A DNA stretch of 64,000 nt. Source: Verrucomicrobiales bacterium (GTDB taxonomy: Bacteria; Verrucomicrobiota; Verrucomicrobiia; Limisphaerales; CAIMTB01). The notes under the pieces are model-generated. The model saw only the letters and a program-made list of their open reading frames with translations. It searched no databases and was not told the DNA's origin. Positions 1-64,000 of the stretch are shown here, piece by piece. Position 1 is the stretch's first letter; each line of letters opens with the position of its first letter. The DNA is taken from assembly GCA_016795425.1 (NCBI GenBank), contig JAEUHG010000221.1, positions 1-64,000 on the forward strand, read 5' to 3'. The position numbers and the translations under genes were made by a program.

Positions 1-1001
1 GTCAGCATCTCGTAGAACACGACGCCCAGCGAAAAAATGTCCGCGCGATGATCCACCGCCTGCGGATTCTCCACCTGCTCCGGCGCCATGTAATGCGGCG
101 TGCCCATGCGCTGTCGAAGCTGGGTCAGAGTCGGATCCAACGATTCGCCTCCCACCAGTTTCGCGATGCCAAAGTCAGCGATTTTCACCCGCCCTTCCCG
201 GTCCAGGAGAATGTTCCCGGGCTTGATGTCGCGATGCACCACGCCATTGGCGTGGGCGTATTGCAGGGCGTCGCAAATAGCCGGCACGATGCGCAATGCT
301 TCCTCGGCGGAAAGCTTCCGTTGTTGCAGCACCCGGCGAAGATCCGCGCCATCCACATATTCCATCACCAGATAGAAGTACCCCGCCGTCTCGCCAAACT
401 CGTACACCCCCACAATGTTCGGATGACTCAACCGCGCCAGCGCCCGCGCCTCCCGTTGGAATCGTTCGGCGAATGCCGGGTCGCGCGCCGCATCCTGGGG
501 CAGCACCTTCAACGCCACCCACCGGTCCAAGGCCCGTTGCCGCGCCTTGTACACCATGCCCATGCCGCCTTGGCCCAGGATTTCGAGGATCTCCAAAGAC
601 GGAAAATGTCCGGCCAACTCGGTGACGCTCGGGGCTTTCACCTCCGGCTTCGCCGCCGGGGACGAACCCTCCCCCGCCTGTGTTCCCATACCCACCTCCA
701 TCAGGCACTTTGGACACAATCCACGCGCCGCGGAACCCGCTGCCAATGGGCCGCCGCAGCGCGGACAGTCTGTGCTTGGCGATTGCGATGGCGATGGCGA
801 TGGCGATACCGAGGCAGAGGCGGAGGCGGATTCAACCGGGGGTGACGCGGCGGGGCCCCGCGCCACCTCGGCGCCACGAGTCTCGACGGCCGGTGCGGGT
901 CTGCGAACCGCCCGAACGACCAAAATCACCACCACCACAATGACCGCGGGGACAACGATCAGCGCGATCAGAAGTAAGACGATCTCAGGGAGCCCAATCA
1001 T
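1..1001 (-). CDS. Membrane-anchored serine/threonine protein kinase (3' part outside window)
   Basis: Reading leftward from an ATG at 1001, the frame stays open to the window edge, so the C-terminus is missing. Residues 1-30 form a hydrophobic membrane segment (MIGLPEIVLLLIALIVV...). A Ser/Pro-rich linker follows, then a zinc-ribbon-like pair CPRCGGPL and GLCPKCL. The Hanks-type kinase domain has a glycine loop GQGGMGMVYKA, the ATP-binding Lys in VALKVL (about K165), the catalytic loop HRDIKPGNILL (Asp about 258), the DFG motif (KIADFGIAKL) and YMAPEQ. All catalytic elements are present, so an active cytoplasmic kinase tethered to the membrane is expected. The ECF sigma factor about 200 bp upstream on the same strand suggests a kinase/sigma regulatory pair, a common arrangement in Verrucomicrobiota and Planctomycetota. 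Its substrate cannot be read from the sequence. Confidence 0.93.
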   Translation of the reverse strand, partial: MIGLPEIVLLLIALIVVPAVIVVVVILVVRAVRRPAPAVETRGAEVARGPAASPPVESASASASVSPSPSPSQSPSTDCPRCGGPLAAGSAARGLCPKCLMEVGMGTQAGEGSSPAAKPEVKAPSVTELAGHFPSLEILEILGQGGMGMVYKARQRALDRWVALKVLPQDAARDPAFAERFQREARALARLSHPNIVGVYEFGETAGYFYLVMEYVDGADLRRVLQQRKLSAEEALRIVPAICDALQYAHANGVVHRDIKPGNILLDREGRVKIADFGIAKLVGGESLDPTLTQLRQRMGTPHYMAPEQVENPQAVDHRADIFSLGVVFYEML

Positions 1002-1201
1002 GTCGGCAGGTTCTCTTGAAGTTTAGGTGAATCTTCCCATCGCGCCCAGTTTCGCCATCCACCAGGCATCACAGGCTACATAAGCGTGCCGCGCCGGAGG
1101 TTACAGCCGACGCGAACCGCGCTGACTTCCCCGCGGACCCGGTACGGCGATTTGAGCCATCGCCATCCGCAAATGCCGTCGCACGACCGGGATGTCAGCC
1201 C

Positions 1202-1993
1202 TCAACTTCCCAAGGCCGCAAAGAGATCCTGCAACTCGGCGTCCACCTGCCCCGGATCAGTGACGGTCTGCGCAATCTCCTCACGCAAGAGGTCTCGGTA
1301 CCGCTGGCGCAGCCGATGGACCGCAACCTTCACCGCGCCCTCCGTCATCTCCAACCGCTCCGCCATCACTGCGTAGGGCACTGAGGCGCGATCCGACATC
1401 AGCGTCTCCCGCAATTGTGCCCAAAGGACCAGCTTTCCGGACGTCGCAAATTCCCCCTGCAATCGCGACAACACCCGATCTAACAGCGTCAATGCCCATT
1501 GCCGATCATACCATCGCTCGGGTCCGGGTTGGGAGGCATCCGCCAATCCAGCGAGAACGTCACAGTCCTCCGCGGACATCGATACGAACTCCACCGCACC
1601 CCCGCGCTTCAACGTCCGTGCCCGATCCCATTCGTTCGCCATGAAATGCTTCAACGACGCCAACAGAAACGACCGAAACCGGCCCTTCGCCGGATCCACA
1701 CGCTCCAGACTGCCGCTGTTGAGAAGCTGGCCGAAAAACGACTGTGCCAGGTCCTGTGCGTCGTGCGGCGTGTTGCCTACCCGACGAAGGTAGGCGTAGA
1801 TCGGACGCCAATAAATCCGGCATAGTTCCTCCAAAGCCCGCTTCGAATACTCCGTGTCGGCTCCACCCGCCTCCATGACCACTGTCCAATGCGTCGTGGC
1901 AAACGGCGCGCCTGTGGCCCGCCCAACCCCCGGATCGTTTCGAGGCGTGGCACCGGCTGTGGATGTCGAGTCCGTGGGCACTTTCGAGCTCAT
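1202..1993 (-). CDS. ECF-type RNA polymerase sigma factor
   Basis: This 263-aa protein has the opening typical of PVC-group ECF factors (FATTHWTVVMEA), then sigma-2 at about residues 45-115 (YWRPIYAYLRRVG, DAQDLAQSFFGQLL, GRFRSFLLASLKHF) and a sigma-4 helix-turn-helix at about 185-240 (YAVMAERLEMTEGAVKVAVHRLRQRYRDLL). It should direct RNA polymerase to a dedicated promoter set. No anti-sigma factor lies beside it. Instead a membrane Ser/Thr kinase follows on the same strand, so control by phosphorylation is plausible but inferred. It is somewhat longer than a minimal ECF factor (about 190 aa), because of its N-terminal 30 residues and a long sigma2-sigma4 linker. Confidence 0.92.
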   Translation of the reverse strand: MSSKVPTDSTSTAGATPRNDPGVGRATGAPFATTHWTVVMEAGGADTEYSKRALEELCRIYWRPIYAYLRRVGNTPHDAQDLAQSFFGQLLNSGSLERVDPAKGRFRSFLLASLKHFMANEWDRARTLKRGGAVEFVSMSAEDCDVLAGLADASQPGPERWYDRQWALTLLDRVLSRLQGEFATSGKLVLWAQLRETLMSDRASVPYAVMAERLEMTEGAVKVAVHRLRQRYRDLLREEIAQTVTDPGQVDAELQDLFAALGS

Positions 1994-2057
1994 CGAGAGG
2001 AAAGCCTTCTATAGCCCGGAAACGTTTGGGGCGTTGATCCGCATCGATGGCGGCATT

Positions 2058-2158
2058 GCCCTGTCGCAGCGCAACAGGGCCTACCTGATTTGGAAATGGC
2101 CCCAGTCAGGTCGCTCTCCTCGCGCTGCGAGGAGGTGGGCTGGGTTGGCAGATTCATG
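2058..2158. repeat. REP-like double-hairpin element, copy 1
   Basis: Two short palindromes flank a weaker central stem. Hairpin 1 (2058-2080) pairs GCCCTGTCGC with GCAACAGGGC around an AGC loop, with one mismatch. Hairpin 2 (2116-2134) pairs CTCCTCGC with GCGAGGAG around a GCT loop. Between them ACCTG pairs with CAGGT. The element ends in a conserved GGGCTGGG...TTCATG tail. The same layout recurs at 53981-54082 with different stem bases that still pair. It lies between the 3' end of the alpha/beta hydrolase gene and the 5' end of the sigma-factor gene. Confidence 0.8.
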
Positions 2159-2179
2159 GGGAGCGTGGGGCTCAAGCAT

Positions 2180-3043
2180 TCAGCGCCGGGATGCCCGTTG
2201 GTCCAGAAAGGTCTCCACGGCACGGTTGAATTCGTCAGCCTTCTCCACAAACAGGGCATGACCCACGCCTTCCATCCGCACCACTTCGACTTTCGGTGCT
2301 CGTTCTTTAAGCCGCGCGGCTTCTCGATCCAGCATAGTCTGGTGAACAAACAACACCGGAAGCGTCAGCCCCTCCAGAATCGGCATCCGGTTCAAGGGTG
2401 CAGCCGTCGCCTGCAGGGTGAAAGCCGCCGGAGCCGGCGTGCGATCAATGTCGGAGCGCAGACGCGTCACCCACTCCGTCGGTGGCGATTCGTGAAAGAA
2501 CATCTTGAAGAAGCCGTCCATGAAGGCCGACCGGTTGGTCAGAATCCCGCTCAGCCAGGCCTGCCGACCCAACAAACTTTCCTTGGTCGGATCCTGCCCC
2601 AAGAAGCCGTCCACCAACACCAATGCGCGAAGGTTGCCAGCTCCGTTCTGCTCGATGTACCCCAACGCCTCGCCCACTGCCATCGACCACGCGACCAGTA
2701 CCACTCGATCAAGCTGCAAATGGGCCAACAGCTCGACGATATCCCGCGAGCGCCGTGCGGGCGTCAAGTCAGCCGCACCGCGATCGGATTCACCCTGCGC
2801 CCGCGGATCCAATGCGACGACGTGATAGGATTCCTGGAAATAGGTGATCTGCTTCTCCCAAATCCACGCCGGACACATCCACCCGGGAACAAAAACCAGC
2901 GCCGGCCGATCGGGGCGACCTGACTCCAGATAACTCAGGCGCACGCCATCCGAAGCCGTGAACTCGCCGCGCCCAGCAGTGGCGCACAGACTCGCCATCA
3001 TCGCTGCCCCAAACAACCCCAGCCTCAAGATCCCGCCTCTCAT
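2180..3043 (-). CDS. Exported alpha/beta-fold hydrolase
   Basis: This 287-aa protein has a probable signal peptide (residues 1-24, LRLGLFGAAMMASLCATAG) and an alpha/beta-hydrolase fold of the haloperoxidase/esterase type. The oxyanion region is FVPGWMCPAW, followed by ALDPRAQGESD. The nucleophile elbow is VAWSMA with Ser120. A late-strand Asp sits at about 239 and the catalytic His262 in GVGHALFVEKADEF. The usual G-x-S-x-G elbow is altered to A-W-S-M-A, with both glycines replaced by alanine, but the triad is otherwise complete. The substrate is unknown; a small ester or similar compound in the periplasm is the most that can be inferred. It is separated from the downstream sigma gene by the REP-like element. 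Confidence 0.85.
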   Translation of the reverse strand: MRGGILRLGLFGAAMMASLCATAGRGEFTASDGVRLSYLESGRPDRPALVFVPGWMCPAWIWEKQITYFQESYHVVALDPRAQGESDRGAADLTPARRSRDIVELLAHLQLDRVVLVAWSMAVGEALGYIEQNGAGNLRALVLVDGFLGQDPTKESLLGRQAWLSGILTNRSAFMDGFFKMFFHESPPTEWVTRLRSDIDRTPAPAAFTLQATAAPLNRMPILEGLTLPVLFVHQTMLDREAARLKERAPKVEVVRMEGVGHALFVEKADEFNRAVETFLDQRASRR

Positions 3044-3074
3044 AGGGTCAGCCCAGCAGAGTCGCCCGCCGGCG

Positions 3075-3635
3075 TCAGTCCAATTCCCGCTCCATCACCA
3101 TGTCACACCGGCAGACGCAAGGATTGCCTGGACGCACCACGAATCCATGCCGCTGATACAAGGCCACCGCTTCACGAAGCACCGAGGCGGTTTCCAAAGT
3201 CATCCGGCGAAAACCACGACGCCGGGCCTCCGCCATCGATTGAAGCAGCAGTGCCCTGCCCAAGCCCCGCCCCCGATGCTCCTTCGACAGGTACATCTTC
3301 CGAAGCTCGACCACCCCGGGTGCGACCGGGTGCAAGCCAGCGGTCCCCACGACGATTCCCCGTGGATCCGTCAGGACGGCAAACCATCCACCCAACGCAA
3401 AGTAGTGCCGGTTCACGTCCGACAAATCGGCATCCACTCCGTTCGGGTCAGGGCGAAGGCCGTATTCCTGAAGAATCCCGAACACCAGCGCTCTCACGGC
3501 GGCCCCGTCCGATGCGGCGGCCAACCGTAACACATAGCCCTCGGGTAAGAGGACGTCGTCGCCCGCTCCAGGAACGCCACCCGATACGTCAAGGGGCCTG
3601 TTTTCCAAGGGATTCCGCTGGGCCGGTAACTTCAA
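3075..3635 (-). CDS. GNAT-family N-acetyltransferase
   Basis: The protein carries the acetyl-CoA-binding core of the GNAT fold: RKMYLSKEHRGRGLGRALL (motif A, with the R-G-R-G-L-G pyrophosphate loop) followed by ETASVLREAVALYQRHGF (motif B). I chose a TTG start at 3635, giving 186 aa, because GGGAGGG lies five bases upstream of it. A longer frame from 3701 would also open with TTG but would overlap the dehydratase gene. With this start the gene begins 22 nt after the stop of the leuC-type gene on the same strand, so the two are probably cotranscribed. The acceptor cannot be identified. The C-terminal CVCRCDMVMERELD is Cys-rich, which is unusual for the family. Confidence 0.85.
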   Translation of the reverse strand: MKLPAQRNPLENRPLDVSGGVPGAGDDVLLPEGYVLRLAAASDGAAVRALVFGILQEYGLRPDPNGVDADLSDVNRHYFALGGWFAVLTDPRGIVVGTAGLHPVAPGVVELRKMYLSKEHRGRGLGRALLLQSMAEARRRGFRRMTLETASVLREAVALYQRHGFVVRPGNPCVCRCDMVMERELD

Positions 3636-3657
3636 AGCATCCCTCCCGCGTCCCGCC

Positions 3658-5031
3658 TCAATTCGCAGGGAATTCCCGCGGATCCACGATCTTCCCAGCA
3701 ATGGCGCTCGCCGCCACCGTCGCCGGGCTCGCCAAGAACACCTGCGATTCCTTGTGCCCCATGCGACCGGGGAAATTCCGGTTCGTCGCGCTGATGCACT
3801 TCAGTGGCGTGTTCATGCGCCCAAACGTATCCACTGGCCCCCCCAAACAGGCGGCGCAACCGGCGTTCTCGGTCATTTGGACGCCTGCATCCACCAGTAT
3901 GTCCCAAATCGTGCGATCACCCCACCGCGTCGATTGAAGGTCATGAACGATCTCTGGGGTCGCCGGGACGCCGAAAGTATCGATCGATACGTGTCGGCCC
4001 CGCAGCACGCGTGCGAACTCAACAAAGTCGCTCGTCTTGCCGCCCGTGCAGGATCCCAAATAAGCCCGGTCCAGCTTCACATGCCCCAGCTCCTTCGCCG
4101 GCTTTCGTTGTCCCGGATCCGGATGGCACGCAACGGTTGGCTCGAGCTGATCCAGGTTCACCACGGTCTCGTACACGAATTTTTGGTCACGATCGGGTTC
4201 CACTGGATCGTACGACTGCCGGGTCCCATTCAACCGCGTACGCCCCTCGACGAATTCCGCAGTGCGGGCGTCGAACGGAAAAATCGCATTCTTTCCGCCT
4301 GCCTCGATGGCCATGTTGGCGATGGTCATGCGGTCGTCCATCGACAGACTGGCCACTCCAGGGCCGTCGAATTGCATGGCGCGATAAGTGGCGCCGTCGA
4401 AGCCAATCTCCCCAATCACGTGCAGAATGATGTCCTTGGCCATGACCCCGGGTTGCATGCGGCCTTCGAGACGGAACCGCATCGTCTCCGGCACCTTGAT
4501 GAGCAGTTTCCCGGTGCCCATCACGAAACCCGCGTCCGTGTTGCCGATGCCGGTCGCAAACTCGTTGAAAGCCCCCGCCATGCAGGTGTGCGAGTCGGTA
4601 CCGAACAATACCTCGCCCGGCCGGGTATGCCCCTTCTGCGGCAATGCGGCATGACAAACACCAGCATACTGGCTGCCATACTGGCGCTTCAGGACGCCCT
4701 TGGTCGTGTCGAATTTCCACGTCCCCTTGGGGTCGTCGATGACGTCGTAGAAGTACGGCAAACCCTGTTCCCGCGCGAACTCGCGCAGAATATCCACGTT
4801 CCGGTTTGATTTCGAATCGGCCGTGAAAATGTAGTGGTCGGGAATGATGACCACTCTCTCGCGATCCCAAACCTTCGCCTGGGCGCCAAATTCACGCTTG
4901 AAAACTCCAATCGTCCCCGGACCGCACACGTCGTGCGTCATGAGGACATCGGCCTTTACCCAAATGTTGTCGCCGGCCTGGACGGAGGCCTTCCCCGCCG
5001 CGCGGGCCAGCAGTTTTTCGGTCAATGTCAT
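3658..5031 (-). CDS. leuC: 3-isopropylmalate dehydratase large subunit / homoaconitase-type (LeuC)
   Basis: A 457-aa aconitase-superfamily protein. It would interconvert 2- and 3-isopropylmalate (leucine biosynthesis) or homocitrate and homoisocitrate through a [4Fe-4S] cluster. The three cluster cysteines are visible as C328 in LGSCTGGKTSDF and C392/C395 in GCAACLGG. FGTDSHTCMAGAFNEFATG and IPDHYIFTADSK are further family blocks. The overall pattern resembles the short archaeal-type LeuC2/HacA branch, so the exact substrate is uncertain. I start at MTLTEKLLARAAGK (5031) because that is where family similarity begins; an upstream extension to 5148 is possible. No small subunit (LeuD) gene is adjacent, so the partner must be elsewhere. 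The GNAT gene follows closely. Confidence 0.9.
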   Translation of the reverse strand: MTLTEKLLARAAGKASVQAGDNIWVKADVLMTHDVCGPGTIGVFKREFGAQAKVWDRERVVIIPDHYIFTADSKSNRNVDILREFAREQGLPYFYDVIDDPKGTWKFDTTKGVLKRQYGSQYAGVCHAALPQKGHTRPGEVLFGTDSHTCMAGAFNEFATGIGNTDAGFVMGTGKLLIKVPETMRFRLEGRMQPGVMAKDIILHVIGEIGFDGATYRAMQFDGPGVASLSMDDRMTIANMAIEAGGKNAIFPFDARTAEFVEGRTRLNGTRQSYDPVEPDRDQKFVYETVVNLDQLEPTVACHPDPGQRKPAKELGHVKLDRAYLGSCTGGKTSDFVEFARVLRGRHVSIDTFGVPATPEIVHDLQSTRWGDRTIWDILVDAGVQMTENAGCAACLGGPVDTFGRMNTPLKCISATNRNFPGRMGHKESQVFLASPATVAASAIAGKIVDPREFPAN

Positions 5032-5146
5032 GTGCAACCGCGCGTAGCTTGGCGCCAATGTCCGCCCGGTGCAACGGCGAGTTCTTTCCCCCATTTTCCT
5101 TTGCGCCCCACCCTTCCCGTTTGGCTCACTGCCCCAACACGTGGCC

Positions 5147-7093
5147 ATGATCCTTTACCAACTTCGCCGCCTGGCCGTCCTGGCCTTTGTCGCGCGGCTC
5201 GCCTGGACGCCATCGGCGGACGCCGAACCGCCCCCAGTAGCGGCTCGCGCCCTCCTGTTTCGCCCCGCATCCCACGGACCGCCAATGGTCTCTCCCGACG
5301 GCACCCAGATCGCCTGGGTCGCCGTCACCAACGGACTTCCCCAACTGTGGGTCCGCGACCTCACCAACGCCGCGGCGCGCCCACTCCTGCCCGACCCGAG
5401 GGGTTCGATGTTGCAGCCGACCTGGCAATCCGATGGCGAAGCCATTCTTTACCTTCAAGACAGCGACGGCCTCGGTTCCCTGCACCTCATGCAGTACCAC
5501 GTCGCCTCCGGAAATCTCCGCGATCTCACACCGTTCGTCGGCGTCCAAGCGCGTCTCGTTGCCAATCACCCGAAGCAACTCGACCATTTGATCGTCGCGA
5601 TGAACCTGCGGGACCGTCGATTCTCGGATGCATATCGACTCGATGTCCGGACCGGCGGAATGATCCGTGAAGCCGAAAACACCGGCGAGATCATCGAGTG
5701 GTTCGCCGATAATAATCTCCGCCTCCAACTCGCGCAGCTTCGACTCCCCGATGGCACGCAAGCCTTGAGCACCCGCCCGGATGAGCGGTCCATCTGGAGA
5801 CCGGTTCTCCGGTTGGGGCCGGAGGATGTCCTGGGTCGCGTCGTCGGTTTTGGGCCGGCGAACACCAACGTGTGGTTGCTCACCAGCGTGCTCGCACCCA
5901 ATCAACGGCTTCTCGAGCTCCACTTGCCCTCCGGGAATGCCGCCGTCGTCGCTCAGGATCCGCGCTACGATGTCAGCACCGTTCTTCTGCACCCGATGTC
6001 CAATACCCTCGACGCCGTCCAATTCGCTCGCGGCCGAGTCCAATGGCAACTCGCCAACACGAACCTCCTCCCGGACTTCGCCGCATTGAGGAAATTCCGC
6101 GAGGCCGATATCGACATCATCTCCAGGGACGCATCCGATGCGGTGTGGACAGTTAGCTTCGTCACCGACGCCGCGCCCGTCCTTTATGGACTCTACACCC
6201 GGGCGACTCGACAAGTCGTTGCCTTGCATTCGGAAACCCAGGTGCCCGCGGATTTTCAGGGAGCCCGAACGCAACTGTTGACTATTAAAGCCCGCGACGG
6301 ATTGACGCTGGAGGGTTACTTGACGCTCCCGCCTGGTGTGGAACCTAAATCCCTGCCGACCATCGTCCTCGTCCATGGAGGTCCCTGGTCGCGCGATTCC
6401 TGGGGATTTGATCCCGAAACCCAGTGGTTGGCCAATCGCGGCTACGCCGTCGTCCAGGTGAATTACCGAGGATCGACGGGTTACGGCAGAGACCACCTGA
6501 AGGCCGGCGACAAGGAATGGGGTGGCAAGATCCTGCTCGACCTCCTAGACGCCAAAGCCCACGTGGTGGAGAAGGGCGTTGCCGATCCCAAACGCGTCGC
6601 GATCATGGGCGCCGGATTCGGCGGGTACGCCGTCCTGGCCGCTCTCGCCCTGCACCCCGAAGCCTTCGCCGCTGGTGTCAGCCTTTCCGGCACTCCGGAC
6701 CTCCTTTCACTCCACACGGCGATCCCAGAAAAGGCACTCCAACTTCGGTCACTTCTGGAGCGCCGTATGGGACATCCTCAAGTCGACGCCGACCTGATCC
6801 AACGCCAGTCGCCGATAAGCCGGGCTGCCTTCATCAAATCTCCGCTCTTCATCGCCATTACCGGACACGACACTCAAGTGCCGGTGGATCTCATGGATCG
6901 ATTCGTCACCTCCATTCGCCGCGAAGGGCGTCCCGTCGACTACCTGTATTTCGGTGATGAACCCGGACGCCTACGGTCCGCCACCGCGCGCCGACGATTC
7001 CAAGCCGCGACCGAGGCATTTCTGGGAAAGTGGCTGGGTGGAAGAGTGGAACCGCCTGGACCTGGAGAGGACTTTCTCGCCCTGCGTCGTTAG
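5147..7093 (+). CDS. Exported S9-family (prolyl oligopeptidase-like) protein lacking catalytic Ser and His
   Basis: A 648-aa protein starting at MILYQLRRLAVL (5147), with a signal peptide ending near ADAEPPP. Residues about 35-385 form a WD40/TolB-like beta-propeller (PMVSPDGTQIAWV, LWVRDLTN). Residues about 390-640 form the alpha/beta-hydrolase domain of S9 peptidases (PTIVLVHGGPWSRDSWGF, GYAVVQVNYRGSTGYGRDH). The family nucleophile motif G-x-S-x-G-G-Y is here GAGFGGY, so Ser is replaced by Gly490. The catalytic Asp575 is kept (GHDTQVP). The usual DEGHGF is DEPGRL, so the His is absent. The fold appears intact with no frameshift, so this is probably a pseudoenzyme with a binding or scaffolding role rather than an active peptidase. 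It is transcribed divergently from leuC. Confidence 0.88.
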   Translation: MILYQLRRLAVLAFVARLAWTPSADAEPPPVAARALLFRPASHGPPMVSPDGTQIAWVAVTNGLPQLWVRDLTNAAARPLLPDPRGSMLQPTWQSDGEAILYLQDSDGLGSLHLMQYHVASGNLRDLTPFVGVQARLVANHPKQLDHLIVAMNLRDRRFSDAYRLDVRTGGMIREAENTGEIIEWFADNNLRLQLAQLRLPDGTQALSTRPDERSIWRPVLRLGPEDVLGRVVGFGPANTNVWLLTSVLAPNQRLLELHLPSGNAAVVAQDPRYDVSTVLLHPMSNTLDAVQFARGRVQWQLANTNLLPDFAALRKFREADIDIISRDASDAVWTVSFVTDAAPVLYGLYTRATRQVVALHSETQVPADFQGARTQLLTIKARDGLTLEGYLTLPPGVEPKSLPTIVLVHGGPWSRDSWGFDPETQWLANRGYAVVQVNYRGSTGYGRDHLKAGDKEWGGKILLDLLDAKAHVVEKGVADPKRVAIMGAGFGGYAVLAALALHPEAFAAGVSLSGTPDLLSLHTAIPEKALQLRSLLERRMGHPQVDADLIQRQSPISRAAFIKSPLFIAITGHDTQVPVDLMDRFVTSIRREGRPVDYLYFGDEPGRLRSATARRRFQAATEAFLGKWLGGRVEPPGPGEDFLALRR

Positions 7094-7452
7094 ACGCGAC
7101 GCCCCAACTCGGCGTTGGCCAAGGACCCGTTCAAGGGGGGCACCGTTGGAGAATCGAAGACCTCGGCGGCCCCTGCGATAGCGGGCCCGATACCGAGCTG
7201 CCCCTTAGTCGATACCCACCGACAATGCCGTCGATTTAGATGATTTATAAACAATTGATAATTCCTCTACTAGATAGCCGTTCAGGCGACAAATGACGGC
7301 AGGAGGAGGAGTCGTTGACTTCTCAGCATTGCGCACCCCGCGTCGTGCACCTCTGCCGCCATCAGCCGCTGGCTTGGCCGTCCATCAGTCATCGCACCAG
7401 ACTCTCGGTTTCGATTGGGATCCTTCCCGCACGCGGATTCTGGTGTCGAACT

Positions 7453-7468
7453 GGGGACCAGACCTATT
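7453..7468. repeat. Isolated copy of GGGGACCAGACCTATT motif
   Basis: GGGGACCAGACCTATT at this position matches the core of the two tandem copies about 70-100 bp downstream (GGACCAGACCTATTCTC). An isolated copy plus a tandem pair suggests a dispersed repeat family rather than chance. Confidence 0.6.
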
Positions 7469-7516
7469 GCTGAGCGTTGGCATGCCCGGTGTTGAGGGGA
7501 GGGCAGTACCGTGGAC

Positions 7517-7575
7517 GCAAACCCCGGACCAGACCTATTCTCCGGTTCAAACCCTGGACCAGACCTATTCTCGGC
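7517..7575. repeat. 30-bp tandem repeat (two copies) containing GGACCAGACCTATTCTC
   Basis: CAAACCCCGGACCAGACCTA and CAAACCCTGGACCAGACCTA begin two adjacent units exactly 30 bp apart. Both continue with TTCTC and differ at only a few positions. On the minus strand the unit reads GAATAGGTCTGGTCC. There are too few copies and no spacers, so this is not a CRISPR array. The motif resembles short repeats associated with IS200-like/RAYT transposases, but no such gene is in the window. Confidence 0.75.
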
Positions 7576-7763
7576 CCCCATCCGCGAGAATCGGTACGGA
7601 CCTTCTGGAGCATGAACGTGCGGGTCCCAGGGCAATCCATGGTGCCACTTCGGCAAGCCAGGATGCCGGCGGGACCAACGCGCTGAAGACCAGCCCCGTT
7701 GAACCCGCATCCGACCGCGGGCTCCTGAAACACCCGGGATTGATTTCAAAAAGTCGGCAAATC

Positions 7764-7786
7764 ATTTGTTGATTCATATACAAAAT
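7764..7786. promoter_or_regulatory. Possible MarR operator/promoter
   Basis: An AT-rich near-palindrome, ATTTGT-N10-ACAAAAT, lies immediately upstream of the MarR gene, the usual place for an autoregulatory MarR site. TTGTTG (7766-7771) and TGATAC (7788-7793), 16 bp apart, could serve as -35 and -10 boxes. That would put transcription start about 7 nt after TGATAC, close to the ATG at 7803. This is a visual prediction only. Confidence 0.4.
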
Positions 7787-7793
7787 GTGATAC

Positions 7794-8459
7794 ATGCAGG
7801 GCATGACTGAAAACGGCCCGGATAGCGCTCGGTACCAAGCGTTGATCCAACTCTTGCGAACCGCCGAAGACTTATGGAATGCCAGTCGAGTCTTCTTCGC
7901 CCGCTGGGACCTCAGTCCCAGCCAGTTTAATGTGCTTAACCTGCTCTATGGACAAATCGACGGCCTCTCGCAATCCGAGCTAAGTCGACTGTTGATTATG
8001 CATCGATCCAATGCCACTGGCTTGATCGATCGACTGGAGCGACGGCGGCTGGTCCAACGCACGGAAGATCCGCAGGACCGTAGAGCGTATCGAGTTTTGC
8101 TAACCCCCAACGGAATCGATCTGCTGCAGACCATTTATCCACACTATTTTAAGGCTGCCGATGCGGTTTGGGCGGGACTGCCGGATCAACGCGTGGAAGG
8201 CCTGCTCCGGGAGCTCCGGGATTTGGCCACCCAAGCAACCCAAGTCGCCGCCCGTCCCCCCACAGGAGTGCCAGATGCCCCGCAAGCCCCCAGGAGAACG
8301 CGGTCAACCCCTGCACCCCGTGAGCGAAACGGCCGTCGCTCCGTCAAGCCGGCCACAGCACCTGTCGGTGGCATCGACGGAGATGCACGTTATAAGCCGC
8401 AACTCGGTTCGGAACAAATCGATGACTCGATCGCCGGGCTGCGAACCGCAGACCTCTAG
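7794..8459 (+). CDS. MarR-family transcriptional regulator
   Basis: A winged-helix regulator. Residues about 40-110 contain LSPSQFNVLNLLYG, the recognition helix region LSQSELSRLLIMHRSNATGLIDRLERRRLV and the wing RTEDPQDRRAYRVLLTPNG with the conserved D-x-R-x-x-x motif. The protein is 221 aa, longer than the usual 140-170, because of a Pro/Arg-rich tail from about residue 155 that looks disordered. Two in-frame ATG codons (7794 and 7803) are possible starts. It precedes the Lnt-like/Aas-like/amidohydrolase operon by 165 bp on the same strand and may regulate it, probably in response to a small hydrophobic ligand; this is inferred from position only. Confidence 0.9.
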   Translation: MQGMTENGPDSARYQALIQLLRTAEDLWNASRVFFARWDLSPSQFNVLNLLYGQIDGLSQSELSRLLIMHRSNATGLIDRLERRRLVQRTEDPQDRRAYRVLLTPNGIDLLQTIYPHYFKAADAVWAGLPDQRVEGLLRELRDLATQATQVAARPPTGVPDAPQAPRRTRSTPAPRERNGRRSVKPATAPVGGIDGDARYKPQLGSEQIDDSIAGLRTADL

Positions 8460-8613
8460 GCAGAAAGGCACCCCGCATTTCACGACCGAGCGTGCATTTC
8501 TCACCGTGAGTACGGAGGCAAATCATCTCGCGACGGTTGGCGACGCACGTCACCCGCAGCTCGGGATCGCGCCGACTCCAACGTGCCCCTCCTGCACGGC
8601 GAGGAACGACGGC

Positions 8614-8620
8614 GAGGAGG
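8614..8620 (+). promoter_or_regulatory. Ribosome binding site of the Lnt-like gene
   Basis: GAGGAGG sits four bases before ATGACG at 8625. This strong Shine-Dalgarno sequence fixes the start of the N-acyltransferase gene there rather than at 8583. Confidence 0.75.
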
Positions 8621-8624
8621 TACC

Positions 8625-10091
8625 ATGACGATGCAGTGGCGGCGCCCTCAGTCCATCCGTTACGCGGCCACGAAAGGGAGCGCGTCTGCCGACCTGAGTC
8701 CATGGACGCTCGTGCCGATCGCGATCGCCTCGGTCGGTGCTTTTCATGGTGCGTGGCGGCCTGGCATGTCCTGGCTAATGGCCCTCTTTCCCTTGCTGCT
8801 CCTCTCCGCCACCCGCCTCCGCACCGTTCGCCAGTCGTTCTACCTCGGACTTGGCCTTGGTCTCGCCATTGTGGCGCCTCAATTGCGGTTCTTTTGGTCA
8901 ATCTTCGGTGCGGCGGCGATCGTGTTGTGGCTGGTGGTGGCGATTTGGTACGCGGCGTTCGCGGCCACCGGACAGGCACTCCATCGACGACTCGCCGGGG
9001 TCTGGACTGTCCCCCTCATCCCGGCGCTGTGGATGGGCTTTGAATTCTTTCGAAGCGAACTCTACTACCTTCGCTTTGCTTGGATCACACCAGGTCATGC
9101 CCTTGCCCAGGCGGGGATTTCCCCAGTTTACCATTGGCTCGGCATGTATGGCGTGGGTGCGTTTCTCTTCATCGGCCCCTCTCTCTTCTGGTTCTCACGT
9201 CACGGAGGACGATGGCTGGGACTGGCGGTGACGCTCATCGGTGCGGCTGCATTGGGCGTCACCGAGACCCGTCCCCTGGCACCAGCGTCGGCGGCATCGC
9301 CCCATCGAATCGTTCAAGTCGCAGGTGCCCAAATTGAATCCATGCCGGAACACCACCTTGTGGCCGTCCTGGATCAATTGCTGGCCCGGTATCCGGCTAC
9401 CCAACTCTGCGTCCTTCCGGAATACACACTCGACGGTGCCCCCGGCGGTGACCTGATGAGCTGGTGCCGCGCTCATCGCCAGTACTTGGTGGTTGGCGGG
9501 AGGGAATTGTTGGAGAATGGCAGGTTCCGCAACACGGCCTGGGTCATTGATGCGTCGGGTGACATTGTCTTCCGGCAGGCCAAGTCCGTTCCAATCCAGT
9601 TTTTCAACGATGGCGAAGCCGCCTCGAATCAGGCGGTCTGGTCGTCCCCGTGGGGTGCGCTGGGAATCGCGATCTGTTACGACCTAAGTTACACGCGGGT
9701 CATGGATCGATTGGTGCGCCAAGGCGCGGAAGCGCTTCTCATCCCCACGATGGATTCGTTGTCGTGGGGAGCCCATCAGCACGCGCTTCACGCCCGGATC
9801 GCACCTATTCGAGCGGCCGAGTACGGAATACCCATTTGCCGAAGCGCCAGTTCGGGTGTTTCACAGGTTGTCGACCGCGAAGGATCCATCACGTCGAGCG
9901 CGCCCTTTTGCGAAGAGGTGGCCTTCTTCGCCGGATCCCTTCAGGTCGACGGGCCGGGCCGCCTGCCCATCGATCGCTGGCTGGCCCCGGCGGCCACGGT
10001 GATTACTGCGGGACTGATCGGTTGGCTCGTCTGGCCCCTCATAAGTCGACAAACTTGTCTTGGCACCGCCTCTCCGCGAATCCTGTCATGA
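8625..10091 (+). CDS. Apolipoprotein N-acyltransferase-like membrane protein (Lnt family)
   Basis: A 488-aa protein. The N-terminal 210 residues hold about six to seven membrane segments, including the Lnt-like block ALWMGFEFFRSELYYLRFAW...LGMYGVGAFLF. The C-terminal half is a nitrilase-fold domain with the catalytic triad E266 (LPEYTL), K320 (RQAKSVPI) and C351 (AICYDLSY), close to the spacing in E. coli Lnt. Lnt moves an acyl chain from phosphatidylethanolamine to the N-terminal Cys of lipoproteins at the periplasmic face of the inner membrane. The usual PFGEYVP after the Lys is replaced by PIQFFNDG, so the essential Glu of canonical Lnt is not at its expected place and the acceptor may differ. 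Its stop overlaps the next start by ATGA. Confidence 0.82.
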   Translation: MTMQWRRPQSIRYAATKGSASADLSPWTLVPIAIASVGAFHGAWRPGMSWLMALFPLLLLSATRLRTVRQSFYLGLGLGLAIVAPQLRFFWSIFGAAAIVLWLVVAIWYAAFAATGQALHRRLAGVWTVPLIPALWMGFEFFRSELYYLRFAWITPGHALAQAGISPVYHWLGMYGVGAFLFIGPSLFWFSRHGGRWLGLAVTLIGAAALGVTETRPLAPASAASPHRIVQVAGAQIESMPEHHLVAVLDQLLARYPATQLCVLPEYTLDGAPGGDLMSWCRAHRQYLVVGGRELLENGRFRNTAWVIDASGDIVFRQAKSVPIQFFNDGEAASNQAVWSSPWGALGIAICYDLSYTRVMDRLVRQGAEALLIPTMDSLSWGAHQHALHARIAPIRAAEYGIPICRSASSGVSQVVDREGSITSSAPFCEEVAFFAGSLQVDGPGRLPIDRWLAPAATVITAGLIGWLVWPLISRQTCLGTASPRILS

Positions 10092-12280
10092 TCAAACGCG
10101 TTCTCCTGCTCCTCGCACGGATCTTCTTCCGCCACCGAGCCAACAACACGGCGGCCCTCAAGACTCCGGGACCCGTTTTGCTGCTCTCCAACCATGCCTC
10201 ATGGCTCGACTGGTTGTTCCTTGGAGTGCATCTCGATGACGACTGGAGATTCGTCACGTCTATCGAAACCGCCCAGACCAGTTGGTTGCACCGGTTCATC
10301 ATGGTGAATCGCCGGACGTTTCCGATTGAGGTGGCATCACCCTACGCCGTCAAACGCATGGCTGAATTCCTCGAGAAAGGTGGCCGGTTGGTCCTGTTTC
10401 CCGAGGGACGCTTATCGAGGACCGGTGCCCTGATGAAGCTCTTCGACGGGACGGGATTCCTGATCTTCAAGACACGGGCCAAGGTAATCACCGCCCATCT
10501 TCGAGGCGCTCAGCGTGTCCCATTCTCTCCGCACCCCGGGTGGCGGCGCCTCTTCACTCCTGTCACCGCCCATTTCAGCAATGCCTTGGATGCACCGCAT
10601 CCCGGCAATGTCAGCACCAGCGCCGCCCGCACCATGCTGACCGCCTGGTTGAGAGACACCATGGTCCGGCAGCACTTCGACGTGGAATCCGAGTTCGGTC
10701 CGCGCCACCTGTTGGATGCCATCGTGGAGACCGCCTGTCGGCGCCCTGGCTTCGAAGTGCTCCGCGACACCACGCGGCAACGACTCACCTATCGGCGGCT
10801 GCTGGTTGGAACCCGCCTGCTGGCTGAACAATGGCGACAGCTTCTTCTGGCCGAGACGCCTCGTGTCGGGGTGCTGCTTCCGAACGTGAACGCCACCCCG
10901 GTGACCATCCTGAGTCTGTGGGCATCCGGCCACATTCCGGCACTGCTGAATTATTCGACCGGAACACCGGTGATGCTCAAATGCTGCGAACTGGCAGGCC
11001 TCCGCCAGATCATCACCTCGCGCGCGTTCCTGCAGCGCGCGAAGATCGATCCGTCGCCGTTTGCCCAGGCTGGAATCGAGCTGGTCTATCTCGATGACGT
11101 CCGACAACGCATTCCCTCCTTCCGCCGTCTCGTTACTCTGCTGGCTTCGATCCTTGACCGGTCGCTGGGGTTGTCAGGTTCGGCATTTCGATCCGGCACC
11201 GACGAGACCGCGGTCATCCTGTTTACCAGCGGATCCGAAGGACTGCCGAAGGGGGTCGAACTCAGCCACGGCAACCTCCTCGCCAACCTGCGCCAGCTAC
11301 TGGCGGTGCTGGACATCGTTGACACCGACCGTTTCTTCAACGCGCTTCCGCTCTTCCACAGTTTTGGGGTCATGGCCGGAATCGTTGCCCCATTGGTTCG
11401 CGGCATCTCCTGCTTCCTTTATCCTTCGCCGCTGCACTACCGAATCGTTCCAACCCTGGTCTACGACCTCAATTGCACCGTGATGTTCGGCACGCCGACC
11501 TTTCTCAACGGCTACGCGCGCAAAGCGCACCCCTACGACTTTCGCACGGTACGACTTCTGGTCGCCGGTGCTGAAAAGCTTCAAGAGTCCACGTTCCTTA
11601 CCTATGCGCGCAAATTCGGCGTTCGGATTCTCGAAGGATACGGCGCCACGGAATGCAGTCCTGTCGTATGCATCAATTCGCCATTGGAACCCCGCGCCGG
11701 TTCCGTCGGCCGTTTCGTGCCCGGACTGGAGTGGCGCCTGGAGCCCATGGATGGCGTTCCCGTAGGCGGCCGGCTTCTCGTGCGGGGGCCCAACGTGATG
11801 CGAGGTTACCTCAATGCCGACGCCAACGCGAAATTCCAGGCACTCGGCGGTTGGTATGACACCGGAGACATCGTGAATGTCGATGCAGACGGATTCGCGT
11901 TCATTCTCGGTCGACTGAAGCGATTCGCGAAGATCAGTGGCGAAATGGTCAGCCTCACTGCCGTCGAGGACGCATTGGCCGGGGCATTTCCGCAGTTCGG
12001 ATTGCGGTGTCAGGTGGCGGTGGTTGCAGTGCCCGACGACGAAAAGGGCGAACGCCTGATTGCGGCTTCCAATGAGTCCAAGCTCACTTTGGAAGACCTT
12101 CGTACGGTGATCCGTGGAAAGGGATTCAGCAATCTATGCGTACCGCGTGAGCTGCGCTTCGTGAAGGAGATACCCAAGCTGGGCACGGGAAAAATCAATC
12201 ATCGTGAATTGGCATCCCTCGTCGGCAGGACAGAACCTCCGACCACCACCAGCTCACCCCAACCCATTTCGATTGGATGA
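10088..12280 (+). CDS. aas: Bifunctional acyltransferase / acyl-activating enzyme (Aas-like)
   Basis: A 730-aa fusion. Residues 1-190 are a PlsC-type glycerophospholipid acyltransferase with H36-x4-D41 (NHASWLD) and FPEGRLSRTG. Residues about 220-715 are an AMP-forming acyl-CoA/acyl-ACP synthetase, with the P-loop ILFTSGSEGLPKGVELSH at about 375-395, the adenylation block EGYGATECSP, YDTGD and a C-terminal GTGKINHREL containing the catalytic Lys. This is the architecture of 2-acylglycerophosphoethanolamine acyltransferase/acyl-ACP synthetase, which re-acylates lysophosphatidylethanolamine. The start at 10088 overlaps the stop of the Lnt-like gene (ATGA), and its own stop overlaps the amidohydrolase start in the same way, so the three are translationally coupled. 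The placement fits recycling of the lysolipid left by N-acylation. Confidence 0.9.
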   Translation: MIKRVLLLLARIFFRHRANNTAALKTPGPVLLLSNHASWLDWLFLGVHLDDDWRFVTSIETAQTSWLHRFIMVNRRTFPIEVASPYAVKRMAEFLEKGGRLVLFPEGRLSRTGALMKLFDGTGFLIFKTRAKVITAHLRGAQRVPFSPHPGWRRLFTPVTAHFSNALDAPHPGNVSTSAARTMLTAWLRDTMVRQHFDVESEFGPRHLLDAIVETACRRPGFEVLRDTTRQRLTYRRLLVGTRLLAEQWRQLLLAETPRVGVLLPNVNATPVTILSLWASGHIPALLNYSTGTPVMLKCCELAGLRQIITSRAFLQRAKIDPSPFAQAGIELVYLDDVRQRIPSFRRLVTLLASILDRSLGLSGSAFRSGTDETAVILFTSGSEGLPKGVELSHGNLLANLRQLLAVLDIVDTDRFFNALPLFHSFGVMAGIVAPLVRGISCFLYPSPLHYRIVPTLVYDLNCTVMFGTPTFLNGYARKAHPYDFRTVRLLVAGAEKLQESTFLTYARKFGVRILEGYGATECSPVVCINSPLEPRAGSVGRFVPGLEWRLEPMDGVPVGGRLLVRGPNVMRGYLNADANAKFQALGGWYDTGDIVNVDADGFAFILGRLKRFAKISGEMVSLTAVEDALAGAFPQFGLRCQVAVVAVPDDEKGERLIAASNESKLTLEDLRTVIRGKGFSNLCVPRELRFVKEIPKLGTGKINHRELASLVGRTEPPTTTSSPQPISIG

Positions 12281-13413
12281 GACGGTCTTTGCCAACGTTA
12301 GCCAGACGCTTCGCCATCCTGGCGACGCTTTGCGCCGGAATCCTTTTGCTCGCTCGCCAGGTTTTTTTTCACGGCCCGTATCAGCCGGTGACCCAGCTGC
12401 CCGGACATGGCATCGTCGACCTGCATTGCCACACGGCCGGCATCGGCGCCGGTGGAAGCGGGTGTTTTGTCTCCGCACGAATGCGCGCCAATGTTCGTTA
12501 CCGCATTTACCTGGAGTCCTTCGGGGTGACAGAGGAGGAGATATCCCGCGAAGGCGACGCACTGGTGATCCGTAAACTCTCGGAGAGTGTCGCAAGAAGC
12601 GAACACGTTCGAGCGGCCGTCGTTCTCGCACTGGATGGCGTGGTGGACAGCACCGGGAGCCTCGACACGAACCGCACCGAAGTCTACGTGCCTACGGAGT
12701 TCGTTGCCCGCGAGGTCTCCCGCACGACCAATCTTCTGTTGGGCGCGTCGATTCATCCCCGACGCACCGATGCTCTCGAGCGGCTCGACCGGGCGGCGGC
12801 CGAGGGAGCGGTACTGGTGAAGTGGATCCCCTCCATCATGGACATTGATCCCGCAGATCCGGCGTATGTTCCCTTCTACCGTCGATTGGTCCACCACCGG
12901 CTTCCGCTCCTGTCGCATACCGGGAATGAGCGTTCCTTCACCTCGGCGCAGGATGCCTTGGCGGATCCGGAACGCCTGCGTCTGCCACTGGAACACGGTG
13001 TGACGATTATCGCCGCGCATGCCGGCGCCGCCGGCAACAATGGTGGAGAAGCAGATCTCCTGCGGCTGCGCCGATTGATGCAACGCTATCCCAATCTCTA
13101 CGCAGACATCTCGGCGCTCACGCAGGTCAATCGGCTCGGTGCGTTGCGGGAGACGCTCGAAGCGCCCGAATGCAGGGGCCGCCTGGTTTACGGATCGGAC
13201 TTTCCGCTCATCAACACCGCCCTCGTTTCGCCGTGGTATTACCCGCTTAACCTAACGGAACAGCAACGGCGCACCTTGGCCGCGGTCGGTTCGCCCTGGG
13301 ATCGCGATGTGCTGCTGAAACAGGCGTTGGGCGTTCCCGCCGAGATTTTTATCCGCGGCGAAACCCTTCTGCCGTCCGTCGCCAGAAGGAACTCCCGAGC
13401 CGACCATCCCTGA
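12277..13413 (+). CDS. Membrane-anchored amidohydrolase-superfamily (TIM-barrel) hydrolase
   Basis: A 378-aa protein with an N-terminal membrane anchor (about residues 10-28, RRFAILATLCAGILLLARQV) and a metal-dependent TIM-barrel domain. Metal-binding features are H50-x-H52 (VDLHCHTAG), a Lys in VLVKWIPS, His in LLSHTGN, His in IIAAHAGA and Asp in YGSDFPL, matching the Amidohydro_2 type. The start ATG at 12277 overlaps the TGA of the Aas-like gene. The anchor places the barrel outside or against the inner membrane near the two acyl-transfer enzymes, so an amide or ester lipid substrate is conceivable, but nothing in the sequence proves it. Confidence 0.85.
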   Translation: MRRSLPTLARRFAILATLCAGILLLARQVFFHGPYQPVTQLPGHGIVDLHCHTAGIGAGGSGCFVSARMRANVRYRIYLESFGVTEEEISREGDALVIRKLSESVARSEHVRAAVVLALDGVVDSTGSLDTNRTEVYVPTEFVAREVSRTTNLLLGASIHPRRTDALERLDRAAAEGAVLVKWIPSIMDIDPADPAYVPFYRRLVHHRLPLLSHTGNERSFTSAQDALADPERLRLPLEHGVTIIAAHAGAAGNNGGEADLLRLRRLMQRYPNLYADISALTQVNRLGALRETLEAPECRGRLVYGSDFPLINTALVSPWYYPLNLTEQQRRTLAAVGSPWDRDVLLKQALGVPAEIFIRGETLLPSVARRNSRADHP

Positions 13414-13559
13414 TCCGAAGCAAGCCGACACGAGACCGGCATTCCTCGAGGGCCACTCGATAGCCCTCCACGATTCCAGCCGGCTTGACGTTCGACCATT
13501 GACGGGGCTTGCTGATGGTGAACACCCGCAGGGCGACCCGTGGCCCACTTCATTTCCTC

Positions 13560-14858
13560 ATGAACACCACAACCTCCTCAGTGACCCGTCGTTCCTTTGT
13601 GAAATCCACCTCGACCGCTGCCGCCCTTGCAGCCGTGAGTCCTGGTGTTTTTGGCGCAGCGAGCAAGCGACCGCTCAAATCCGCGCTTATTGGCACCGGA
13701 GGTCGAGGGACCGGCGCCGCCAATGATCATTTGCAGGCCGCCAAGGAACTCGGGGTCGACCTTCGGCTGGTGATGTTGGGGGACGTGTTCGAAGACCGTT
13801 TGGAACGGAGCATCGCTACCTTGAAGAGCAATGCCGGCGTCGAGATCTCGCGCGGACAATGCGTGCTGGGATTCGACGGATACAAGAAGGTGATGGATGC
13901 GGACGTGGATATCGTCCTGCTGACCACTCCTCCGAACTTCCGGCCGGTGCACCTCGCCGCTGCCGTGGCCGCCGGCAAACACGTATTCGTGGAGAAGCCG
14001 GTCGGGGTCGATCCGGTGGGCTGCCGCAGCGTCATGGCTACCGGCAAAGTGGCGGCGGAAAAGAAGCTCTCGATCGTGGCCGGCACGCAGCGCCGACATG
14101 AGCCCGGTTATCTTGCCGTTGCCAAGGCGGTCAAGGAAGGTGCCATCGGCAAGATTATGGGCGGCACCATTCACTTCTGCCTGGGTGGTGGAAGCATTGG
14201 CAAGAAACCCGAAGGCATGTCCGACGCTGATTGGCTCATTCGGTCCTGGGGGGGCTGGGCCGAGATGTGCGGCGACCATATTGTGGAACAACATGTCCAT
14301 AGCATCGACGTCATGAACTGGTTTCTCGGTGGTCCGCCGATCAACTGTGTCAGTTTTGGCCACCGCGCCCGACGCAAGAACGGGAACTGCTACGATTTCT
14401 TCAGCACCGACTACGAGTTCCCGGGAGGCGTCCATATCCACAGCATGGCGCGCCAAGTCACCGAGACGTGGAGTCGTATCGGCCAGTTTTTCCGCGGCGA
14501 CAAGGGCATCGCCGATGTCACCGGCCTCGTCTATGCGGATCGGGTTTATGTCGGCGGAGCAGATCGCAAATCCCCCGTCGACCTGGGCAAATGGGAACGG
14601 ACACCCACCTCGTATGTGCGCGAACACATGGCCCTTATCCGCAGCATCCTAGACGGGAATCCCATCAACGAGGCTCACACCATCGCGGAGTCCAGCCTGA
14701 CCGCGGTGATGGGTCGCATCTCGGCATACAACGGGCAAATGGTCACCTGGGAGGAAATGATGACGTCCAGTTTCCGTTGTTCGCCGAATCCGGACGATTT
14801 CGAGAGCGGCACCGTGAAGCTGCCCGCTGAAGAACCTACCATTCCCGGCAAAGGCTGA
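13560..14858 (+). CDS. Exported Gfo/Idh/MocA-family oxidoreductase
   Basis: A 432-aa NAD(P)-dependent sugar/inositol oxidoreductase-like protein. The start at 13560 (MNTTTSSVTRRSFVKS) gives a twin-arginine signal (TRRSF) ending near VFGAAS, so the folded protein with cofactor is expected in the periplasm. The Rossmann motif is ALIGTGGRGTGAAN, and the family signature VFVEKPVGVD is present with its EKP Lys. The conserved block WGGWAEMCGDHIVEQHVHSIDVMNWFLGGPP contributes the catalytic His region. Such TAT-exported members are greatly expanded in Verrucomicrobiota and Planctomycetota. The sugar substrate is unknown. It lies 146 bp after the amidohydrolase gene and has its own leader, so it may be a separate unit. 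Confidence 0.92.
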   Translation: MNTTTSSVTRRSFVKSTSTAAALAAVSPGVFGAASKRPLKSALIGTGGRGTGAANDHLQAAKELGVDLRLVMLGDVFEDRLERSIATLKSNAGVEISRGQCVLGFDGYKKVMDADVDIVLLTTPPNFRPVHLAAAVAAGKHVFVEKPVGVDPVGCRSVMATGKVAAEKKLSIVAGTQRRHEPGYLAVAKAVKEGAIGKIMGGTIHFCLGGGSIGKKPEGMSDADWLIRSWGGWAEMCGDHIVEQHVHSIDVMNWFLGGPPINCVSFGHRARRKNGNCYDFFSTDYEFPGGVHIHSMARQVTETWSRIGQFFRGDKGIADVTGLVYADRVYVGGADRKSPVDLGKWERTPTSYVREHMALIRSILDGNPINEAHTIAESSLTAVMGRISAYNGQMVTWEEMMTSSFRCSPNPDDFESGTVKLPAEEPTIPGKG

Positions 14859-15010
14859 AAGGTACGGTTGGCAGCATCCGACACTGCCCTCCTGGTGCCC
14901 GCGGCAGATGTCAGCCGGCGCGGCGTGATTGATCCACTCACTTCCGTCGCAGGCGGAGGCATCCGTGTACCGTGACTTGGAGTCCCGAAGTTACCCCGCC
15001 GAGACTAGTC

Positions 15011-15556
15011 TCAGGGTAAGGATTCAGCGACTTTCAACTCACTGATCTTATTCATCAGCTGAGCAAATCGATAACGGTCAGCATTGGTTTGCCCGACGTG
15101 CCGAAAGGCCTCATGATTTTTCTTATCAATGATCAGCAGAGCTGGATAATGAACGAGTTCTCCGTGGAATTCGTAACCAAAAGGGATTCTGAAGGCCTTG
15201 GCCCAGCGTGCGTTGGGGTCCCGATAGATGGCGACCTTGTTGGTTGTATCCATCCCGGACCGAGCCACCCACCGTCGTATTTCCTCCTCCGAGTCAGGTT
15301 TTAGAAACACTTGCACGACATCGGGCAGTTCGGCGGCTCTCTGAACATACTCGCGAACGTGTCGCTGGCAGAACGGACATTCCGTTTTTAGGAGGAAATG
15401 GAGAGCCACGTAGCGGCCCCGAGCCTCGGACAACCGGAACACGGCGCCGTCCACCGGTGCTGTCACCTCTAGATCGGGGACCCCGGTTTGGTCCTTCGCC
15501 GATGCGACGAACATCAGAAGGAGCAGGGAAGCGATGTAGATTTGCGAGCGGAACAT
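15011..15556 (-). CDS. Exported thioredoxin-like (AhpC/TSA-redoxin type) protein
   Basis: About 181 aa from the ATG at 15556, which gives a clean signal peptide (MFRSQIYIASLLLLMFVASA). Longer starts at 15574 or 15673 are possible. The mature part has a thioredoxin fold with the redox pair C60-P-F-C63 in LLKTECPFCQRHVREY, a cis-Pro region HYPALLIIDKK and an N-terminal redoxin-like GAVFRLSEARGRYVALHFL. CPFC differs from the classical CGPC and suggests a peroxiredoxin-like or DsbA-like potential. It is divergent from the AT-hook gene and has no obvious operon partner. Confidence 0.8.
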   Translation of the reverse strand: MFRSQIYIASLLLLMFVASAKDQTGVPDLEVTAPVDGAVFRLSEARGRYVALHFLLKTECPFCQRHVREYVQRAAELPDVVQVFLKPDSEEEIRRWVARSGMDTTNKVAIYRDPNARWAKAFRIPFGYEFHGELVHYPALLIIDKKNHEAFRHVGQTNADRYRFAQLMNKISELKVAESLP

Positions 15557-15760
15557 AGTCGGGATCGATGTCATGGCTAACACCGGGATGAGTCGTCGGA
15601 TGCATCCACTCATTACAAACATTCCCAGCATGATCCGTCTGTTTGAGCCTGGGATAATCTTGGCGTCAGGCACTCAATTCCTGATAAGATACAAGAATAC
15701 AGATTGACCCTTGGCCATTCATCTGTCTTTTTGGAGTTCTCCTAACGGAGACAACACAAC

Positions 15761-16015
15761 ATGATCCCAAGTATCGAATCCCTCCGTCGTGCATCTGAAA
15801 TCATTCGTGAGATTGAAGCATTGCAGGGCGAGTTGGCTGGCTTGTTTGGCAGCGGCGCCGCATCGCCGGCAGCCGGAAGGCGCCGTGGTCGCCCGCCGGG
15901 CAGCGGCAAAAAGGCCAGGAATATGAGCGCGGAAGGCCGCGCACGCATCGCCGCGGCCGCCCGGGCCCGATGGGCGCGCTTCCACGCGGCCAAGAAGAAG
16001 GCTGCGAAGGACTAA
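15761..16015 (+). CDS. Small AT-hook protein (nucleoid-associated type)
   Basis: An 84-aa, strongly basic protein. Residues 1-30 look like an amphipathic coiled helix (SLRRASEIIREIEALQGELAG). An AT-hook core RRRGRPPGSGKK follows, then the tail MSAEGRARIAAAARARWARF. This last motif is common in small bacterial proteins of unknown structure and probably forms a DNA- or RNA-contacting helix. The AT-hook suggests minor-groove binding, so a nucleoid or regulatory role is likely but inferred. GGAG lies about 10 nt before the ATG. The gene stands alone with a strong terminator 40 bp downstream, which suggests high independent expression. Confidence 0.82.
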   Translation: MIPSIESLRRASEIIREIEALQGELAGLFGSGAASPAAGRRRGRPPGSGKKARNMSAEGRARIAAAARARWARFHAAKKKAAKD

Positions 16016-16052
16016 CAAGCCTTCCCTGAAAGAATTACCTTGATCGGTGCGA

Positions 16053-16096
16053 CCGGTGGGTTTGCCAGCAAAAGGCGAACCCACCGGCTCGTTTTT
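16053..16096 (+). terminator. Rho-independent terminator of the AT-hook gene
   Basis: A perfect 10-bp stem, CCGGTGGGTT (16053-16062) with AACCCACCGG (16078-16087), a 15-nt loop and then CTCGTTTTT. It lies 38 bp after the AT-hook stop codon. Confidence 0.85.
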
Positions 16097-16169
16097 GGAG
16101 GGACGATTCCCCGTAGAATGCGCAGCCCCTGGATTTATCGGACAGTTGCCGTACGATGGCTCCTCCAAC

Positions 16170-16841
16170 ATGTGCGGGCGCTACGATCTCTCCGAATCCG
16201 GACGAACGCTGAAGATCGGCGACTTCGAACTCATTCTCACCACTTCGCAGCCGCGCTATAACATCTGCCCCACTCAGAAGGCGCCCGTGGTCCGTCGAGG
16301 ACCCACGGGGTCGTGCACCCTCGAGGAGTTGCGGTGGGGCCTGATCCCGGCCTGGGCCAAAGACACGACCTCCGCCGCCAAATGCATCAATGCGCGCAGC
16401 GAAACGGTCGCCGAGAAACCCATGTTCCGCAGCGCTTTCCGACGGCGCCGATGCCTGGTTCCCGCGGACGGCTATTACGAATGGCAGATGGCCAAGCCAC
16501 GCAAGTTGCCCTGGCGTTTCACCCGCCTGGACCGGCACCCCATGCTCTTTGCGGGTCTATGGGAATCCTGGCGCCCCCCTGGACAGACCGACGCTCCCGA
16601 GATTGAGACGTTCACGATCCTGACCAGGGCGCCAACACCCAGGATCGCCGAGATTCACGATCGCATGCCGGTGATTCTCGAACCGGAGGCCGCGGCGATG
16701 TGGCTGGATCCGTCCACCACCGAGGCTCAGCTGATCACGCTTTGCGCGCCATCGTCGCAGGAGTTGCTGACCATGGCGCGTGTCACGCTGGTGGGAGAAT
16801 CGCCGCCTCGGGCGCCTGATCAAGGGGAGTTGCCATTGTGA
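16170..16841 (+). CDS. SOS response-associated peptidase / abasic-site sensor (HMCES/YedK, SRAP)
   Basis: A 223-aa SRAP-domain protein. The start at 16170 puts the essential Cys at position 2 (MCGRYDL). Cys2 forms a covalent thiazolidine link with abasic sites in single-stranded DNA and so shields them. The other conserved elements are visible: NARSETVAEKPMFRSAF, RRCLVPADGYYEWQ with its catalytic Glu, and the His in EIHDRMPVIL. The upstream frame to 16047 is rejected because it would bury Cys2. Its last 22 nt overlap the end of the convergent CotH gene. No clear LexA box was recognised upstream. Confidence 0.95.
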   Translation: MCGRYDLSESGRTLKIGDFELILTTSQPRYNICPTQKAPVVRRGPTGSCTLEELRWGLIPAWAKDTTSAAKCINARSETVAEKPMFRSAFRRRRCLVPADGYYEWQMAKPRKLPWRFTRLDRHPMLFAGLWESWRPPGQTDAPEIETFTILTRAPTPRIAEIHDRMPVILEPEAAAMWLDPSTTEAQLITLCAPSSQELLTMARVTLVGESPPRAPDQGELPL

Positions 16842-19800
16842 AATACCGATACCCGAAGAAATCGGGTCGCCTCCGCCCCAGTGATGGGCAGGGTCCAAGT
16901 GAACGGACTCGCGGCAGGCACTGTGGTTCCCAACAACTGCCAACTCTTTAAGTCGACCGAGGCCTCCATCCGGTGCGGATAGCCCGCCGCGCCTTGGATT
17001 CGGAGCGTCCATTGGACACGATCAACAGCGACGATTTCCATTCTGGGTGGACGCAGAATCACGGTCGAATTGCCCGTACCGGGAGTCGGCCTGCGAAAAA
17101 GTTGAAACGCATCGCCGCCATCGGGCATTCGTCCCTCAGATACTCCTTCGTCGTGGTGGGCATAGGCCACTCGGTCGACGCGAACCGCCTGAGCGTCGTG
17201 AAGTCCAATGGCGCCGCCAAGCGCGGGCAGCCGGAAATCCAGATGCCCGGGATCCGTTCGCCCATCGGCAGCGAGGACCAGGAAACTGAGCGGTCCCAAC
17301 ACCGTTGGCGATCGGATGCGGAACGCATCGCTGTCCATCGTAAGCCAGCCACTGCGAAGGTCGACGGGCACCGATGCGTCGGCGTTGTAGAGCTCGATCC
17401 AGTCGTCTGCGTCCGGCGGTGCGTTAGCCAGCCATTCATTGATGCGGATCGACAGCCAACTACCGATTTCTTGTTCGAGGTTCTCGGCCCCTGGGGTTGG
17501 CTTGGCGACCCGCCAACCCCCATCACCTCCCAGGCGCGCCAACGTGAATCCCGCAGCCTGCGGCCCGAAACTGACTGCGTCGACACGCTCCTGGCTTGCG
17601 TTCAGGAGCGACAGGGTTTCGCCCTCGGCATCCAGAGAGAACGAGGCATGCCATTCTCCATCGACCGCGGGGCCACCATCGCATCGAATCAGGAGAAATG
17701 AACCCGGTGCGAGCAGGGTGCCGACAGGAAAGACGAAAGCGGACGCATTCCCATGGTCGGTGAGGATCCATCCGGACATATCTACCGGCTCCATTCCTCG
17801 GTGAACCAATTCAACCCAGTCACTTCCCAGCACATCGCCGGTCGTTGAGACTTCATTGATGCGCACCTCCGGTAGGGACGACCGACGGGCGACGATGCCG
17901 GGGGTGCCTACGGCTGCCTTGCTTGACTGCCACGAGGCTGCAGCGCCCGGGTCCTCAACAGGATCCACAAGCTCTATTGACGATCCCGCATGCCGCTGCA
18001 GATCCGGCCAGCCCTCATCGATCCGGTATTTCAGCGACGTCACCGATCGCCCATCTCGATCCAAGACCGCGATACGCTCACCACCATTGGCGAGTTCGCC
18101 CTCGAACCATCCAAAGACCGGAACGCCAGGATATCGTCCGGCGAAAGCCGTTGGGCTGGCTGCCGAGGCCAGAAGCACCACTGTATTCGGCTGGAGAATG
18201 GTGCCGGGCGGAAAGACATAGCGGACGCCTTCCAACGAGAATCCGCCGACATCGAGCGGGGTCCTGCCGAAGTTGGCCAATTCGAGGAATTCGTAGGGAC
18301 TTCCACCCGAGGGACGATAATGGATCTCGGTGATGGCGATGCTGGGACCCAGTTCGCCCACTTCAAAGATGGCCTCGGACAAAGCGCTCCATTCACTGCC
18401 GACGCGAGCACGGGCTTTGACCACCATCGATTGATCCAGAACGACGGCACTTTGATAGGCCTGAGCCGACGCTGCCACGGTTCCTTCAAATGGCAGGCGA
18501 GGATCCTGTCCGTTGGTCGTGAAGAAGACCGTGCCTGTCGGCACACTCATTGTCAGGCGAAAGCCCGGCACAACGGTTCCGCCAGTGGCATTGAATTCCG
18601 GAGCGACCGCAGTGGCGGGATACAATCCTGCGGCGCGGAGTTGTGTCAGCACGGTTCGCGTCCGGGCGGGAAAGTACTGGGTGAGGAGTCGGTTGCGTTC
18701 CTTGGCGAAGTGCTCATCGACGGTATACAGGACGTAGGGCCCGCTGGAGTAGGGATGAACGTCACGTCGATAGTCGCCCCACCTTGCGGATTCGGCGATC
18801 ATCGCCAAGGAAACACGGGAGGCCCACCGATCGTAGCGCGCGGCGGCAGTTTCGGGTGTCAACGCGCCACCCTGGAAAAAGTGCCGCTGAACCCGGTCGG
18901 CAAAATCCAGACGATATTGGGCGTTTTCGCGCAGTTTTGGATGCAGATTCGAGGGTTGATCGGTACGGGTCACGATGTTCAGGTCGGCACCGCTTAGAAT
19001 CATCTCTCCATCCCAGCTCAGGTAACGATAGCCCTGTCCCGGCGCCCTTCGTCGAATGGCGTACCAATTCTTGTCGGTGAACCAATCTTCGTGCCCGACA
19101 TAAAAATGGAGCAGAACATAATCGATGTAACCCGGAACATCGAGGTACTCCTTGATCTTGGCGTACTGCTCATCGCTCGCGAGGTTATCGATGGCCCGCA
19201 TCGCGTTGTAGGCCGCTGCCGTGCCATCGACGACCTGGCCTTCGTTCATGACGTCGAAGTCCGCCTTGGATCCACCCAAATAGGATGCCGCGAACGCAGC
19301 GTCGGGACGTTCGGTGGCATCATAGACTCCCCAATAGAGTCCATTGAGGTACAGGTGGAAGAATCGACTGTGGGATGCCAGTCCGCCCATGGCTCGCTGA
19401 CTGTCCTTCATCCAAGCATCGCGAATCCGTTGACCGCGCGGTCGCTGCGCCCCATTCCAGTGCATCCACGAATTGTTGAAATCGGCGCGAAGAATAAGCG
19501 TATCAAACTCGTCGATCGGGGAGTCGGGAAAGATCCGAAAATGAAGCTTGGGCGGGCCGTAGTCTCCTTTGAACACCAACCGAAACGAATGTTTCGCGGT
19601 CTTTACCGGGTCACGCACCGAGTTCCCTTGCATCTGGATCCCGCAGTTCGCCTGGAACGATTCCTCGTTTCCCGAGCTGATGAACTCCACGGATGCAGGA
19701 CGTTCCCAGGAAGGACCGCGAGCCTGCGACTTGGGATAGATGCCGGTGGTGTTGTCGAACAGGTCCGCCGGCTTCGCCACCAGCGAGACGATCGGCAACG

Positions 19801-21877
19801 ACTTGAGCGCCTCAACCATCCGGTCCTTGTAAGCCAGGGCATCCACGACCTCCGGATCCATGCCATAGTCCGCCGTCCATGCGCGTCCTTGAGTATCCAG
19901 CCATTGGGCGGGGAGCCCCGTGGGAGTATCGGTTTGATGAACGGCATGCGCGGGGAACAGGTAGCTGTGGGTCACGGATGGCGACGCCAGCGCTCCCTGC
20001 TGGAAGGCGGCGGCGCGCAACGTGAGCGTATTGCCGACCTGGAGCGGGGCTGTGTAGCGAATGCCGGTTGCGATCCCGGGCTCACTACCGTCCGTGGTGT
20101 ACCGGATCTCGGCGCCTTTACGCGCGCACGAGAGTGTCAGTTCGAAGGGCGCGTCGAAAACACCGCGTGTGGCACTGAAGTCCACAGGAGGCACGACTCC
20201 ATCAAGGCTATCACCCAGGTTCGCGGCGCCCGGTGTTGGCACCGCGAAGATCCGAAGCTGACCCTGATCGTCCAAGCCGCCCGAGACATCCGGTCGCAGG
20301 GCCGGGAAAACGGGAGCGACCTCGGAGACAACCCGACGCGGTGACTCGGCGTTGTAGAGTCCAAGGTACTCACCCTCGAGGCCGAGTTTGAAATTCGTAT
20401 GGCGCCGCCCTCGCGTGTCGTCCCCACGCCGGTCCTTTCCCGATGCGAACACCACCACGAATCCGCGTGGAGCCAGCACGGTGTCAGGTAAGACCCAAAG
20501 TCCGGGATCCTGGGCGTCATCGGTAAGCGACCAACCCTTCAAGTTCACCGGCGTATCGGTCAGGTTTTCGAGCTCAATCCAGTCCTGCAGTTCATCATCC
20601 TCATCGTGCAGTCCGGCTTCACCGGAATAACCTGCCAGCCATTCGCTGATGCGCACGGACGGCAGGACAGCGTCAGGGTCCACCGTGACTACCCAGGAAC
20701 CACCAACGAAGGCATTCGGAGTCGAGGCATGATCGCGGATGCCGTGATTGTCCCTCCATGATAGGCGCGCTGTTCCGGCCGATGGGGACGAAAACCGGAA
20801 GAGATAGGGTCCTGCCCCTGTGCCCGTGACGGACAGCGCCTCAGCGCCATTGAGTGCAAGGTCACCGGCCTCGACACCCGCAACCGGTTCGTTGAAACGA
20901 ACCTCGATCTGATCCAGGCCGCGCACGATGACGGAAGGCGGCGGATTCACCTCAATGACCTCCGGCGGCATGCGGTCGACCACCGTGTAAGCCCAGCGAC
21001 TCACCGATCCGTCAAAGCGATTGGGTGGATTGGCGAAATCATGGATGCCAGCGCCGGCATCCCAGGTGATGTCGGCCACTCCTTCGGCAACCGGATCGAA
21101 GGTGAAAGTATAGACGGCGCCAACCCCGGCCATCGCAGACGCCGGCCTCTGGTTGATCAGCAAGTCCGAAAAGCCGATCCCAGCGACCGGTTCACTGAAG
21201 GTGACGGTGACCGTTCTCAGGGACGACACGTCTCCGGGCGGCGGATCCACGGCGACCACCGTCGGCGACTGTCGATCGGACAGGGTTGCCTTGAGTTCCA
21301 AGTCGAAGATGAAATCACTACTCGTGCGCGAGACGTTGAACGCTTGGACGGCGAGGGTGTTGGTACCGGTATGGAGGTAGGGAAACGGCCCGGGTATCGT
21401 CACACCCAGCCAGACGATGGGTTCCGAGGCATTCGCGCTGGCCACCGCCGAGAAACCATAGTCGACACCAGCATGGTTGTAGTTCGTTACCCATTGACCA
21501 TTGATCCAAAGCGCAAAACCGTCGTCGCAATAGAAGCGCAAGGTGAGCGATGCGACGTCGGCGGCGGAACCGACTTCGAACTCTCGCCGCAAATACAACG
21601 TTGTGTAGCGGTTGCGCATGTCGGCGAGTTCGGTGGCGCCGCCATAAACGGCTTCAGTATCGTAGTAAAAGGGTGCGCGACCGGAGGACCAGGATTGGAT
21701 GTCAAAACGCTCGTCGCGCCACGCGGCAGGCGGAGCGGAAGGTTCCGCAAGCCCTTTGCGGAAGGCCCAGGTGGCGTTGGTGGTCACCAGAACCTGACTG
21801 TGGGCCGCCAAAGCACCCCAGATCACAGCCGCCTTTAGAGCACGACCAAACCAGGCCCATGCGACGTCGAAAACCAT
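16820..21877 (-). CDS. Large exported CotH-kinase / lamin-tail-domain protein
   Basis: About 1685 aa from the ATG at 21877 (12 residues longer from 21913). It begins with a signal peptide (LKAAVIWGALAAHSQ). By eye the modules are: a jelly-roll-like region with Trp/Tyr-rich TLRFYCDDGFALWINGQWV; two Big_5-like domains (200-390, TVTVTFSEPVAG and QIEVRFNEPVAG); lamin-tail domain 1 (about 403-503, DWIELENLTDTPVNLKGWSL); a chitobiase C-terminal-like module (GAEIRYTTDGSEPG); a CotH domain (about 686-972, LPIVSLVAKPADLF, GNSVRDPVKTAKHSFRLVFK, DKNWYAIRRR, LSWDGEMIL); a second chitobiase-type module; and three further lamin-tail domains. CotH proteins are atypical secreted kinases; lamin-tail domains are thought to bind carbohydrate or DNA. 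Ends convergently with the SRAP gene. Confidence 0.9.
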   Translation of the reverse strand: MVFDVAWAWFGRALKAAVIWGALAAHSQVLVTTNATWAFRKGLAEPSAPPAAWRDERFDIQSWSSGRAPFYYDTEAVYGGATELADMRNRYTTLYLRREFEVGSAADVASLTLRFYCDDGFALWINGQWVTNYNHAGVDYGFSAVASANASEPIVWLGVTIPGPFPYLHTGTNTLAVQAFNVSRTSSDFIFDLELKATLSDRQSPTVVAVDPPPGDVSSLRTVTVTFSEPVAGIGFSDLLINQRPASAMAGVGAVYTFTFDPVAEGVADITWDAGAGIHDFANPPNRFDGSVSRWAYTVVDRMPPEVIEVNPPPSVIVRGLDQIEVRFNEPVAGVEAGDLALNGAEALSVTGTGAGPYLFRFSSPSAGTARLSWRDNHGIRDHASTPNAFVGGSWVVTVDPDAVLPSVRISEWLAGYSGEAGLHDEDDELQDWIELENLTDTPVNLKGWSLTDDAQDPGLWVLPDTVLAPRGFVVVFASGKDRRGDDTRGRRHTNFKLGLEGEYLGLYNAESPRRVVSEVAPVFPALRPDVSGGLDDQGQLRIFAVPTPGAANLGDSLDGVVPPVDFSATRGVFDAPFELTLSCARKGAEIRYTTDGSEPGIATGIRYTAPLQVGNTLTLRAAAFQQGALASPSVTHSYLFPAHAVHQTDTPTGLPAQWLDTQGRAWTADYGMDPEVVDALAYKDRMVEALKSLPIVSLVAKPADLFDNTTGIYPKSQARGPSWERPASVEFISSGNEESFQANCGIQMQGNSVRDPVKTAKHSFRLVFKGDYGPPKLHFRIFPDSPIDEFDTLILRADFNNSWMHWNGAQRPRGQRIRDAWMKDSQRAMGGLASHSRFFHLYLNGLYWGVYDATERPDAAFAASYLGGSKADFDVMNEGQVVDGTAAAYNAMRAIDNLASDEQYAKIKEYLDVPGYIDYVLLHFYVGHEDWFTDKNWYAIRRRAPGQGYRYLSWDGEMILSGADLNIVTRTDQPSNLHPKLRENAQYRLDFADRVQRHFFQGGALTPETAAARYDRWASRVSLAMIAESARWGDYRRDVHPYSSGPYVLYTVDEHFAKERNRLLTQYFPARTRTVLTQLRAAGLYPATAVAPEFNATGGTVVPGFRLTMSVPTGTVFFTTNGQDPRLPFEGTVAASAQAYQSAVVLDQSMVVKARARVGSEWSALSEAIFEVGELGPSIAITEIHYRPSGGSPYEFLELANFGRTPLDVGGFSLEGVRYVFPPGTILQPNTVVLLASAASPTAFAGRYPGVPVFGWFEGELANGGERIAVLDRDGRSVTSLKYRIDEGWPDLQRHAGSSIELVDPVEDPGAAASWQSSKAAVGTPGIVARRSSLPEVRINEVSTTGDVLGSDWVELVHRGMEPVDMSGWILTDHGNASAFVFPVGTLLAPGSFLLIRCDGGPAVDGEWHASFSLDAEGETLSLLNASQERVDAVSFGPQAAGFTLARLGGDGGWRVAKPTPGAENLEQEIGSWLSIRINEWLANAPPDADDWIELYNADASVPVDLRSGWLTMDSDAFRIRSPTVLGPLSFLVLAADGRTDPGHLDFRLPALGGAIGLHDAQAVRVDRVAYAHHDEGVSEGRMPDGGDAFQLFRRPTPGTGNSTVILRPPRMEIVAVDRVQWTLRIQGAAGYPHRMEASVDLKSWQLLGTTVPAASPFTWTLPITGAEATRFLRVSVFHNGNSP

Positions 21878-22223
21878 CGAGTGATGGTCCCAATGAACCC
21901 CACGACGTCCCAAAGGTAAATCCGTTTGTCGCCGGCGCGAGGCCGCATCTGAGTTGTCAGGGCTATTCCGCTAGACGAATGAGAAAGGCCTCCCACACTC
22001 CAAGACGACCAGCGTTTGCCTTTCTCCCGGGTGGATGCGGACTGGCGTGAAGCTTATTGGACTCGGAGATGCGTACCTGGCGCGATCCAACGATCTTGAT
22101 GTCGGCGTTCCTGTCCGGGTGCGGACACCTGCCGCACGGCGGGTGAACGCTTTCAACGTCTCAGGGAATACAAATACATCCTTCGGATGAGGAACGAATC
22201 ACCCCCTGACCTGTCCAATCCCC
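21878..22223. other. Divergent intergenic region
   Basis: About 345 bp between the divergent CotH and prepilin-like genes. It should contain both promoters. I see no credible small gene and no clear promoter consensus. Confidence 0.4.
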
Positions 22224-23048
22224 ATGCGCCGCCAGTCCAAATCCGGTCCAACCCCGTGCCGGGCTGCGGCGTCGACCGGCGGATTCACCCTCATCGAGCT
22301 CCTGGTGGTCATGGCCATCATTGGCATTCTCGCGTCGCTGGTGCTGGGAGCCGTGGGGCAGGGCCGATTTCGCGGCAAGGTGACCCAATGCGTCAGCAAC
22401 TACCGACAGTGGGGTATTGCGGTGAATCTTTACGCCTCCGACGACGGCCGGGACCGACTGCCGGCCTTCGCACTGCCGTTGTCGGAGTTCAAATCCTACC
22501 GGGATCTTCATCCGTGGTTTGTCGCCCTGGAGATGGGGACGAACATGGCCCCGTACGGCCTGGTTGCCCCCATGTGGTTCTGTCCCGCTCGAACCACCGA
22601 CTCCCTCAACGCGAACCTGTGGTTTCAATCGACTCACGGCGGCCGAAACCTGACATCGATGGAGGACCTCACCGAATACTGGCTGTGGCAAACCAAGTTC
22701 TTCGCCGGCATCGGCCATTCTTGGTTTGTCCCCCGGCCTTTGCGCGGCAGCACCGAAGTCTATCCGGATCCGAAGATTGTCACGACGCCGGATGGCATCT
22801 CGTGGCCTTCCCGCACCAGCGATCCGTCCGCAGGCCTCCAACCGATTCTCACCGATCTAACCATTGGAACATGGAACGACACTCGGACCGAATTCAATGT
22901 TGTGGGCACTGGGCATGCCTGGCCGTTCCTGGTGACCCGCAACATCAATGTGCTTTTTGTGGATGGCCACGTGGAAACGAGGCCGAAGAAGACCTTGAAA
23001 TGGCGAATCAACAGCTCGCCGCCCGACGACCACTTGATTCCCTACTGA
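22224..23048 (+). CDS. Prepilin-type N-terminal methylation/H-X9-DG-like protein
   Basis: A 274-aa protein with a type IV prepilin-like leader: a basic N-terminus, the cleavage Gly in STGGF and then the hydrophobic helix TLIELLVVMAIIGILASLVL with the conserved Glu at +5. The remainder resembles the DUF1559/H-X9-DG family, abundant in Verrucomicrobiota and Planctomycetota, with a terminal motif NVLFVDGHVETR. These pseudopilin-like proteins are processed by a prepilin peptidase and are probably displayed at the envelope. No peptidase or assembly gene is nearby. It converges on the GEVED gene with only 9 bp between the stop codons. Confidence 0.88.
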   Translation: MRRQSKSGPTPCRAAASTGGFTLIELLVVMAIIGILASLVLGAVGQGRFRGKVTQCVSNYRQWGIAVNLYASDDGRDRLPAFALPLSEFKSYRDLHPWFVALEMGTNMAPYGLVAPMWFCPARTTDSLNANLWFQSTHGGRNLTSMEDLTEYWLWQTKFFAGIGHSWFVPRPLRGSTEVYPDPKIVTTPDGISWPSRTSDPSAGLQPILTDLTIGTWNDTRTEFNVVGTGHAWPFLVTRNINVLFVDGHVETRPKKTLKWRINSSPPDDHLIPY

Positions 23049-23057
23049 CCCAAGCTC

Positions 23058-26000
23058 TTAGTCCTCCCGAATCCGGAAGAAGCCGCGATTCCCGCGGGCC
23101 TGGATGCGATAGGGTGGTTTGGCGTCTTCTACGACCGTCCATGGGCCGGACAGGCTTTCGGCAGTCTCCAACCGACCGCCGTCTCCCCAGGAAAGCGTTG
23201 GCAGGTCGCCGGTGATGGCGACCTCGATTCGACGTCCACCGCACCGCACCGTGACGTTGAACGTGCAGCTCAGGGAATTGTCCTCGTCCTCCAACACACA
23301 GGTCACAGTGGTTGTCCCCACCGGAAACAGGCTGCCGGGCGGGGGATTGCATTGGAGCGGAACCGGGGTGCAGCCCTTCAATGCGATGGCCTCGTAGTTG
23401 ACGATCGCACCATCCGAACTGGCGCAGGCAACCACCAGATTCGTCGGGCAAACCAAGGTGACGGGACCCTCCGGGTTCGGATCGGTGACGACCAACTTCA
23501 CCACGCACGTGCCCACATTGCCTTGAGCATCGGCCACGCTCAACGTGATGTCGTGGGTTCCCACGCGGACCAGGGTTCCCGCCGGGGGATCCTGCGTCAC
23601 CACCGGTGCCGCGGTGGACGCGAACCCGCAGTTGTCGGTCGCCTTCACCTGGCTGCGCAATTCCGGAACAGCCGCCACACACGGCGTCACGCCGGCAGGG
23701 CTTTGGAATGGACCGGCCACCAGCGTGATCTGTTCCTGCGGACAGGTGAGTTCCGGTGGCGTGGTGTCGCCGAAGAACTGGCAGGCTGGCCAGGCATAGG
23801 ATTCGTACTCGTTCCATCCGTAAACGATGACACCGGCAGGCTGTGCGGCGGTGACTCGATGCACCCCGGCGGCGACTTGCGCTGTGCCGTGGGAGTAGCC
23901 ACTGGCCCCAATCGCCGCAAACCCACCTGGGAACGCCGCGCCGTCCAACTGAACGGTTCCCACCGCTGCGGTTGGCACGATCACGTTGATGTGGTGGGTG
24001 AGAAATCCCCCGGATGCCGTACAAAAGCGCAGGTCTCGGTTGAACAGGTTCCGTTGTTGCCCCAAGACCATGAACGGATCCGCATTCACGACGCCATCGA
24101 CATCCGAGCTAGCCGCATACTGCGCCATCTGGGCAGGACGATCGGTGATGATCTGCGCCGCCCCAGCCAACGTGCGGTCGACATATTCGCCAAGGTTCAA
24201 TGTCGTGATGAGGACGCCGTTGATCCATACCCGAGTGTTGTTCTGCGAAGCCAGGACACGGATGGTGTAGTTCGATCGCGTTCCGGGCGCCCCTGGAATC
24301 GCCAGAGGCCGTGCAAAGAACTCCGTGCCCCAGCGATTCACGGGCAGCATTTGCTCAACCAGATAGTCGGCAAAGAAGGAGTTTTGGGATCGCACATTCG
24401 CGACCTGGTGCCCACCGAAGGCTGCGATGGGCTTGTCCGAGAGAATCAGAGTTCCGGTCAGGTCGCGGGGAGCGTCGTTTGTGTTGCGCAGCTGATAGGT
24501 CTGACCAGCCTTGAGATTGATCAGATAGGGAAAGCCGGAGTCATGAGTGCCGGTGACCTCCGAAGGGACGATCACCACCTTGGTGTCGTCCTCGGTGGCC
24601 ACCAGCGCGAATTGGGTGCCGTTCAGCTCCGGAACACCGGAATGCACATTTCCGTACCCGAGAACGATATATTGGTTGCCGAGCACCTCTGTCGACAACG
24701 CTGTAAAGCCATCGCTGGTGTATTTCACTTGGGACAAGGCATGGACCGTGACCGGCTGGGTGGCGGTGACATGAACGCCCTTGTCTTCGATCAAATCGTT
24801 GGAGTCTCCGAGATCCGCATCCTTCGGCAGGTTGACGTTGATCGAGCCTGCCGCCGGAATGACGACCGCGTTGTTGTACGTCAGCGCGGCGATGCGAATG
24901 GAAACCTGCGTGCCGGGCGGTCCGATGATGCAGAGCTGGGGTTTCACAGGATTCGCAGGATCGGGAGCGTAGTTTCCTGGGAACGTGAGCCAGAAATCGA
25001 CACCCGTGCAGCCCAGTTCGCACGGCGCGGTGCGGTCGATGCGAACCGGGTAGTCCTCCACTTCGCCCGCACCGCCGAAGCCTTCGGGTGCGAGGCCGCC
25101 CTGCTGGCTGAATCGGAAGCGGGCAAAACTCACACCGCCACGGATGGAGGCGGGCACATTGAAGGACAGTGTATTGAGGCCGGCGCCCAATTGCTCGGCA
25201 TTGAAGATCTTCTCGCCCGCGTCATTCCAGGATCCATTGGCGTTGAAGTCCACCCAGGCATCTAATCGACCCCGGGCCGTAGTGGTCACCTCGATGCGCG
25301 CCACCGATCCTGCCGTGATGGCAGTGAGGAATCGAACGCCATCCTCGTCATCGGGCCCAGCCGCCGGGTTGATGTCATCGCCCGTCGCAGCGGGATTCGG
25401 CTGGCCATCGGACTCCACGTCCTCCGCTTCGCCCAGGCGGAAACCCTGTTCAAGCTGATGACGGGCACCGTTGCGCGCCAGCGTTGTCGGATAGGACGTC
25501 GTCTCTTCGGGCGCGTCGCCGAAGTCATAATTCACTTCCGGTGCGGAAAGACGGACAGGGTGGTCCTCGACTTCGCCGTCCGCGGCTTCGCCGGTATAGC
25601 TCTCGATGGTGGTTCGGGTGAAACGGAAGCGCGAGAAGGATGGACCTGCCTTGACTTCGGCAGGTACCGGGAACGTGAGATTGTTGACGCCCCCGACAAT
25701 GACAAGGCCATTGAAGATGCGTTCTCCCGCGTCGACCCAGTCGCCATCGGCGTTGAAATCGACCCAAGCCCACAGCCGACCCTGGGTTGAGGCCGTGACC
25801 TGCACTTTGCCGTTTTGCCCTCCTGCCAGGGGAAGATCGAACAACACCCCGTCCTCGTCATCCAAGCCATTGGTGGGCGACCCATCGTCGCCAGAGGCGC
25901 CCGCATTGGGTTGGCCGTCGGGTTCGGCATCCACGCGGACACCGAGAAACACATCGGGATTGATGCGGTGACGCGCGCCATTGTTTTTCAGGGTGGTCGG

Positions 26001-28268
26001 ATAGGTCGGGTCGGGAGCATCGCCAAAGTCCAGCGTCGATTGCGGGGTCGAGACGCGCAACGGATGGTCCTCGACTTCACCGTCTGCGGAAGGACCGACG
26101 AACCCTTCGATCTTCGTGCGGCTGAATCGGAATCGGGTGAAGGTGGGTCCGGTTTTCGAGGTGGCAGGCGCGACGAAGGACAGCGTGTTGGTTCCGCCAA
26201 CCACAGTGATATTTTCAAAGATGGCTTCCCCGGCGTCCGCCCAATCGCCGTCCGCGTTGAAGTCAATCCAGGCCGACAAGAACCCCTCGGTCGAAGCGCG
26301 GACGAGAACCGGGTTGCTCTGTCCAGCAACAGCCTGCGAAGGGAATTCCACGCCATCCTCGTCATCCACTGCGGCCGGGACCGCGTCATCACCGGTGGCA
26401 CCCGCATTGGGCTGACCATCGGTCTCCGGATCCACGACGGCACCCAGGAACACCCCCTGGACGATGCGATGCCGAGCGCCGTTATTCTTTAGCGTCGTCG
26501 GATAGGTCGGATCCGGGGCGTCTCCAAAATCAAAGCTTTCCTGGGGTGCCTCGATGCGGACGACATGATCCTCCACTTCGCCATCCACCGCTGCGCCAAT
26601 GAATCCTTCGATCTTGGTGCGACTGAAGCGAAAGCGTGAGAAGGTCGATCCAGCCTTGGTAGCGCTCGGCACGAGGAAGGTGAGCGTGTTGGTCCCGCCC
26701 ACGACACCGGTGTTCTCGAAGATCGCTTCACCCGCATCCGCCCAGTCGCCATCCGCATTGAAGTCGATCCAGGCCGAAAGGAATCCCTGGGTAGAAGCGC
26801 GAACCGCGACGGTGGCAGATTGGCCGACGATCAGAGCCGACGGGAACACGACTCCATCCTCGTCGTCGGCGTTGGTGGGATTGAGATCATCCCCGGTGGC
26901 CCCTGCGTTGGGTTGCCCATCCTGTTCGGCATCGATGCGCTGGCCAAGGAACACATCGGGATTCACCGGATGCCGCGCACCGTTGTTCTTCAGAGTCGTG
27001 GGATAAGTCGGATCTGGGGCGTCACCGAAGTCCAAACCGCCGCCGGATTTCACCTCGATCTGGTAGTCCTCCACCTCACCTGCTTCGTTGCTGGGTCCGA
27101 ACGCGTCGACGCCACCTTCTTGGCTGAGACGGAATCGGGCGAAGGTGGTACCAGCTTTGGCGCCGGAGGGTACTGCGAAGGTAAAAGTGTTGTTGCCGGA
27201 CAGAAGGGATCCATCAACGAGATGTTCCGCGGGTTCATCGAACTTCCCGTTGGCGTCGAAATCGAACCAGCCGTCGATGCGCCCGCCAAAGCCCGTGGTT
27301 GTAACCAGGTTGATGACGACGGTCGCAGTCTGGCCGGGAGTGAATCCCGATGGAAATGAAACGCCGTCCTCGTCCGCGCCATCGCCTGTAGCCGTGGTGT
27401 TGGGTTGGCCGTTGGCTTCCGCGTCGATGGCTGTTCCCAGACTGAATCCCTTTTGGATCCGTTGGGCGGCGCCGCTGTTGGATCTGAGCGTGGGATACGG
27501 TTGGTCCGGAGCATCGCCGAAGTCGTAAGGATTGACCGTCACCGTGAAATCGTCGCTGGAGGTTGCCTGACCGTCGCTGACAGTGACCTTGATGATGGCT
27601 ACTCCGCTTTGTCCGGCGGTGGGAGTGAGTGCGATGGTGCGATCGGCCCCGGAACCACTGATCGCGATTGCCGTGGAACTGATCAGCGCGGAGTTGTCCG
27701 ATGACACCCGCAAGGTCAGTTGACCCGCACTGGTCTCGGCGTCGTCGATACGGAATGGAATCGGACCTGAGGTTCCCTCCTGGGGGATGACCTGGTTGGG
27801 AATATCGGAAATCCGAGGAGCGGTATTCACCGTCACTGCGGTGACCGTCAGCACGAAAGTCTCGGTGTCGGATCGTTGTCCATCGGTTGCCGACACCGTA
27901 ATGGTGGTCTGCCCGGAGAGGGTCGGCGTGGGGGTCACGGTGAGTTGCCAACCGCCGGCGCGGACCGGCGCGATCGCCAATCCATTGGCGGTCACCAATC
28001 GTGTATCGGAACTCGTGGCGCTCACTCGAATACCGGATTGGGGGGTGTCGGTGCCCGTGACGCTAAACGGTATCGGACCGGTATTGGTGCCCTGCGCGAC
28101 GGTGCGATCGGCGATGTCGGAGATCGCGAACCGTTGGATCACCTGGCCGTTGGCAGTGAAGGCTTGGAGAAAAAGGGCGAAGCCGAGTGCGGCGAGGCAC
28201 TGCCTGGGCCATCCCAAGACGGTTGCCCGGCACCGGCGGCCCGGTGGCATGGGATTGGGTGAATTCAT
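23058..28268 (-). CDS. Large exported GEVED / IgGFc-binding-domain protein
   Basis: 1736 aa from the ATG at 28268, chosen because GGAGGG lies five bases upstream and because the start yields a signal peptide (CLAALGFALFLQAFTANGQ). Residues about 46-243 are two cadherin-like repeats (ISDIADRTVAQGTNTGPIPF, ISDIPNQVIPQEGTSGPIPF). Five GEVED domains follow (about 246-1080), each opening with DFGDAPD/E and closing with GEVEDY/H. Residues about 1080-1500 match an IgGFc-binding domain (GVDFWLTFPGNYAPD, DTKVVIVPSEV, LSDKPIAAFGGHQVAN). The tail has HYR-like Cys-rich repeats and ends in GNRGFFRIRED. These are adhesion-type surface modules. The start overlaps the stop of the 6401-aa gene by ATGA, so the two are translated in sequence. 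Confidence 0.9.
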   Translation of the reverse strand: MNSPNPMPPGRRCRATVLGWPRQCLAALGFALFLQAFTANGQVIQRFAISDIADRTVAQGTNTGPIPFSVTGTDTPQSGIRVSATSSDTRLVTANGLAIAPVRAGGWQLTVTPTPTLSGQTTITVSATDGQRSDTETFVLTVTAVTVNTAPRISDIPNQVIPQEGTSGPIPFRIDDAETSAGQLTLRVSSDNSALISSTAIAISGSGADRTIALTPTAGQSGVAIIKVTVSDGQATSSDDFTVTVNPYDFGDAPDQPYPTLRSNSGAAQRIQKGFSLGTAIDAEANGQPNTTATGDGADEDGVSFPSGFTPGQTATVVINLVTTTGFGGRIDGWFDFDANGKFDEPAEHLVDGSLLSGNNTFTFAVPSGAKAGTTFARFRLSQEGGVDAFGPSNEAGEVEDYQIEVKSGGGLDFGDAPDPTYPTTLKNNGARHPVNPDVFLGQRIDAEQDGQPNAGATGDDLNPTNADDEDGVVFPSALIVGQSATVAVRASTQGFLSAWIDFNADGDWADAGEAIFENTGVVGGTNTLTFLVPSATKAGSTFSRFRFSRTKIEGFIGAAVDGEVEDHVVRIEAPQESFDFGDAPDPTYPTTLKNNGARHRIVQGVFLGAVVDPETDGQPNAGATGDDAVPAAVDDEDGVEFPSQAVAGQSNPVLVRASTEGFLSAWIDFNADGDWADAGEAIFENITVVGGTNTLSFVAPATSKTGPTFTRFRFSRTKIEGFVGPSADGEVEDHPLRVSTPQSTLDFGDAPDPTYPTTLKNNGARHRINPDVFLGVRVDAEPDGQPNAGASGDDGSPTNGLDDEDGVLFDLPLAGGQNGKVQVTASTQGRLWAWVDFNADGDWVDAGERIFNGLVIVGGVNNLTFPVPAEVKAGPSFSRFRFTRTTIESYTGEAADGEVEDHPVRLSAPEVNYDFGDAPEETTSYPTTLARNGARHQLEQGFRLGEAEDVESDGQPNPAATGDDINPAAGPDDEDGVRFLTAITAGSVARIEVTTTARGRLDAWVDFNANGSWNDAGEKIFNAEQLGAGLNTLSFNVPASIRGGVSFARFRFSQQGGLAPEGFGGAGEVEDYPVRIDRTAPCELGCTGVDFWLTFPGNYAPDPANPVKPQLCIIGPPGTQVSIRIAALTYNNAVVIPAAGSINVNLPKDADLGDSNDLIEDKGVHVTATQPVTVHALSQVKYTSDGFTALSTEVLGNQYIVLGYGNVHSGVPELNGTQFALVATEDDTKVVIVPSEVTGTHDSGFPYLINLKAGQTYQLRNTNDAPRDLTGTLILSDKPIAAFGGHQVANVRSQNSFFADYLVEQMLPVNRWGTEFFARPLAIPGAPGTRSNYTIRVLASQNNTRVWINGVLITTLNLGEYVDRTLAGAAQIITDRPAQMAQYAASSDVDGVVNADPFMVLGQQRNLFNRDLRFCTASGGFLTHHINVIVPTAAVGTVQLDGAAFPGGFAAIGASGYSHGTAQVAAGVHRVTAAQPAGVIVYGWNEYESYAWPACQFFGDTTPPELTCPQEQITLVAGPFQSPAGVTPCVAAVPELRSQVKATDNCGFASTAAPVVTQDPPAGTLVRVGTHDITLSVADAQGNVGTCVVKLVVTDPNPEGPVTLVCPTNLVVACASSDGAIVNYEAIALKGCTPVPLQCNPPPGSLFPVGTTTVTCVLEDEDNSLSCTFNVTVRCGGRRIEVAITGDLPTLSWGDGGRLETAESLSGPWTVVEDAKPPYRIQARGNRGFFRIRED
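25025..27535. repeat. Five ~500-bp in-gene repeats encoding GEVED domains
   Basis: The DFGDAPD coding block recurs near 27512, 27023, 26523, 26023 and 25523, an almost constant 490-500 bp spacing. The inner three units share PTYPTTLKNNGARH and DGQPNAGATGDD/ASGDD nearly exactly; the first and fifth are more diverged. This indicates recent tandem duplication within the gene. Confidence 0.85.
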
Positions 28269-31200
28269 GGCGTCCCTCCAATGGGCTTGCCCGCAATGGG
28301 ACGAGCCACGGCTAGAAGCACTTCCTGATTCAAATTCTCTCCGCCCGAGTCCCATCCCGCCGAGATGCTCCGGACTGGATGATGATCGGCACCCAAGGGT
28401 TTGGGCGCCCCTCCCGCCGATGGAAGCCGTTCAGGCAACGCCGGTGCAAGGACGGCGCCGGAAGCCGCGTTCAGGATCTCGATGGTTTCGAATCCATCGA
28501 TCGCGACCGCCTGGCGGCCCGTGCTGGAAATGGCGGTGTCCGTTTGAGTCGTCAGCAGTCCTTGGGCGTCGTAAATGAGAACATCGGTCCCGGTCCCGGC
28601 TCCCCCAAAGAGTCCATAGCCAACAGTTGCGGATGGCGCCACGAAGAAGGCGTCGGTGGCCGCGGTACCCAGAATTACCTCCAGGCTACCGGAAGCGTTG
28701 GAAACCTGGTTTTCGCCGGAGAGCACCACGATGGCCCCATCGATGGTCACGCTAACTCCGACACTCACGTTCTGAAGATCGACGGTGTCGTTACCAAAGC
28801 CGCCGGTCTCCACAATCGAGTCCCTGCCCCAGTCATCCTCGAATCGGTAAAGATCGTCCCCTTGTCCACCTCGAAGCAGGTCGTTCGCCGCACCTCCGAC
28901 CAACACATCGCCCTGAAGGCCGCCAAACAATCGATCGATGCCCCCCAGGCCCGTGAGAACCACTGGACCGAGACTAAAGGACGAGGCATCGATCACGTTT
29001 CCGCCGTCGCCGCCGGTGAGCTTCGCTTGCTGGATAGAGCTCATCAGATCGGTTTCGGCACCAATGCCGAGCTGGTTATTCAGCAGGAGGAAATCCGCGT
29101 CGCGTGTTTCAACGACCGTATTGATTCCACCCCCGCCTTGAAGGGAATCGCTGCCCAGTCCGCCGGAGAGCTCGTCATCACCAGAACCTCCCAGCAACGA
29201 ATCGGCGCCCGCATTCCCCGCAAGGATGACGGGGCCAAGAGTAAAGGCGGAGGCGTCGAGTACGTTGGATGACGCTCCACCCACCAAGGTCGCTGTCTCA
29301 ATCCCTAGGAGCGTGTCGGTCTCCAATCCAATCTTAAGCGCTGCATTGGATAGGACCATGTCCGCGTCGCGCTCGACGGAAACGCGGTCGAGGGCGGAGG
29401 TTCCGCCGCGAAGGGTGTCATTCCCCAGGCCACCATCCAAAATGACGGAGCCCAGTGTAAACGCCGAGGCGTCGAGCACATTCACGCCCGCGCCGCCCGT
29501 CAACCTGGCCTGCTCCAGACCCACCAGACTGTCGGTTTCAGCACCGATCGTCAGGTTCGCGTCATTCAGCGAGAAATTCGCATCGCGCTGTTCCACGACG
29601 GTATCAGTGCCGGTTCCGCCCTGAAGGTTATCCGCACCTGGGCCACCCGTGATTTCATTGTCGAGCGAGTTGCCGATCAAGGTGTCGGCCTGGGATCCAC
29701 CCTTCACCGCTTCGATCGAACTTCCGCTGGTCAGCGCGAGATTGGTCGTCGCGGTGATTTCCTGGGGCGTGGTCAGCGAGAGGTCGAAGATCACGGCGAT
29801 TGTCGTTGTCGGCGAGAAATCAAGGGTGTCCCAGCCCCCGGCCGCTCCATCCGCCTCCTCGATCAGGTCCCCACCCAACGACCCATCGGCATCCACGAGG
29901 TACACATCATCGCCGGGTCCGCCCGCGAGGCGGTTATTGCGGCTGTTGCCGGCAAGTCGATCCCCGAGGCTGCCGCCGATGACATTCTCGATACGTTCGC
30001 CGGCACCAAGGATGAGCGTCAGATTGGCGTTGATTGCCTGGGCAGCCGCGGCACCGAGATCAACCGTCACGCTCTGAGTGGTGGTGGCCGAGAAGTCGAG
30101 GGTGTCCAAGCCGCCATTCAGAAGTTCGACCAAGGTGTCCGTGCCGAGCGCGGTGTCGGCGTCGAAGACATAGGTGTCGTCGCCAGTGCCGCCATTCGCG
30201 GTGTCGTTGCCCGCCTTGCCTTCGAGCAGGTCATCGCCTCCCAATCCGGAAAGCACATCGGCACCGACCCCGCCCACGAGATGATTATCGAGGGCGTTGC
30301 CCGTCAGCGACCCACCGCCCGAGCCACCCACAATATTCTCCACGGCTGCGGCCGAACTCAGATCCAAAGTCAGGTTGGCGTTCACCAACTGGGGTGCGGC
30401 GTCGCCAAGATCAACGCCGACGGCGGCCGAAGTGTCGGACAGGTCAATGGTATCGATGCCTCCGTCGAGATTGGCGAGTTCGAGAAGGACATCGGTTCCC
30501 AACGGACTATCGGCATCAAAGGCGTACGTATCATCACCCCAACCGCCCGCCAAAGTGTCGTTCCCTGCCCGCCCTTCCAGGCGATTGTCGAGGGTGCTAC
30601 CGATCAGGATATCCGCCAAGGCACCGCCAATCACGTTCTCAATCGAATGACAGGTGATGAGGCGCAGATCGAGGTTGGCATTGACCGTCTGCACCAAGCC
30701 CATCCCCAGATTAACCTCCACGGGAAGGGTTGTGGTCAGCGCGAACGACAGGGTGTCGGTGCCGCCAGTGCCCACGCCTTCCCAAAGGGTGTCGAGACCC
30801 AGCGGGGAATCCGCATCGAAGAAGTACACGTCGTCGCCGCCCTGACCCTCGAGCCAATCATTACCCGCGCCACCCAGGATGAGATCATTGCCCTCGCGGC
30901 CTTCAATCCGGTTGTTCTTGTCGCTGCCGGCCAACACATCCGCGAGAGCGCCGCCAATCAGGTTTTCGACGTTGCCAACAACCGCAAAGCTAAGCCGATG
31001 CAGGACCGCATTGGTGACGGCGTTTCGGGCGGCGTCCTGGACACCTGCGATGCCGAGTCCGAGACTGACACGAGCTCCCGTTGTGGCCGAATAATCAAGG
31101 GTATCAATGCCGGAGGTATCCTGAATGAGGTCCGTGCCAAGATCCGAATCCGCGTCGAAGACGTAGGTGTCGCGGGCGGCATTGCCGGAGAGGGTATCGT

Positions 31201-34200
31201 CGCCGCCGCCACCGATGAGCGAATCGCGGCCGGATCCACCCGTCAGCGTATCGTTTCCATCCAACCCGATGAGGGTGGCGGATCCGCTAAAGGCAGAGGC
31301 ATTCAACGTATTGTTCGAGGCGCCGCCTGTCAGAGTGGCGGCTTCAATGCCAATCAGGTCATCGGTCTCACCAAGGCCAATGGTCAAATTGGCATCGTTC
31401 AACACCATGCTGGCGACGTCCCGGGTTTCGATGATCCGATCGATCCAGGTGCGCGGGATCGGCAAGGTCACGTTCGCACCGCCATCCAGGGTGTCGTCAC
31501 CCAAACCACCGGTGAGCATGTCGTTTCCTTTGCCGCCCTCGATCACATTGTCGAGAGCGTTGCCGACCAGGGTGTCGTCATTGTCACCGCCACGGAGGTT
31601 CTCGATCACATCCACCGCGGAAAGCACGAGGGTAAGATTGGCGTTGACCGTTTGCAGCGTCGTCAGGCCGAGGTGGACGGTGACGCCAACCGTATTTGTC
31701 GGGGAAAAATCAATGCGGTCGAAGCCGCCGGTGGCGGTCTCGGTGATCGTATCCGCACCCAGGTCCTCGTCGGCATCGAAGAGGTAAGTGTCATTGCCGT
31801 CACGTCCCTGCAAAGCATCGTCGCCCGCACCACCTATGAGGACATCGAGCTGGGCAGTGCCGATGAGCGTGTCGTTCCCGCCTGCTCCATCCAAAAGCAC
31901 AATTCCGCCGTAGGCCGAGGCGTCGAGAGTGTTGTTGCCATCGCCACCTTTGAGTGACGCGAATTCGATGGTGCCGATGAAGGTGTCAATCTCGGCTCCT
32001 ATGGTCAGGGAACCGTTGGTTAGGACAAAATTGGCATCCGCTTCTTCGGTGACCAGGTCCGTTCCCAGCGAGCCGTTGATGGTGTCACTACCGGTGCCGC
32101 CAGTGAGGAAGTTGCTGCCACTGCCACCGACGATGGTGTCATTACCACCACGGCCATCGAGGCGCACGACCCCGGAGAAGGAGGCAGCATTCAGCGTGTT
32201 GGGATTGTCATCGCCGACCAGGCTGACGTTCTCGAAATCAGAGAGGAGGTCGGTTTCAGTGCCGTTAAATATCAACGTTACCGGTGTACCGTCGAACAAC
32301 TCGAACCCGCCCCCGCGTTCCTCCTTCAGGGTGTCGTTGCTGGAGTCGCCCGTCGGGCCGCCGTCGAGCGTATCATTCCCTTCGCGTCCCCAGATCACAT
32401 TGTCCCGATTGTTTCCGGTCAGGGTATCCCCCAGAGCGCCGCCATACAGATCCTCAATGCCTTCGCCGTCCGAGAGCGTGAGGCTGAGATTGACATTGAC
32501 GGTTTGGGAGACGTTGAGGCTGAGGTCGAGGGCGATGGGCTGGGTCGAGGTTCCCAGGAAATCGATCAGGTCGGTGTCCTCTTCCGTCGCTGAAGTGGCG
32601 TTGTCGAAGAGCTCGTCGTGGCCCAGGGGCGCATCGGCGTCGAACAAATAGGTGTCACTGCCGCGCCCGCCTCGCAATTCATCGTCACCCCGACCGCCGG
32701 TCAGGATATCATCACCCGCACCGCCGATCAGGATGTTGTCGAGATCGTTTCCGGTCAGCGTGTCGTCCTGATCCCCGCCGGTGACATTCTCGATGACGTT
32801 CCCGGCCGGAAGCTGGATCTGCAGGGTCGTGGTGACCTGTTGAACCGCGACACTCGTTAGGTCGAGAGTGATGGCCCGGCTGCTGGTGGTGGAGAGATCG
32901 AAGGTATCGTTGCCGCCGAACGGCGATGCAACCTCCGCGATGGTGTCGAGACCGAGGTTTTTGTCCCCGTCGAATAGGTAGGTGTCATTTTCGCTGCCGC
33001 CATTCAAAGCGTCATCATCGGCACCGCCTTCGATGAGATCGTTGCCACCTTCGCCGTAAACCTCGTCTTCGCCATTCCCACCGTAGATTTCGTCGTTGCC
33101 CATTCCACCCAGCAACACGGCCTTGAAACTGGCGTCGAAGTAGCCGAAGTCGCCCAGGATCACGTCGTTCCCGTCCTGTCCGTAAATCACGTCATCGTCC
33201 GGACACGGGTTGTCGAAGATGAGCAGAATGGCGGATGCGAGGTTGCCCTTCACTTCACCACCTGTCGGATTCTTAAGGATCAGCTGGACCGTTTCCGGAG
33301 ACTCCGAGACGGCGTCCTCGATGACAAAGACAAGGAAGGACCTGGCCGTCTCATCCACACCGAAGCTGACCGTGCCCTTGGCCGACGTGTAATCGGCAGG
33401 AGTTACGGCGGTCCCATCGAGGGTGTAATAGACCCCGACGGGTTCGAAACTGTTGGGAGTCCGGTTGATGGTGATCGTCGCGAACCCATCGGTCTCGCGC
33501 ACGCTGTAGACCAGATGACTAAACTGGATGCTCCAAGGCCCTGGCGAACCACCGGGAACCGATTGCAGTCCGGCGTCGATGTCACCCACCGTGGCACCGG
33601 CCGCCACGGAAATGGCGTCGGTCAGGCCGGTCGTGGCACTCACGTCGCTGTTGGTGGCGGCCGCGCCCACCCCTTTGGTGGCGAACTTGTTTCCGGACGG
33701 CGGAAGGACCTGCACGTAGTATTTGCAGGCGGCCAGCTTCTCGAATTTGTAGTTTCCGCTGGCGTCGGTGTAGGTGATGGCAATCAGCGTCCAGAACTCG
33801 TCGTACAGATTGACCTGCACATCCTTGACGCCGAATTCGGCGCCTTCCTGATTGTTGGCGTCCACGTCGCGCCACACGCGGCCCTGCAACGTACCGGGAT
33901 CAGGAATCGACGCCGGATCCACATACTTGCGGTTGCCCTGTTCGGCGGTCTGCTGCTTGAGCGTCGCGTCATAGGGATTGCCGTCGCAGGCGCACCCCGG
34001 CCCGAGCCAGTGCCCGCCGATCAGCCAGTCATCGCCGGAACCGCCATCCAGGAAGTCGCTGCCCGGCCCTCCGTAGGCGGTGTCATTGAAGAAGGCGAGG
34101 CCATTGCCGATGGAGGCTTCAGGTCTAGCGGGGGTGGCTTTGACTTGGTAGCCGATGTTCTTGAAGGCGAGCACCGAAGCCGTGACCGTGGCGTCCTGCG

Positions 34201-37200
34201 GGTTGTTGCCTGTGGTATTGATGCTATCGACCGGAGTGGTGGTCTCATCCACGGTGACCGTCACGGAACCCAGGATCACACTCGCGCTGAAGGTGCCGTC
34301 CCCGAGGGTCGTCGTTGTCTGATCGCCGTTGAAGTCGGTGATGGTCAGGTCCACACCGCCGAGGCCGTATTCACTGCCTTCGTCGAAGAACCCGTTGCCA
34401 TTGAGGTCGGCGAACACCAGACCTGTGGCAGTGGCCAGGTCGTCATCGTAAATGTAGCCGTAGTCCTCGTAGTCGATGATTTCGACGTTCTGAGGATTGC
34501 TGATCTGCCCGCGAACGTACTCCAGCACTTCGGGAATGGCATCGTTCACCAGGGTTACAGAGACGGATTGAATCTCCGTTCCATTGACGGTGCCGAAGAA
34601 CAACGTGCCCGAGTTGGCCACGTAGTCAGGCCCAGCTTGGGCGTCGCCGTCCGCGGAGTTCCAATCGAGCGTCACGGGAACCAATGAGACGCCCTCGACC
34701 ACCACATCGAACACCAGCTTGAATCCCGGATCGTTCTCCTCCGCGCCGTCGGGCCAATCGGGTCCAATCAGATTGACCGCAAAGATGAAGGCCGTGGGTA
34801 ACGGATCGGCTTCCTGGATGGTCAGGACCGCAGTGTCGTTGAGTCCACGCACGGGGCCGCCCGTGGGATTGAGCAGGTGCAGGACGACCGTCTCGTCCGT
34901 TTCGTACCCGTCGCCGCCGACGGTGGGGATGGTGAAGGTCTTCGTGGATTCACCGGCCGCGAAGCTGACCACACCGCGCGGACCGCTGGTGCCGTTCTCC
35001 CAAATGCCAGTGTAATCAAGAATGGGGGTCGCTGTTCCACCCAGGCTCCAATACACCGCCACCGGTTCGGAACTGCCTTCGGCGCGAACCAGCGTGATGG
35101 TTGCGGTGTCGCCCTCCTCCACGGAGTAGGTGGTGCTGCTGAACTCCACATACCACGGTCCCGGGTCGCCGGATTCATCGTTTCTGATGATCACCCGCGC
35201 GTGATTGAGTTCGTCGTCGGTGGTGTTGATCTGCCCGTTGATGGCCTTGATCAGGTTGACGTAGAAGTCCTCGTTCGTTTCCCCGCGTGTGTCGCCAATG
35301 ACCTCGACCGTCACGGTCTTGTCGGTCTCGCCCTGACGGAACACCACCGAGTCGTTGGCAAAGAGGAAGTCCGGATATTCGCCCTCGGGGGCGGCGCTCA
35401 CCGCCGTACCTCGAGAGGTGTTCCAATCGACGGTCACATCTCGTCCGCTCACGGCGGTAAGATGCAGGTTGAAGGAGACCTTGGTGTTGCCCGCGTGTCC
35501 CTCATTCACCGACCGCACGACATCCGGAGCGAAGGGAAGATCGGCGATGGACCACTCCACGAACGGCGTGGCGTCGTCGTCAGCAATGACTGCATGGGCC
35601 AGCCCATCCCCGATCACGGCCAGATCGGTGGCGGTCGCCGGATTGAGGGTCACGATCATGCTGAACTGCTCGTCGTACTCATCCAGCGCGTCGGCCAGGA
35701 CCGGGATGACCACCGACTTCTCAGTTTCGCCCGGATTGAAGGTCAGGGTGCCGAGGATCGTTTCGAAGGCCGCGCTGTAATCCGCACCCGCGCGGGCGGC
35801 ATCGAACACCAGCACGCCGCTCGCATCGACGATCTGGCGGGTCTGGTAGTCGACTTGAATCGTCCGCGAGCTGGGTCGGGAAAGACTGATGACGAAGGTC
35901 ATTCCGGTCGCTTCAGGAATCGGATCCAGCACGGTCACCTGTTCGCCGTCCTCGATGCTGACGCTGGGTGCGTCATCGTCGTCGATAATTGTGCCGGTGC
36001 CCGTGTCGTTGGCGGCATCGATTGTGGCGTTGTACGGCTGGGACAGCAGCACCTCGAATTGTTCGTCGATCTCGTCGATGTCGTCCCCGAGTATGGGAAT
36101 CTCAACCGTCTTCACGGTTTCGCCCGGTTCGAAGACGAGCGTCCAGGAGGTGCTGGAATAATCGACAATGTTCAGCGCCGTATCGGGATTGGTGTGATAA
36201 CACACTGTCACCACCTTGTCGGAGACGCTCGACAGGGTGACCGTGAAGACGAGGTTCGTGATGCCGGTATCGCCCTCCTCGATGGAAGGATCATCGATCA
36301 CCAGAATTGGCGTCGTTCCCTGAACCCCGGCGTCCCAGGTGTCGTCCGTCTGACCTGCCGTCACCGAGAAGGTGGTGGTGCGTCCCGTCGCCCCGTTGGC
36401 ATCGCTGTCGATCTCGTCGTCCCCGGCGTCTTGGATCACGAAGGCCAGGCCCGTCGGAAGGGTAAACTTCACATAATAGTCTCCGGCCTGGAGCCCGGTG
36501 AAGAGATAGGCGCCCGTGGGATCGGTGGTGGTCGAAGCGATGAGGGTGTTCGCGCTGTCGAAGAGTTCGACCTTGATACCAGGCACGCCCATCTCGCCGT
36601 CATCGAACAGGTTGTTCCGGTTGCCGTTGGCATCGAGGGCATCGAACCAGACCCGGCTGCCGATGTTCGCTCCCGGGAAGGTCGTTGCCGCTGCGCTGTG
36701 GGCGTCGTCGCCGAATACGACGTCGTTGCCGGCGCCACCATCCACAAAATCCTCCTCATCGGTGTCACCGCCGGGTGTCGCCACGCCGCTGACCAGCAGG
36801 GTGCCGCCGAAGATCGCGTCGTCGCCATCCGCGCCGAAGATGATGTCGGCGCCCGGCCCGCCAGCGAGCAGATCATCACCACTGCCATCGACGCCGGTGA
36901 CCTGCAGCGCGCTGACAATCGTGCCCAGGTCTCCGAGAATCACATCGTTGCCCGAGCCGCCGTCGATGGTGTCGTCGTCATTTCCACCGATCAGTTTGTC
37001 ATCGCCTCGCCCACCGGTGAGGGTGTCATCGCCATCGCCGCCCTCGATCTGGTCGTTGCCATCGTAGCCATCCAAATTGTCCGCGCCGTCGCCACCGAGA
37101 AGGGTGTCGTTGTCGAGGTCGCCCTCGATGGTGTCATTGCCGGCGCCGCCTTCGAGCAGGTCGTCACCCGCATACCCGAGAAGCGTATCCGCGCCGTCGT

Positions 37201-40200
37201 CGCCATAGAGTTTGTCGCCCAGATCCCAGCCGGTGAGAATGTCATCGCCGGCGCCGCCATGGAACTCATCGACCACGCCGGCGAAATCCCCACTGGATTC
37301 CTCAGCCGTGATCACATCGTCGCCATCATCGCCGTCGTACCGCCCGGCGCCGCGTCCGGCGTAGATGGTGTCGTTGCCGGAACCGCCGTGAATCCCGCGT
37401 CCGGCGGCAGTATCCACCGGAGCCAGGACGCCGCGAAGGTCCAGGGTATCGTTGCCCTTCCCGGCCACCGCCCAGATCTTCTTCACGCCGAAGTAGGTCT
37501 GCTTGATCCCGTTGAAGCTGACTTCGACGGTCTCACCTTCAGCCGTCGAGGGATCACCATCGATATGGACGACGGTGAACTTCTCATCGCCATCCGCGGT
37601 ATCACCCTCTTCCCGTTCATCGGCGTAGTCGCCCATGTTGAGGCGCAGACTTCCGGTCGCGTCCGCAACCTCGAGTTCACTGCCGGTGACATTCACGTAA
37701 TTCGCCAGGACCGGCACCGGGCAAACGATGTCGAACTCGAGAATGGTGATCTCGGCGAATCGGAAGGTTTCATCGATCTGGAAGAAGAACAGATCGATGA
37801 TCAGATAAGCCTCGAGGAAGGCCTTGAACTCGCCGTGGATGTCGAAGATGCAGCGGATATCCTGCTTGGCGTTGGCGATGATTTCGCTGACCCGCACTCG
37901 CCCGTCGTCATCCGGATCGTTGAGATTGAAATCGATCTGCGCCTCCAGACCACCCCGAACCCCGGCTTCGGCGATGACAATATCGATGGAACCTGCGGCC
38001 CATAGCGAGCCCGTGAGGGTGAGCTCGGGAACATCGACGCCGTCGTCATCGACATCCTTGATGTAAAACCCGTCGAAGATATCGAGGATGTTCTTGTCGT
38101 CGCTGCTCAAGTACTTCTGGATGCCATAGGTGTCGAAGCCGATGGTCAGGTCGGCATAGGCGCCGATGCTGCCTCCGAACTTCACGTAGAGCGGCCCGAT
38201 GATCGGGATGGCCAATTCGAAGGAGGCTTCGAAATCGAGCGTGGGCAGGTGGTATTCGACCAGGCTCACCGGTTGCCCGAGGAACAGTTTGAAGACCTCC
38301 GCCACGCTCAGGAACGGGAAGGTGATTCCGATCTCCTCGAGTTTTCCGAGAAATGACTTGGCCGGTTCGTCCTGAACGTCGGTCAACGCGGCAACCGGCC
38401 CATCGGTGTCGCCCGCCTTGCGATCCACTCGCCCGAACTTGTCGACGTCCAATTCGAACCCGCCGATCGGCAGCAGAATGTTGCCGTCGTCCGAAACGGA
38501 TGTGTCGTTCGCCAACTCCACGATCACCACGATGACATCGATGAACTTGCGGGTCTCAGGGGTGATCATCCCCCAAAGTTCGGCGAGATCGAGCAGGGTG
38601 TACGGCTCGCCCGCGATGTCGGAGATAATCGGAATGGGCGTCGTCAGCACCGTCACCACCGGTCCCAACGGCTCGGTGATTACCCTCAGCTTGTCGAGAA
38701 TCGGACGTATGAAGTCCGACACGAAGGATCCGATATCGAGCGACAGGTTGTGGAAGCCAAAGCTGAAGTCACCGTCCAGGCTGCCGCCAGGCGTCCAGTT
38801 CCAGTCGAGGTCGAACTCAGCCACCAGCCTGGGGAACTGGGCGCTGCCACCGAAACTGACCGCGATCTCCAGGTTGACCTCGGCGGTCGCACCGATCTCC
38901 GCGTCAACGAGCTTCGAGACATTGAGTCCGGGATTCGTGAGGTCGCCGAAGGTGAGCCGGTTGCCACTGCCGATCGGGTCCTTGAGATCGACGGTGAAGT
39001 ATCCGACGAACGACGATGGATTCCGCGGGTTCCCCTTCAGGTCCTTGCCGTCCGAATCATCCGCCACGTCCAATTGCAGGAAGAGCAACTCGCCCTTGGC
39101 ATTGAGTCCCGGGATGGTGACGCGGAATTCGAGCCGGAATTCCTCGCTGTCCGAAGTGTCGAAATAGAAACCATCGCTGGTGTTGAGGCCAAACTTCAGC
39201 TTGAAGTCGAACCCGGCCTCGATCTTCACGTTGCCATCCACTTCGAGACCGAAGCCGGGGATGCCAATGTCGAAATCGATCGGGTCGCCAGAGGTGTCAA
39301 CCAGCGCGATCGCCTTTTTGAGCCGGAGATTGAAGGTGATGCCGTTCTCGTCGCAAATGATGTCTACCTCGTCGGCGGTGGTGAGAGGCGTCCCGTCTGG
39401 TTTCACCAGCAGGTCCAGGCCACCCGCCCCCAGGGAATCGAAGATGGCCTCTTTGGCCAATTGGATGGGATCGCCGACCGACGCCAAAGTGCTTCGAAGT
39501 TCAGCAAGCAAGCCCGAACGGAAGTCACCGATGAAGTCGGCCGCCTTGCCGAGTTGACCACCGACCAGTGGCAGATTCCGTCCAAAGGTGCTTCCCAGCG
39601 CGTCCTGCACCGTGCCCAGCAATGCGTCGAGTCCATCGAGCAGGATCGGCGAGTTGGTGATGAGATCGCACAGATTGATGTTGTCGAAGAGGCTCGAGAG
39701 ATCCGGCGCTCTCAACACAACCGCGCTGCCGTCGCCTCCCAGGAGCTGCTGGAGCGGTCCGGATTGGAACACCAGCCAGTTGTCGGGCTCGTTGCCGGCG
39801 TCCGGACCGTCGCTCGTGCTGCCGATGGGCAAGCTATCGAGTGCGAACAGCGGCAGATTCGCGCTGGCCGCCGCGGTCAGCCCGATGTCGATGCTGTTGC
39901 TGTCAAAGAAGGTCTCGTCGCTGCGGAAGTAGTGGCGGCCGTCTCCGTTGTTGTCTTTGAAGCCGACCACGAACTCGGCGCTGTCGGTGGTCGTTGCGGG
40001 ATTGCCATCGCCATCGATGGTCACGGTCCCGTTCTTGACCGAGACATTGAGCGCACCGATTCCTGCCTTAAAGTTCAGCGCGGTGCCGCGAACCGCGGCG
40101 CTGAGGGTGAGGCCGGTGGAATCGTAGAGGAACGGAATGAAATTGCACTTGCTGCTGACATCGAGTCCGAAGTCGAGTGCCAGGGCGGCTTCCGCCGACA

Positions 40201-43200
40201 CGTTCAGGCTTCCCGAGCCTTCGACCTGGATGATGTCGGTAATTCCCGTAAGCAGGGATTGGATGGGTCCGGGGGGGACCAGAGCGACCAGGTCGGCAAG
40301 ACTGAAGGCGAAGGGGAGGAACTCGCCGTAGAATAAACTGTATTCGAGGTGAAACTTGAGGGCGGTTTCGGTGAGAACGCCGGATCCGTCATTCGTCGCT
40401 CCGTCGCCCGTTGTTCCGGAGGTATCGAGACCCGCCGAGAACGGACTCGCCGCCACCGCGTTGACCTTGGCGATCACCGTGTCAGCCGTGGTGTAGGTGG
40501 CGTTGTACTTGATGGTCAGGGTCTTCTTGGTCGCATCGACACTCACCTGCGCGTCATCGGCACCGCTGGTCAGGGTTTGGTCATCCAGGAAGTCGATCGT
40601 CCAACCGTTCTGGGTGGTCCCATTGGTCTTGGCGGTGAAGGTGAGTGCGTTGTTGGAACCGCTGGGATTGAAGCGGGTCGTGGCGGCCGTCGAACCTGAC
40701 CCTCCCGCGGTCAAAGCGACCGTTGCATTGTCGACCGAGAGACTCAGTTTATCGGGTGAGACATTGAAAAAGTCTTCGAGATCCTTTTCGAGCGTCTCGA
40801 TGGTCTCCACATCGCCGGCAGCGAGGGACGAGAAGGCGCGGGACAGGTCCCCGGCAAAATCGAGCACATCGCCGATGCTCATGTTGAGCAGCGGCAATGG
40901 CTGGTTGAGGAACGAGAAGCCCTTCAGGCCTTCCAGTTGGTCGGACAGCGAATCCAGCGTGGCGACGACATCCAGGAAGCTGACGCAGCTGAAGTCGCCG
41001 AATGAACCCAACTGCGGATAGGTGACGAACAGTCCCTGATTGTTCGTCACCGCGTCGTACGGGTTGGCGTTATAATCGAGGAAATGAACGTCCGGGATGT
41101 AGATCCGGAACTGCGACCCCGCCGGAATCAATGGGTCGCCGCTCAAAGTGGGGAGATTGGGCGTGACCGTGATGTTATTGAGCTGGAGATCAATCGATCC
41201 GGTCAGCTCGGTGGCGGGCGAGAAGTAATCCCCGATGTTGGCGAGATTCTTCAGCAACGTGTCGAGATCGAGCCGCGTCGGGTGCAGAACATCGGTGGGA
41301 TTGGTGAAACCAATGGTGATGCCGCCGGTTCCCACCGCGGTGCCACCGGAAGTGCTGACTTCGAAGATGGCCAACCGTGCCTCGGCTTCCAGATTGTTGG
41401 CCGTGACGGTGAGTGTGCCGCTCAGCGCCACGTCCTCGAGGAACAAGCCCTTGAGCACCGACCGAGCGCCGCGTTGATTGCTGAATCCGACCTCGGTCAC
41501 GATCACATCCGCGTTGTCGGCCTCGATCGCGATCGCCGTCACTTCCTCCAGCCAACTGTCCAATTGCGTGTCGCCATCGGCGTCCTCGCCAGGATCCAAC
41601 ACGCCGTCGGCGTCCTTATCCTCGTTGATCGCTTCGAGAATAATCGAATTGCCAGAGGTGCCTTGGACGAAGCGGATGACTTGATTGAGCGGCGTTGCGC
41701 CAAACATCGGGCCAACGAGCAGGGCATTGAGATCGTCGACCAGATGGCTCAACTGGCTGTTCCCGCTGGTGTTGATCAGCGGAAGGGAAAAGTCGTAGCG
41801 GGTGCCATCATTCAGGTTGATGGCGAAGGTTGAGGGCCCGGTCAGTCGACCGCTGGAGGGCGGGGGTAGCGCGAGGCCGGTCAGCAACCGCGGGGTATTG
41901 AAGGCGGCGAGATTGATGCCGAGGGTGAAACTCAGATCGAGATCCACGGCGAGGCCGAAATCGCCGCTGAACGAGACATCCGCCAGGTCGCCAAGTCCAA
42001 TGTCCGGATCAAATACGAACTGCGTCGACTCGTTGATCTCATAGCCGAAGCTGACCTTGAACGACAGCGTGCGGCCCGCGAGATCGATCTCGGGATCCAC
42101 ATCAAAGGTCAGCGGCCCGGCCCCGTCGGGATCCAGCAGTTCCTCAAATTCAGCGAGCAGCTTCTGCAGGCTCGGGAACTTCGGAAACTCGATACCGGGG
42201 GCGTCCTGGATAAAGCCCAATTCGGTGAACGCGGAACTGTCGTCCGCGCCCCCCACTTTCATGCTCGACCCGCTCAACAGCCGAAGCGCCACCTGGCGGC
42301 GATCGAGGAACGCCCGGACCTGGGTCCCCAAACCGGCCGCCGACAGGGCGACGTTAAAGTCGTCCACCAGGTCCTGCAGACTGTTGTTGGCGGCGGTCGT
42401 CGCGGCTGAGACGGTCACCGAGATCGGATCGCCCTCGCTGATGGACAGGGTGAACGCGGCATCGGCCGAAAGCCGACCCAAGGCGAGGTCGCCGGTTGGA
42501 TTGCCGTTCCCGGTGCTAGCCACCGCCCGGATGTCCACCAACTTGGCATAAATGGTATCGAGGAACGCGGTCGAGAAATCGAAGCTCTGACCGAAACTGA
42601 GGCCGTCGGCGAACGGCAATTCCACATCCAGCAACGCGGTCTTGCCCAATTGTCCGAGGTAGTTCAGCAGGCGCTTCAATTCGCCGTACATGTCCTCGAA
42701 CGAGAAGTTCAGCAGTGTGGTGATGATTTCCGCGGGGCCGCCGACGGGCCGCACTGAAACCTTCAGCGGGTCCGTGATGTCCGGCCAAGTGACCTCAATG
42801 GTCGCGACGGGGATGTCAAAAAGGGACTCCCCGTCGGGTTCCATGGCCGAGACCCGGATCCCCATGGTAAAGACGATATCGTCCGCCGCGGGATCGCCGA
42901 GCAGGGAGACGGATACCAGGCTCGAGAGGCTCGAGGTCAGATCGTACAACCGCAGCTTACCGTCAGGAGCGTGGCCGAAGGCATCGGCGCCCGCAGGCTC
43001 GAGCAGGTTGATCTCGATGCGCACATCCGGATCCAGCGCCAGGGTAGCATCTTCGAGGGTCACCTCGAGGAATCCGAAGTTGCCACTGGCAGTCACCGAA
43101 CCATCGACCCGCAAGTTGTGCACGACCACCTCGGGCTGCGGGAAGGCGGCGGTCGCGAGATAGAACCCGCGTGCGTCGACCCCCATCTCGAGCCGAAGAT

Positions 43201-46200
43201 CGATGTCCACGGCAAACTCCAGGAAACCGTGAATCTGCAGAACGCCCCCCAACAATTCCGCGTTCAGGGGCGCATCGAACTCCAGGGTTCTCCGGAAGGG
43301 ATTGGCGGCGCTGCCCAGAACAAAACGCTTGGTCGTCCCATCGACCGTCACGTTGCCCGGGAAAGGGTCGAGAGCATCGAGAATAGATTGCAACTCGGCC
43401 GGATCGGTAATGGCCGTTCCCACATCCTCGAATCGAAAGCCAGTGGTCGATTCCAACAGGCGCTCGATAAACGAGGTGGCGCCGGATCGCACTTCGCCGA
43501 ACGGCTCATCCGCGGCCGGGGCGCCCTCGACGTCGGGATCGCCGATCGGCAGCTGGGACTCGAAATCAATGCCGTTCAGCGCGGATCCCAGAACATCCCC
43601 CAGCGTCGGTAGATCGAAGTTCAGGAGTTCGCCCAGGTCGCGGAAGAAATCGACAATGGCATCCCAGGCCTTGCGCAGGATGGCGAGGAAATCCTCGAAG
43701 AATGTGGTGTCCTCGAATGTCTCCACATTCAGGGCGCGCACGATCTGCCGGCCCATTTGCCGAATCTCCAAGCTGCCTTCCGAATCCGTCTCCAACCCGC
43801 TGGTGGTCGGACCCTGGAAGTCCAGAGTGTCGCTACCGTCCATCCCGTTGAAGAAGATGTTGCCCGGCGTCACCACCTCGCCGTTGACGCTGTCGATGAT
43901 GAGAGTGTCGTTGCCACCGCCCGTATGCACGGAGATGGCGCGGATGGACCGCAACTCGTAGCTGCCGACGGTGGTCGCCCCAACCACCACTTCGAGCATC
44001 GACGGTCCGGCAACGGCGTTCGCGGCCAGACGGATACGGACCTCGTCATCACTTCCAGCGGTGTCGATGCGCAGAACACGGTCTTCGAAGAGCACCTGAC
44101 TGGCGTTGAGCACGCTCCAGGCGCCTCGCCCAAGTGTCCCCGCCACCAGCACATCATCCGTGGCATCGTATTCGAGATCCGAGACCGGAACATTGGGTAG
44201 TCCACTGCCGAACCGCACCCACGCGGCTGCCGGCGGTGTCGCGGCAGTGAAAGTGGCCAGGTCATCGATCCCCAGCACGTAGGCGCCGTCACGGGTTCCA
44301 ACGATCACCACCAGCTTGCCATCGCGACTGACGACTTCGACGGACTCAAACGTCCCGCTCACTTCGTCGAGATTCCCGGTGGCATCGTAGGCCGTCAGAG
44401 TCCCGTCATCGGCCGTGATCAGGAGCCAAACATGGTTGGCATCGATCGCCACTGCGGTTTGCCAATTCGTCGGGTCGAGGGCGATGTCGGTGATGGACGA
44501 CGCGCCGGCTGGCGTGGCCGTCGAGAAGGATGCCCCATCATTGGAACTGACGGCGACAGTGGTTCCCCTGGCGGCATAGATGACCTCTTTGACGGCGGTC
44601 GCCCCTTTGAATCCGCCATAGGCCAGCGCCGTCACCTTGTCCGAGGCCGCCAGACTGGTGATTTGCGCGATCGTATCCCCTTGATCGCGACTCTTGTAGA
44701 GGCCGAATCGGCCAATCAAGAGCCATCCCGATTGCGCGGCGTTGGTGGCGAACGGTATGGACTCAAAGCGACTCCCGCTCGCAAGGGCAGCGTCTGCCGG
44801 GAAGGTGGGATAGGACGCCAGCGTGGTGGTTGAATCCAACCCGCTGTAATTCGCCGCGCCGCTGGCCGACTTCAATCGGATCTGCGTGAGCGCCCCGGAG
44901 CTGTCCGCACCGGTGAAGGGGATGCGATAGAACGACGCGAAATTGTTCCCCATGAAGTATCGGGTGGTGGTCGCCCCGTTGTACTCCACGGCGACAAAGT
45001 TGCCGTCCCCGCCCAGCAGACTTGTCCAAATCGATTCGGTGCCCGTCTGCCGCACCACTCCCGTGTCCTGCGTACCCGCGATAATCGAGTTGGTATTGTG
45101 ATCGTAGGCGACCGAATGCCCGATCTCCGTGATGCGCAAGCCGCTGCCGACGAACGTCCACGCGGGAGAAGCGTTGGCGGACCGCGGATTGGTGATGCGG
45201 TACAGGCCGCCGTCGCTGGCCGCCAGGAGATCGTTGGTGTTGGCGAGAAAGGCCAAGGCGCGGAAATCACCGTGCGGCGCGGTATTGTAGCTGCCCGGCC
45301 CGCTCCCACTTGTGGTCGTGATTTGGACCCAGGTGGTGCCACCATCCCAGCGGAAGGCGATCCCTACGTAGGGCGACGTGCCATTGACGGCGCCGGCGAT
45401 AAAGAGGGAGTTGGCATTCGTCGGATCCGCCACCATCCCAAAATGAATGTTGCCCTGCCCGGTTGGGTTGGTCTGAGGCAGGCCGCCGAGTTGGGTCCAA
45501 CTGCCAGCCGCCGTGGTGTACCGAAAGACACTGGCCAACATTCGGTCGTTCCCGATGAAGGCCGCATACAGAGGATTTCCGGTCGCCGCACTCACGCTTA
45601 AGCGAATGCGCAGGGCGTTGTCCGGGGTCTCCCCAGCCTCCGCGAACACCCCGTCGTGATCGTAGTCCGGCGTCAGTCCCGTGTTCAGGGATTGCCAGGC
45701 CAACGCCGTGCGATCGGCGTTGGTGCCCAGATCGGTTCGATACACCCCCAGAGTTCCTGCGGTCGCCGTTCCCGGCCCGGCAAACCCAACATAGATCCGA
45801 CCCGCCGTCCCCGGATCCTCCACCATGTCGGTCACGTGGTACTCGGGCAGGCCCGCCTGACCCGAAAGTCGCTCCCAATCAGTCCCGCCGTTCAATGTCC
45901 GCCACACTCCTCCGATGCCTTCCGTGGGTCCCGATGTCAGCGAGTACTCATAAGTCCCGATGAAGACCAAACCCGCCGATGCTCGGGACGGCACGATGGA
46001 AGTGATCCGCTGACCATCGAAATCCCCCGCAACCGTCCAGGTTGTGCCGCCATCCGTCGACTTGAACAACCCGGCCGCCGCACCGCCACGTCCGCCGGCG
46101 CTGCTGAACGACCCCGTGCCCAGATAAAGCACCAACTGATTCACCGGCGTCGCGGGCGTCACCAACGCATTCGCCGCATCAAACGGACTCACCGCCAGGG

Positions 46201-47470
46201 AACTGACGGAGAGCGACATCAAGGCGTCGGTCAGCGGAGTCCAACTGGGGGTGGCGGTGTCGAGATTGGTACTGCGCCAGACGCCGCCGTTCACTGAACC
46301 GACAAACCCGATAGCGGAATTCTGCGGGTGCAAGGCGATCGATTGCACCGCGCCGATCACGGGGTCGTCCGGAGGAATAATGGTATTCCCGTTCTCAGTG
46401 GAACTGAACGGTCCCTCCTCGACCCAATTCACTGGATCGAGTTCAAGACTGACCGACGGAAGATTGGGAACGAATCGAAGAATCAGGTCGCGGCCGTCGA
46501 GCGATTGGTCGAGGACAAAAGCGCCGGACCCAAGGGAATTGGAAAAACTGGTGGTCGAAACCGTGATCGTTGAGCGATCGAATCCGGTAATCCCGCCGGT
46601 GGCGGACAGGATCCGCCACGAATAACTACTCGCTGCATTGAAGTCGGCGACGTTCCCAGCCGCATTGGCCAAGGTCAGCGAGGTGATCTTTAGCGTAAAC
46701 TTGTTGGCAACCGTCGACTGAATCTTCAGATCGCCCGTGATTTGGAGAAAGTCCCATCCGGGATCCAGTCCTTCGACCCCGTCCACATCGTTGATTTCCC
46801 AGACATACGACTCACTTCCGCTCCAGATTTCCGGGCCATTGATGGTCATTTCGCCCGGACTATGACCTGGGGAGAAGACCCGCGGGGAGGAGCGCAGCGC
46901 CCATTCCGCAGGGGAAAGTGTACCTGTTGGAGGCCCATTCGCCGCATGCAGCGTTTCCGTCAAAAGATCGGCAGCGGTGGCCACCGGAGCGGCGCCTGGA
47001 ATACTCGAGATCGCCGGATCCTCGAGGGCCACCGTTCCACCGTTCGGAATCAATGGTGGAACGCCGCCGAACTCGAGCATCGTGGAGTTCGCAGGATCGT
47101 GAACAGGGTTCGGTATCTCGGCAGGTTGGCCAGCCATCGCCGTATCAGAAGCGGGGACAGCGCCAGCATCGCCCGTCTCATCACCCGGCCTCCCCGTTTC
47201 CGTCGAGGTTTCGGCGACCGAATCGACCTCCAGGACGGATTCACCAACACCGGCGAAAATGTCATCCACTCCAGCCTCGGCCGGGGATTGTAGCGATGGA
47301 TCGAGTTGTTCTTCGACCGTTTCAGCGATCGCGACCTGGGCGGCCTCGGGAGATAATTCGGAAACATCCGGAAGCCCGACCTCCGGCGACACCGCGACGC
47401 CAGAGAGCAGCACGCGTGCTTCGAGCGGCTCCAGCGCCAACGACGCCTTGTTCGTGAATTTCCTCACCAT
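28265..47470 (-). CDS. Giant 6401-aa exported RTX/Calx-beta/SdrD-type surface protein with LEPR-XLL N-terminus
   Basis: Start chosen at 47470, so the LEPR-XLL-like motif (SLALEPLEARVLLSG) lies within the first 25 residues, as usual in this class of giant PVC proteins; a start at 47530 is possible. By eye: about 380-1125, BNR/sortilin-like propeller repeats (GGVWRSTNL, LFKSTDGGTTWTV); about 1130-3350, long beta-rich segments without a recognised domain (for example DLVDDFNVALSAAGLGTQV); about 3365-3510, RTX nonapeptides (GGDGDDTLTGGRGDD); 3600-3720, an SdrD/Cna_B domain; 3720-4340, five Calx-beta domains (IEEGDTG, FEPGETVKTV); two more Cna_B-like domains and a sixth Calx-beta; 4750-6260, RTX repeats with two composite repeat types. 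Calcium-dependent folding is likely. The C-terminus has no PEP-CTERM or LPXTG signal. It is cotranscribed with the GEVED gene. Confidence 0.9.
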   Translation of the reverse strand: MVRKFTNKASLALEPLEARVLLSGVAVSPEVGLPDVSELSPEAAQVAIAETVEEQLDPSLQSPAEAGVDDIFAGVGESVLEVDSVAETSTETGRPGDETGDAGAVPASDTAMAGQPAEIPNPVHDPANSTMLEFGGVPPLIPNGGTVALEDPAISSIPGAAPVATAADLLTETLHAANGPPTGTLSPAEWALRSSPRVFSPGHSPGEMTINGPEIWSGSESYVWEINDVDGVEGLDPGWDFLQITGDLKIQSTVANKFTLKITSLTLANAAGNVADFNAASSYSWRILSATGGITGFDRSTITVSTTSFSNSLGSGAFVLDQSLDGRDLILRFVPNLPSVSLELDPVNWVEEGPFSSTENGNTIIPPDDPVIGAVQSIALHPQNSAIGFVGSVNGGVWRSTNLDTATPSWTPLTDALMSLSVSSLAVSPFDAANALVTPATPVNQLVLYLGTGSFSSAGGRGGAAAGLFKSTDGGTTWTVAGDFDGQRITSIVPSRASAGLVFIGTYEYSLTSGPTEGIGGVWRTLNGGTDWERLSGQAGLPEYHVTDMVEDPGTAGRIYVGFAGPGTATAGTLGVYRTDLGTNADRTALAWQSLNTGLTPDYDHDGVFAEAGETPDNALRIRLSVSAATGNPLYAAFIGNDRMLASVFRYTTAAGSWTQLGGLPQTNPTGQGNIHFGMVADPTNANSLFIAGAVNGTSPYVGIAFRWDGGTTWVQITTTSGSGPGSYNTAPHGDFRALAFLANTNDLLAASDGGLYRITNPRSANASPAWTFVGSGLRITEIGHSVAYDHNTNSIIAGTQDTGVVRQTGTESIWTSLLGGDGNFVAVEYNGATTTRYFMGNNFASFYRIPFTGADSSGALTQIRLKSASGAANYSGLDSTTTLASYPTFPADAALASGSRFESIPFATNAAQSGWLLIGRFGLYKSRDQGDTIAQITSLAASDKVTALAYGGFKGATAVKEVIYAARGTTVAVSSNDGASFSTATPAGASSITDIALDPTNWQTAVAIDANHVWLLITADDGTLTAYDATGNLDEVSGTFESVEVVSRDGKLVVIVGTRDGAYVLGIDDLATFTAATPPAAAWVRFGSGLPNVPVSDLEYDATDDVLVAGTLGRGAWSVLNASQVLFEDRVLRIDTAGSDDEVRIRLAANAVAGPSMLEVVVGATTVGSYELRSIRAISVHTGGGNDTLIIDSVNGEVVTPGNIFFNGMDGSDTLDFQGPTTSGLETDSEGSLEIRQMGRQIVRALNVETFEDTTFFEDFLAILRKAWDAIVDFFRDLGELLNFDLPTLGDVLGSALNGIDFESQLPIGDPDVEGAPAADEPFGEVRSGATSFIERLLESTTGFRFEDVGTAITDPAELQSILDALDPFPGNVTVDGTTKRFVLGSAANPFRRTLEFDAPLNAELLGGVLQIHGFLEFAVDIDLRLEMGVDARGFYLATAAFPQPEVVVHNLRVDGSVTASGNFGFLEVTLEDATLALDPDVRIEINLLEPAGADAFGHAPDGKLRLYDLTSSLSSLVSVSLLGDPAADDIVFTMGIRVSAMEPDGESLFDIPVATIEVTWPDITDPLKVSVRPVGGPAEIITTLLNFSFEDMYGELKRLLNYLGQLGKTALLDVELPFADGLSFGQSFDFSTAFLDTIYAKLVDIRAVASTGNGNPTGDLALGRLSADAAFTLSISEGDPISVTVSAATTAANNSLQDLVDDFNVALSAAGLGTQVRAFLDRRQVALRLLSGSSMKVGGADDSSAFTELGFIQDAPGIEFPKFPSLQKLLAEFEELLDPDGAGPLTFDVDPEIDLAGRTLSFKVSFGYEINESTQFVFDPDIGLGDLADVSFSGDFGLAVDLDLSFTLGINLAAFNTPRLLTGLALPPPSSGRLTGPSTFAINLNDGTRYDFSLPLINTSGNSQLSHLVDDLNALLVGPMFGATPLNQVIRFVQGTSGNSIILEAINEDKDADGVLDPGEDADGDTQLDSWLEEVTAIAIEADNADVIVTEVGFSNQRGARSVLKGLFLEDVALSGTLTVTANNLEAEARLAIFEVSTSGGTAVGTGGITIGFTNPTDVLHPTRLDLDTLLKNLANIGDYFSPATELTGSIDLQLNNITVTPNLPTLSGDPLIPAGSQFRIYIPDVHFLDYNANPYDAVTNNQGLFVTYPQLGSFGDFSCVSFLDVVATLDSLSDQLEGLKGFSFLNQPLPLLNMSIGDVLDFAGDLSRAFSSLAAGDVETIETLEKDLEDFFNVSPDKLSLSVDNATVALTAGGSGSTAATTRFNPSGSNNALTFTAKTNGTTQNGWTIDFLDDQTLTSGADDAQVSVDATKKTLTIKYNATYTTADTVIAKVNAVAASPFSAGLDTSGTTGDGATNDGSGVLTETALKFHLEYSLFYGEFLPFAFSLADLVALVPPGPIQSLLTGITDIIQVEGSGSLNVSAEAALALDFGLDVSSKCNFIPFLYDSTGLTLSAAVRGTALNFKAGIGALNVSVKNGTVTIDGDGNPATTTDSAEFVVGFKDNNGDGRHYFRSDETFFDSNSIDIGLTAAASANLPLFALDSLPIGSTSDGPDAGNEPDNWLVFQSGPLQQLLGGDGSAVVLRAPDLSSLFDNINLCDLITNSPILLDGLDALLGTVQDALGSTFGRNLPLVGGQLGKAADFIGDFRSGLLAELRSTLASVGDPIQLAKEAIFDSLGAGGLDLLVKPDGTPLTTADEVDIICDENGITFNLRLKKAIALVDTSGDPIDFDIGIPGFGLEVDGNVKIEAGFDFKLKFGLNTSDGFYFDTSDSEEFRLEFRVTIPGLNAKGELLFLQLDVADDSDGKDLKGNPRNPSSFVGYFTVDLKDPIGSGNRLTFGDLTNPGLNVSKLVDAEIGATAEVNLEIAVSFGGSAQFPRLVAEFDLDWNWTPGGSLDGDFSFGFHNLSLDIGSFVSDFIRPILDKLRVITEPLGPVVTVLTTPIPIISDIAGEPYTLLDLAELWGMITPETRKFIDVIVVIVELANDTSVSDDGNILLPIGGFELDVDKFGRVDRKAGDTDGPVAALTDVQDEPAKSFLGKLEEIGITFPFLSVAEVFKLFLGQPVSLVEYHLPTLDFEASFELAIPIIGPLYVKFGGSIGAYADLTIGFDTYGIQKYLSSDDKNILDIFDGFYIKDVDDDGVDVPELTLTGSLWAAGSIDIVIAEAGVRGGLEAQIDFNLNDPDDDGRVRVSEIIANAKQDIRCIFDIHGEFKAFLEAYLIIDLFFFQIDETFRFAEITILEFDIVCPVPVLANYVNVTGSELEVADATGSLRLNMGDYADEREEGDTADGDEKFTVVHIDGDPSTAEGETVEVSFNGIKQTYFGVKKIWAVAGKGNDTLDLRGVLAPVDTAAGRGIHGGSGNDTIYAGRGAGRYDGDDGDDVITAEESSGDFAGVVDEFHGGAGDDILTGWDLGDKLYGDDGADTLLGYAGDDLLEGGAGNDTIEGDLDNDTLLGGDGADNLDGYDGNDQIEGGDGDDTLTGGRGDDKLIGGNDDDTIDGGSGNDVILGDLGTIVSALQVTGVDGSGDDLLAGGPGADIIFGADGDDAIFGGTLLVSGVATPGGDTDEEDFVDGGAGNDVVFGDDAHSAAATTFPGANIGSRVWFDALDANGNRNNLFDDGEMGVPGIKVELFDSANTLIASTTTDPTGAYLFTGLQAGDYYVKFTLPTGLAFVIQDAGDDEIDSDANGATGRTTTFSVTAGQTDDTWDAGVQGTTPILVIDDPSIEEGDTGITNLVFTVTLSSVSDKVVTVCYHTNPDTALNIVDYSSTSWTLVFEPGETVKTVEIPILGDDIDEIDEQFEVLLSQPYNATIDAANDTGTGTIIDDDDAPSVSIEDGEQVTVLDPIPEATGMTFVISLSRPSSRTIQVDYQTRQIVDASGVLVFDAARAGADYSAAFETILGTLTFNPGETEKSVVIPVLADALDEYDEQFSMIVTLNPATATDLAVIGDGLAHAVIADDDATPFVEWSIADLPFAPDVVRSVNEGHAGNTKVSFNLHLTAVSGRDVTVDWNTSRGTAVSAAPEGEYPDFLFANDSVVFRQGETDKTVTVEVIGDTRGETNEDFYVNLIKAINGQINTTDDELNHARVIIRNDESGDPGPWYVEFSSTTYSVEEGDTATITLVRAEGSSEPVAVYWSLGGTATPILDYTGIWENGTSGPRGVVSFAAGESTKTFTIPTVGGDGYETDETVVLHLLNPTGGPVRGLNDTAVLTIQEADPLPTAFIFAVNLIGPDWPDGAEENDPGFKLVFDVVVEGVSLVPVTLDWNSADGDAQAGPDYVANSGTLFFGTVNGTEIQSVSVTLVNDAIPEVLEYVRGQISNPQNVEIIDYEDYGYIYDDDLATATGLVFADLNGNGFFDEGSEYGLGGVDLTITDFNGDQTTTTLGDGTFSASVILGSVTVTVDETTTPVDSINTTGNNPQDATVTASVLAFKNIGYQVKATPARPEASIGNGLAFFNDTAYGGPGSDFLDGGSGDDWLIGGHWLGPGCACDGNPYDATLKQQTAEQGNRKYVDPASIPDPGTLQGRVWRDVDANNQEGAEFGVKDVQVNLYDEFWTLIAITYTDASGNYKFEKLAACKYYVQVLPPSGNKFATKGVGAAATNSDVSATTGLTDAISVAAGATVGDIDAGLQSVPGGSPGPWSIQFSHLVYSVRETDGFATITINRTPNSFEPVGVYYTLDGTAVTPADYTSAKGTVSFGVDETARSFLVFVIEDAVSESPETVQLILKNPTGGEVKGNLASAILLIFDNPCPDDDVIYGQDGNDVILGDFGYFDASFKAVLLGGMGNDEIYGGNGEDEVYGEGGNDLIEGGADDDALNGGSENDTYLFDGDKNLGLDTIAEVASPFGGNDTFDLSTTSSRAITLDLTSVAVQQVTTTLQIQLPAGNVIENVTGGDQDDTLTGNDLDNILIGGAGDDILTGGRGDDELRGGRGSDTYLFDADAPLGHDELFDNATSATEEDTDLIDFLGTSTQPIALDLSLNVSQTVNVNLSLTLSDGEGIEDLYGGALGDTLTGNNRDNVIWGREGNDTLDGGPTGDSSNDTLKEERGGGFELFDGTPVTLIFNGTETDLLSDFENVSLVGDDNPNTLNAASFSGVVRLDGRGGNDTIVGGSGSNFLTGGTGSDTINGSLGTDLVTEEADANFVLTNGSLTIGAEIDTFIGTIEFASLKGGDGNNTLDASAYGGIVLLDGAGGNDTLIGTAQLDVLIGGAGDDALQGRDGNDTYLFDADEDLGADTITETATGGFDRIDFSPTNTVGVTVHLGLTTLQTVNANLTLVLSAVDVIENLRGGDNDDTLVGNALDNVIEGGKGNDMLTGGLGDDTLDGGANVTLPIPRTWIDRIIETRDVASMVLNDANLTIGLGETDDLIGIEAATLTGGASNNTLNASAFSGSATLIGLDGNDTLTGGSGRDSLIGGGGDDTLSGNAARDTYVFDADSDLGTDLIQDTSGIDTLDYSATTGARVSLGLGIAGVQDAARNAVTNAVLHRLSFAVVGNVENLIGGALADVLAGSDKNNRIEGREGNDLILGGAGNDWLEGQGGDDVYFFDADSPLGLDTLWEGVGTGGTDTLSFALTTTLPVEVNLGMGLVQTVNANLDLRLITCHSIENVIGGALADILIGSTLDNRLEGRAGNDTLAGGWGDDTYAFDADSPLGTDVLLELANLDGGIDTIDLSDTSAAVGVDLGDAAPQLVNANLTLDLSSAAAVENIVGGSGGGSLTGNALDNHLVGGVGADVLSGLGGDDLLEGKAGNDTANGGTGDDTYVFDADTALGTDTLVELLNGGLDTLDFSATTTQSVTVDLGAAAAQAINANLTLILGAGERIENVIGGSLGDRLAGNSRNNRLAGGPGDDVYLVDADGSLGGDLIEEADGAAGGWDTLDFSPTTTIAVIFDLSLTTPQEITATTNLALTSGSSIEAVKGGSQADTLIGNSLDNEITGGPGADNLQGGTGTDTVVEQRDANFSLNDANLTIGAETDSLVGLEQARLTGGAGVNVLDASAFTLGSVILDGGLGNDTLRGGTSALDRVSVERDADMVLSNAALKIGLETDTLLGIETATLVGGASSNVLDASAFTLGPVILAGNAGADSLLGGSGDDELSGGLGSDSLQGGGGINTVVETRDADFLLLNNQLGIGAETDLMSSIQQAKLTGGDGGNVIDASSFSLGPVVLTGLGGIDRLFGGLQGDVLVGGAANDLLRGGQGDDLYRFEDDWGRDSIVETGGFGNDTVDLQNVSVGVSVTIDGAIVVLSGENQVSNASGSLEVILGTAATDAFFVAPSATVGYGLFGGAGTGTDVLIYDAQGLLTTQTDTAISSTGRQAVAIDGFETIEILNAASGAVLAPALPERLPSAGGAPKPLGADHHPVRSISAGWDSGGENLNQEVLLAVARPIAGKPIGGTP
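28274..28279 (-). promoter_or_regulatory. Ribosome binding site of the GEVED gene inside the giant gene
   Basis: GGAGGG on the minus strand, five bases before ATG at 28268. It lies within the last codons of the 6401-aa gene, consistent with translational coupling through the ATGA overlap. Confidence 0.75.
29000..33015. repeat. Composite ~100-aa repeat modules (types A and B) in the giant gene
   Basis: Type A occurs eight times: (D)TYxFDADxxLGxDxxxE, then DTLDFSxTTT, VNANLTLxL, IENVxGG and DTLxGNxxDN. Type B occurs six times: VVExRDANFxL, LTIGxETD, GIExAxLTGG and LDASAFxxGxVxL. Each module ends in RTX-like GGxGNDTLxGG nonapeptides. Type A copies lie mainly toward the 5' side and type B copies cluster in the last third, with some alternation. 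Copies are diverged at the DNA level. Confidence 0.8.
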
Positions 47471-47781
47471 CCGACAACGTGCCTCCCATGCGGGCTGGCA
47501 CTCGATGGGTGGATCGCACGCGAAAGCCATTCACCATCGCGCACAATGGACGAGTGCCAGATGCAGAACTCCTCGATCTCTGCAACGACCTTTAGGGAAA
47601 CAGTAGCCGCGTTAAACAACTGATCGCCAAAGGAGTCAAGCCAGGTCTTCAAAAAGATGAAGAACCAGTGCGCGCTGCCGGGAATCCAATCGGATCGCGT
47701 AGGTCGTTCGCCTAGCCCGCCGTCGGACGCACCCTCAGAAGTCGCCTGATAAACCAACTGAAAACCTCCCAGAAGATGCAA
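47471..47781. other. Upstream region of the giant gene
   Basis: About 310 bp ahead of the start of the 6401-aa gene. It should hold its leader and promoter, but I see no clear boxes and no gene of its own. The tandem repeat block begins at its far edge. Confidence 0.4.
47482..47487 (-). promoter_or_regulatory. Possible ribosome binding site of the giant gene
   Basis: GGGAGG on the minus strand, 11 nt before ATG at 47470. The spacing is slightly long, but no comparable site precedes the alternative start at 47530. Confidence 0.5.
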
Positions 47782-48035
47782 GCACCCCAGGCATGTCCCT
47801 CAGTCTGCGTGCGAGCTGCGCCTCCATCCAGTATGGCCCTCAGTTCGCGCTGAACCCTAATCCAAGCGACGCTCGACAATCGCCGCCGAACCCGATGGTG
47901 CCTTCGTCCCTGGCCGACCTATCACTGGTGTGGCCCCGTATTCGGTTGAAAACAGGCCCGCGAGATTCGGCACCCCGAGCGTGTCCCTTAGTCGGGATGG
48001 GGAGCTACTTTCTGGGCGTGATCCTCCGTCGGCGG
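47782..48035. repeat. Intergenic direct repeat, unit 1
   Basis: Order of blocks: GCACCCCAGGCATGTCCCTC; a 109-bp core (47837-47945) running from CCCTCAGTTCGCGCTGAACC to GTGTGGCCCCGTATTCGG; a 30-bp insertion; GAGCGTGTCCCTTAGTCGGG; ATGGGGAGCTA; and CCGTCGGCG. The same order recurs in unit 2, about 285-310 bp away. The two cores have equal length and differ at only about five positions. Confidence 0.85.
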
Positions 48036-48066
48036 CTCCCCCGTTGGTGGCGCCCGGAAGATCCGG

Positions 48067-48325
48067 GCACCCAAGGCGTGGCCCTTAGTCTGCATGGAAC
48101 TGCACCCCAGGCTGACCAACTCCAGGTGTGGCCCCGTATTCGGCCCCCTCAGTTCGCCCTGAACCCTAATCCAAGCGACGCTCGACAATCGCCGTCGAAC
48201 CCGATGGGGCCTTCGTCCCTGGCCGACCTATCACAGGTGTGGCCCCGTATTCGGCCCCGAGCGTGTCCCTTCGTCTGGATGGGGAGCTAAAATCGGGACG
48301 TAACCCCCCGTCGGCGAGTTGTTCC
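48067..48325. repeat. Intergenic direct repeat, unit 2
   Basis: It repeats unit 1: GCACCCAAGGCGTGGCCCTT; an extra GTGTGGCCCCGTATTCGG; the 109-bp core (48146-48254); GAGCGTGTCCCTTCGTCTGG; ATGGGGAGCTA; and CCGTCGGCG. The short block (C)GAGCGTGTCCCTTAGTC occurs four times in the two units and GTGTGGCCCCGTATTCGG three times. No protein-like frame was recognised. Confidence 0.85.
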
Positions 48326-48419
48326 CGGTCGCGTTCAATCAACCACCGTGGTGTTGCCAAATTGAACGTACCGAGGCAGTCGACACAGGTCTCATGCGTG
48401 TGGGACCCGTTCCTTTTCC

Positions 48420-49586
48420 ATGAAAATATCGATGCTGCTTGTCGCGATGGGTCTAGCACTCGGTCTGCTCCTAAGTTCCGCTGCCGCTGACCCATCGGAG
48501 GCGGACCAAGATTTCGCCGCCTTTCGAACCGCAACCATGGACAGTCCGGAGAAGGCTTGGACTGAAATGTCTGAGACGGAGCTGGCGCAGTGGATGGAAA
48601 CGCAGAACCTGAAACTTCGATTGCTGGGGTTGAAGCTGATCGAGAAGCACCCCAACGATCCTCGGCGTTGGGAAGTGGTGGATTCATTCACTCCAGACTC
48701 GCCCCGCTTCATCATCGATTGGCGCAACGTCACTAACGCTTTGGCGGACGAAGCCGCCGCCGAGGCCTGGAAGCGCAAGGTCACTGAATTGAAGGACGCC
48801 ATGACGAAGGCCAGCGATGTTCGATCAGAGATCAGGAATCGCGAGGCGGTGTCGGCCGCATGGAAACCTTTTCAAGAGGCCATGGAAAAACAGGCGCGAG
48901 GCGCTGCAGTCGACCTATCAGCCCTTCGCAAGGGTCTTCAGGAATTCAGCGAGAAATTCCCTTCTTCCCAAGCAAACTTGTCGATGGTGGCGACGTATTC
49001 CGCATTGGTTGAGTCCATCGAGCCGTCGCGGTTGGCCACCGAATGCGAATTCCTTTCCAAAAGCTCCAACACCCACGTGTCGAACTTTGGAAAACGCAAA
49101 TTGGCATTCCTGGAGAAGATCAAAAAACCCATCGAGATGCGTTTCACGGCCTTGGATGGTCGAACCGTCGACCTTTCCAAGCTGCGCGGGAAGGTCGTGC
49201 TGTTGGATTTTTGGGCCACGTGGTGTGGTCCTTGTGTCCAGGAATTGCCCACCCTCGAAAAGATTTACAAGGCCTACCATGATAAGGGGTTAGAGGTGAT
49301 TGGAATCAGTCTGGAGATGGCCGGACTGGACCCCTCGGACGCTCCCGAACTCAGCGCGTCCAAACTTGGCAAAGCCCGCAAACAACTCGCCGGCTTTATC
49401 TCACGGCGCGCCATGCCTTGGCCCCAATACTTCGATGGCAAGGGCTGGGATAATGACATTGCACAGGACTACGCATTATCGGGGATTCCGGCGCTTTTCC
49501 TCCTCGATAAAGACGGACGGGTCGCCACGACGACCGCCCACGGTACCGCGTTGGAGAAAGAGGTCGAACGACTCCTTCAACCCTGA
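48420..49586 (+). CDS. Exported TlpA/ResA-like thioredoxin-domain protein
   Basis: A 388-aa protein with a signal peptide (ISMLLVAMGLALGLLLSSAAA). Residues about 25-235 are alpha-helical and charged, without a recognised family. Residues about 238-388 are a TlpA-like thioredoxin domain: FTALDGRTVDLSKLRGKVVL, DFWATW, the redox motif W268-C-G-P-C272, and the cis-Pro region LSGIPALFLLDKDGRV. It would reduce or oxidise disulfides of envelope proteins or cytochromes. The helical N-terminal extension is common in Verrucomicrobiota TlpA proteins and may dimerise or bind a partner. It is divergent from the giant gene across the repeat block; no operon partner is evident. Confidence 0.88.
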   Translation: MKISMLLVAMGLALGLLLSSAAADPSEADQDFAAFRTATMDSPEKAWTEMSETELAQWMETQNLKLRLLGLKLIEKHPNDPRRWEVVDSFTPDSPRFIIDWRNVTNALADEAAAEAWKRKVTELKDAMTKASDVRSEIRNREAVSAAWKPFQEAMEKQARGAAVDLSALRKGLQEFSEKFPSSQANLSMVATYSALVESIEPSRLATECEFLSKSSNTHVSNFGKRKLAFLEKIKKPIEMRFTALDGRTVDLSKLRGKVVLLDFWATWCGPCVQELPTLEKIYKAYHDKGLEVIGISLEMAGLDPSDAPELSASKLGKARKQLAGFISRRAMPWPQYFDGKGWDNDIAQDYALSGIPALFLLDKDGRVATTTAHGTALEKEVERLLQP

Positions 49587-49843
49587 CTTCGCCGTCATCC
49601 AGGCAACGAGATTAGCGAACGGTCCGTCCGAATCCCGACCCCCGATTCCGCCGAACGGCTTTCGCCAGTGCCGGAAGCAGGCGCGCCAACTCGATAAGAT
49701 AGCGAGTCAGGGATTCTTAGTCTGGAGACCTCCTGTAAAGCGTGGATTGCCTGCGCCAACCCAATCCGATTCTGGAGATCAAGCCACCCGTTTCGATTTC
49801 GATTCCGAGGACCGCTTCTAGTTTCTGCAGCCCACGGCTTTGA

Positions 49844-50242
49844 TCAATGCCCACCCGTCACCGTATACCCTTCGCGGCGCAGATCCTCAGCCAGATCGAC
49901 TTCCATCTCCGACGCCGCCTCGAAAGGCATCGGATTGAGGTGTTCGTAAAGCTCCGGCATCAATCGCACGCCGTACCGTTGAACCACATAGGCATCCTTT
50001 ATGCCGGCCTTGTGATTGGCGAAACGTTCTTCGGGTGTCAGCCCCGTCATTCCCACATATACGCACGGCTTTTTCGGATCGCGCCGCGGATTGGCGGCCT
50101 TAACCCCGCGCCACTTGCCGGCGGCCGGATCGAGCAGAACCACATACACATGATGGTGGTGATGGTGGGTCGCAGTGGCAGAACGCGCGAAGTCCGGGGA
50201 TCGCTCCCTGGGTCGGAGATCTCGAAAACTGCGGCGTTTCAT
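49844..50242 (-). CDS. GIY-YIG-like small protein with natural His6 run
   Basis: 132 aa from the ATG at 50242; a start at 50308 would add 22 residues. After a basic N-terminus the protein carries six consecutive His residues (26-31). These are followed by a GIY-YIG-like core: VYVVLLDPAAG, then PCVYVGMTGLTPEERFANHKAG, and a C-terminal YGVRLMPELYEHLNPMPFE and LAEDLRREGYTVTGGH. The second YVG strand and the R/H residues after it are in the right order for the fold, but I cannot confirm nuclease residues. Close relatives are usually annotated as hypothetical. It ends in the gap after the TlpA gene and starts divergently from the GH16 gene. Confidence 0.7.
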   Translation of the reverse strand: MKRRSFRDLRPRERSPDFARSATATHHHHHHVYVVLLDPAAGKWRGVKAANPRRDPKKPCVYVGMTGLTPEERFANHKAGIKDAYVVQRYGVRLMPELYEHLNPMPFEAASEMEVDLAEDLRREGYTVTGGH

Positions 50243-50484
50243 CCTCGCTATGCGTGGCCGTGCGGGCGCCTCAACGATGCGCCGATGGCGAGGCCGGTTC
50301 AATGGCAAGGCCCGATTGGGGGAAGGGCGTTTCGGGGGAAGGGTGGGTGGGGAAGTGGGAAGTACCCTCCCGGCTGTCAGCGTGGGCGTGGTTCTCCATC
50401 ACCCCATCCCATTTTCCCCGCTCCGCCCTTTCCGTCGGCCACAACGCGGCTGCCATCTCCAACGCGACGGCCCATGCTCGTTCC

Positions 50485-51258
50485 GTGAAAGCTCTCCTCG
50501 CCGCGATCCTTATCTTCTCGCTGGTGCACGTCGCGACCGCGCAGGGCTCCGAGGCCAAACCATTCCTTCCCACTCCACCGGCAGGCAAATCCTGGAAGTT
50601 GGTGTGGCAGGACGAATTCAACGGCACCGCGTTGGACGAATCCAAATGGAACCGCCTCGGTGATTCGAAACGTCGCGATGGATTCTGGATCAAGGACGAC
50701 GCCTACCTTTCCGGCAAAGGCACCCTGATTCTCCGCACCCGTAAGGACGGTGAGCGGTTCACCTGCGGTGCCGTGAATACTCAGGGCAAATTCGAGCACG
50801 CCTTCGGCTTCTACGTTGCCCGTTGCAAGGCCCCCAAACAACCAGGGCACTGGCCAGCGTTTTGGATGATGTCAGGCGGGGTCGGAAGAATCGGGGACGC
50901 AGGTCGCGACGGAACGGAAATCGATATCATGGAAATGCCGTGGCGCGATGGAAAGGTCACGTTCAACCTACATTGGGATGGGTACGGCAAAGACCACCAA
51001 TCTGCCGGCACCAACATCGTCATTCCTGACCTCATGAATGGCTTCCACGACTACGCGTTGCTGTGGAATCCGGAGGAATACGTCTTCTATGTGGACGGCA
51101 AGGAAGTCTGGCGATCCCGTGCCGGAGGTGTCTCCCAAGTCCCGGAGTATTTGAAACTGACCGAAGAGATCGGGAAATGGGGTGGCGACATCGCCAAGGC
51201 GGAATTGCCCGATCAATTTGAAGTCGACTATGTCCGGGTCTACGACCTGCTGCCATGA
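50485..51258 (+). CDS. Exported GH16-family glycoside hydrolase (beta-glucanase type)
   Basis: 257 aa from a GTG start at 50485. That start gives an ideal signal peptide (VKALLAAILIFSLVHVATAQG), whereas upstream starts would bury it in 77 extra residues. The catalytic domain shows LVWQDEFNGTALDESKWN and the GH16 signature with E145-I-D-I-M-E150 (nucleophile and acid/base) in GTEIDIMEMPW. It also shows FHDYALLWNPEEYVFYVDGKEVW and the terminal FEVDYVRVYDL. It should cleave internal beta-1,3/1,4 links of glucans or galactans such as laminarin or agar-type polymers outside the cytoplasm; the exact polymer is unclear. The stop overlaps the next start by ATGA. Confidence 0.9.
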   Translation: MKALLAAILIFSLVHVATAQGSEAKPFLPTPPAGKSWKLVWQDEFNGTALDESKWNRLGDSKRRDGFWIKDDAYLSGKGTLILRTRKDGERFTCGAVNTQGKFEHAFGFYVARCKAPKQPGHWPAFWMMSGGVGRIGDAGRDGTEIDIMEMPWRDGKVTFNLHWDGYGKDHQSAGTNIVIPDLMNGFHDYALLWNPEEYVFYVDGKEVWRSRAGGVSQVPEYLKLTEEIGKWGGDIAKAELPDQFEVDYVRVYDLLP

Positions 51259-51749
51259 CGCGCGAACCCGGCACCTACGCGCTTATTCTGGAGTCCACAC
51301 AGCGAGCTGATGTGGTCGTGGGTCGGCTGGGGGTACTCGCGCTGCAGAGTGGCTATTACGTCTATGTCGGCAGCGCCTTCGGTCCCGGGGGCCTGGCGGC
51401 GCGAGTGGGCCGTCACGCCCAACCCTCCAAGCGAGAGCATTGGCACATCGACCATGTCCGGGCACGATGCTCGTTCATCGAGGTTTGGTTCACGTGCGAT
51501 CGCCAACCCTTGGAACACCATTGGGCGGCAGCCATGGCCCGCCTATCGGGTGCCTCCGTTCCCATGCCAGGATTTGGTTCCTCCGACTGCGATTGTCCAA
51601 CCCACTTGTTCCGGTTCAATAACCGGCCGAAGATCGAGAGTTTTCGCCGGATACTCGGGGTGACCCCAGCTCATTCACCGATCGGAAGGAAGGCGAGCCA
51701 ACTCCGCAGGCAGCACCTGTCGGCTATACCAGGTTCACCCTCGGCGTGA
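51255..51749 (+). CDS. DUF123 (GIY-YIG-like) protein
   Basis: A 164-aa protein with the DUF123 pattern: GTYALILESTQRADVVVGRLG, SGYYVYVGSAFGPGGLAARVGRH, then REHWHIDHVRARC and GFGSSDCDCPTHLFRF. In some archaea and bacteria this domain is fused to or encoded beside endonuclease III, and it is structurally related to GIY-YIG nucleases. The start at 51255 overlaps the GH16 stop (ATGA), so the two are translationally coupled although no functional link is obvious. The last 25 residues are probably disordered. Confidence 0.88.
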   Translation: MTREPGTYALILESTQRADVVVGRLGVLALQSGYYVYVGSAFGPGGLAARVGRHAQPSKREHWHIDHVRARCSFIEVWFTCDRQPLEHHWAAAMARLSGASVPMPGFGSSDCDCPTHLFRFNNRPKIESFRRILGVTPAHSPIGRKASQLRRQHLSAIPGSPSA

Positions 51750-51797
51750 GCACACCGTGCCGTCCGCCCCTTCCTTCGGGAGGTTCGTGGTGCTCGT

Positions 51798-53924
51798 TCA
51801 TCGTCCCGACCGAATCGTGAACAGGGCGCGGGAATGTCCATCCAAGCGCAGGGTAAACCTCACCTTATCTGCCTCTCGCCGGAACGACACCGGTCGGCCG
51901 CCAGTCTCGACCTGCACCGGATGCGCCGCCAGGGTCGGCGGGAGTCTCACGAGTATGCTCTTCTGCCCTTTGGGACCGTCGACCCAGCCTTCGACGCTCT
52001 CGGCCCGATAGAAGAATCCAAGATCGTGATCCTTCAGAATCCCGCATCCCTCCTGCCCAAACCCTGCGCCATACCACGACGAGGGCACGCAAGGTTCGAT
52101 GTGGAGGGTGCCCTGGACATCAACGTCCAAACCCAGAAGGCACCTCTGTACCACGGTCGAATTGTAAACCGCCGGGTACTCGGCATAGGCCGGAATGGTC
52201 GCCTGCGCTTCGTCACCCGGCTGGAAACGACCAAGCCCGTAGCGCTCGGCGAACCGTCCCGCGCCGCCACCCGACGGCCGATCATAGAGGGCATTGGCGT
52301 CGCGTAAGGTCCGGACCAGACCTTCGCCATCGTCCATGCGGCGTCGCATCAAGGCGTCGTAGCGCCAAGTTCGGCCCATGGCCACGCAATCCTTGTGCGG
52401 CGCGCGCCGATTGAGTTCGGACGGCCCATACGTTTCCGCCTTCTCGGCGATCCAGGTAGGCGCGCGCAGGCCGTTCACTTCATAGAACGACGACTCACGC
52501 TGCCGGAAGTGTTGCCACACGCGTTCGGCGCGGACCGTATCGGCGACCCCGAATGCGACCATCGCCATGCTGGTGTCCGTCATCCCGTGACTGATCTTGC
52601 GATAGGGCGTGTCCGCCGGCAGGACGACGAACTCCGACAAACCGGCGTTGGTTCCACCCACGCCTTGCATCCGGGTACCGGTGAATCTCACCCAACGAAC
52701 TTCGCGCGGTGCAAACGCGGCCACGGCCCGGGATACATCCAAGTTGGTGAACCGCACCGGGACCTTCGCCGATCGGTCGCTGAACTCGAGCGTTCCTTCG
52801 GCAAAACGCTCGCCGGATTGCGTCTGGGGATCCGTGCGATTCAGGAGGATCACCCGTCCGATCCGCGTCGGCCGACTAAAGTTCACTTGGAACCAGGCTC
52901 CCGTGGTCTCTTTTCGCGCCACCCATTCATGGCGCCCTGCCACGCCGGTGCCCACACCGAAAGCGTCGATGCCCAAGCCGATCACTCCATCGATTGCCCG
53001 GCCCGCAGCATGGTGGGGGTCGAGTTCCGAACTTGCCGTCGGAAGCGCCGACCAGCGGTTAGATCGCGCGATGTTGTTGTAGATGAGGTGTTCGACGTAA
53101 TAGCCGAGGCTCTCGTCCCAGAAATGTTGATTGGCGGCCGCCGCCAAGCGATCCGCCATGGCATCTGCTCGACGTCGGGCACGGGAAGTGCCCGCGACGG
53201 ATTCCAGAGCCGCCAACCGACGAAACGCCTCATGCGCCGAGGCCTGAGCGACGCCGTCTATCTCGCGATAAACTTGGTCCAGATCGTAGGAGTCACTGTG
53301 AAGCAGTCCCTGGTCATCGATCCACGCCTCGAGGAACGCCGCAAGCTTCCGCAGGACCGGGAGGTTCGCCGCCAGCCAGGCGCGATCACCTGAGAATCGG
53401 TAAATCATGTCGCCGAGAAGCAGCGCATCGATGTTTGCCGTGAGCCGCAGCGGATAGAAGACAACGCTGCCATCCACGGTCGTTTCAGGAACGATGGTGT
53501 GCGGACTGTGAAACATCGTCATGGGTCGAACCCCGCCATCGTCCATGAGATACTTGGTGGTGGTGAGATCCCATCCCCGGAGGATCAGCGGAAGGTCCTT
53601 GGCGCAGGCCAGGTACGCCGCCGAGGAATGCTTCACGTCCACGCCGGGATACCAACCGGGATAATGCCCTTGGACATCGACTTTCCAGGGACGGAGCGGT
53701 TCCACGTGGGGACTGGGCTGGGGGCCCGCGGGCGGGACATCCAGGCATGGCGCCAAGGTGTTCGACCAATTGCCGTAGTAGACCTCCATGATCTTGGCAT
53801 CCGGAATCCGAAGGATCGGGAGGGGCGATTGAGTCTGCGCCTCGACATTGGCGGACAGAAGCGACACGGCACCGAGCAGGTACCAGTGCCGCGGCCAAAA
53901 CCAGGAAGGTCGAATGATCATCAT
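51798..53924 (-). CDS. Exported (alpha/alpha)6-barrel glycosidase with inserted discoidin-like domain
   Basis: 708 aa from the ATG at 53924, with AGCAGG six bases upstream and a signal peptide (WYLLGAVSLLSANVEAQ). Residues about 60-290 and 450-610 look like the two parts of an (alpha/alpha)6 toroid (GWDLTTTKYLMDDGGVRP, LHSDSYDLDQVYREIDG, YGLGRFQPGDEAQATIPAY). The toroid ends with a small beta domain (TLHIEPCVPSSWYG, GWVDGPKGQKSILVRLPP). An F5/8C-type carbohydrate-binding module is inserted at about 315-440 (GAWFQVNFSRPTRIGRVILLNR). The fold resembles clans containing GH65, GH78 and GH94, but I cannot assign the family or the catalytic acid. It lies convergent with the DUF123 gene, downstream of a REP-like element. 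Confidence 0.72.
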   Translation of the reverse strand: MMIIRPSWFWPRHWYLLGAVSLLSANVEAQTQSPLPILRIPDAKIMEVYYGNWSNTLAPCLDVPPAGPQPSPHVEPLRPWKVDVQGHYPGWYPGVDVKHSSAAYLACAKDLPLILRGWDLTTTKYLMDDGGVRPMTMFHSPHTIVPETTVDGSVVFYPLRLTANIDALLLGDMIYRFSGDRAWLAANLPVLRKLAAFLEAWIDDQGLLHSDSYDLDQVYREIDGVAQASAHEAFRRLAALESVAGTSRARRRADAMADRLAAAANQHFWDESLGYYVEHLIYNNIARSNRWSALPTASSELDPHHAAGRAIDGVIGLGIDAFGVGTGVAGRHEWVARKETTGAWFQVNFSRPTRIGRVILLNRTDPQTQSGERFAEGTLEFSDRSAKVPVRFTNLDVSRAVAAFAPREVRWVRFTGTRMQGVGGTNAGLSEFVVLPADTPYRKISHGMTDTSMAMVAFGVADTVRAERVWQHFRQRESSFYEVNGLRAPTWIAEKAETYGPSELNRRAPHKDCVAMGRTWRYDALMRRRMDDGEGLVRTLRDANALYDRPSGGGAGRFAERYGLGRFQPGDEAQATIPAYAEYPAVYNSTVVQRCLLGLDVDVQGTLHIEPCVPSSWYGAGFGQEGCGILKDHDLGFFYRAESVEGWVDGPKGQKSILVRLPPTLAAHPVQVETGGRPVSFRREADKVRFTLRLDGHSRALFTIRSGR

Positions 53925-53980
53925 AGAGAGCCTGCTCAAAGCCGATCACGTCCATCGGGACCATAAACCAAGATGGGATC

Positions 53981-54082
53981 GCCCTGTCGCAGCGCGACAG
54001 GGCCCACCTGTATTGGAATTGGATCCAATCAGGTAGCCCTCGTCGCGCTGCGACGAGGGGTGCTGGGTCCGGCGGTTCATGA
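53981..54082. repeat. REP-like double-hairpin element, copy 2
   Basis: Hairpin 1 (53981-54003) is a perfect 10-bp stem GCCCTGTCGC/GCGACAGGGC with loop AGC. Hairpin 2 (54037-54059) is a perfect stem CCCTCGTCGC/GCGACGAGGG with loop GCT. The centre pairs ACCTG-ATTGG with CCAAT-CAGGT. The tail GTGCTGGGT...GGTTCATG matches copy 1. The complement of the tail supplies the TGA stop of the upstream membrane-protein gene. Confidence 0.85.
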
Positions 54083-55156
54083 AACGCCCCCAGCCTGAAA
54101 TGCTCGCGCTCGCCAGCACCAGGCCACGGCGAAAACCGTGAGCAACGCGGTCACCAACTTTGACCACTCAAACACGGTGAATCCGCCAAGAGTATTCACC
54201 ATGAGGGCATCGAATTCATGCAGCGAGAACGCTCCAGCCAAGGTTAACAGGACGTGCCCCAATACACCGATCCAGACCCATCGAATCGGTGCCGGCTGTC
54301 GAATTTGGCAGACATACGCCATCGCCCCACACCCGATCGCCGCCGCCAGCAAGGTGAGAGGTTGCTGCAATTCCTGACGAAAGAGGTAGAGATCATTCAT
54401 CTTGGCAATTTCACGACTTCGGTCGGTCAACCACGCGCCAGCGTTGATCAGTTCACCCGTTGCCAGCAGAACCAAGACCGCCACGAGCCCCGGCAGCCGA
54501 ACCCTCGCGTTGCCTGGACCCGATGGCGGATCTCGCGCGATCGCTCCCGCGATGCGTCGTTGCTTCCAGGCCAACCCTCCGGCGGCGAGCAATAGCAGTC
54601 CGGCGACGGTGGCACGCCAGGTCCGGGAAGACTCCAAAGGGGGCAACTCGGACCGGTCCGGCAGAAAAACTGGAATCCTCTTCAGGACCCAATCTCCATT
54701 CCCCGACCGCACGGAGGAATCGGCAGCCTTGACCTCGAGGGGGTCGCTGAGAGCCGAGCGCGTTCGCTGGAGCCAGTGTGGGGAAGGCCCCACATACACG
54801 ACGGCATTTACGGCGCCGAGATCGGGGTTCGATGGCAGGACAAAGTCAAAGACATATTCGGGAACCGAGCCATCGATGGTGTAAGCGCGCCCGGCCGCGA
54901 GGGTTCTGCGGTACTCCCGCTTGCGGGTTCGCCAATGGAGATCCAGGACGAGGCTGCCCTCGCGAATACCGGGAGCCAGACTTACGACAAAGCGGGCGCT
55001 CTGTCCGGCCACCAAAGGTTGGGACACCCTGAGTTCCAGCCACGAGGCCCGGGACCGAGTCGAATCCAATACCCACCAAGCCAGTCCAGCGGCCACGGCG
55101 GCCAGCCCGGCACGCAGCCACCGGCTTCGGAACCACCGGGCTTCCGAAAAGGGCAT
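54077..55156 (-). CDS. Polytopic membrane protein of unknown function, coupled to glgC
   Basis: 359 aa from the ATG at 55156, which shares one base with the TGA stop of glgC (TGATG). A longer frame to 55273 is unlikely because it would overlap glgC. An N-terminal membrane segment (WLRAGLAAVAAGLAWWVL) is followed by an extracytoplasmic beta-rich region (about 36-190, LELRVSQPLVAGQSARFVVSL, YVGPSPHWLQ). Five C-terminal membrane helices follow (for example TWRATVAGLLLLAAGGLAW, WVWIGVLGHVLLTLAGAFSL). No family is recognised. Coupling to ADP-glucose pyrophosphorylase suggests a link to glycogen or cell-surface glucan, but this is context only. Confidence 0.75.
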   Translation of the reverse strand: MPFSEARWFRSRWLRAGLAAVAAGLAWWVLDSTRSRASWLELRVSQPLVAGQSARFVVSLAPGIREGSLVLDLHWRTRKREYRRTLAAGRAYTIDGSVPEYVFDFVLPSNPDLGAVNAVVYVGPSPHWLQRTRSALSDPLEVKAADSSVRSGNGDWVLKRIPVFLPDRSELPPLESSRTWRATVAGLLLLAAGGLAWKQRRIAGAIARDPPSGPGNARVRLPGLVAVLVLLATGELINAGAWLTDRSREIAKMNDLYLFRQELQQPLTLLAAAIGCGAMAYVCQIRQPAPIRWVWIGVLGHVLLTLAGAFSLHEFDALMVNTLGGFTVFEWSKLVTALLTVFAVAWCWRARAFQAGGVS

Positions 55157-56481
55157 CAGGCCACCGTGTTGTCCGGAATGACCCCGCTCTTGGGCACGAC
55201 CAGCACCCCATCGCGAATGTAGAACAGTGGGTGATCGACATTTTCCGGTTTGCCGGCCGGACTGAGCACGCAATTGGCACCAATACGCGCGTTCTTGTCG
55301 ATGATCGCATTCTCAATTCGGGTTCCCGGTCCGATCCCGACGGGCGGCCGCCCCGCCTCGGCGTTCTGGCGGATGGAGTCTGCCGACTCGTAGTAGTCGT
55401 TACCCATCACGATCACTCGGTTAAGGTCCGCGCCATCGCACACCAAGCTGCGGACGCCGATGGTGCTGTAGCGAATGTTGGCCCGGGTGATGATGCAGCC
55501 ATCGGAGATGACGGCATGATCGACTTGACCTCCATTGATCTTCGACGCCGGCAGAAAGCGCGGGCGGGTGAAGATCGGATGTTCCATGTCGAAAAAATTG
55601 AAGCGCGGCAACTCCGCGGTGAGGTCGAGGTTCGCTTCGAAGAACGAGCGGATGGTTCCAATATCCTCCCAGTACCCTTGGAACACGTAGCTGCAAACCC
55701 GTTCTCTGCCGATGGTGCCCGGGATGATGTGCTTGCCGAAATCCGTCAGGTCATTATCGAGCAGTCGAAGCAGGACTTCGCGGTTGAACACATAGATGCC
55801 CATCGACGCCAAGAACAGGTCCTGACTCCCTCCCTCGGGCCCCTGGCTGTGAATGCCGAGATCTGCATACGTCTCCGGGTCGACCTTGAGCGTATCCAGC
55901 ACCGCGGGGTCCTTCGGTTTCTCCACAAACCGCACGATGCGACGTTCCTTGTCCGTCTGCATGATCCCCAGCGACGTCGCCGATGCGCGGTCCACGGGAA
56001 TGGTGGCGATGGTCACGTCTGCCTTCAGGGCCTCGTGCTGGGCGAGGACCTTGCGGAAATTCATGCGATACAACTGATCGCCGCTCAGGATGAGGGCGTA
56101 ATCGAAGTTGTGGTTGAGGAAATGGATGATGTTCTTGCGGACTGCGTCCGCCGTGCCCTGGTACCAGGAAGAACTCGAAAACGTCTGTTCGGCGGCGAGA
56201 ATGCCGACGAAACCGCCGGAGAAATGATCGAAGGTGTAGGATTGGCTAATGTGGCGGTGCAAGGATGCCGAATTAAACTGGGTGAGAAGATAGATGCGCT
56301 TCAGGCCTGAATTAATGCAATTGGACAGCGGAATATCGACGAGGCGGTACTTGCCTGCCAACGGCACTGCCGGCTTGGCGCGCTCTCGCGTGAGCGGAAA
56401 CAGCCGCGTCCCCTGCCCTCCTCCCATGATGATCGAAAGCGTCCGCTCCGAAATATCTCGAATGCTGGTGATGGAAGGCAT
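55156..56481 (-). CDS. glgC: Glucose-1-phosphate adenylyltransferase (ADP-glucose pyrophosphorylase)
   Basis: 441 aa from the ATG at 56481 (MPSITSIRDIS). It makes ADP-glucose from ATP and glucose-1-phosphate, the committed step of bacterial glycogen synthesis. The nucleotide-binding signature is IIMGGGQGTRLFPLTRERAKPAVP. The block YALILSGDQLYRMNF and the substrate Lys in RFVEKPKDP are present, and VFQGYWEDIGTIRSFFEANL is a further family block. The C-terminal left-handed beta-helix begins at about 300 (VDHAVISDGCIITRANI). Length and motifs are normal, so it should be active and allosterically regulated. It is divergent from glmS (about 100 bp between starts) and coupled to the membrane-protein gene. 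Confidence 0.97.
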   Translation of the reverse strand: MPSITSIRDISERTLSIIMGGGQGTRLFPLTRERAKPAVPLAGKYRLVDIPLSNCINSGLKRIYLLTQFNSASLHRHISQSYTFDHFSGGFVGILAAEQTFSSSSWYQGTADAVRKNIIHFLNHNFDYALILSGDQLYRMNFRKVLAQHEALKADVTIATIPVDRASATSLGIMQTDKERRIVRFVEKPKDPAVLDTLKVDPETYADLGIHSQGPEGGSQDLFLASMGIYVFNREVLLRLLDNDLTDFGKHIIPGTIGRERVCSYVFQGYWEDIGTIRSFFEANLDLTAELPRFNFFDMEHPIFTRPRFLPASKINGGQVDHAVISDGCIITRANIRYSTIGVRSLVCDGADLNRVIVMGNDYYESADSIRQNAEAGRPPVGIGPGTRIENAIIDKNARIGANCVLSPAGKPENVDHPLFYIRDGVLVVPKSGVIPDNTVA

Positions 56482-56583
56482 AGGTGGCGCACCGAGCTTG
56501 CCGCTGCGGTGTGCCCTTCCTACCATCTGCGGTCATTAAGGGGCAAGCCAAGGCTCCCCCATTCCATCTGAACCTTCCCCACT

Positions 56584-58446
56584 ATGTGCGGCATCATTGG
56601 CTACGTTGGCCGGCGTTCCTGTCCGTCGATCCTCCTTGAGGGTCTGCGCCGCCTCGAATACCGCGGCTACGACAGCGCCGGCATCTGCATCCTGAACCAG
56701 GCCGGCCTCGAAATCCGAAAACGCGTGGGTCGCATCGACGCGGGTCTGGGTCGCCTCTGTACCGAACGCCCCGTGGACGGCTCCACCGGTGTCGCCCACA
56801 CCCGCTGGGCTACGCATGGGCCGCCCTCCGACGAGAACTCCCACCCGCACCTGGATCAATCGGGCCGAATCGCCGTGGTCCACAATGGTGTCATTGAGAA
56901 CTATCAGAAGCTTCGCGACCGTCTGGCCGCCGGGGGACACCAGTTTCATTCCGAAACCGACACCGAAGTGCTCGCGCACCTGATTGGCGTGCACTACGAC
57001 ATCATTTGCCGGCAACCGTCCGCGGACGGCCTTCACCCTTTGGCCACCGCCGTCATGGCCGCCCTCCGCGAGGTGATCGGCACCTACGGCATCGGCGTGG
57101 TCTGCCGGGATCATCCGGGAGTCATCGTCGGCGCCCGCCGAGGCTCGCCGCTGATCGTCGGCGTAGGAGAACACGAGAACTTCCTCGCCAGCGACGCCAG
57201 CGCCATCGTCGCCCATACCCAGCAGGCGGTGTACCTCAACGATTACGACGTCATCACCTTGACCGCTGAGGACTTCAAGATCGCCAACCTGGGAAGCGAC
57301 ACCGCCCAAGCCCAGATCCAGCAGATCGAGTTCTCCGCCGATGCCGCCGAAAAAGGCGCCTTCCCGCATTACATGCTGAAGGAGATTTTCGAACAGCCGC
57401 GCACCATCGAGAATGCCCTGCGCGGCCGCATCGATCGCGAAGAAGCCTCAGCCAAGTTCGGCGGACTCAACATGTCCCTCGCCGAACTTCGGGCCATCGA
57501 CAAGGTGGTGATCGTCGCTTGCGGCACCAGTTGGCATGCCGGTCTCGTCGGCGAGTATTTGTTCGAGGAATTCGCCCACCTGCCAACCGAGGTGGAGTAC
57601 GCCAGCGAATTCCGCTATCGCAATGCGCCCCTCGACAAACACACGCTCGCATTGGCCATCACCCAATCGGGAGAAACCGCGGACACCCTCGCGGGCCTGC
57701 GGGAATCGCGGCGCCGCGGACACAAAGTTCTCGCGCTCTGCAATGTCGTCGGCAGCACCATCGCCCGCGAGGCCGATGGCGGCATCTATCTGCATGCCGG
57801 CCCGGAGATCGGGGTGGCGTCCACCAAAGCCTTTACCGCCCAGGTGACCGCGCTCGTGCTTCTGGCGCTGTTGATGGGCCGGATTCGAATGCTATCCGCC
57901 CAACGCGGCTCCCAAATCCTTCGCGCCCTCGAAGCCCTTCCCGGCCAGGTGGAGTCCATTCTCGCCAAGAATGAAGCCATTCGTCAGCTCGCCCTGAAAT
58001 ATTCCAAAGCGGAGGACTTCTTCTTCCTTGGCCGACAATACAACTTCCCGGTCGCCCTGGAAGGGGCGCTCAAGCTCAAGGAGATCTCCTACATTCACGC
58101 GGAAGGCTATCCCGCGGCGGAGATGAAGCATGGTCCAATTGCCATGATCGACGAACGAACCCCATCGGTGTTCGTCATTCCGCAGGATGGCCTCTATGAG
58201 AAGACCCTGGCCAATGTCGCCGAGATCCAGGCCCGAAAAGGCCCGATCATTGCGATCGCCACCGAGGGGGACCAGGAGATCGCTAAGAAGGTCGAGGATG
58301 TGATCCGCATTCCGCCAACCCTGGAGTGCCTCGTCCCGTTGCTCGCCGTCGTTCCCCTCCAACTCCTCGCCTACCACATCGCCGTCGCCCGCGGATGCGA
58401 CGTCGACAAACCCCGCAACCTGGCGAAGTCGGTGACCGTGGAGTGA
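56584..58446 (+). CDS. glmS: Glutamine--fructose-6-phosphate aminotransferase (isomerizing)
   Basis: 620 aa, close to the usual 600-610. It converts fructose-6-phosphate and glutamine to glucosamine-6-phosphate, the first step toward peptidoglycan and LPS amino sugars. Cys2 of MCGIIGYVGRR is the glutaminase nucleophile. THTRWATHGPPSDENSHPH-type residues appear as VAHTRWATHGPPSDENSHPH. The two SIS isomerase domains show VIVACGTSWHAGLVGEY, AITQSGETADTLAGLRESR, IGVASTKAFTAQV and FLGRQYNFPVALEGALKLKE, ending in DKPRNLAKSVTVE. No glmS ribozyme can be recognised in the short leader. A perfect hairpin follows the stop. Confidence 0.98.
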   Translation: MCGIIGYVGRRSCPSILLEGLRRLEYRGYDSAGICILNQAGLEIRKRVGRIDAGLGRLCTERPVDGSTGVAHTRWATHGPPSDENSHPHLDQSGRIAVVHNGVIENYQKLRDRLAAGGHQFHSETDTEVLAHLIGVHYDIICRQPSADGLHPLATAVMAALREVIGTYGIGVVCRDHPGVIVGARRGSPLIVGVGEHENFLASDASAIVAHTQQAVYLNDYDVITLTAEDFKIANLGSDTAQAQIQQIEFSADAAEKGAFPHYMLKEIFEQPRTIENALRGRIDREEASAKFGGLNMSLAELRAIDKVVIVACGTSWHAGLVGEYLFEEFAHLPTEVEYASEFRYRNAPLDKHTLALAITQSGETADTLAGLRESRRRGHKVLALCNVVGSTIAREADGGIYLHAGPEIGVASTKAFTAQVTALVLLALLMGRIRMLSAQRGSQILRALEALPGQVESILAKNEAIRQLALKYSKAEDFFFLGRQYNFPVALEGALKLKEISYIHAEGYPAAEMKHGPIAMIDERTPSVFVIPQDGLYEKTLANVAEIQARKGPIIAIATEGDQEIAKKVEDVIRIPPTLECLVPLLAVVPLQLLAYHIAVARGCDVDKPRNLAKSVTVE

Positions 58447-58477
58447 CCGATCACCGGCCCGACCGCCCCTTGATCCT

Positions 58478-58501
58478 GGAGTGAAATCGCAGATTCACTC
58501 C
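58478..58501 (+). terminator. Perfect hairpin after glmS (possible terminator)
   Basis: GGAGTGAA pairs perfectly with TTCACTCC around an 8-nt loop, 32 bp after the glmS stop. There is no U-tract, so intrinsic termination is uncertain; it could protect the mRNA 3' end or be part of a repeat. Confidence 0.4.
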
Positions 58502-58617
58502 CGGCGAAGCGACGGACCTAGGATCAGTCAAAGACTCGACATTCCGCGCCTTGACCTTCGATCCACGACGGCTGGACATTCGGTTCATCGTCGCTCAGCG
58601 AACGGAGGACATCAGGC

Positions 58618-59856
58618 ATGCCATCATCCGAAACCAGTCTTCTACCGACCGCAGGTCCTATCTCTGGAGTCGGCGTGAACGTCGGCGCATGGGGCAACTC
58701 CGCGGGAGGCAAGCCCACTCCAACGTCCCCCATCAGCCGCGTCGTCATGATCGGCGCGACCAGCATCATCATCGGTGTGCTCTGGGACATCTCCTGGCAT
58801 CGCACCATTGGCCGCGACACCTTCTGGACGCCGGCTCATTTGGCGATCTACCTCGGTGGCGTTCTCGGCGGACTCAGCGCTGCCTGGTTGATTCTCTCGC
58901 TCACCTTCCGAGGGACCCCGACCGAGAAAGCCGGCGCCGTCCGGCTCTGGGGAATGCACGGACCGCTCGGGGCCTGGGTCTGCGCGTGGGGAGCCTTGGC
59001 CATGGTGACCTCGGCGCCATTCGATAACTGGTGGCATGACGCCTACGGTCTCGATGTCAAAATCTTGAGTCCTCCCCACACGGTTTTGGCGCTCGGCATG
59101 TTCGCCATCGTGATCGGGGCGCTTCTGTTGGTGCTGCGCGAGCAGAATCTCGCGCCTGAGGCCCCGAATCCGCCGGGAGGCCGCCTGCTGCTTTATGCCG
59201 GCGGCGTAATTCTCGCGATGGTGGCGGTTTTTCTCACCGAAGAGAGTTGGCCGAACCAACAACGCAATCGGAACTTCGTGATCATTTCCTGCGCGACCTA
59301 CCCGCTTTATCTGCTGGCCGTGGCTCGCGCCTCCAGGTCGAAATGGGGCGCCACCTGGTCAGCCTTGGGTTACATGGCGATCAATGTCGCCATGCTCTGG
59401 ATTCTCCCTCTATTTCCAGGGCAGCCGCGACTCGGCCCCATCTATCACCCAGTCGATCACTTCGTACCCCTCGCCTTCCCCATGCTCATGGTGGTGCCGG
59501 CATTGGGCCTCGACCTCACGCGACGCTGGATCGGGCACGGACGCGGCGCTCTCCGTGACTGGTCGCTTTGCTTCATCGGCGGCGGTGTCTTCGCGGTCCT
59601 GTTCATCGCCACGCAATGGCACTTCGCGGAGTTTCTCATCGGGCCCAATGCGCAGAACTGGTTCTTTGGAGGCGACCGCATCTGGGACTACACGGATCCA
59701 CTCACCGACAACCGCTTCCGGTTCTGGAGCGAAACCGGCCCGCGCTGGAACGTGCCTGCGACCGGGACCACTTTCGTCATTGCCGGTCTGCTCGCAGTGG
59801 CCGCCAGTCGCGTGGGACTGTGGCTGGGAAACTGGATGGCGCGCGTTCGGCGATGA
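58618..59856 (+). CDS. Polytopic membrane protein with conserved His-rich loops
   Basis: 412 aa with a GGAGG Shine-Dalgarno about nine bases upstream. After a 40-residue polar N-terminus there are about ten membrane helices (for example VVMIGATSIIIGVLW, LLLYAGGVILAMVAVF). Charged or His-rich loops sit between them: WDISWHRTIGRDTFWTPAHLA, LWGMHGPLG, FDNWWHDAYGLDVKILSPPH and YHPVDHF. Paired His in such loops could bind heme or copper, but no named family is recognised. The stop overlaps the next gene's start (ATGA), so the two proteins probably work together. Confidence 0.75.
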   Translation: MPSSETSLLPTAGPISGVGVNVGAWGNSAGGKPTPTSPISRVVMIGATSIIIGVLWDISWHRTIGRDTFWTPAHLAIYLGGVLGGLSAAWLILSLTFRGTPTEKAGAVRLWGMHGPLGAWVCAWGALAMVTSAPFDNWWHDAYGLDVKILSPPHTVLALGMFAIVIGALLLVLREQNLAPEAPNPPGGRLLLYAGGVILAMVAVFLTEESWPNQQRNRNFVIISCATYPLYLLAVARASRSKWGATWSALGYMAINVAMLWILPLFPGQPRLGPIYHPVDHFVPLAFPMLMVVPALGLDLTRRWIGHGRGALRDWSLCFIGGGVFAVLFIATQWHFAEFLIGPNAQNWFFGGDRIWDYTDPLTDNRFRFWSETGPRWNVPATGTTFVIAGLLAVAASRVGLWLGNWMARVRR

Positions 59857-61589
59857 ATTCAGGGAAGAGGTTCCGGGGAAGCGGTAAGGGTGGAAATTAT
59901 GACCAACTCGACCCACACCGAGCGCAAGGCAGTGCAATGCCGACTCGACTGCGCATGAACGCTGTCCACCCGATGCGATGGATCGATGCCAACCGCCCGG
60001 TCTCCGCAAGCGAGAGCGTCCCAACACGCCAGGCTTCCTTCCCGAAATGGTCCGCCCGCAATCCACCTTTGAACCACGCCTTCATCGCGTTTGCCCAAAT
60101 CCTTGTCACTGCCTGGATCTCCTTCTTCGCAGTGACCGCCCGTGCCGACTCCAGCCATCAAACAGTCTTCTATGAGGGCAGGGTCGGTCCATACCTGGCC
60201 CGCATCTCCATCCAACCACCCGGAGTCGTTCCCGGACTGGCCAACATCAATATCCGGATCCTCGAAGGCGATGTCCGCGAAGCCGAGGCGCTGCCGCTCA
60301 AATGGAACACCGGCAAACAGGGGGCTCCGCCTCCGGACCGTGCCCTGCCCGTCCAAGGCGAGGATCGGCTCTTCTCGACTCAACTGTGGCTCATGGAATC
60401 GGGTGCGCACGGCATCGAGGTCCTCCTGCGTGGCGCCGCGGGTGAGGGGCGGATCCTCGTCCCGGTCAATTCGATTGCCACCCGGGTCCTGACGCTTTCA
60501 CCCAGTCTTGGGCTTCCCCTGGTCATCCTGGGCATGGTGCTCTTTCTATTGCTCGTTTCCATCGTCGGCGCCGCCGCACGCGAAAGTGTGCTGCCGCCAG
60601 GGGAAACGGTTTCTCTTCGAAGGCGCTGGCTTGGACGCGGCGCCACCGCGGCCACTGCCGTAGCTCTCACCTTTCTGCTCTACGGCGGTTGGCAATGGTG
60701 GAACGCCGAAGCCCGGGACTACCTCAATAACCGCCTCTACCAGCCACGCCCCGTCACCGTAGAGGTCCGCGATGCGCCACCGGCGCGCCGATTATCCATA
60801 CACTTGGAAGCGACCGACCCACGCCGCGCTGCACCCCTGGTGCCCGACCATGGCCGGATCATGCATCTCTTCCTGATGCGTGAGCCCAGTCTCGATGCCT
60901 TCGCCCATCTGCATCCCAACCGAGTCGAACGCAATCGTTTCAAATCCACCTTGCCTCCGCTTCCAGCGGGTCGTTACGCACTCTATTCGCAGATCACCTA
61001 CGAGACCGGCTTCACTGAGACGCTGACCAACCACGTCACGCTCAGCGAATCAGCGGCGACCACCGACGTCTCACTGGACTTCGAAGATGGATGGACCGCG
61101 CCCACACGTTCCGACACGGGGAACGTCGCATTCGAACTCGTCGGCTCATCGAAGATGCCGCTTCGATCCCCGGTCTCCCTCCGCTTTTCGGTCAAAGACC
61201 GTGGCGGCAAGCCCGCCCGACTCGAACCTTATCTCGGCATGTTGGGCCATCTCATGGTGCGCTCAAAGGACGGCCGGGTCTTCACGCACCTGCATCCGAG
61301 CGGCTCGTTTTCCATGGCCGCCCAGCAATTACTGACGCTGCGCGAATCGGGCGAGGCTCCGCGTCGAATCGCGATAGGATCGGAGGATCCGCTGTGCCGC
61401 CTGCCATCGGTGGAGGCATCCACCCAGGAGTGGCTGGCTCAGCGCCCTCAGGAGTCTGAAGGCCAGGTGTCGTTCCCGTACGAATTCACCCAACCCGGCC
61501 GCTATCGTCTGTGGGCCCAGGTCCGATGTGCGGGCGAGGTACAAACGGGGGTGTTTGATGTCGAAGTCGCGGCGACCAACATCAGATGA
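59853..61589 (+). CDS. Envelope protein with duplicated His-rich (HLHP) domains
   Basis: 578 aa if started at the ATG overlapping the upstream stop (59853). A TTG at 60069 would give a cleaner signal peptide (NHAFIAFAQILVTAWISFFAV...ARA). An N-terminal beta-sandwich (residues about 100-200) precedes two membrane helices (GLPLVILGMVLFLLLVSIV; GATAATAVALTFLLYGGWQW). The C-terminal half has two related His motifs, RIMHLFLMREPSLDAFAHLHP and MLGHLMVRSKDGRVFTHLHP, consistent with an internal duplication and possible Cu(II) or other metal binding in the periplasm. No family name is assigned. Its last 8 nt overlap the end of the convergent toxin gene. Confidence 0.75.
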   Translation: MNSGKRFRGSGKGGNYDQLDPHRAQGSAMPTRLRMNAVHPMRWIDANRPVSASESVPTRQASFPKWSARNPPLNHAFIAFAQILVTAWISFFAVTARADSSHQTVFYEGRVGPYLARISIQPPGVVPGLANINIRILEGDVREAEALPLKWNTGKQGAPPPDRALPVQGEDRLFSTQLWLMESGAHGIEVLLRGAAGEGRILVPVNSIATRVLTLSPSLGLPLVILGMVLFLLLVSIVGAAARESVLPPGETVSLRRRWLGRGATAATAVALTFLLYGGWQWWNAEARDYLNNRLYQPRPVTVEVRDAPPARRLSIHLEATDPRRAAPLVPDHGRIMHLFLMREPSLDAFAHLHPNRVERNRFKSTLPPLPAGRYALYSQITYETGFTETLTNHVTLSESAATTDVSLDFEDGWTAPTRSDTGNVAFELVGSSKMPLRSPVSLRFSVKDRGGKPARLEPYLGMLGHLMVRSKDGRVFTHLHPSGSFSMAAQQLLTLRESGEAPRRIAIGSEDPLCRLPSVEASTQEWLAQRPQESEGQVSFPYEFTQPGRYRLWAQVRCAGEVQTGVFDVEVAATNIR

Positions 61590-61956
61590 TCTCCACGGCG
61601 GGATGATTGATCACGCGGTCCAACGTCGCCAGCTTCATGCCGTTGCGAGCCGCCAATTCTGCCAGGTATTGGTCGGTCACCTCGTCGCTGCTTCCGGCCT
61701 TCGATTCCAGTGCCGCCATGTCGCAGCCGACAAACTCGACGTCGTGCTGGCAAATAAAGTCCTGCAACAACCGGCGCGCCCCGGGCATTGCCGAGCACAA
61801 TCCCTTGGGATGCGTGCTGATGCGCAAGAACCCAAGTTCGACAATCGGACACACCGCCATCGCACGGCCGTGCGTCCAAGCATCCGCCCGTCGGTGGTTC
61901 GAGTGATCCCTCCAAATCGCGGCGATCAGCACGTTGACGTCCAGTAGGTATCTCAC
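61582..61956 (-). CDS. vapC: PIN-domain ribonuclease toxin (VapC-like)
   Basis: 124 aa with the PIN-domain acidic residues in order: Asp6 (YLLDVNVLIA), Glu in PIVELGFLR, Asp in DEVTDQYLAELA and Asp in LATLDRVINHP. These coordinate Mg2+ for RNA cleavage. The start is a GTG at 61956 that overlaps the antitoxin stop as GTGA, the usual coupling of toxin to antitoxin. Size and order match type II VapBC systems. Target RNA is unknown. The 3' end overlaps the convergent HLHP gene by 8 nt. Confidence 0.9.
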   Translation of the reverse strand: MRYLLDVNVLIAAIWRDHSNHRRADAWTHGRAMAVCPIVELGFLRISTHPKGLCSAMPGARRLLQDFICQHDVEFVGCDMAALESKAGSSDEVTDQYLAELAARNGMKLATLDRVINHPAVEII

Positions 61957-62210
61957 AGTTCGTTCAGCAGTCGTTTCACCTGTTCACTCGAGATGGAACG
62001 CTGGGTTGATCCCACGGCGTGGGTCCCTTTCCGACGCCGGATTCTCGGCGTCCTCGGAGCGGACTCCGAAACACGCTCCATGCGTACCAGAACAATCCGT
62101 CCATCGCCTTCCGGCCGTACCTCGACGAGATCGCCCTGATCAATGCCCGCGACCCGGCGCGCCTCGGCGGGAATGACCATTTGGCCGCGACCATAAATGG
62201 TGGCATGCAT
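61953..62210 (-). CDS. vapB: AbrB/MazE-type antitoxin (VapB-like)
   Basis: 85 aa. The N-terminal swapped-hairpin SpoVT/AbrB DNA-binding domain is clear (TIYGRGQMVIPAEARRVAGIDQGDLVEVRPEGDG, with the usual R-x-Q-x-x-I-P core). The basic C-terminal part (RIRRRKGTHAVG, SSEQVKRLLNEL) should wrap and inhibit the PIN toxin. It starts just downstream of a perfect palindrome that probably acts as the operator for autorepression, and its stop overlaps the toxin GTG. Confidence 0.88.
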   Translation of the reverse strand: MHATIYGRGQMVIPAEARRVAGIDQGDLVEVRPEGDGRIVLVRMERVSESAPRTPRIRRRKGTHAVGSTQRSISSEQVKRLLNEL

Positions 62211-62224
62211 GCCACACGCTCGAT

Positions 62225-62239
62225 GTAAGCAATGCTTAC
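62225..62239. promoter_or_regulatory. Palindromic operator upstream of the toxin-antitoxin pair
   Basis: GTAAGC-AAT-GCTTAC, a perfect 6-bp inverted repeat, lies 15 bp before the antitoxin start. On the minus strand it abuts TTGACG, a possible -35 box. Position and symmetry fit a VapBC/AbrB autoregulatory operator. Confidence 0.55.
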
Positions 62240-62286
62240 GTCAAGACTGACATCCCATATCGCCCTTAGCCAGTTAAAGAACACGA

Positions 62287-62304
62287 CCGGGTCAGGGGAC
62301 CCGG
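62287..62304 (-). terminator. Hairpin between the Hsp70-like and antitoxin genes
   Basis: CCGGGTC pairs with GACCCGG around a 4-nt loop, about 80 bp past the stop of the Hsp70-like gene. No U-tract is present, so its role as a terminator is uncertain. Confidence 0.35.
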
Positions 62305-62386
62305 CCTACAACGGTTGAATTCATTGGCAAGGTTGGAGAAGCCACCTGCCCTCAGGTGACGATTCCCCACATTGCTTAACGGTCTC

Positions 62387-64000
62387 TCAGGCCCGCAGCC
62401 CCACCGGCAACGTGTCGCCCAGCGCGCGAGCCTCGTCGGCGCGATCGAGGTCGGTGACCTCGGAGATCATCCGACGCCACGAGTCCGGCGCGTCCGAGAA
62501 GTTCAGAACCTCCAGCGCCCGACCCCGATCGGCCTCGTCCAAATCGCGCGATCGATCTCCGGTCAACCGCGCCACCTGGGTGATGGCGAAGAGGGCTCCT
62601 TCGGCGCCGCGTTGATGGGCTTCGATCAGGCCACCCAACCAACCCGAGGCCGTCGCGGGTTCCACCACGTGATGGGCGCTCCCATATATAGGCGTTCGCG
62701 CCCCCAAACGTCCGAGGGCCCAGGCCCAGGGTCCGCCCACGCCTTCAGGTCGTTGGAGAGCCCCGAGCAACAATTGTCCCAACTCGATGCGCTCCTCGGC
62801 TGGCAAATGTTCCAAGGCCGCGGCCAATCGCACCATCTCATCGAGGCCCTCCGGTTGCACCCCTTTGGGACGTGCCACCACTCGTCCCCTGGCAGAATTC
62901 ACGCGATAGACGAGATGCGGTTTGAGCAAATCCCAAATCTCCCGATGACGCGCTGGCGTCAGGCCGCCCGCCAACCGACGCCACATCACCCAGTATTCAG
63001 TCCAAACCGGTTTCTCCGCCGGGAATTGAACATTCTCGCCCAGCCACTTTGCCGCCTGTTCGCAGCGCCAGTCGTCGAGCGGATATCCGAAGCCCGGCCG
63101 AAGGGTGTACCCCGCGATCTGGTAGAAGACACGCTCGTGATCTGCTGTTCGACGCCGCCGTGCGGCGCCCGCGAAGGCCGTACTCCACAGCTCACGCAGT
63201 ACCGGCAACCGCCATTCTTCCCGCGACCCAAGGATCCGTTCCAAGCCAGGCCATAGTTGTTTCGCCGCTTTTGGCGTGGATTCGGGAGCGCCTCCTCCTC
63301 CGGATCCTGACGCCCCCCGTCGTCCATACACCTGTTCCAACGCCGCCACGGCGTCCTTGAAACGGGTGGGCAACGACTCCACCACCGCCGCCGAGGTACT
63401 TCCGCTCGAGCCGCGCAATTCGAATTCCAAGCGCCAACGTTCGTCAGTCTGGTTGGCGACACACCAGAGATCCAGGGTGCCTAGTTCGGTGAGCGTGGCG
63501 CGCAAGTGCACCGGAATGAGGCCGCTCCCTCCCTGCCGCCCCTTGAGCAACGCGTGCAAGGGCGCCACCGGTCTCATGTCTTCAGTGACGGGCACGATCT
63601 CACCGGCCGCTTCCATTCTGTCCGCCGCACTGGTGAACAACGGAAACTGAACCGGCCGACCCAACGTCAAGCCCAGCACCCGCTGGTTGAGATCCGTGGT
63701 CTGCCCTTCCTCCGTGCCCCGCGCGATGACGCACAATGCGGTGGGCTCCGAATCCGGCTGGCGCTCCAACCCGACATAAACCGCATGCGAGGATCCACCG
63801 GTCATGCGACGCGCCAGGCCGCGACGTGCCAGCCCGTGGATGACCGCGCCACGGGCCACCGCCAAGTCGAGCGACTCGTGGCCCAGTTGCCGGATCGGCG
63901 GCGCATCGGACCACCAACTCGATGCCACTTCGATCAGGCGCGACGCCAAACGGCGGGCCAGGAAGACGCCCCCGTTCAGCAGAACGGCATCCGGGCGCGG
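62387..64000 (-). CDS. Hsp70-family (DUF3731-type) chaperone-like protein, N-terminus outside window
   Basis: The frame runs leftward from the window edge for 537 codons. The visible N-terminal part is the end of an actin/Hsp70 ATPase domain (DAVLLNGGVFLARRLASRL, LDLAVARGAVIHGLA). A long C-terminal region follows (QFPLFTSAADR, APLHALLKG, PIYGSAHHVVEP) that resembles the DUF3731 region of atypical DnaK-like proteins. Such proteins sit in genomes next to canonical DnaK but lack the standard substrate-binding beta-sandwich. The ATP-binding start is outside the window. A possible promoter cannot be seen. Confidence 0.8.
   Translation of the reverse strand, partial: PRPDAVLLNGGVFLARRLASRLIEVASSWWSDAPPIRQLGHESLDLAVARGAVIHGLARRGLARRMTGGSSHAVYVGLERQPDSEPTALCVIARGTEEGQTTDLNQRVLGLTLGRPVQFPLFTSAADRMEAAGEIVPVTEDMRPVAPLHALLKGRQGGSGLIPVHLRATLTELGTLDLWCVANQTDERWRLEFELRGSSGSTSAAVVESLPTRFKDAVAALEQVYGRRGASGSGGGGAPESTPKAAKQLWPGLERILGSREEWRLPVLRELWSTAFAGAARRRRTADHERVFYQIAGYTLRPGFGYPLDDWRCEQAAKWLGENVQFPAEKPVWTEYWVMWRRLAGGLTPARHREIWDLLKPHLVYRVNSARGRVVARPKGVQPEGLDEMVRLAAALEHLPAEERIELGQLLLGALQRPEGVGGPWAWALGRLGARTPIYGSAHHVVEPATASGWLGGLIEAHQRGAEGALFAITQVARLTGDRSRDLDEADRGRALEVLNFSDAPDSWRRMISEVTDLDRADEARALGDTLPVGLRA

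Follow-up and report, generated by a model that had tools for sequence, protein, structure and literature searches.

A divergent Lnt-like membrane nitrilase encoded next to an Aas-like enzyme in a MarR-associated operon of Verrucomicrobiota

Results

Organization of the locus

The window analyzed here is a 64,000-nucleotide stretch of contig JAEUHG010000221.1 from a Verrucomicrobiales bacterium. It carries three genes on the same strand, at 8625-10091, 10088-12280, and 12277-13413, encoding an Lnt-like protein (LntL), an Aas-like protein, and an amidohydrolase. An earlier note on this DNA had described these genes as overlapping by ATGA, which we found at both junctions, and had placed a MarR regulator just upstream. 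This regulator is indeed present and ends at 8459, leaving a gap of 165 bp before LntL, whose ATG at 8625 is closely preceded by GAGGAGG. A consensus scan of the window found no sigma-70-type promoter. The features, with their Pfam domains, are as follows:

7765-7784, no strand assigned: candidate MarR operator, a degenerate palindrome, TTTGTTGATTCATATACAAA, weak in the window (7 mismatches versus ATTGTTGACATATCAACAAT)
7794-8459, + strand: MarR-family regulator, 221 aa (MarR_2, E = 1.5e-14), with an orthologue upstream in 24 of 41 LntL loci
8625 (ATG)-10091 (TGA), + strand: LntL, Lnt-like membrane nitrilase, 488 aa (CN_hydrolase, E = 1e-13; triad E266-K320-C351)
10088 (ATG)-12280 (TGA), + strand: Aas-like acyltransferase/acyl-ACP synthetase, 730 aa (PlsC and AMP-binding domains)
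12277 (ATG)-13413 (TGA), + strand: membrane-anchored amidohydrolase, 378 aa, an optional member (Amidohydro_2, E = 4e-14)

The Aas-like protein combines a PlsC-type acyltransferase domain (E = 1e-15) with an AMP-binding domain (E = 2e-59) and the C-terminal domain of the latter, and it is homologous to E. coli Aas over the whole length (40% identity, 724 columns). Its score against the NCBIfam equivalog PRK08043, 566.5 bits, falls below a cut-off of 886 that is set for close orthologues. Elsewhere in the window, an uninterrupted reading frame on the minus strand (28265-47530), 6421 codons long, would encode a giant protein.

LntL is a second, divergent Lnt-like enzyme

The AlphaFold (AF2) model of LntL (pLDDT 89.6) predicts a nitrilase domain and 8 transmembrane helices, as counted from the helices of the model. 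Its 24 best PDB structure matches are all Lnt, with TM-scores of 0.67-0.71. Upon alignment of 34 LntL sequences, we found that the Glu-Lys-Cys triad, equivalent to E267, K335, and C387 of E. coli Lnt, was invariant in all of them. However, the Lnt-essential residues E343 and W237 and the lid arm (345-365) are gaps in all 34, whereas canonical Lnt proteins from this order retain them, and E389 is replaced by Asp in 33 of the 34. E. coli Lnt requires E343, its fourth catalytic residue, for thioester formation (PMC5500890) and W237 for transfer to the lipoprotein; W237 together with the lid serves this transfer and shields the intermediate (PMC6971011). With E343 missing, even the first half-reaction of LntL, formation of the thioester, is not assured. 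At the site of the missing residues, LntL has an invariant K-x-x-P-x-Q-F-x-x-D-G stretch, and the active-site entrance is therefore rebuilt. The suggestion of the earlier note that the product is an N-acylated lipid is unsupported; the missing residues are essential to lipoprotein N-acylation in E. coli Lnt.

LntL scored 67.1 bits against TIGR00546, below the cut-off of 132.9, and has no match to PF20154. In a tree of nitrilase domains, canonical Lnt is separated with a support of 1.0 from a group made up of LntL, its distant relatives, and a soluble nitrilase encoded in the window's genome. Of 245 genomes sampled from the same order, 98 have LntL orthologues, mostly at 40-55% identity. Canonical Lnt was found in 231 of the 245, and the 14 genomes without it all lie outside the 98 with LntL. 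Since every LntL genome thus has a canonical Lnt, LntL is an additional enzyme. The check for a second, canonical Lnt that the earlier note had called for was positive in the window's own genome as well, and we rejected LntL as the sole Lnt of this genome. In two relatives (G025, contig C6; G150, contig C203), about 8-10 kb separates canonical Lnt from LntL. As a second, divergent enzyme, LntL ought not to be annotated as an apolipoprotein N-acyltransferase.

Conservation of the operon in relatives

We mapped 41 LntL loci by tblastn, namely the window and 40 fetched loci; the latter were picked among the better-scoring ones, and the fractions given here may not hold order-wide. Locus counts were taken from this map because simple ORF calling, which gave antisense ORFs in GC-rich relatives, hid some genes. 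An Aas homologue is present in 33 of the 41 loci and lies directly downstream of LntL in 30; in 3 loci of one family, a divergent Aas is found upstream of LntL instead. In most cases fewer than 50 bp separate the LntL stop from the Aas start, the distance being -4 in several relatives, and the MarR/LntL/Aas order repeats across many families of the order. Because both this order and the 4-base LntL-Aas overlap recur, the arrangement exceeds what chance would give.

Other members vary. An MFS gene occurs in 16 of the 41 loci (LplT-like in 10, Spinster/SPNS-like in 5, and Atg22-like in 1), alpha/beta hydrolases follow in 16, and the amidohydrolase is found in 4. The conserved core is MarR, a lysolipid-type MFS transporter in some loci, LntL, and the Aas-like gene, and not the Lnt-like/Aas-like/amidohydrolase trio that had been put forward as the gene order; the LntL-Aas coupling of that proposal holds, the amidohydrolase is optional, and the trio was rejected as a conserved unit.

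LntL was found with no Aas nearby in 8 of the 41 mapped loci and also in L148-L152. Among 288 genomes that belong to the phylum but lie outside the order, 10 gave an LntL-like match, five of them close (L148-L152) and five distant (L153-L157), and no Aas was found near any of these genes. Conversely, L162 and L163 have MarR, LplT, Aas, and the amidohydrolase without LntL. One family is laid out differently (L043, L044, and L068): the divergent Aas homologue (~30% identical) lies 5' of LntL and a second PlsC-type acyltransferase 3' of it, and two of the three loci have an SPNS-like transporter. A TatD-like metal hydrolase, at least 85% identical across loci, lies a few genes 3' of the operon in six genomes (L038, L039, L046, L056, L057, and L058).

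The amidohydrolase gene lies beside Aas

The predicted structure of the amidohydrolase has an N-terminal helix (residues 5-30) and a TIM-barrel fold resembling 2-pyrone-4,6-dicarboxylate hydrolases and ACMSD, to which the helix is an addition. Residues H50, H52, H214, H248, and D308 are invariant in 26 homologues, and a PDB sequence search with the protein returned only a chance match. Beyond the 41 mapped loci, the amidohydrolase also accompanies LntL in L165-L167 and, by coordinates only, in G192, G174, and G085. Close homologues adjoin Aas with no LntL beside them as well: the mapped examples are L158 (same genus), L162, and L163, and coordinates place G069 (same genus), G137, G077, G048, and G026 with these; in G137, LntL is on a different contig from the Aas-amidohydrolase pair. 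The suggestion that this enzyme acts on an N-acyl product is unsupported because the gene is optional and sits beside Aas even where LntL is absent. If the amidohydrolase belongs to a pathway here, it belongs on the Aas side.

Two lysolipid-type transporters share one slot

In relatives, the LplT-like or SPNS-like gene lies between MarR and LntL. The LplT-like protein is 32% identical to E. coli LplT and matches the NCBIfam LplT model (E = 1e-76) with 258.7 bits, under the cut-off of 297. The two SPNS-like proteins that we tested gave much better matches to human SPNS1/SPNS2 and bacterial HnSpns than to other MFS chains, and the other three loci were assigned by tblastn match to these two. LplT transports lysophospholipids for Aas (PMC11416262), and SPNS1 is a lysophospholipid transporter (PMC13192786 and references therein). 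The LplT-like transporter inserted between MarR and LntL therefore points to lysophospholipid recycling, and the strongest clue to the pathway is that two different lysolipid-type transporters alternate in one slot. The window operon itself carries no transporter gene. We found no LplT homologue in the genome, although at 94% completeness this does not prove absence, and the best SPNS-like match there is 30% identical and on a different contig.

A candidate MarR operator

Most relatives have a 20-bp palindrome, ATTGTTGACATATCAACAAT, immediately 5' of MarR, among them some that have Aas without LntL. Allowing up to 5 mismatches, we counted 31 sites in 1.09 Mb versus 3 after a single shuffle in two-base blocks. 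Among 15 whole genomes, the palindrome was present in 14, at a single place in 11 of those, and a reversed control pattern had no sites. The off-operon sites, in G040, G045, and twice in G022, have no operon relatives nearby. The G040 site (L183, 1501-1518) is a near-perfect copy about 25 bp 5' of a methyltransferase-like ORF. This conserved candidate operator suggests a switch dedicated to the operon; the window site is degenerate, and control of the window's copy by MarR is therefore less certain.

Discussion

The E. coli cycle starts with Lnt, which makes 2-acyl-GPE from PE; this lysolipid is imported by LplT and then reacylated by Aas (PMC4666226). Here we favor a related scheme, at somewhat less than even confidence, in which LntL makes a lysophospholipid by acyl transfer to another acceptor and its operon neighbors import and reacylate it. 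LntL would perform the lysolipid-producing step, drawing its acyl chain from a phospholipid donor and passing it to an acceptor other than that of Lnt. The leftover lysophospholipid would be brought inside, a step for which relatives have the operon's LplT-like or SPNS-like transporter, and the Aas-like enzyme would reacylate it. In favor of this scheme, LntL immediately precedes Aas in 30 of the 41 loci, often overlapping it, lysolipid-type transporters fill the slot before LntL in relatives, and the Lnt fold keeps its triad. A different acceptor is likely because canonical Lnt accompanies LntL in all 98 genomes and because E343, W237, and the lid are absent. Counting against the scheme are the loss of E343, the window operon, which lacks a transporter, the MarR-LplT-Aas loci that lack LntL (L162 and L163), and the LntL genes with no Aas nearby.

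As the chief alternative, LntL would hydrolyze rather than transfer. It could be an amidase or a phospholipid/lysolipid deacylase in which water resolves the thioester and the synthetase half of Aas re-uses the fatty acid. This would agree with the absence of W237 and the lid, both of which Lnt uses for transfer and shielding (PMC6971011), with the prevalence of hydrolases among nitrilase-superfamily relatives, with the grouping of a soluble nitrilase of this genome with LntL and not Lnt, and with the full AMP-binding synthetase domain of the Aas-like protein. However, the LntL model shows the complete 8-helix fold of Lnt, which it matches at TM-scores near 0.7, and the operon holds lysolipid transporters rather than fatty-acid uptake genes. 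We consider hydrolysis unlikely.

It is more doubtful still that the genes are merely co-regulated in an inducible membrane-repair response, for instance to phospholipases, with LntL biochemically unconnected to Aas. MarR control through an operator that usually occupies a single place in a genome would agree with this, as would the MarR-LplT-Aas-amidohydrolase loci without LntL, and in Pseudomonas, Aas acts against lipase effectors as a stress response, Aas/LplT being protective against phospholipases (PMC12663445); against it, LntL lies directly before Aas, often overlapping it, in many families. A specialized lipoprotein N-acyltransferase for a subset of lipoproteins, alongside canonical Lnt, would fit the fold, the triad, and the role of Lnt as a known lysolipid source for LplT-Aas (PMC4666226), but is similarly improbable given the missing residues and lid in all aligned LntL, the low TIGR00546 score, and a canonical Lnt that is always present.

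A bolder form of the transfer scheme, which we regard as rather unlikely, is that LntL founds a separate membrane nitrilase family that acylates a non-lipoprotein acceptor (an amino lipid, polyamine, peptide, or glycan) from phospholipid. This would amount to a new type of bacterial envelope modification that has its lysophospholipid recycling built in, and in which bacterial Spinster proteins replace LplT as lysophospholipid importers.

If acyl transfer by LntL is correct, the operon genetically links the production and repair of lysophospholipid, which are known in E. coli from separate loci. LntL makes it testable what the Lnt fold does without the residues of lipoprotein acylation, and the alternation of LplT-like and Spinster-like genes in one slot offers a direct bacterial test of Spinster cargo. 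We found no publication on an Lnt-Aas operon or an LntL-like paralogue; most subscription papers fell outside the search, and novelty is not proven.

Compared with known systems, the operon resembles the E. coli 2-acyl-GPE cycle in having an Lnt-fold enzyme, an Aas-like enzyme, and, in relatives, an LplT-like transporter. In E. coli, lnt lies apart from aas-lplT, whereas here the genes form one operon, putatively MarR-controlled, the Lnt-like enzyme is a paralogue that has diverged and coexists with canonical Lnt, and the window lacks the transporter. With the apolipoprotein N-acyltransferase Lnt, LntL shares the predicted 8 transmembrane helices and nitrilase domain and the Glu-Lys-Cys triad, but it has the K-x-x-P-x-Q-F-x-x-D-G stretch in place of E343, W237, and the lid arm, and Asp at E389. 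Lastly, the MFS gene at five relatives' LntL loci belongs by sequence match with the Spinster transporters (SPNS1/SPNS2/HnSpns); these five are bacterial and, although absent from the window operon, lie in a lysolipid-repair operon.
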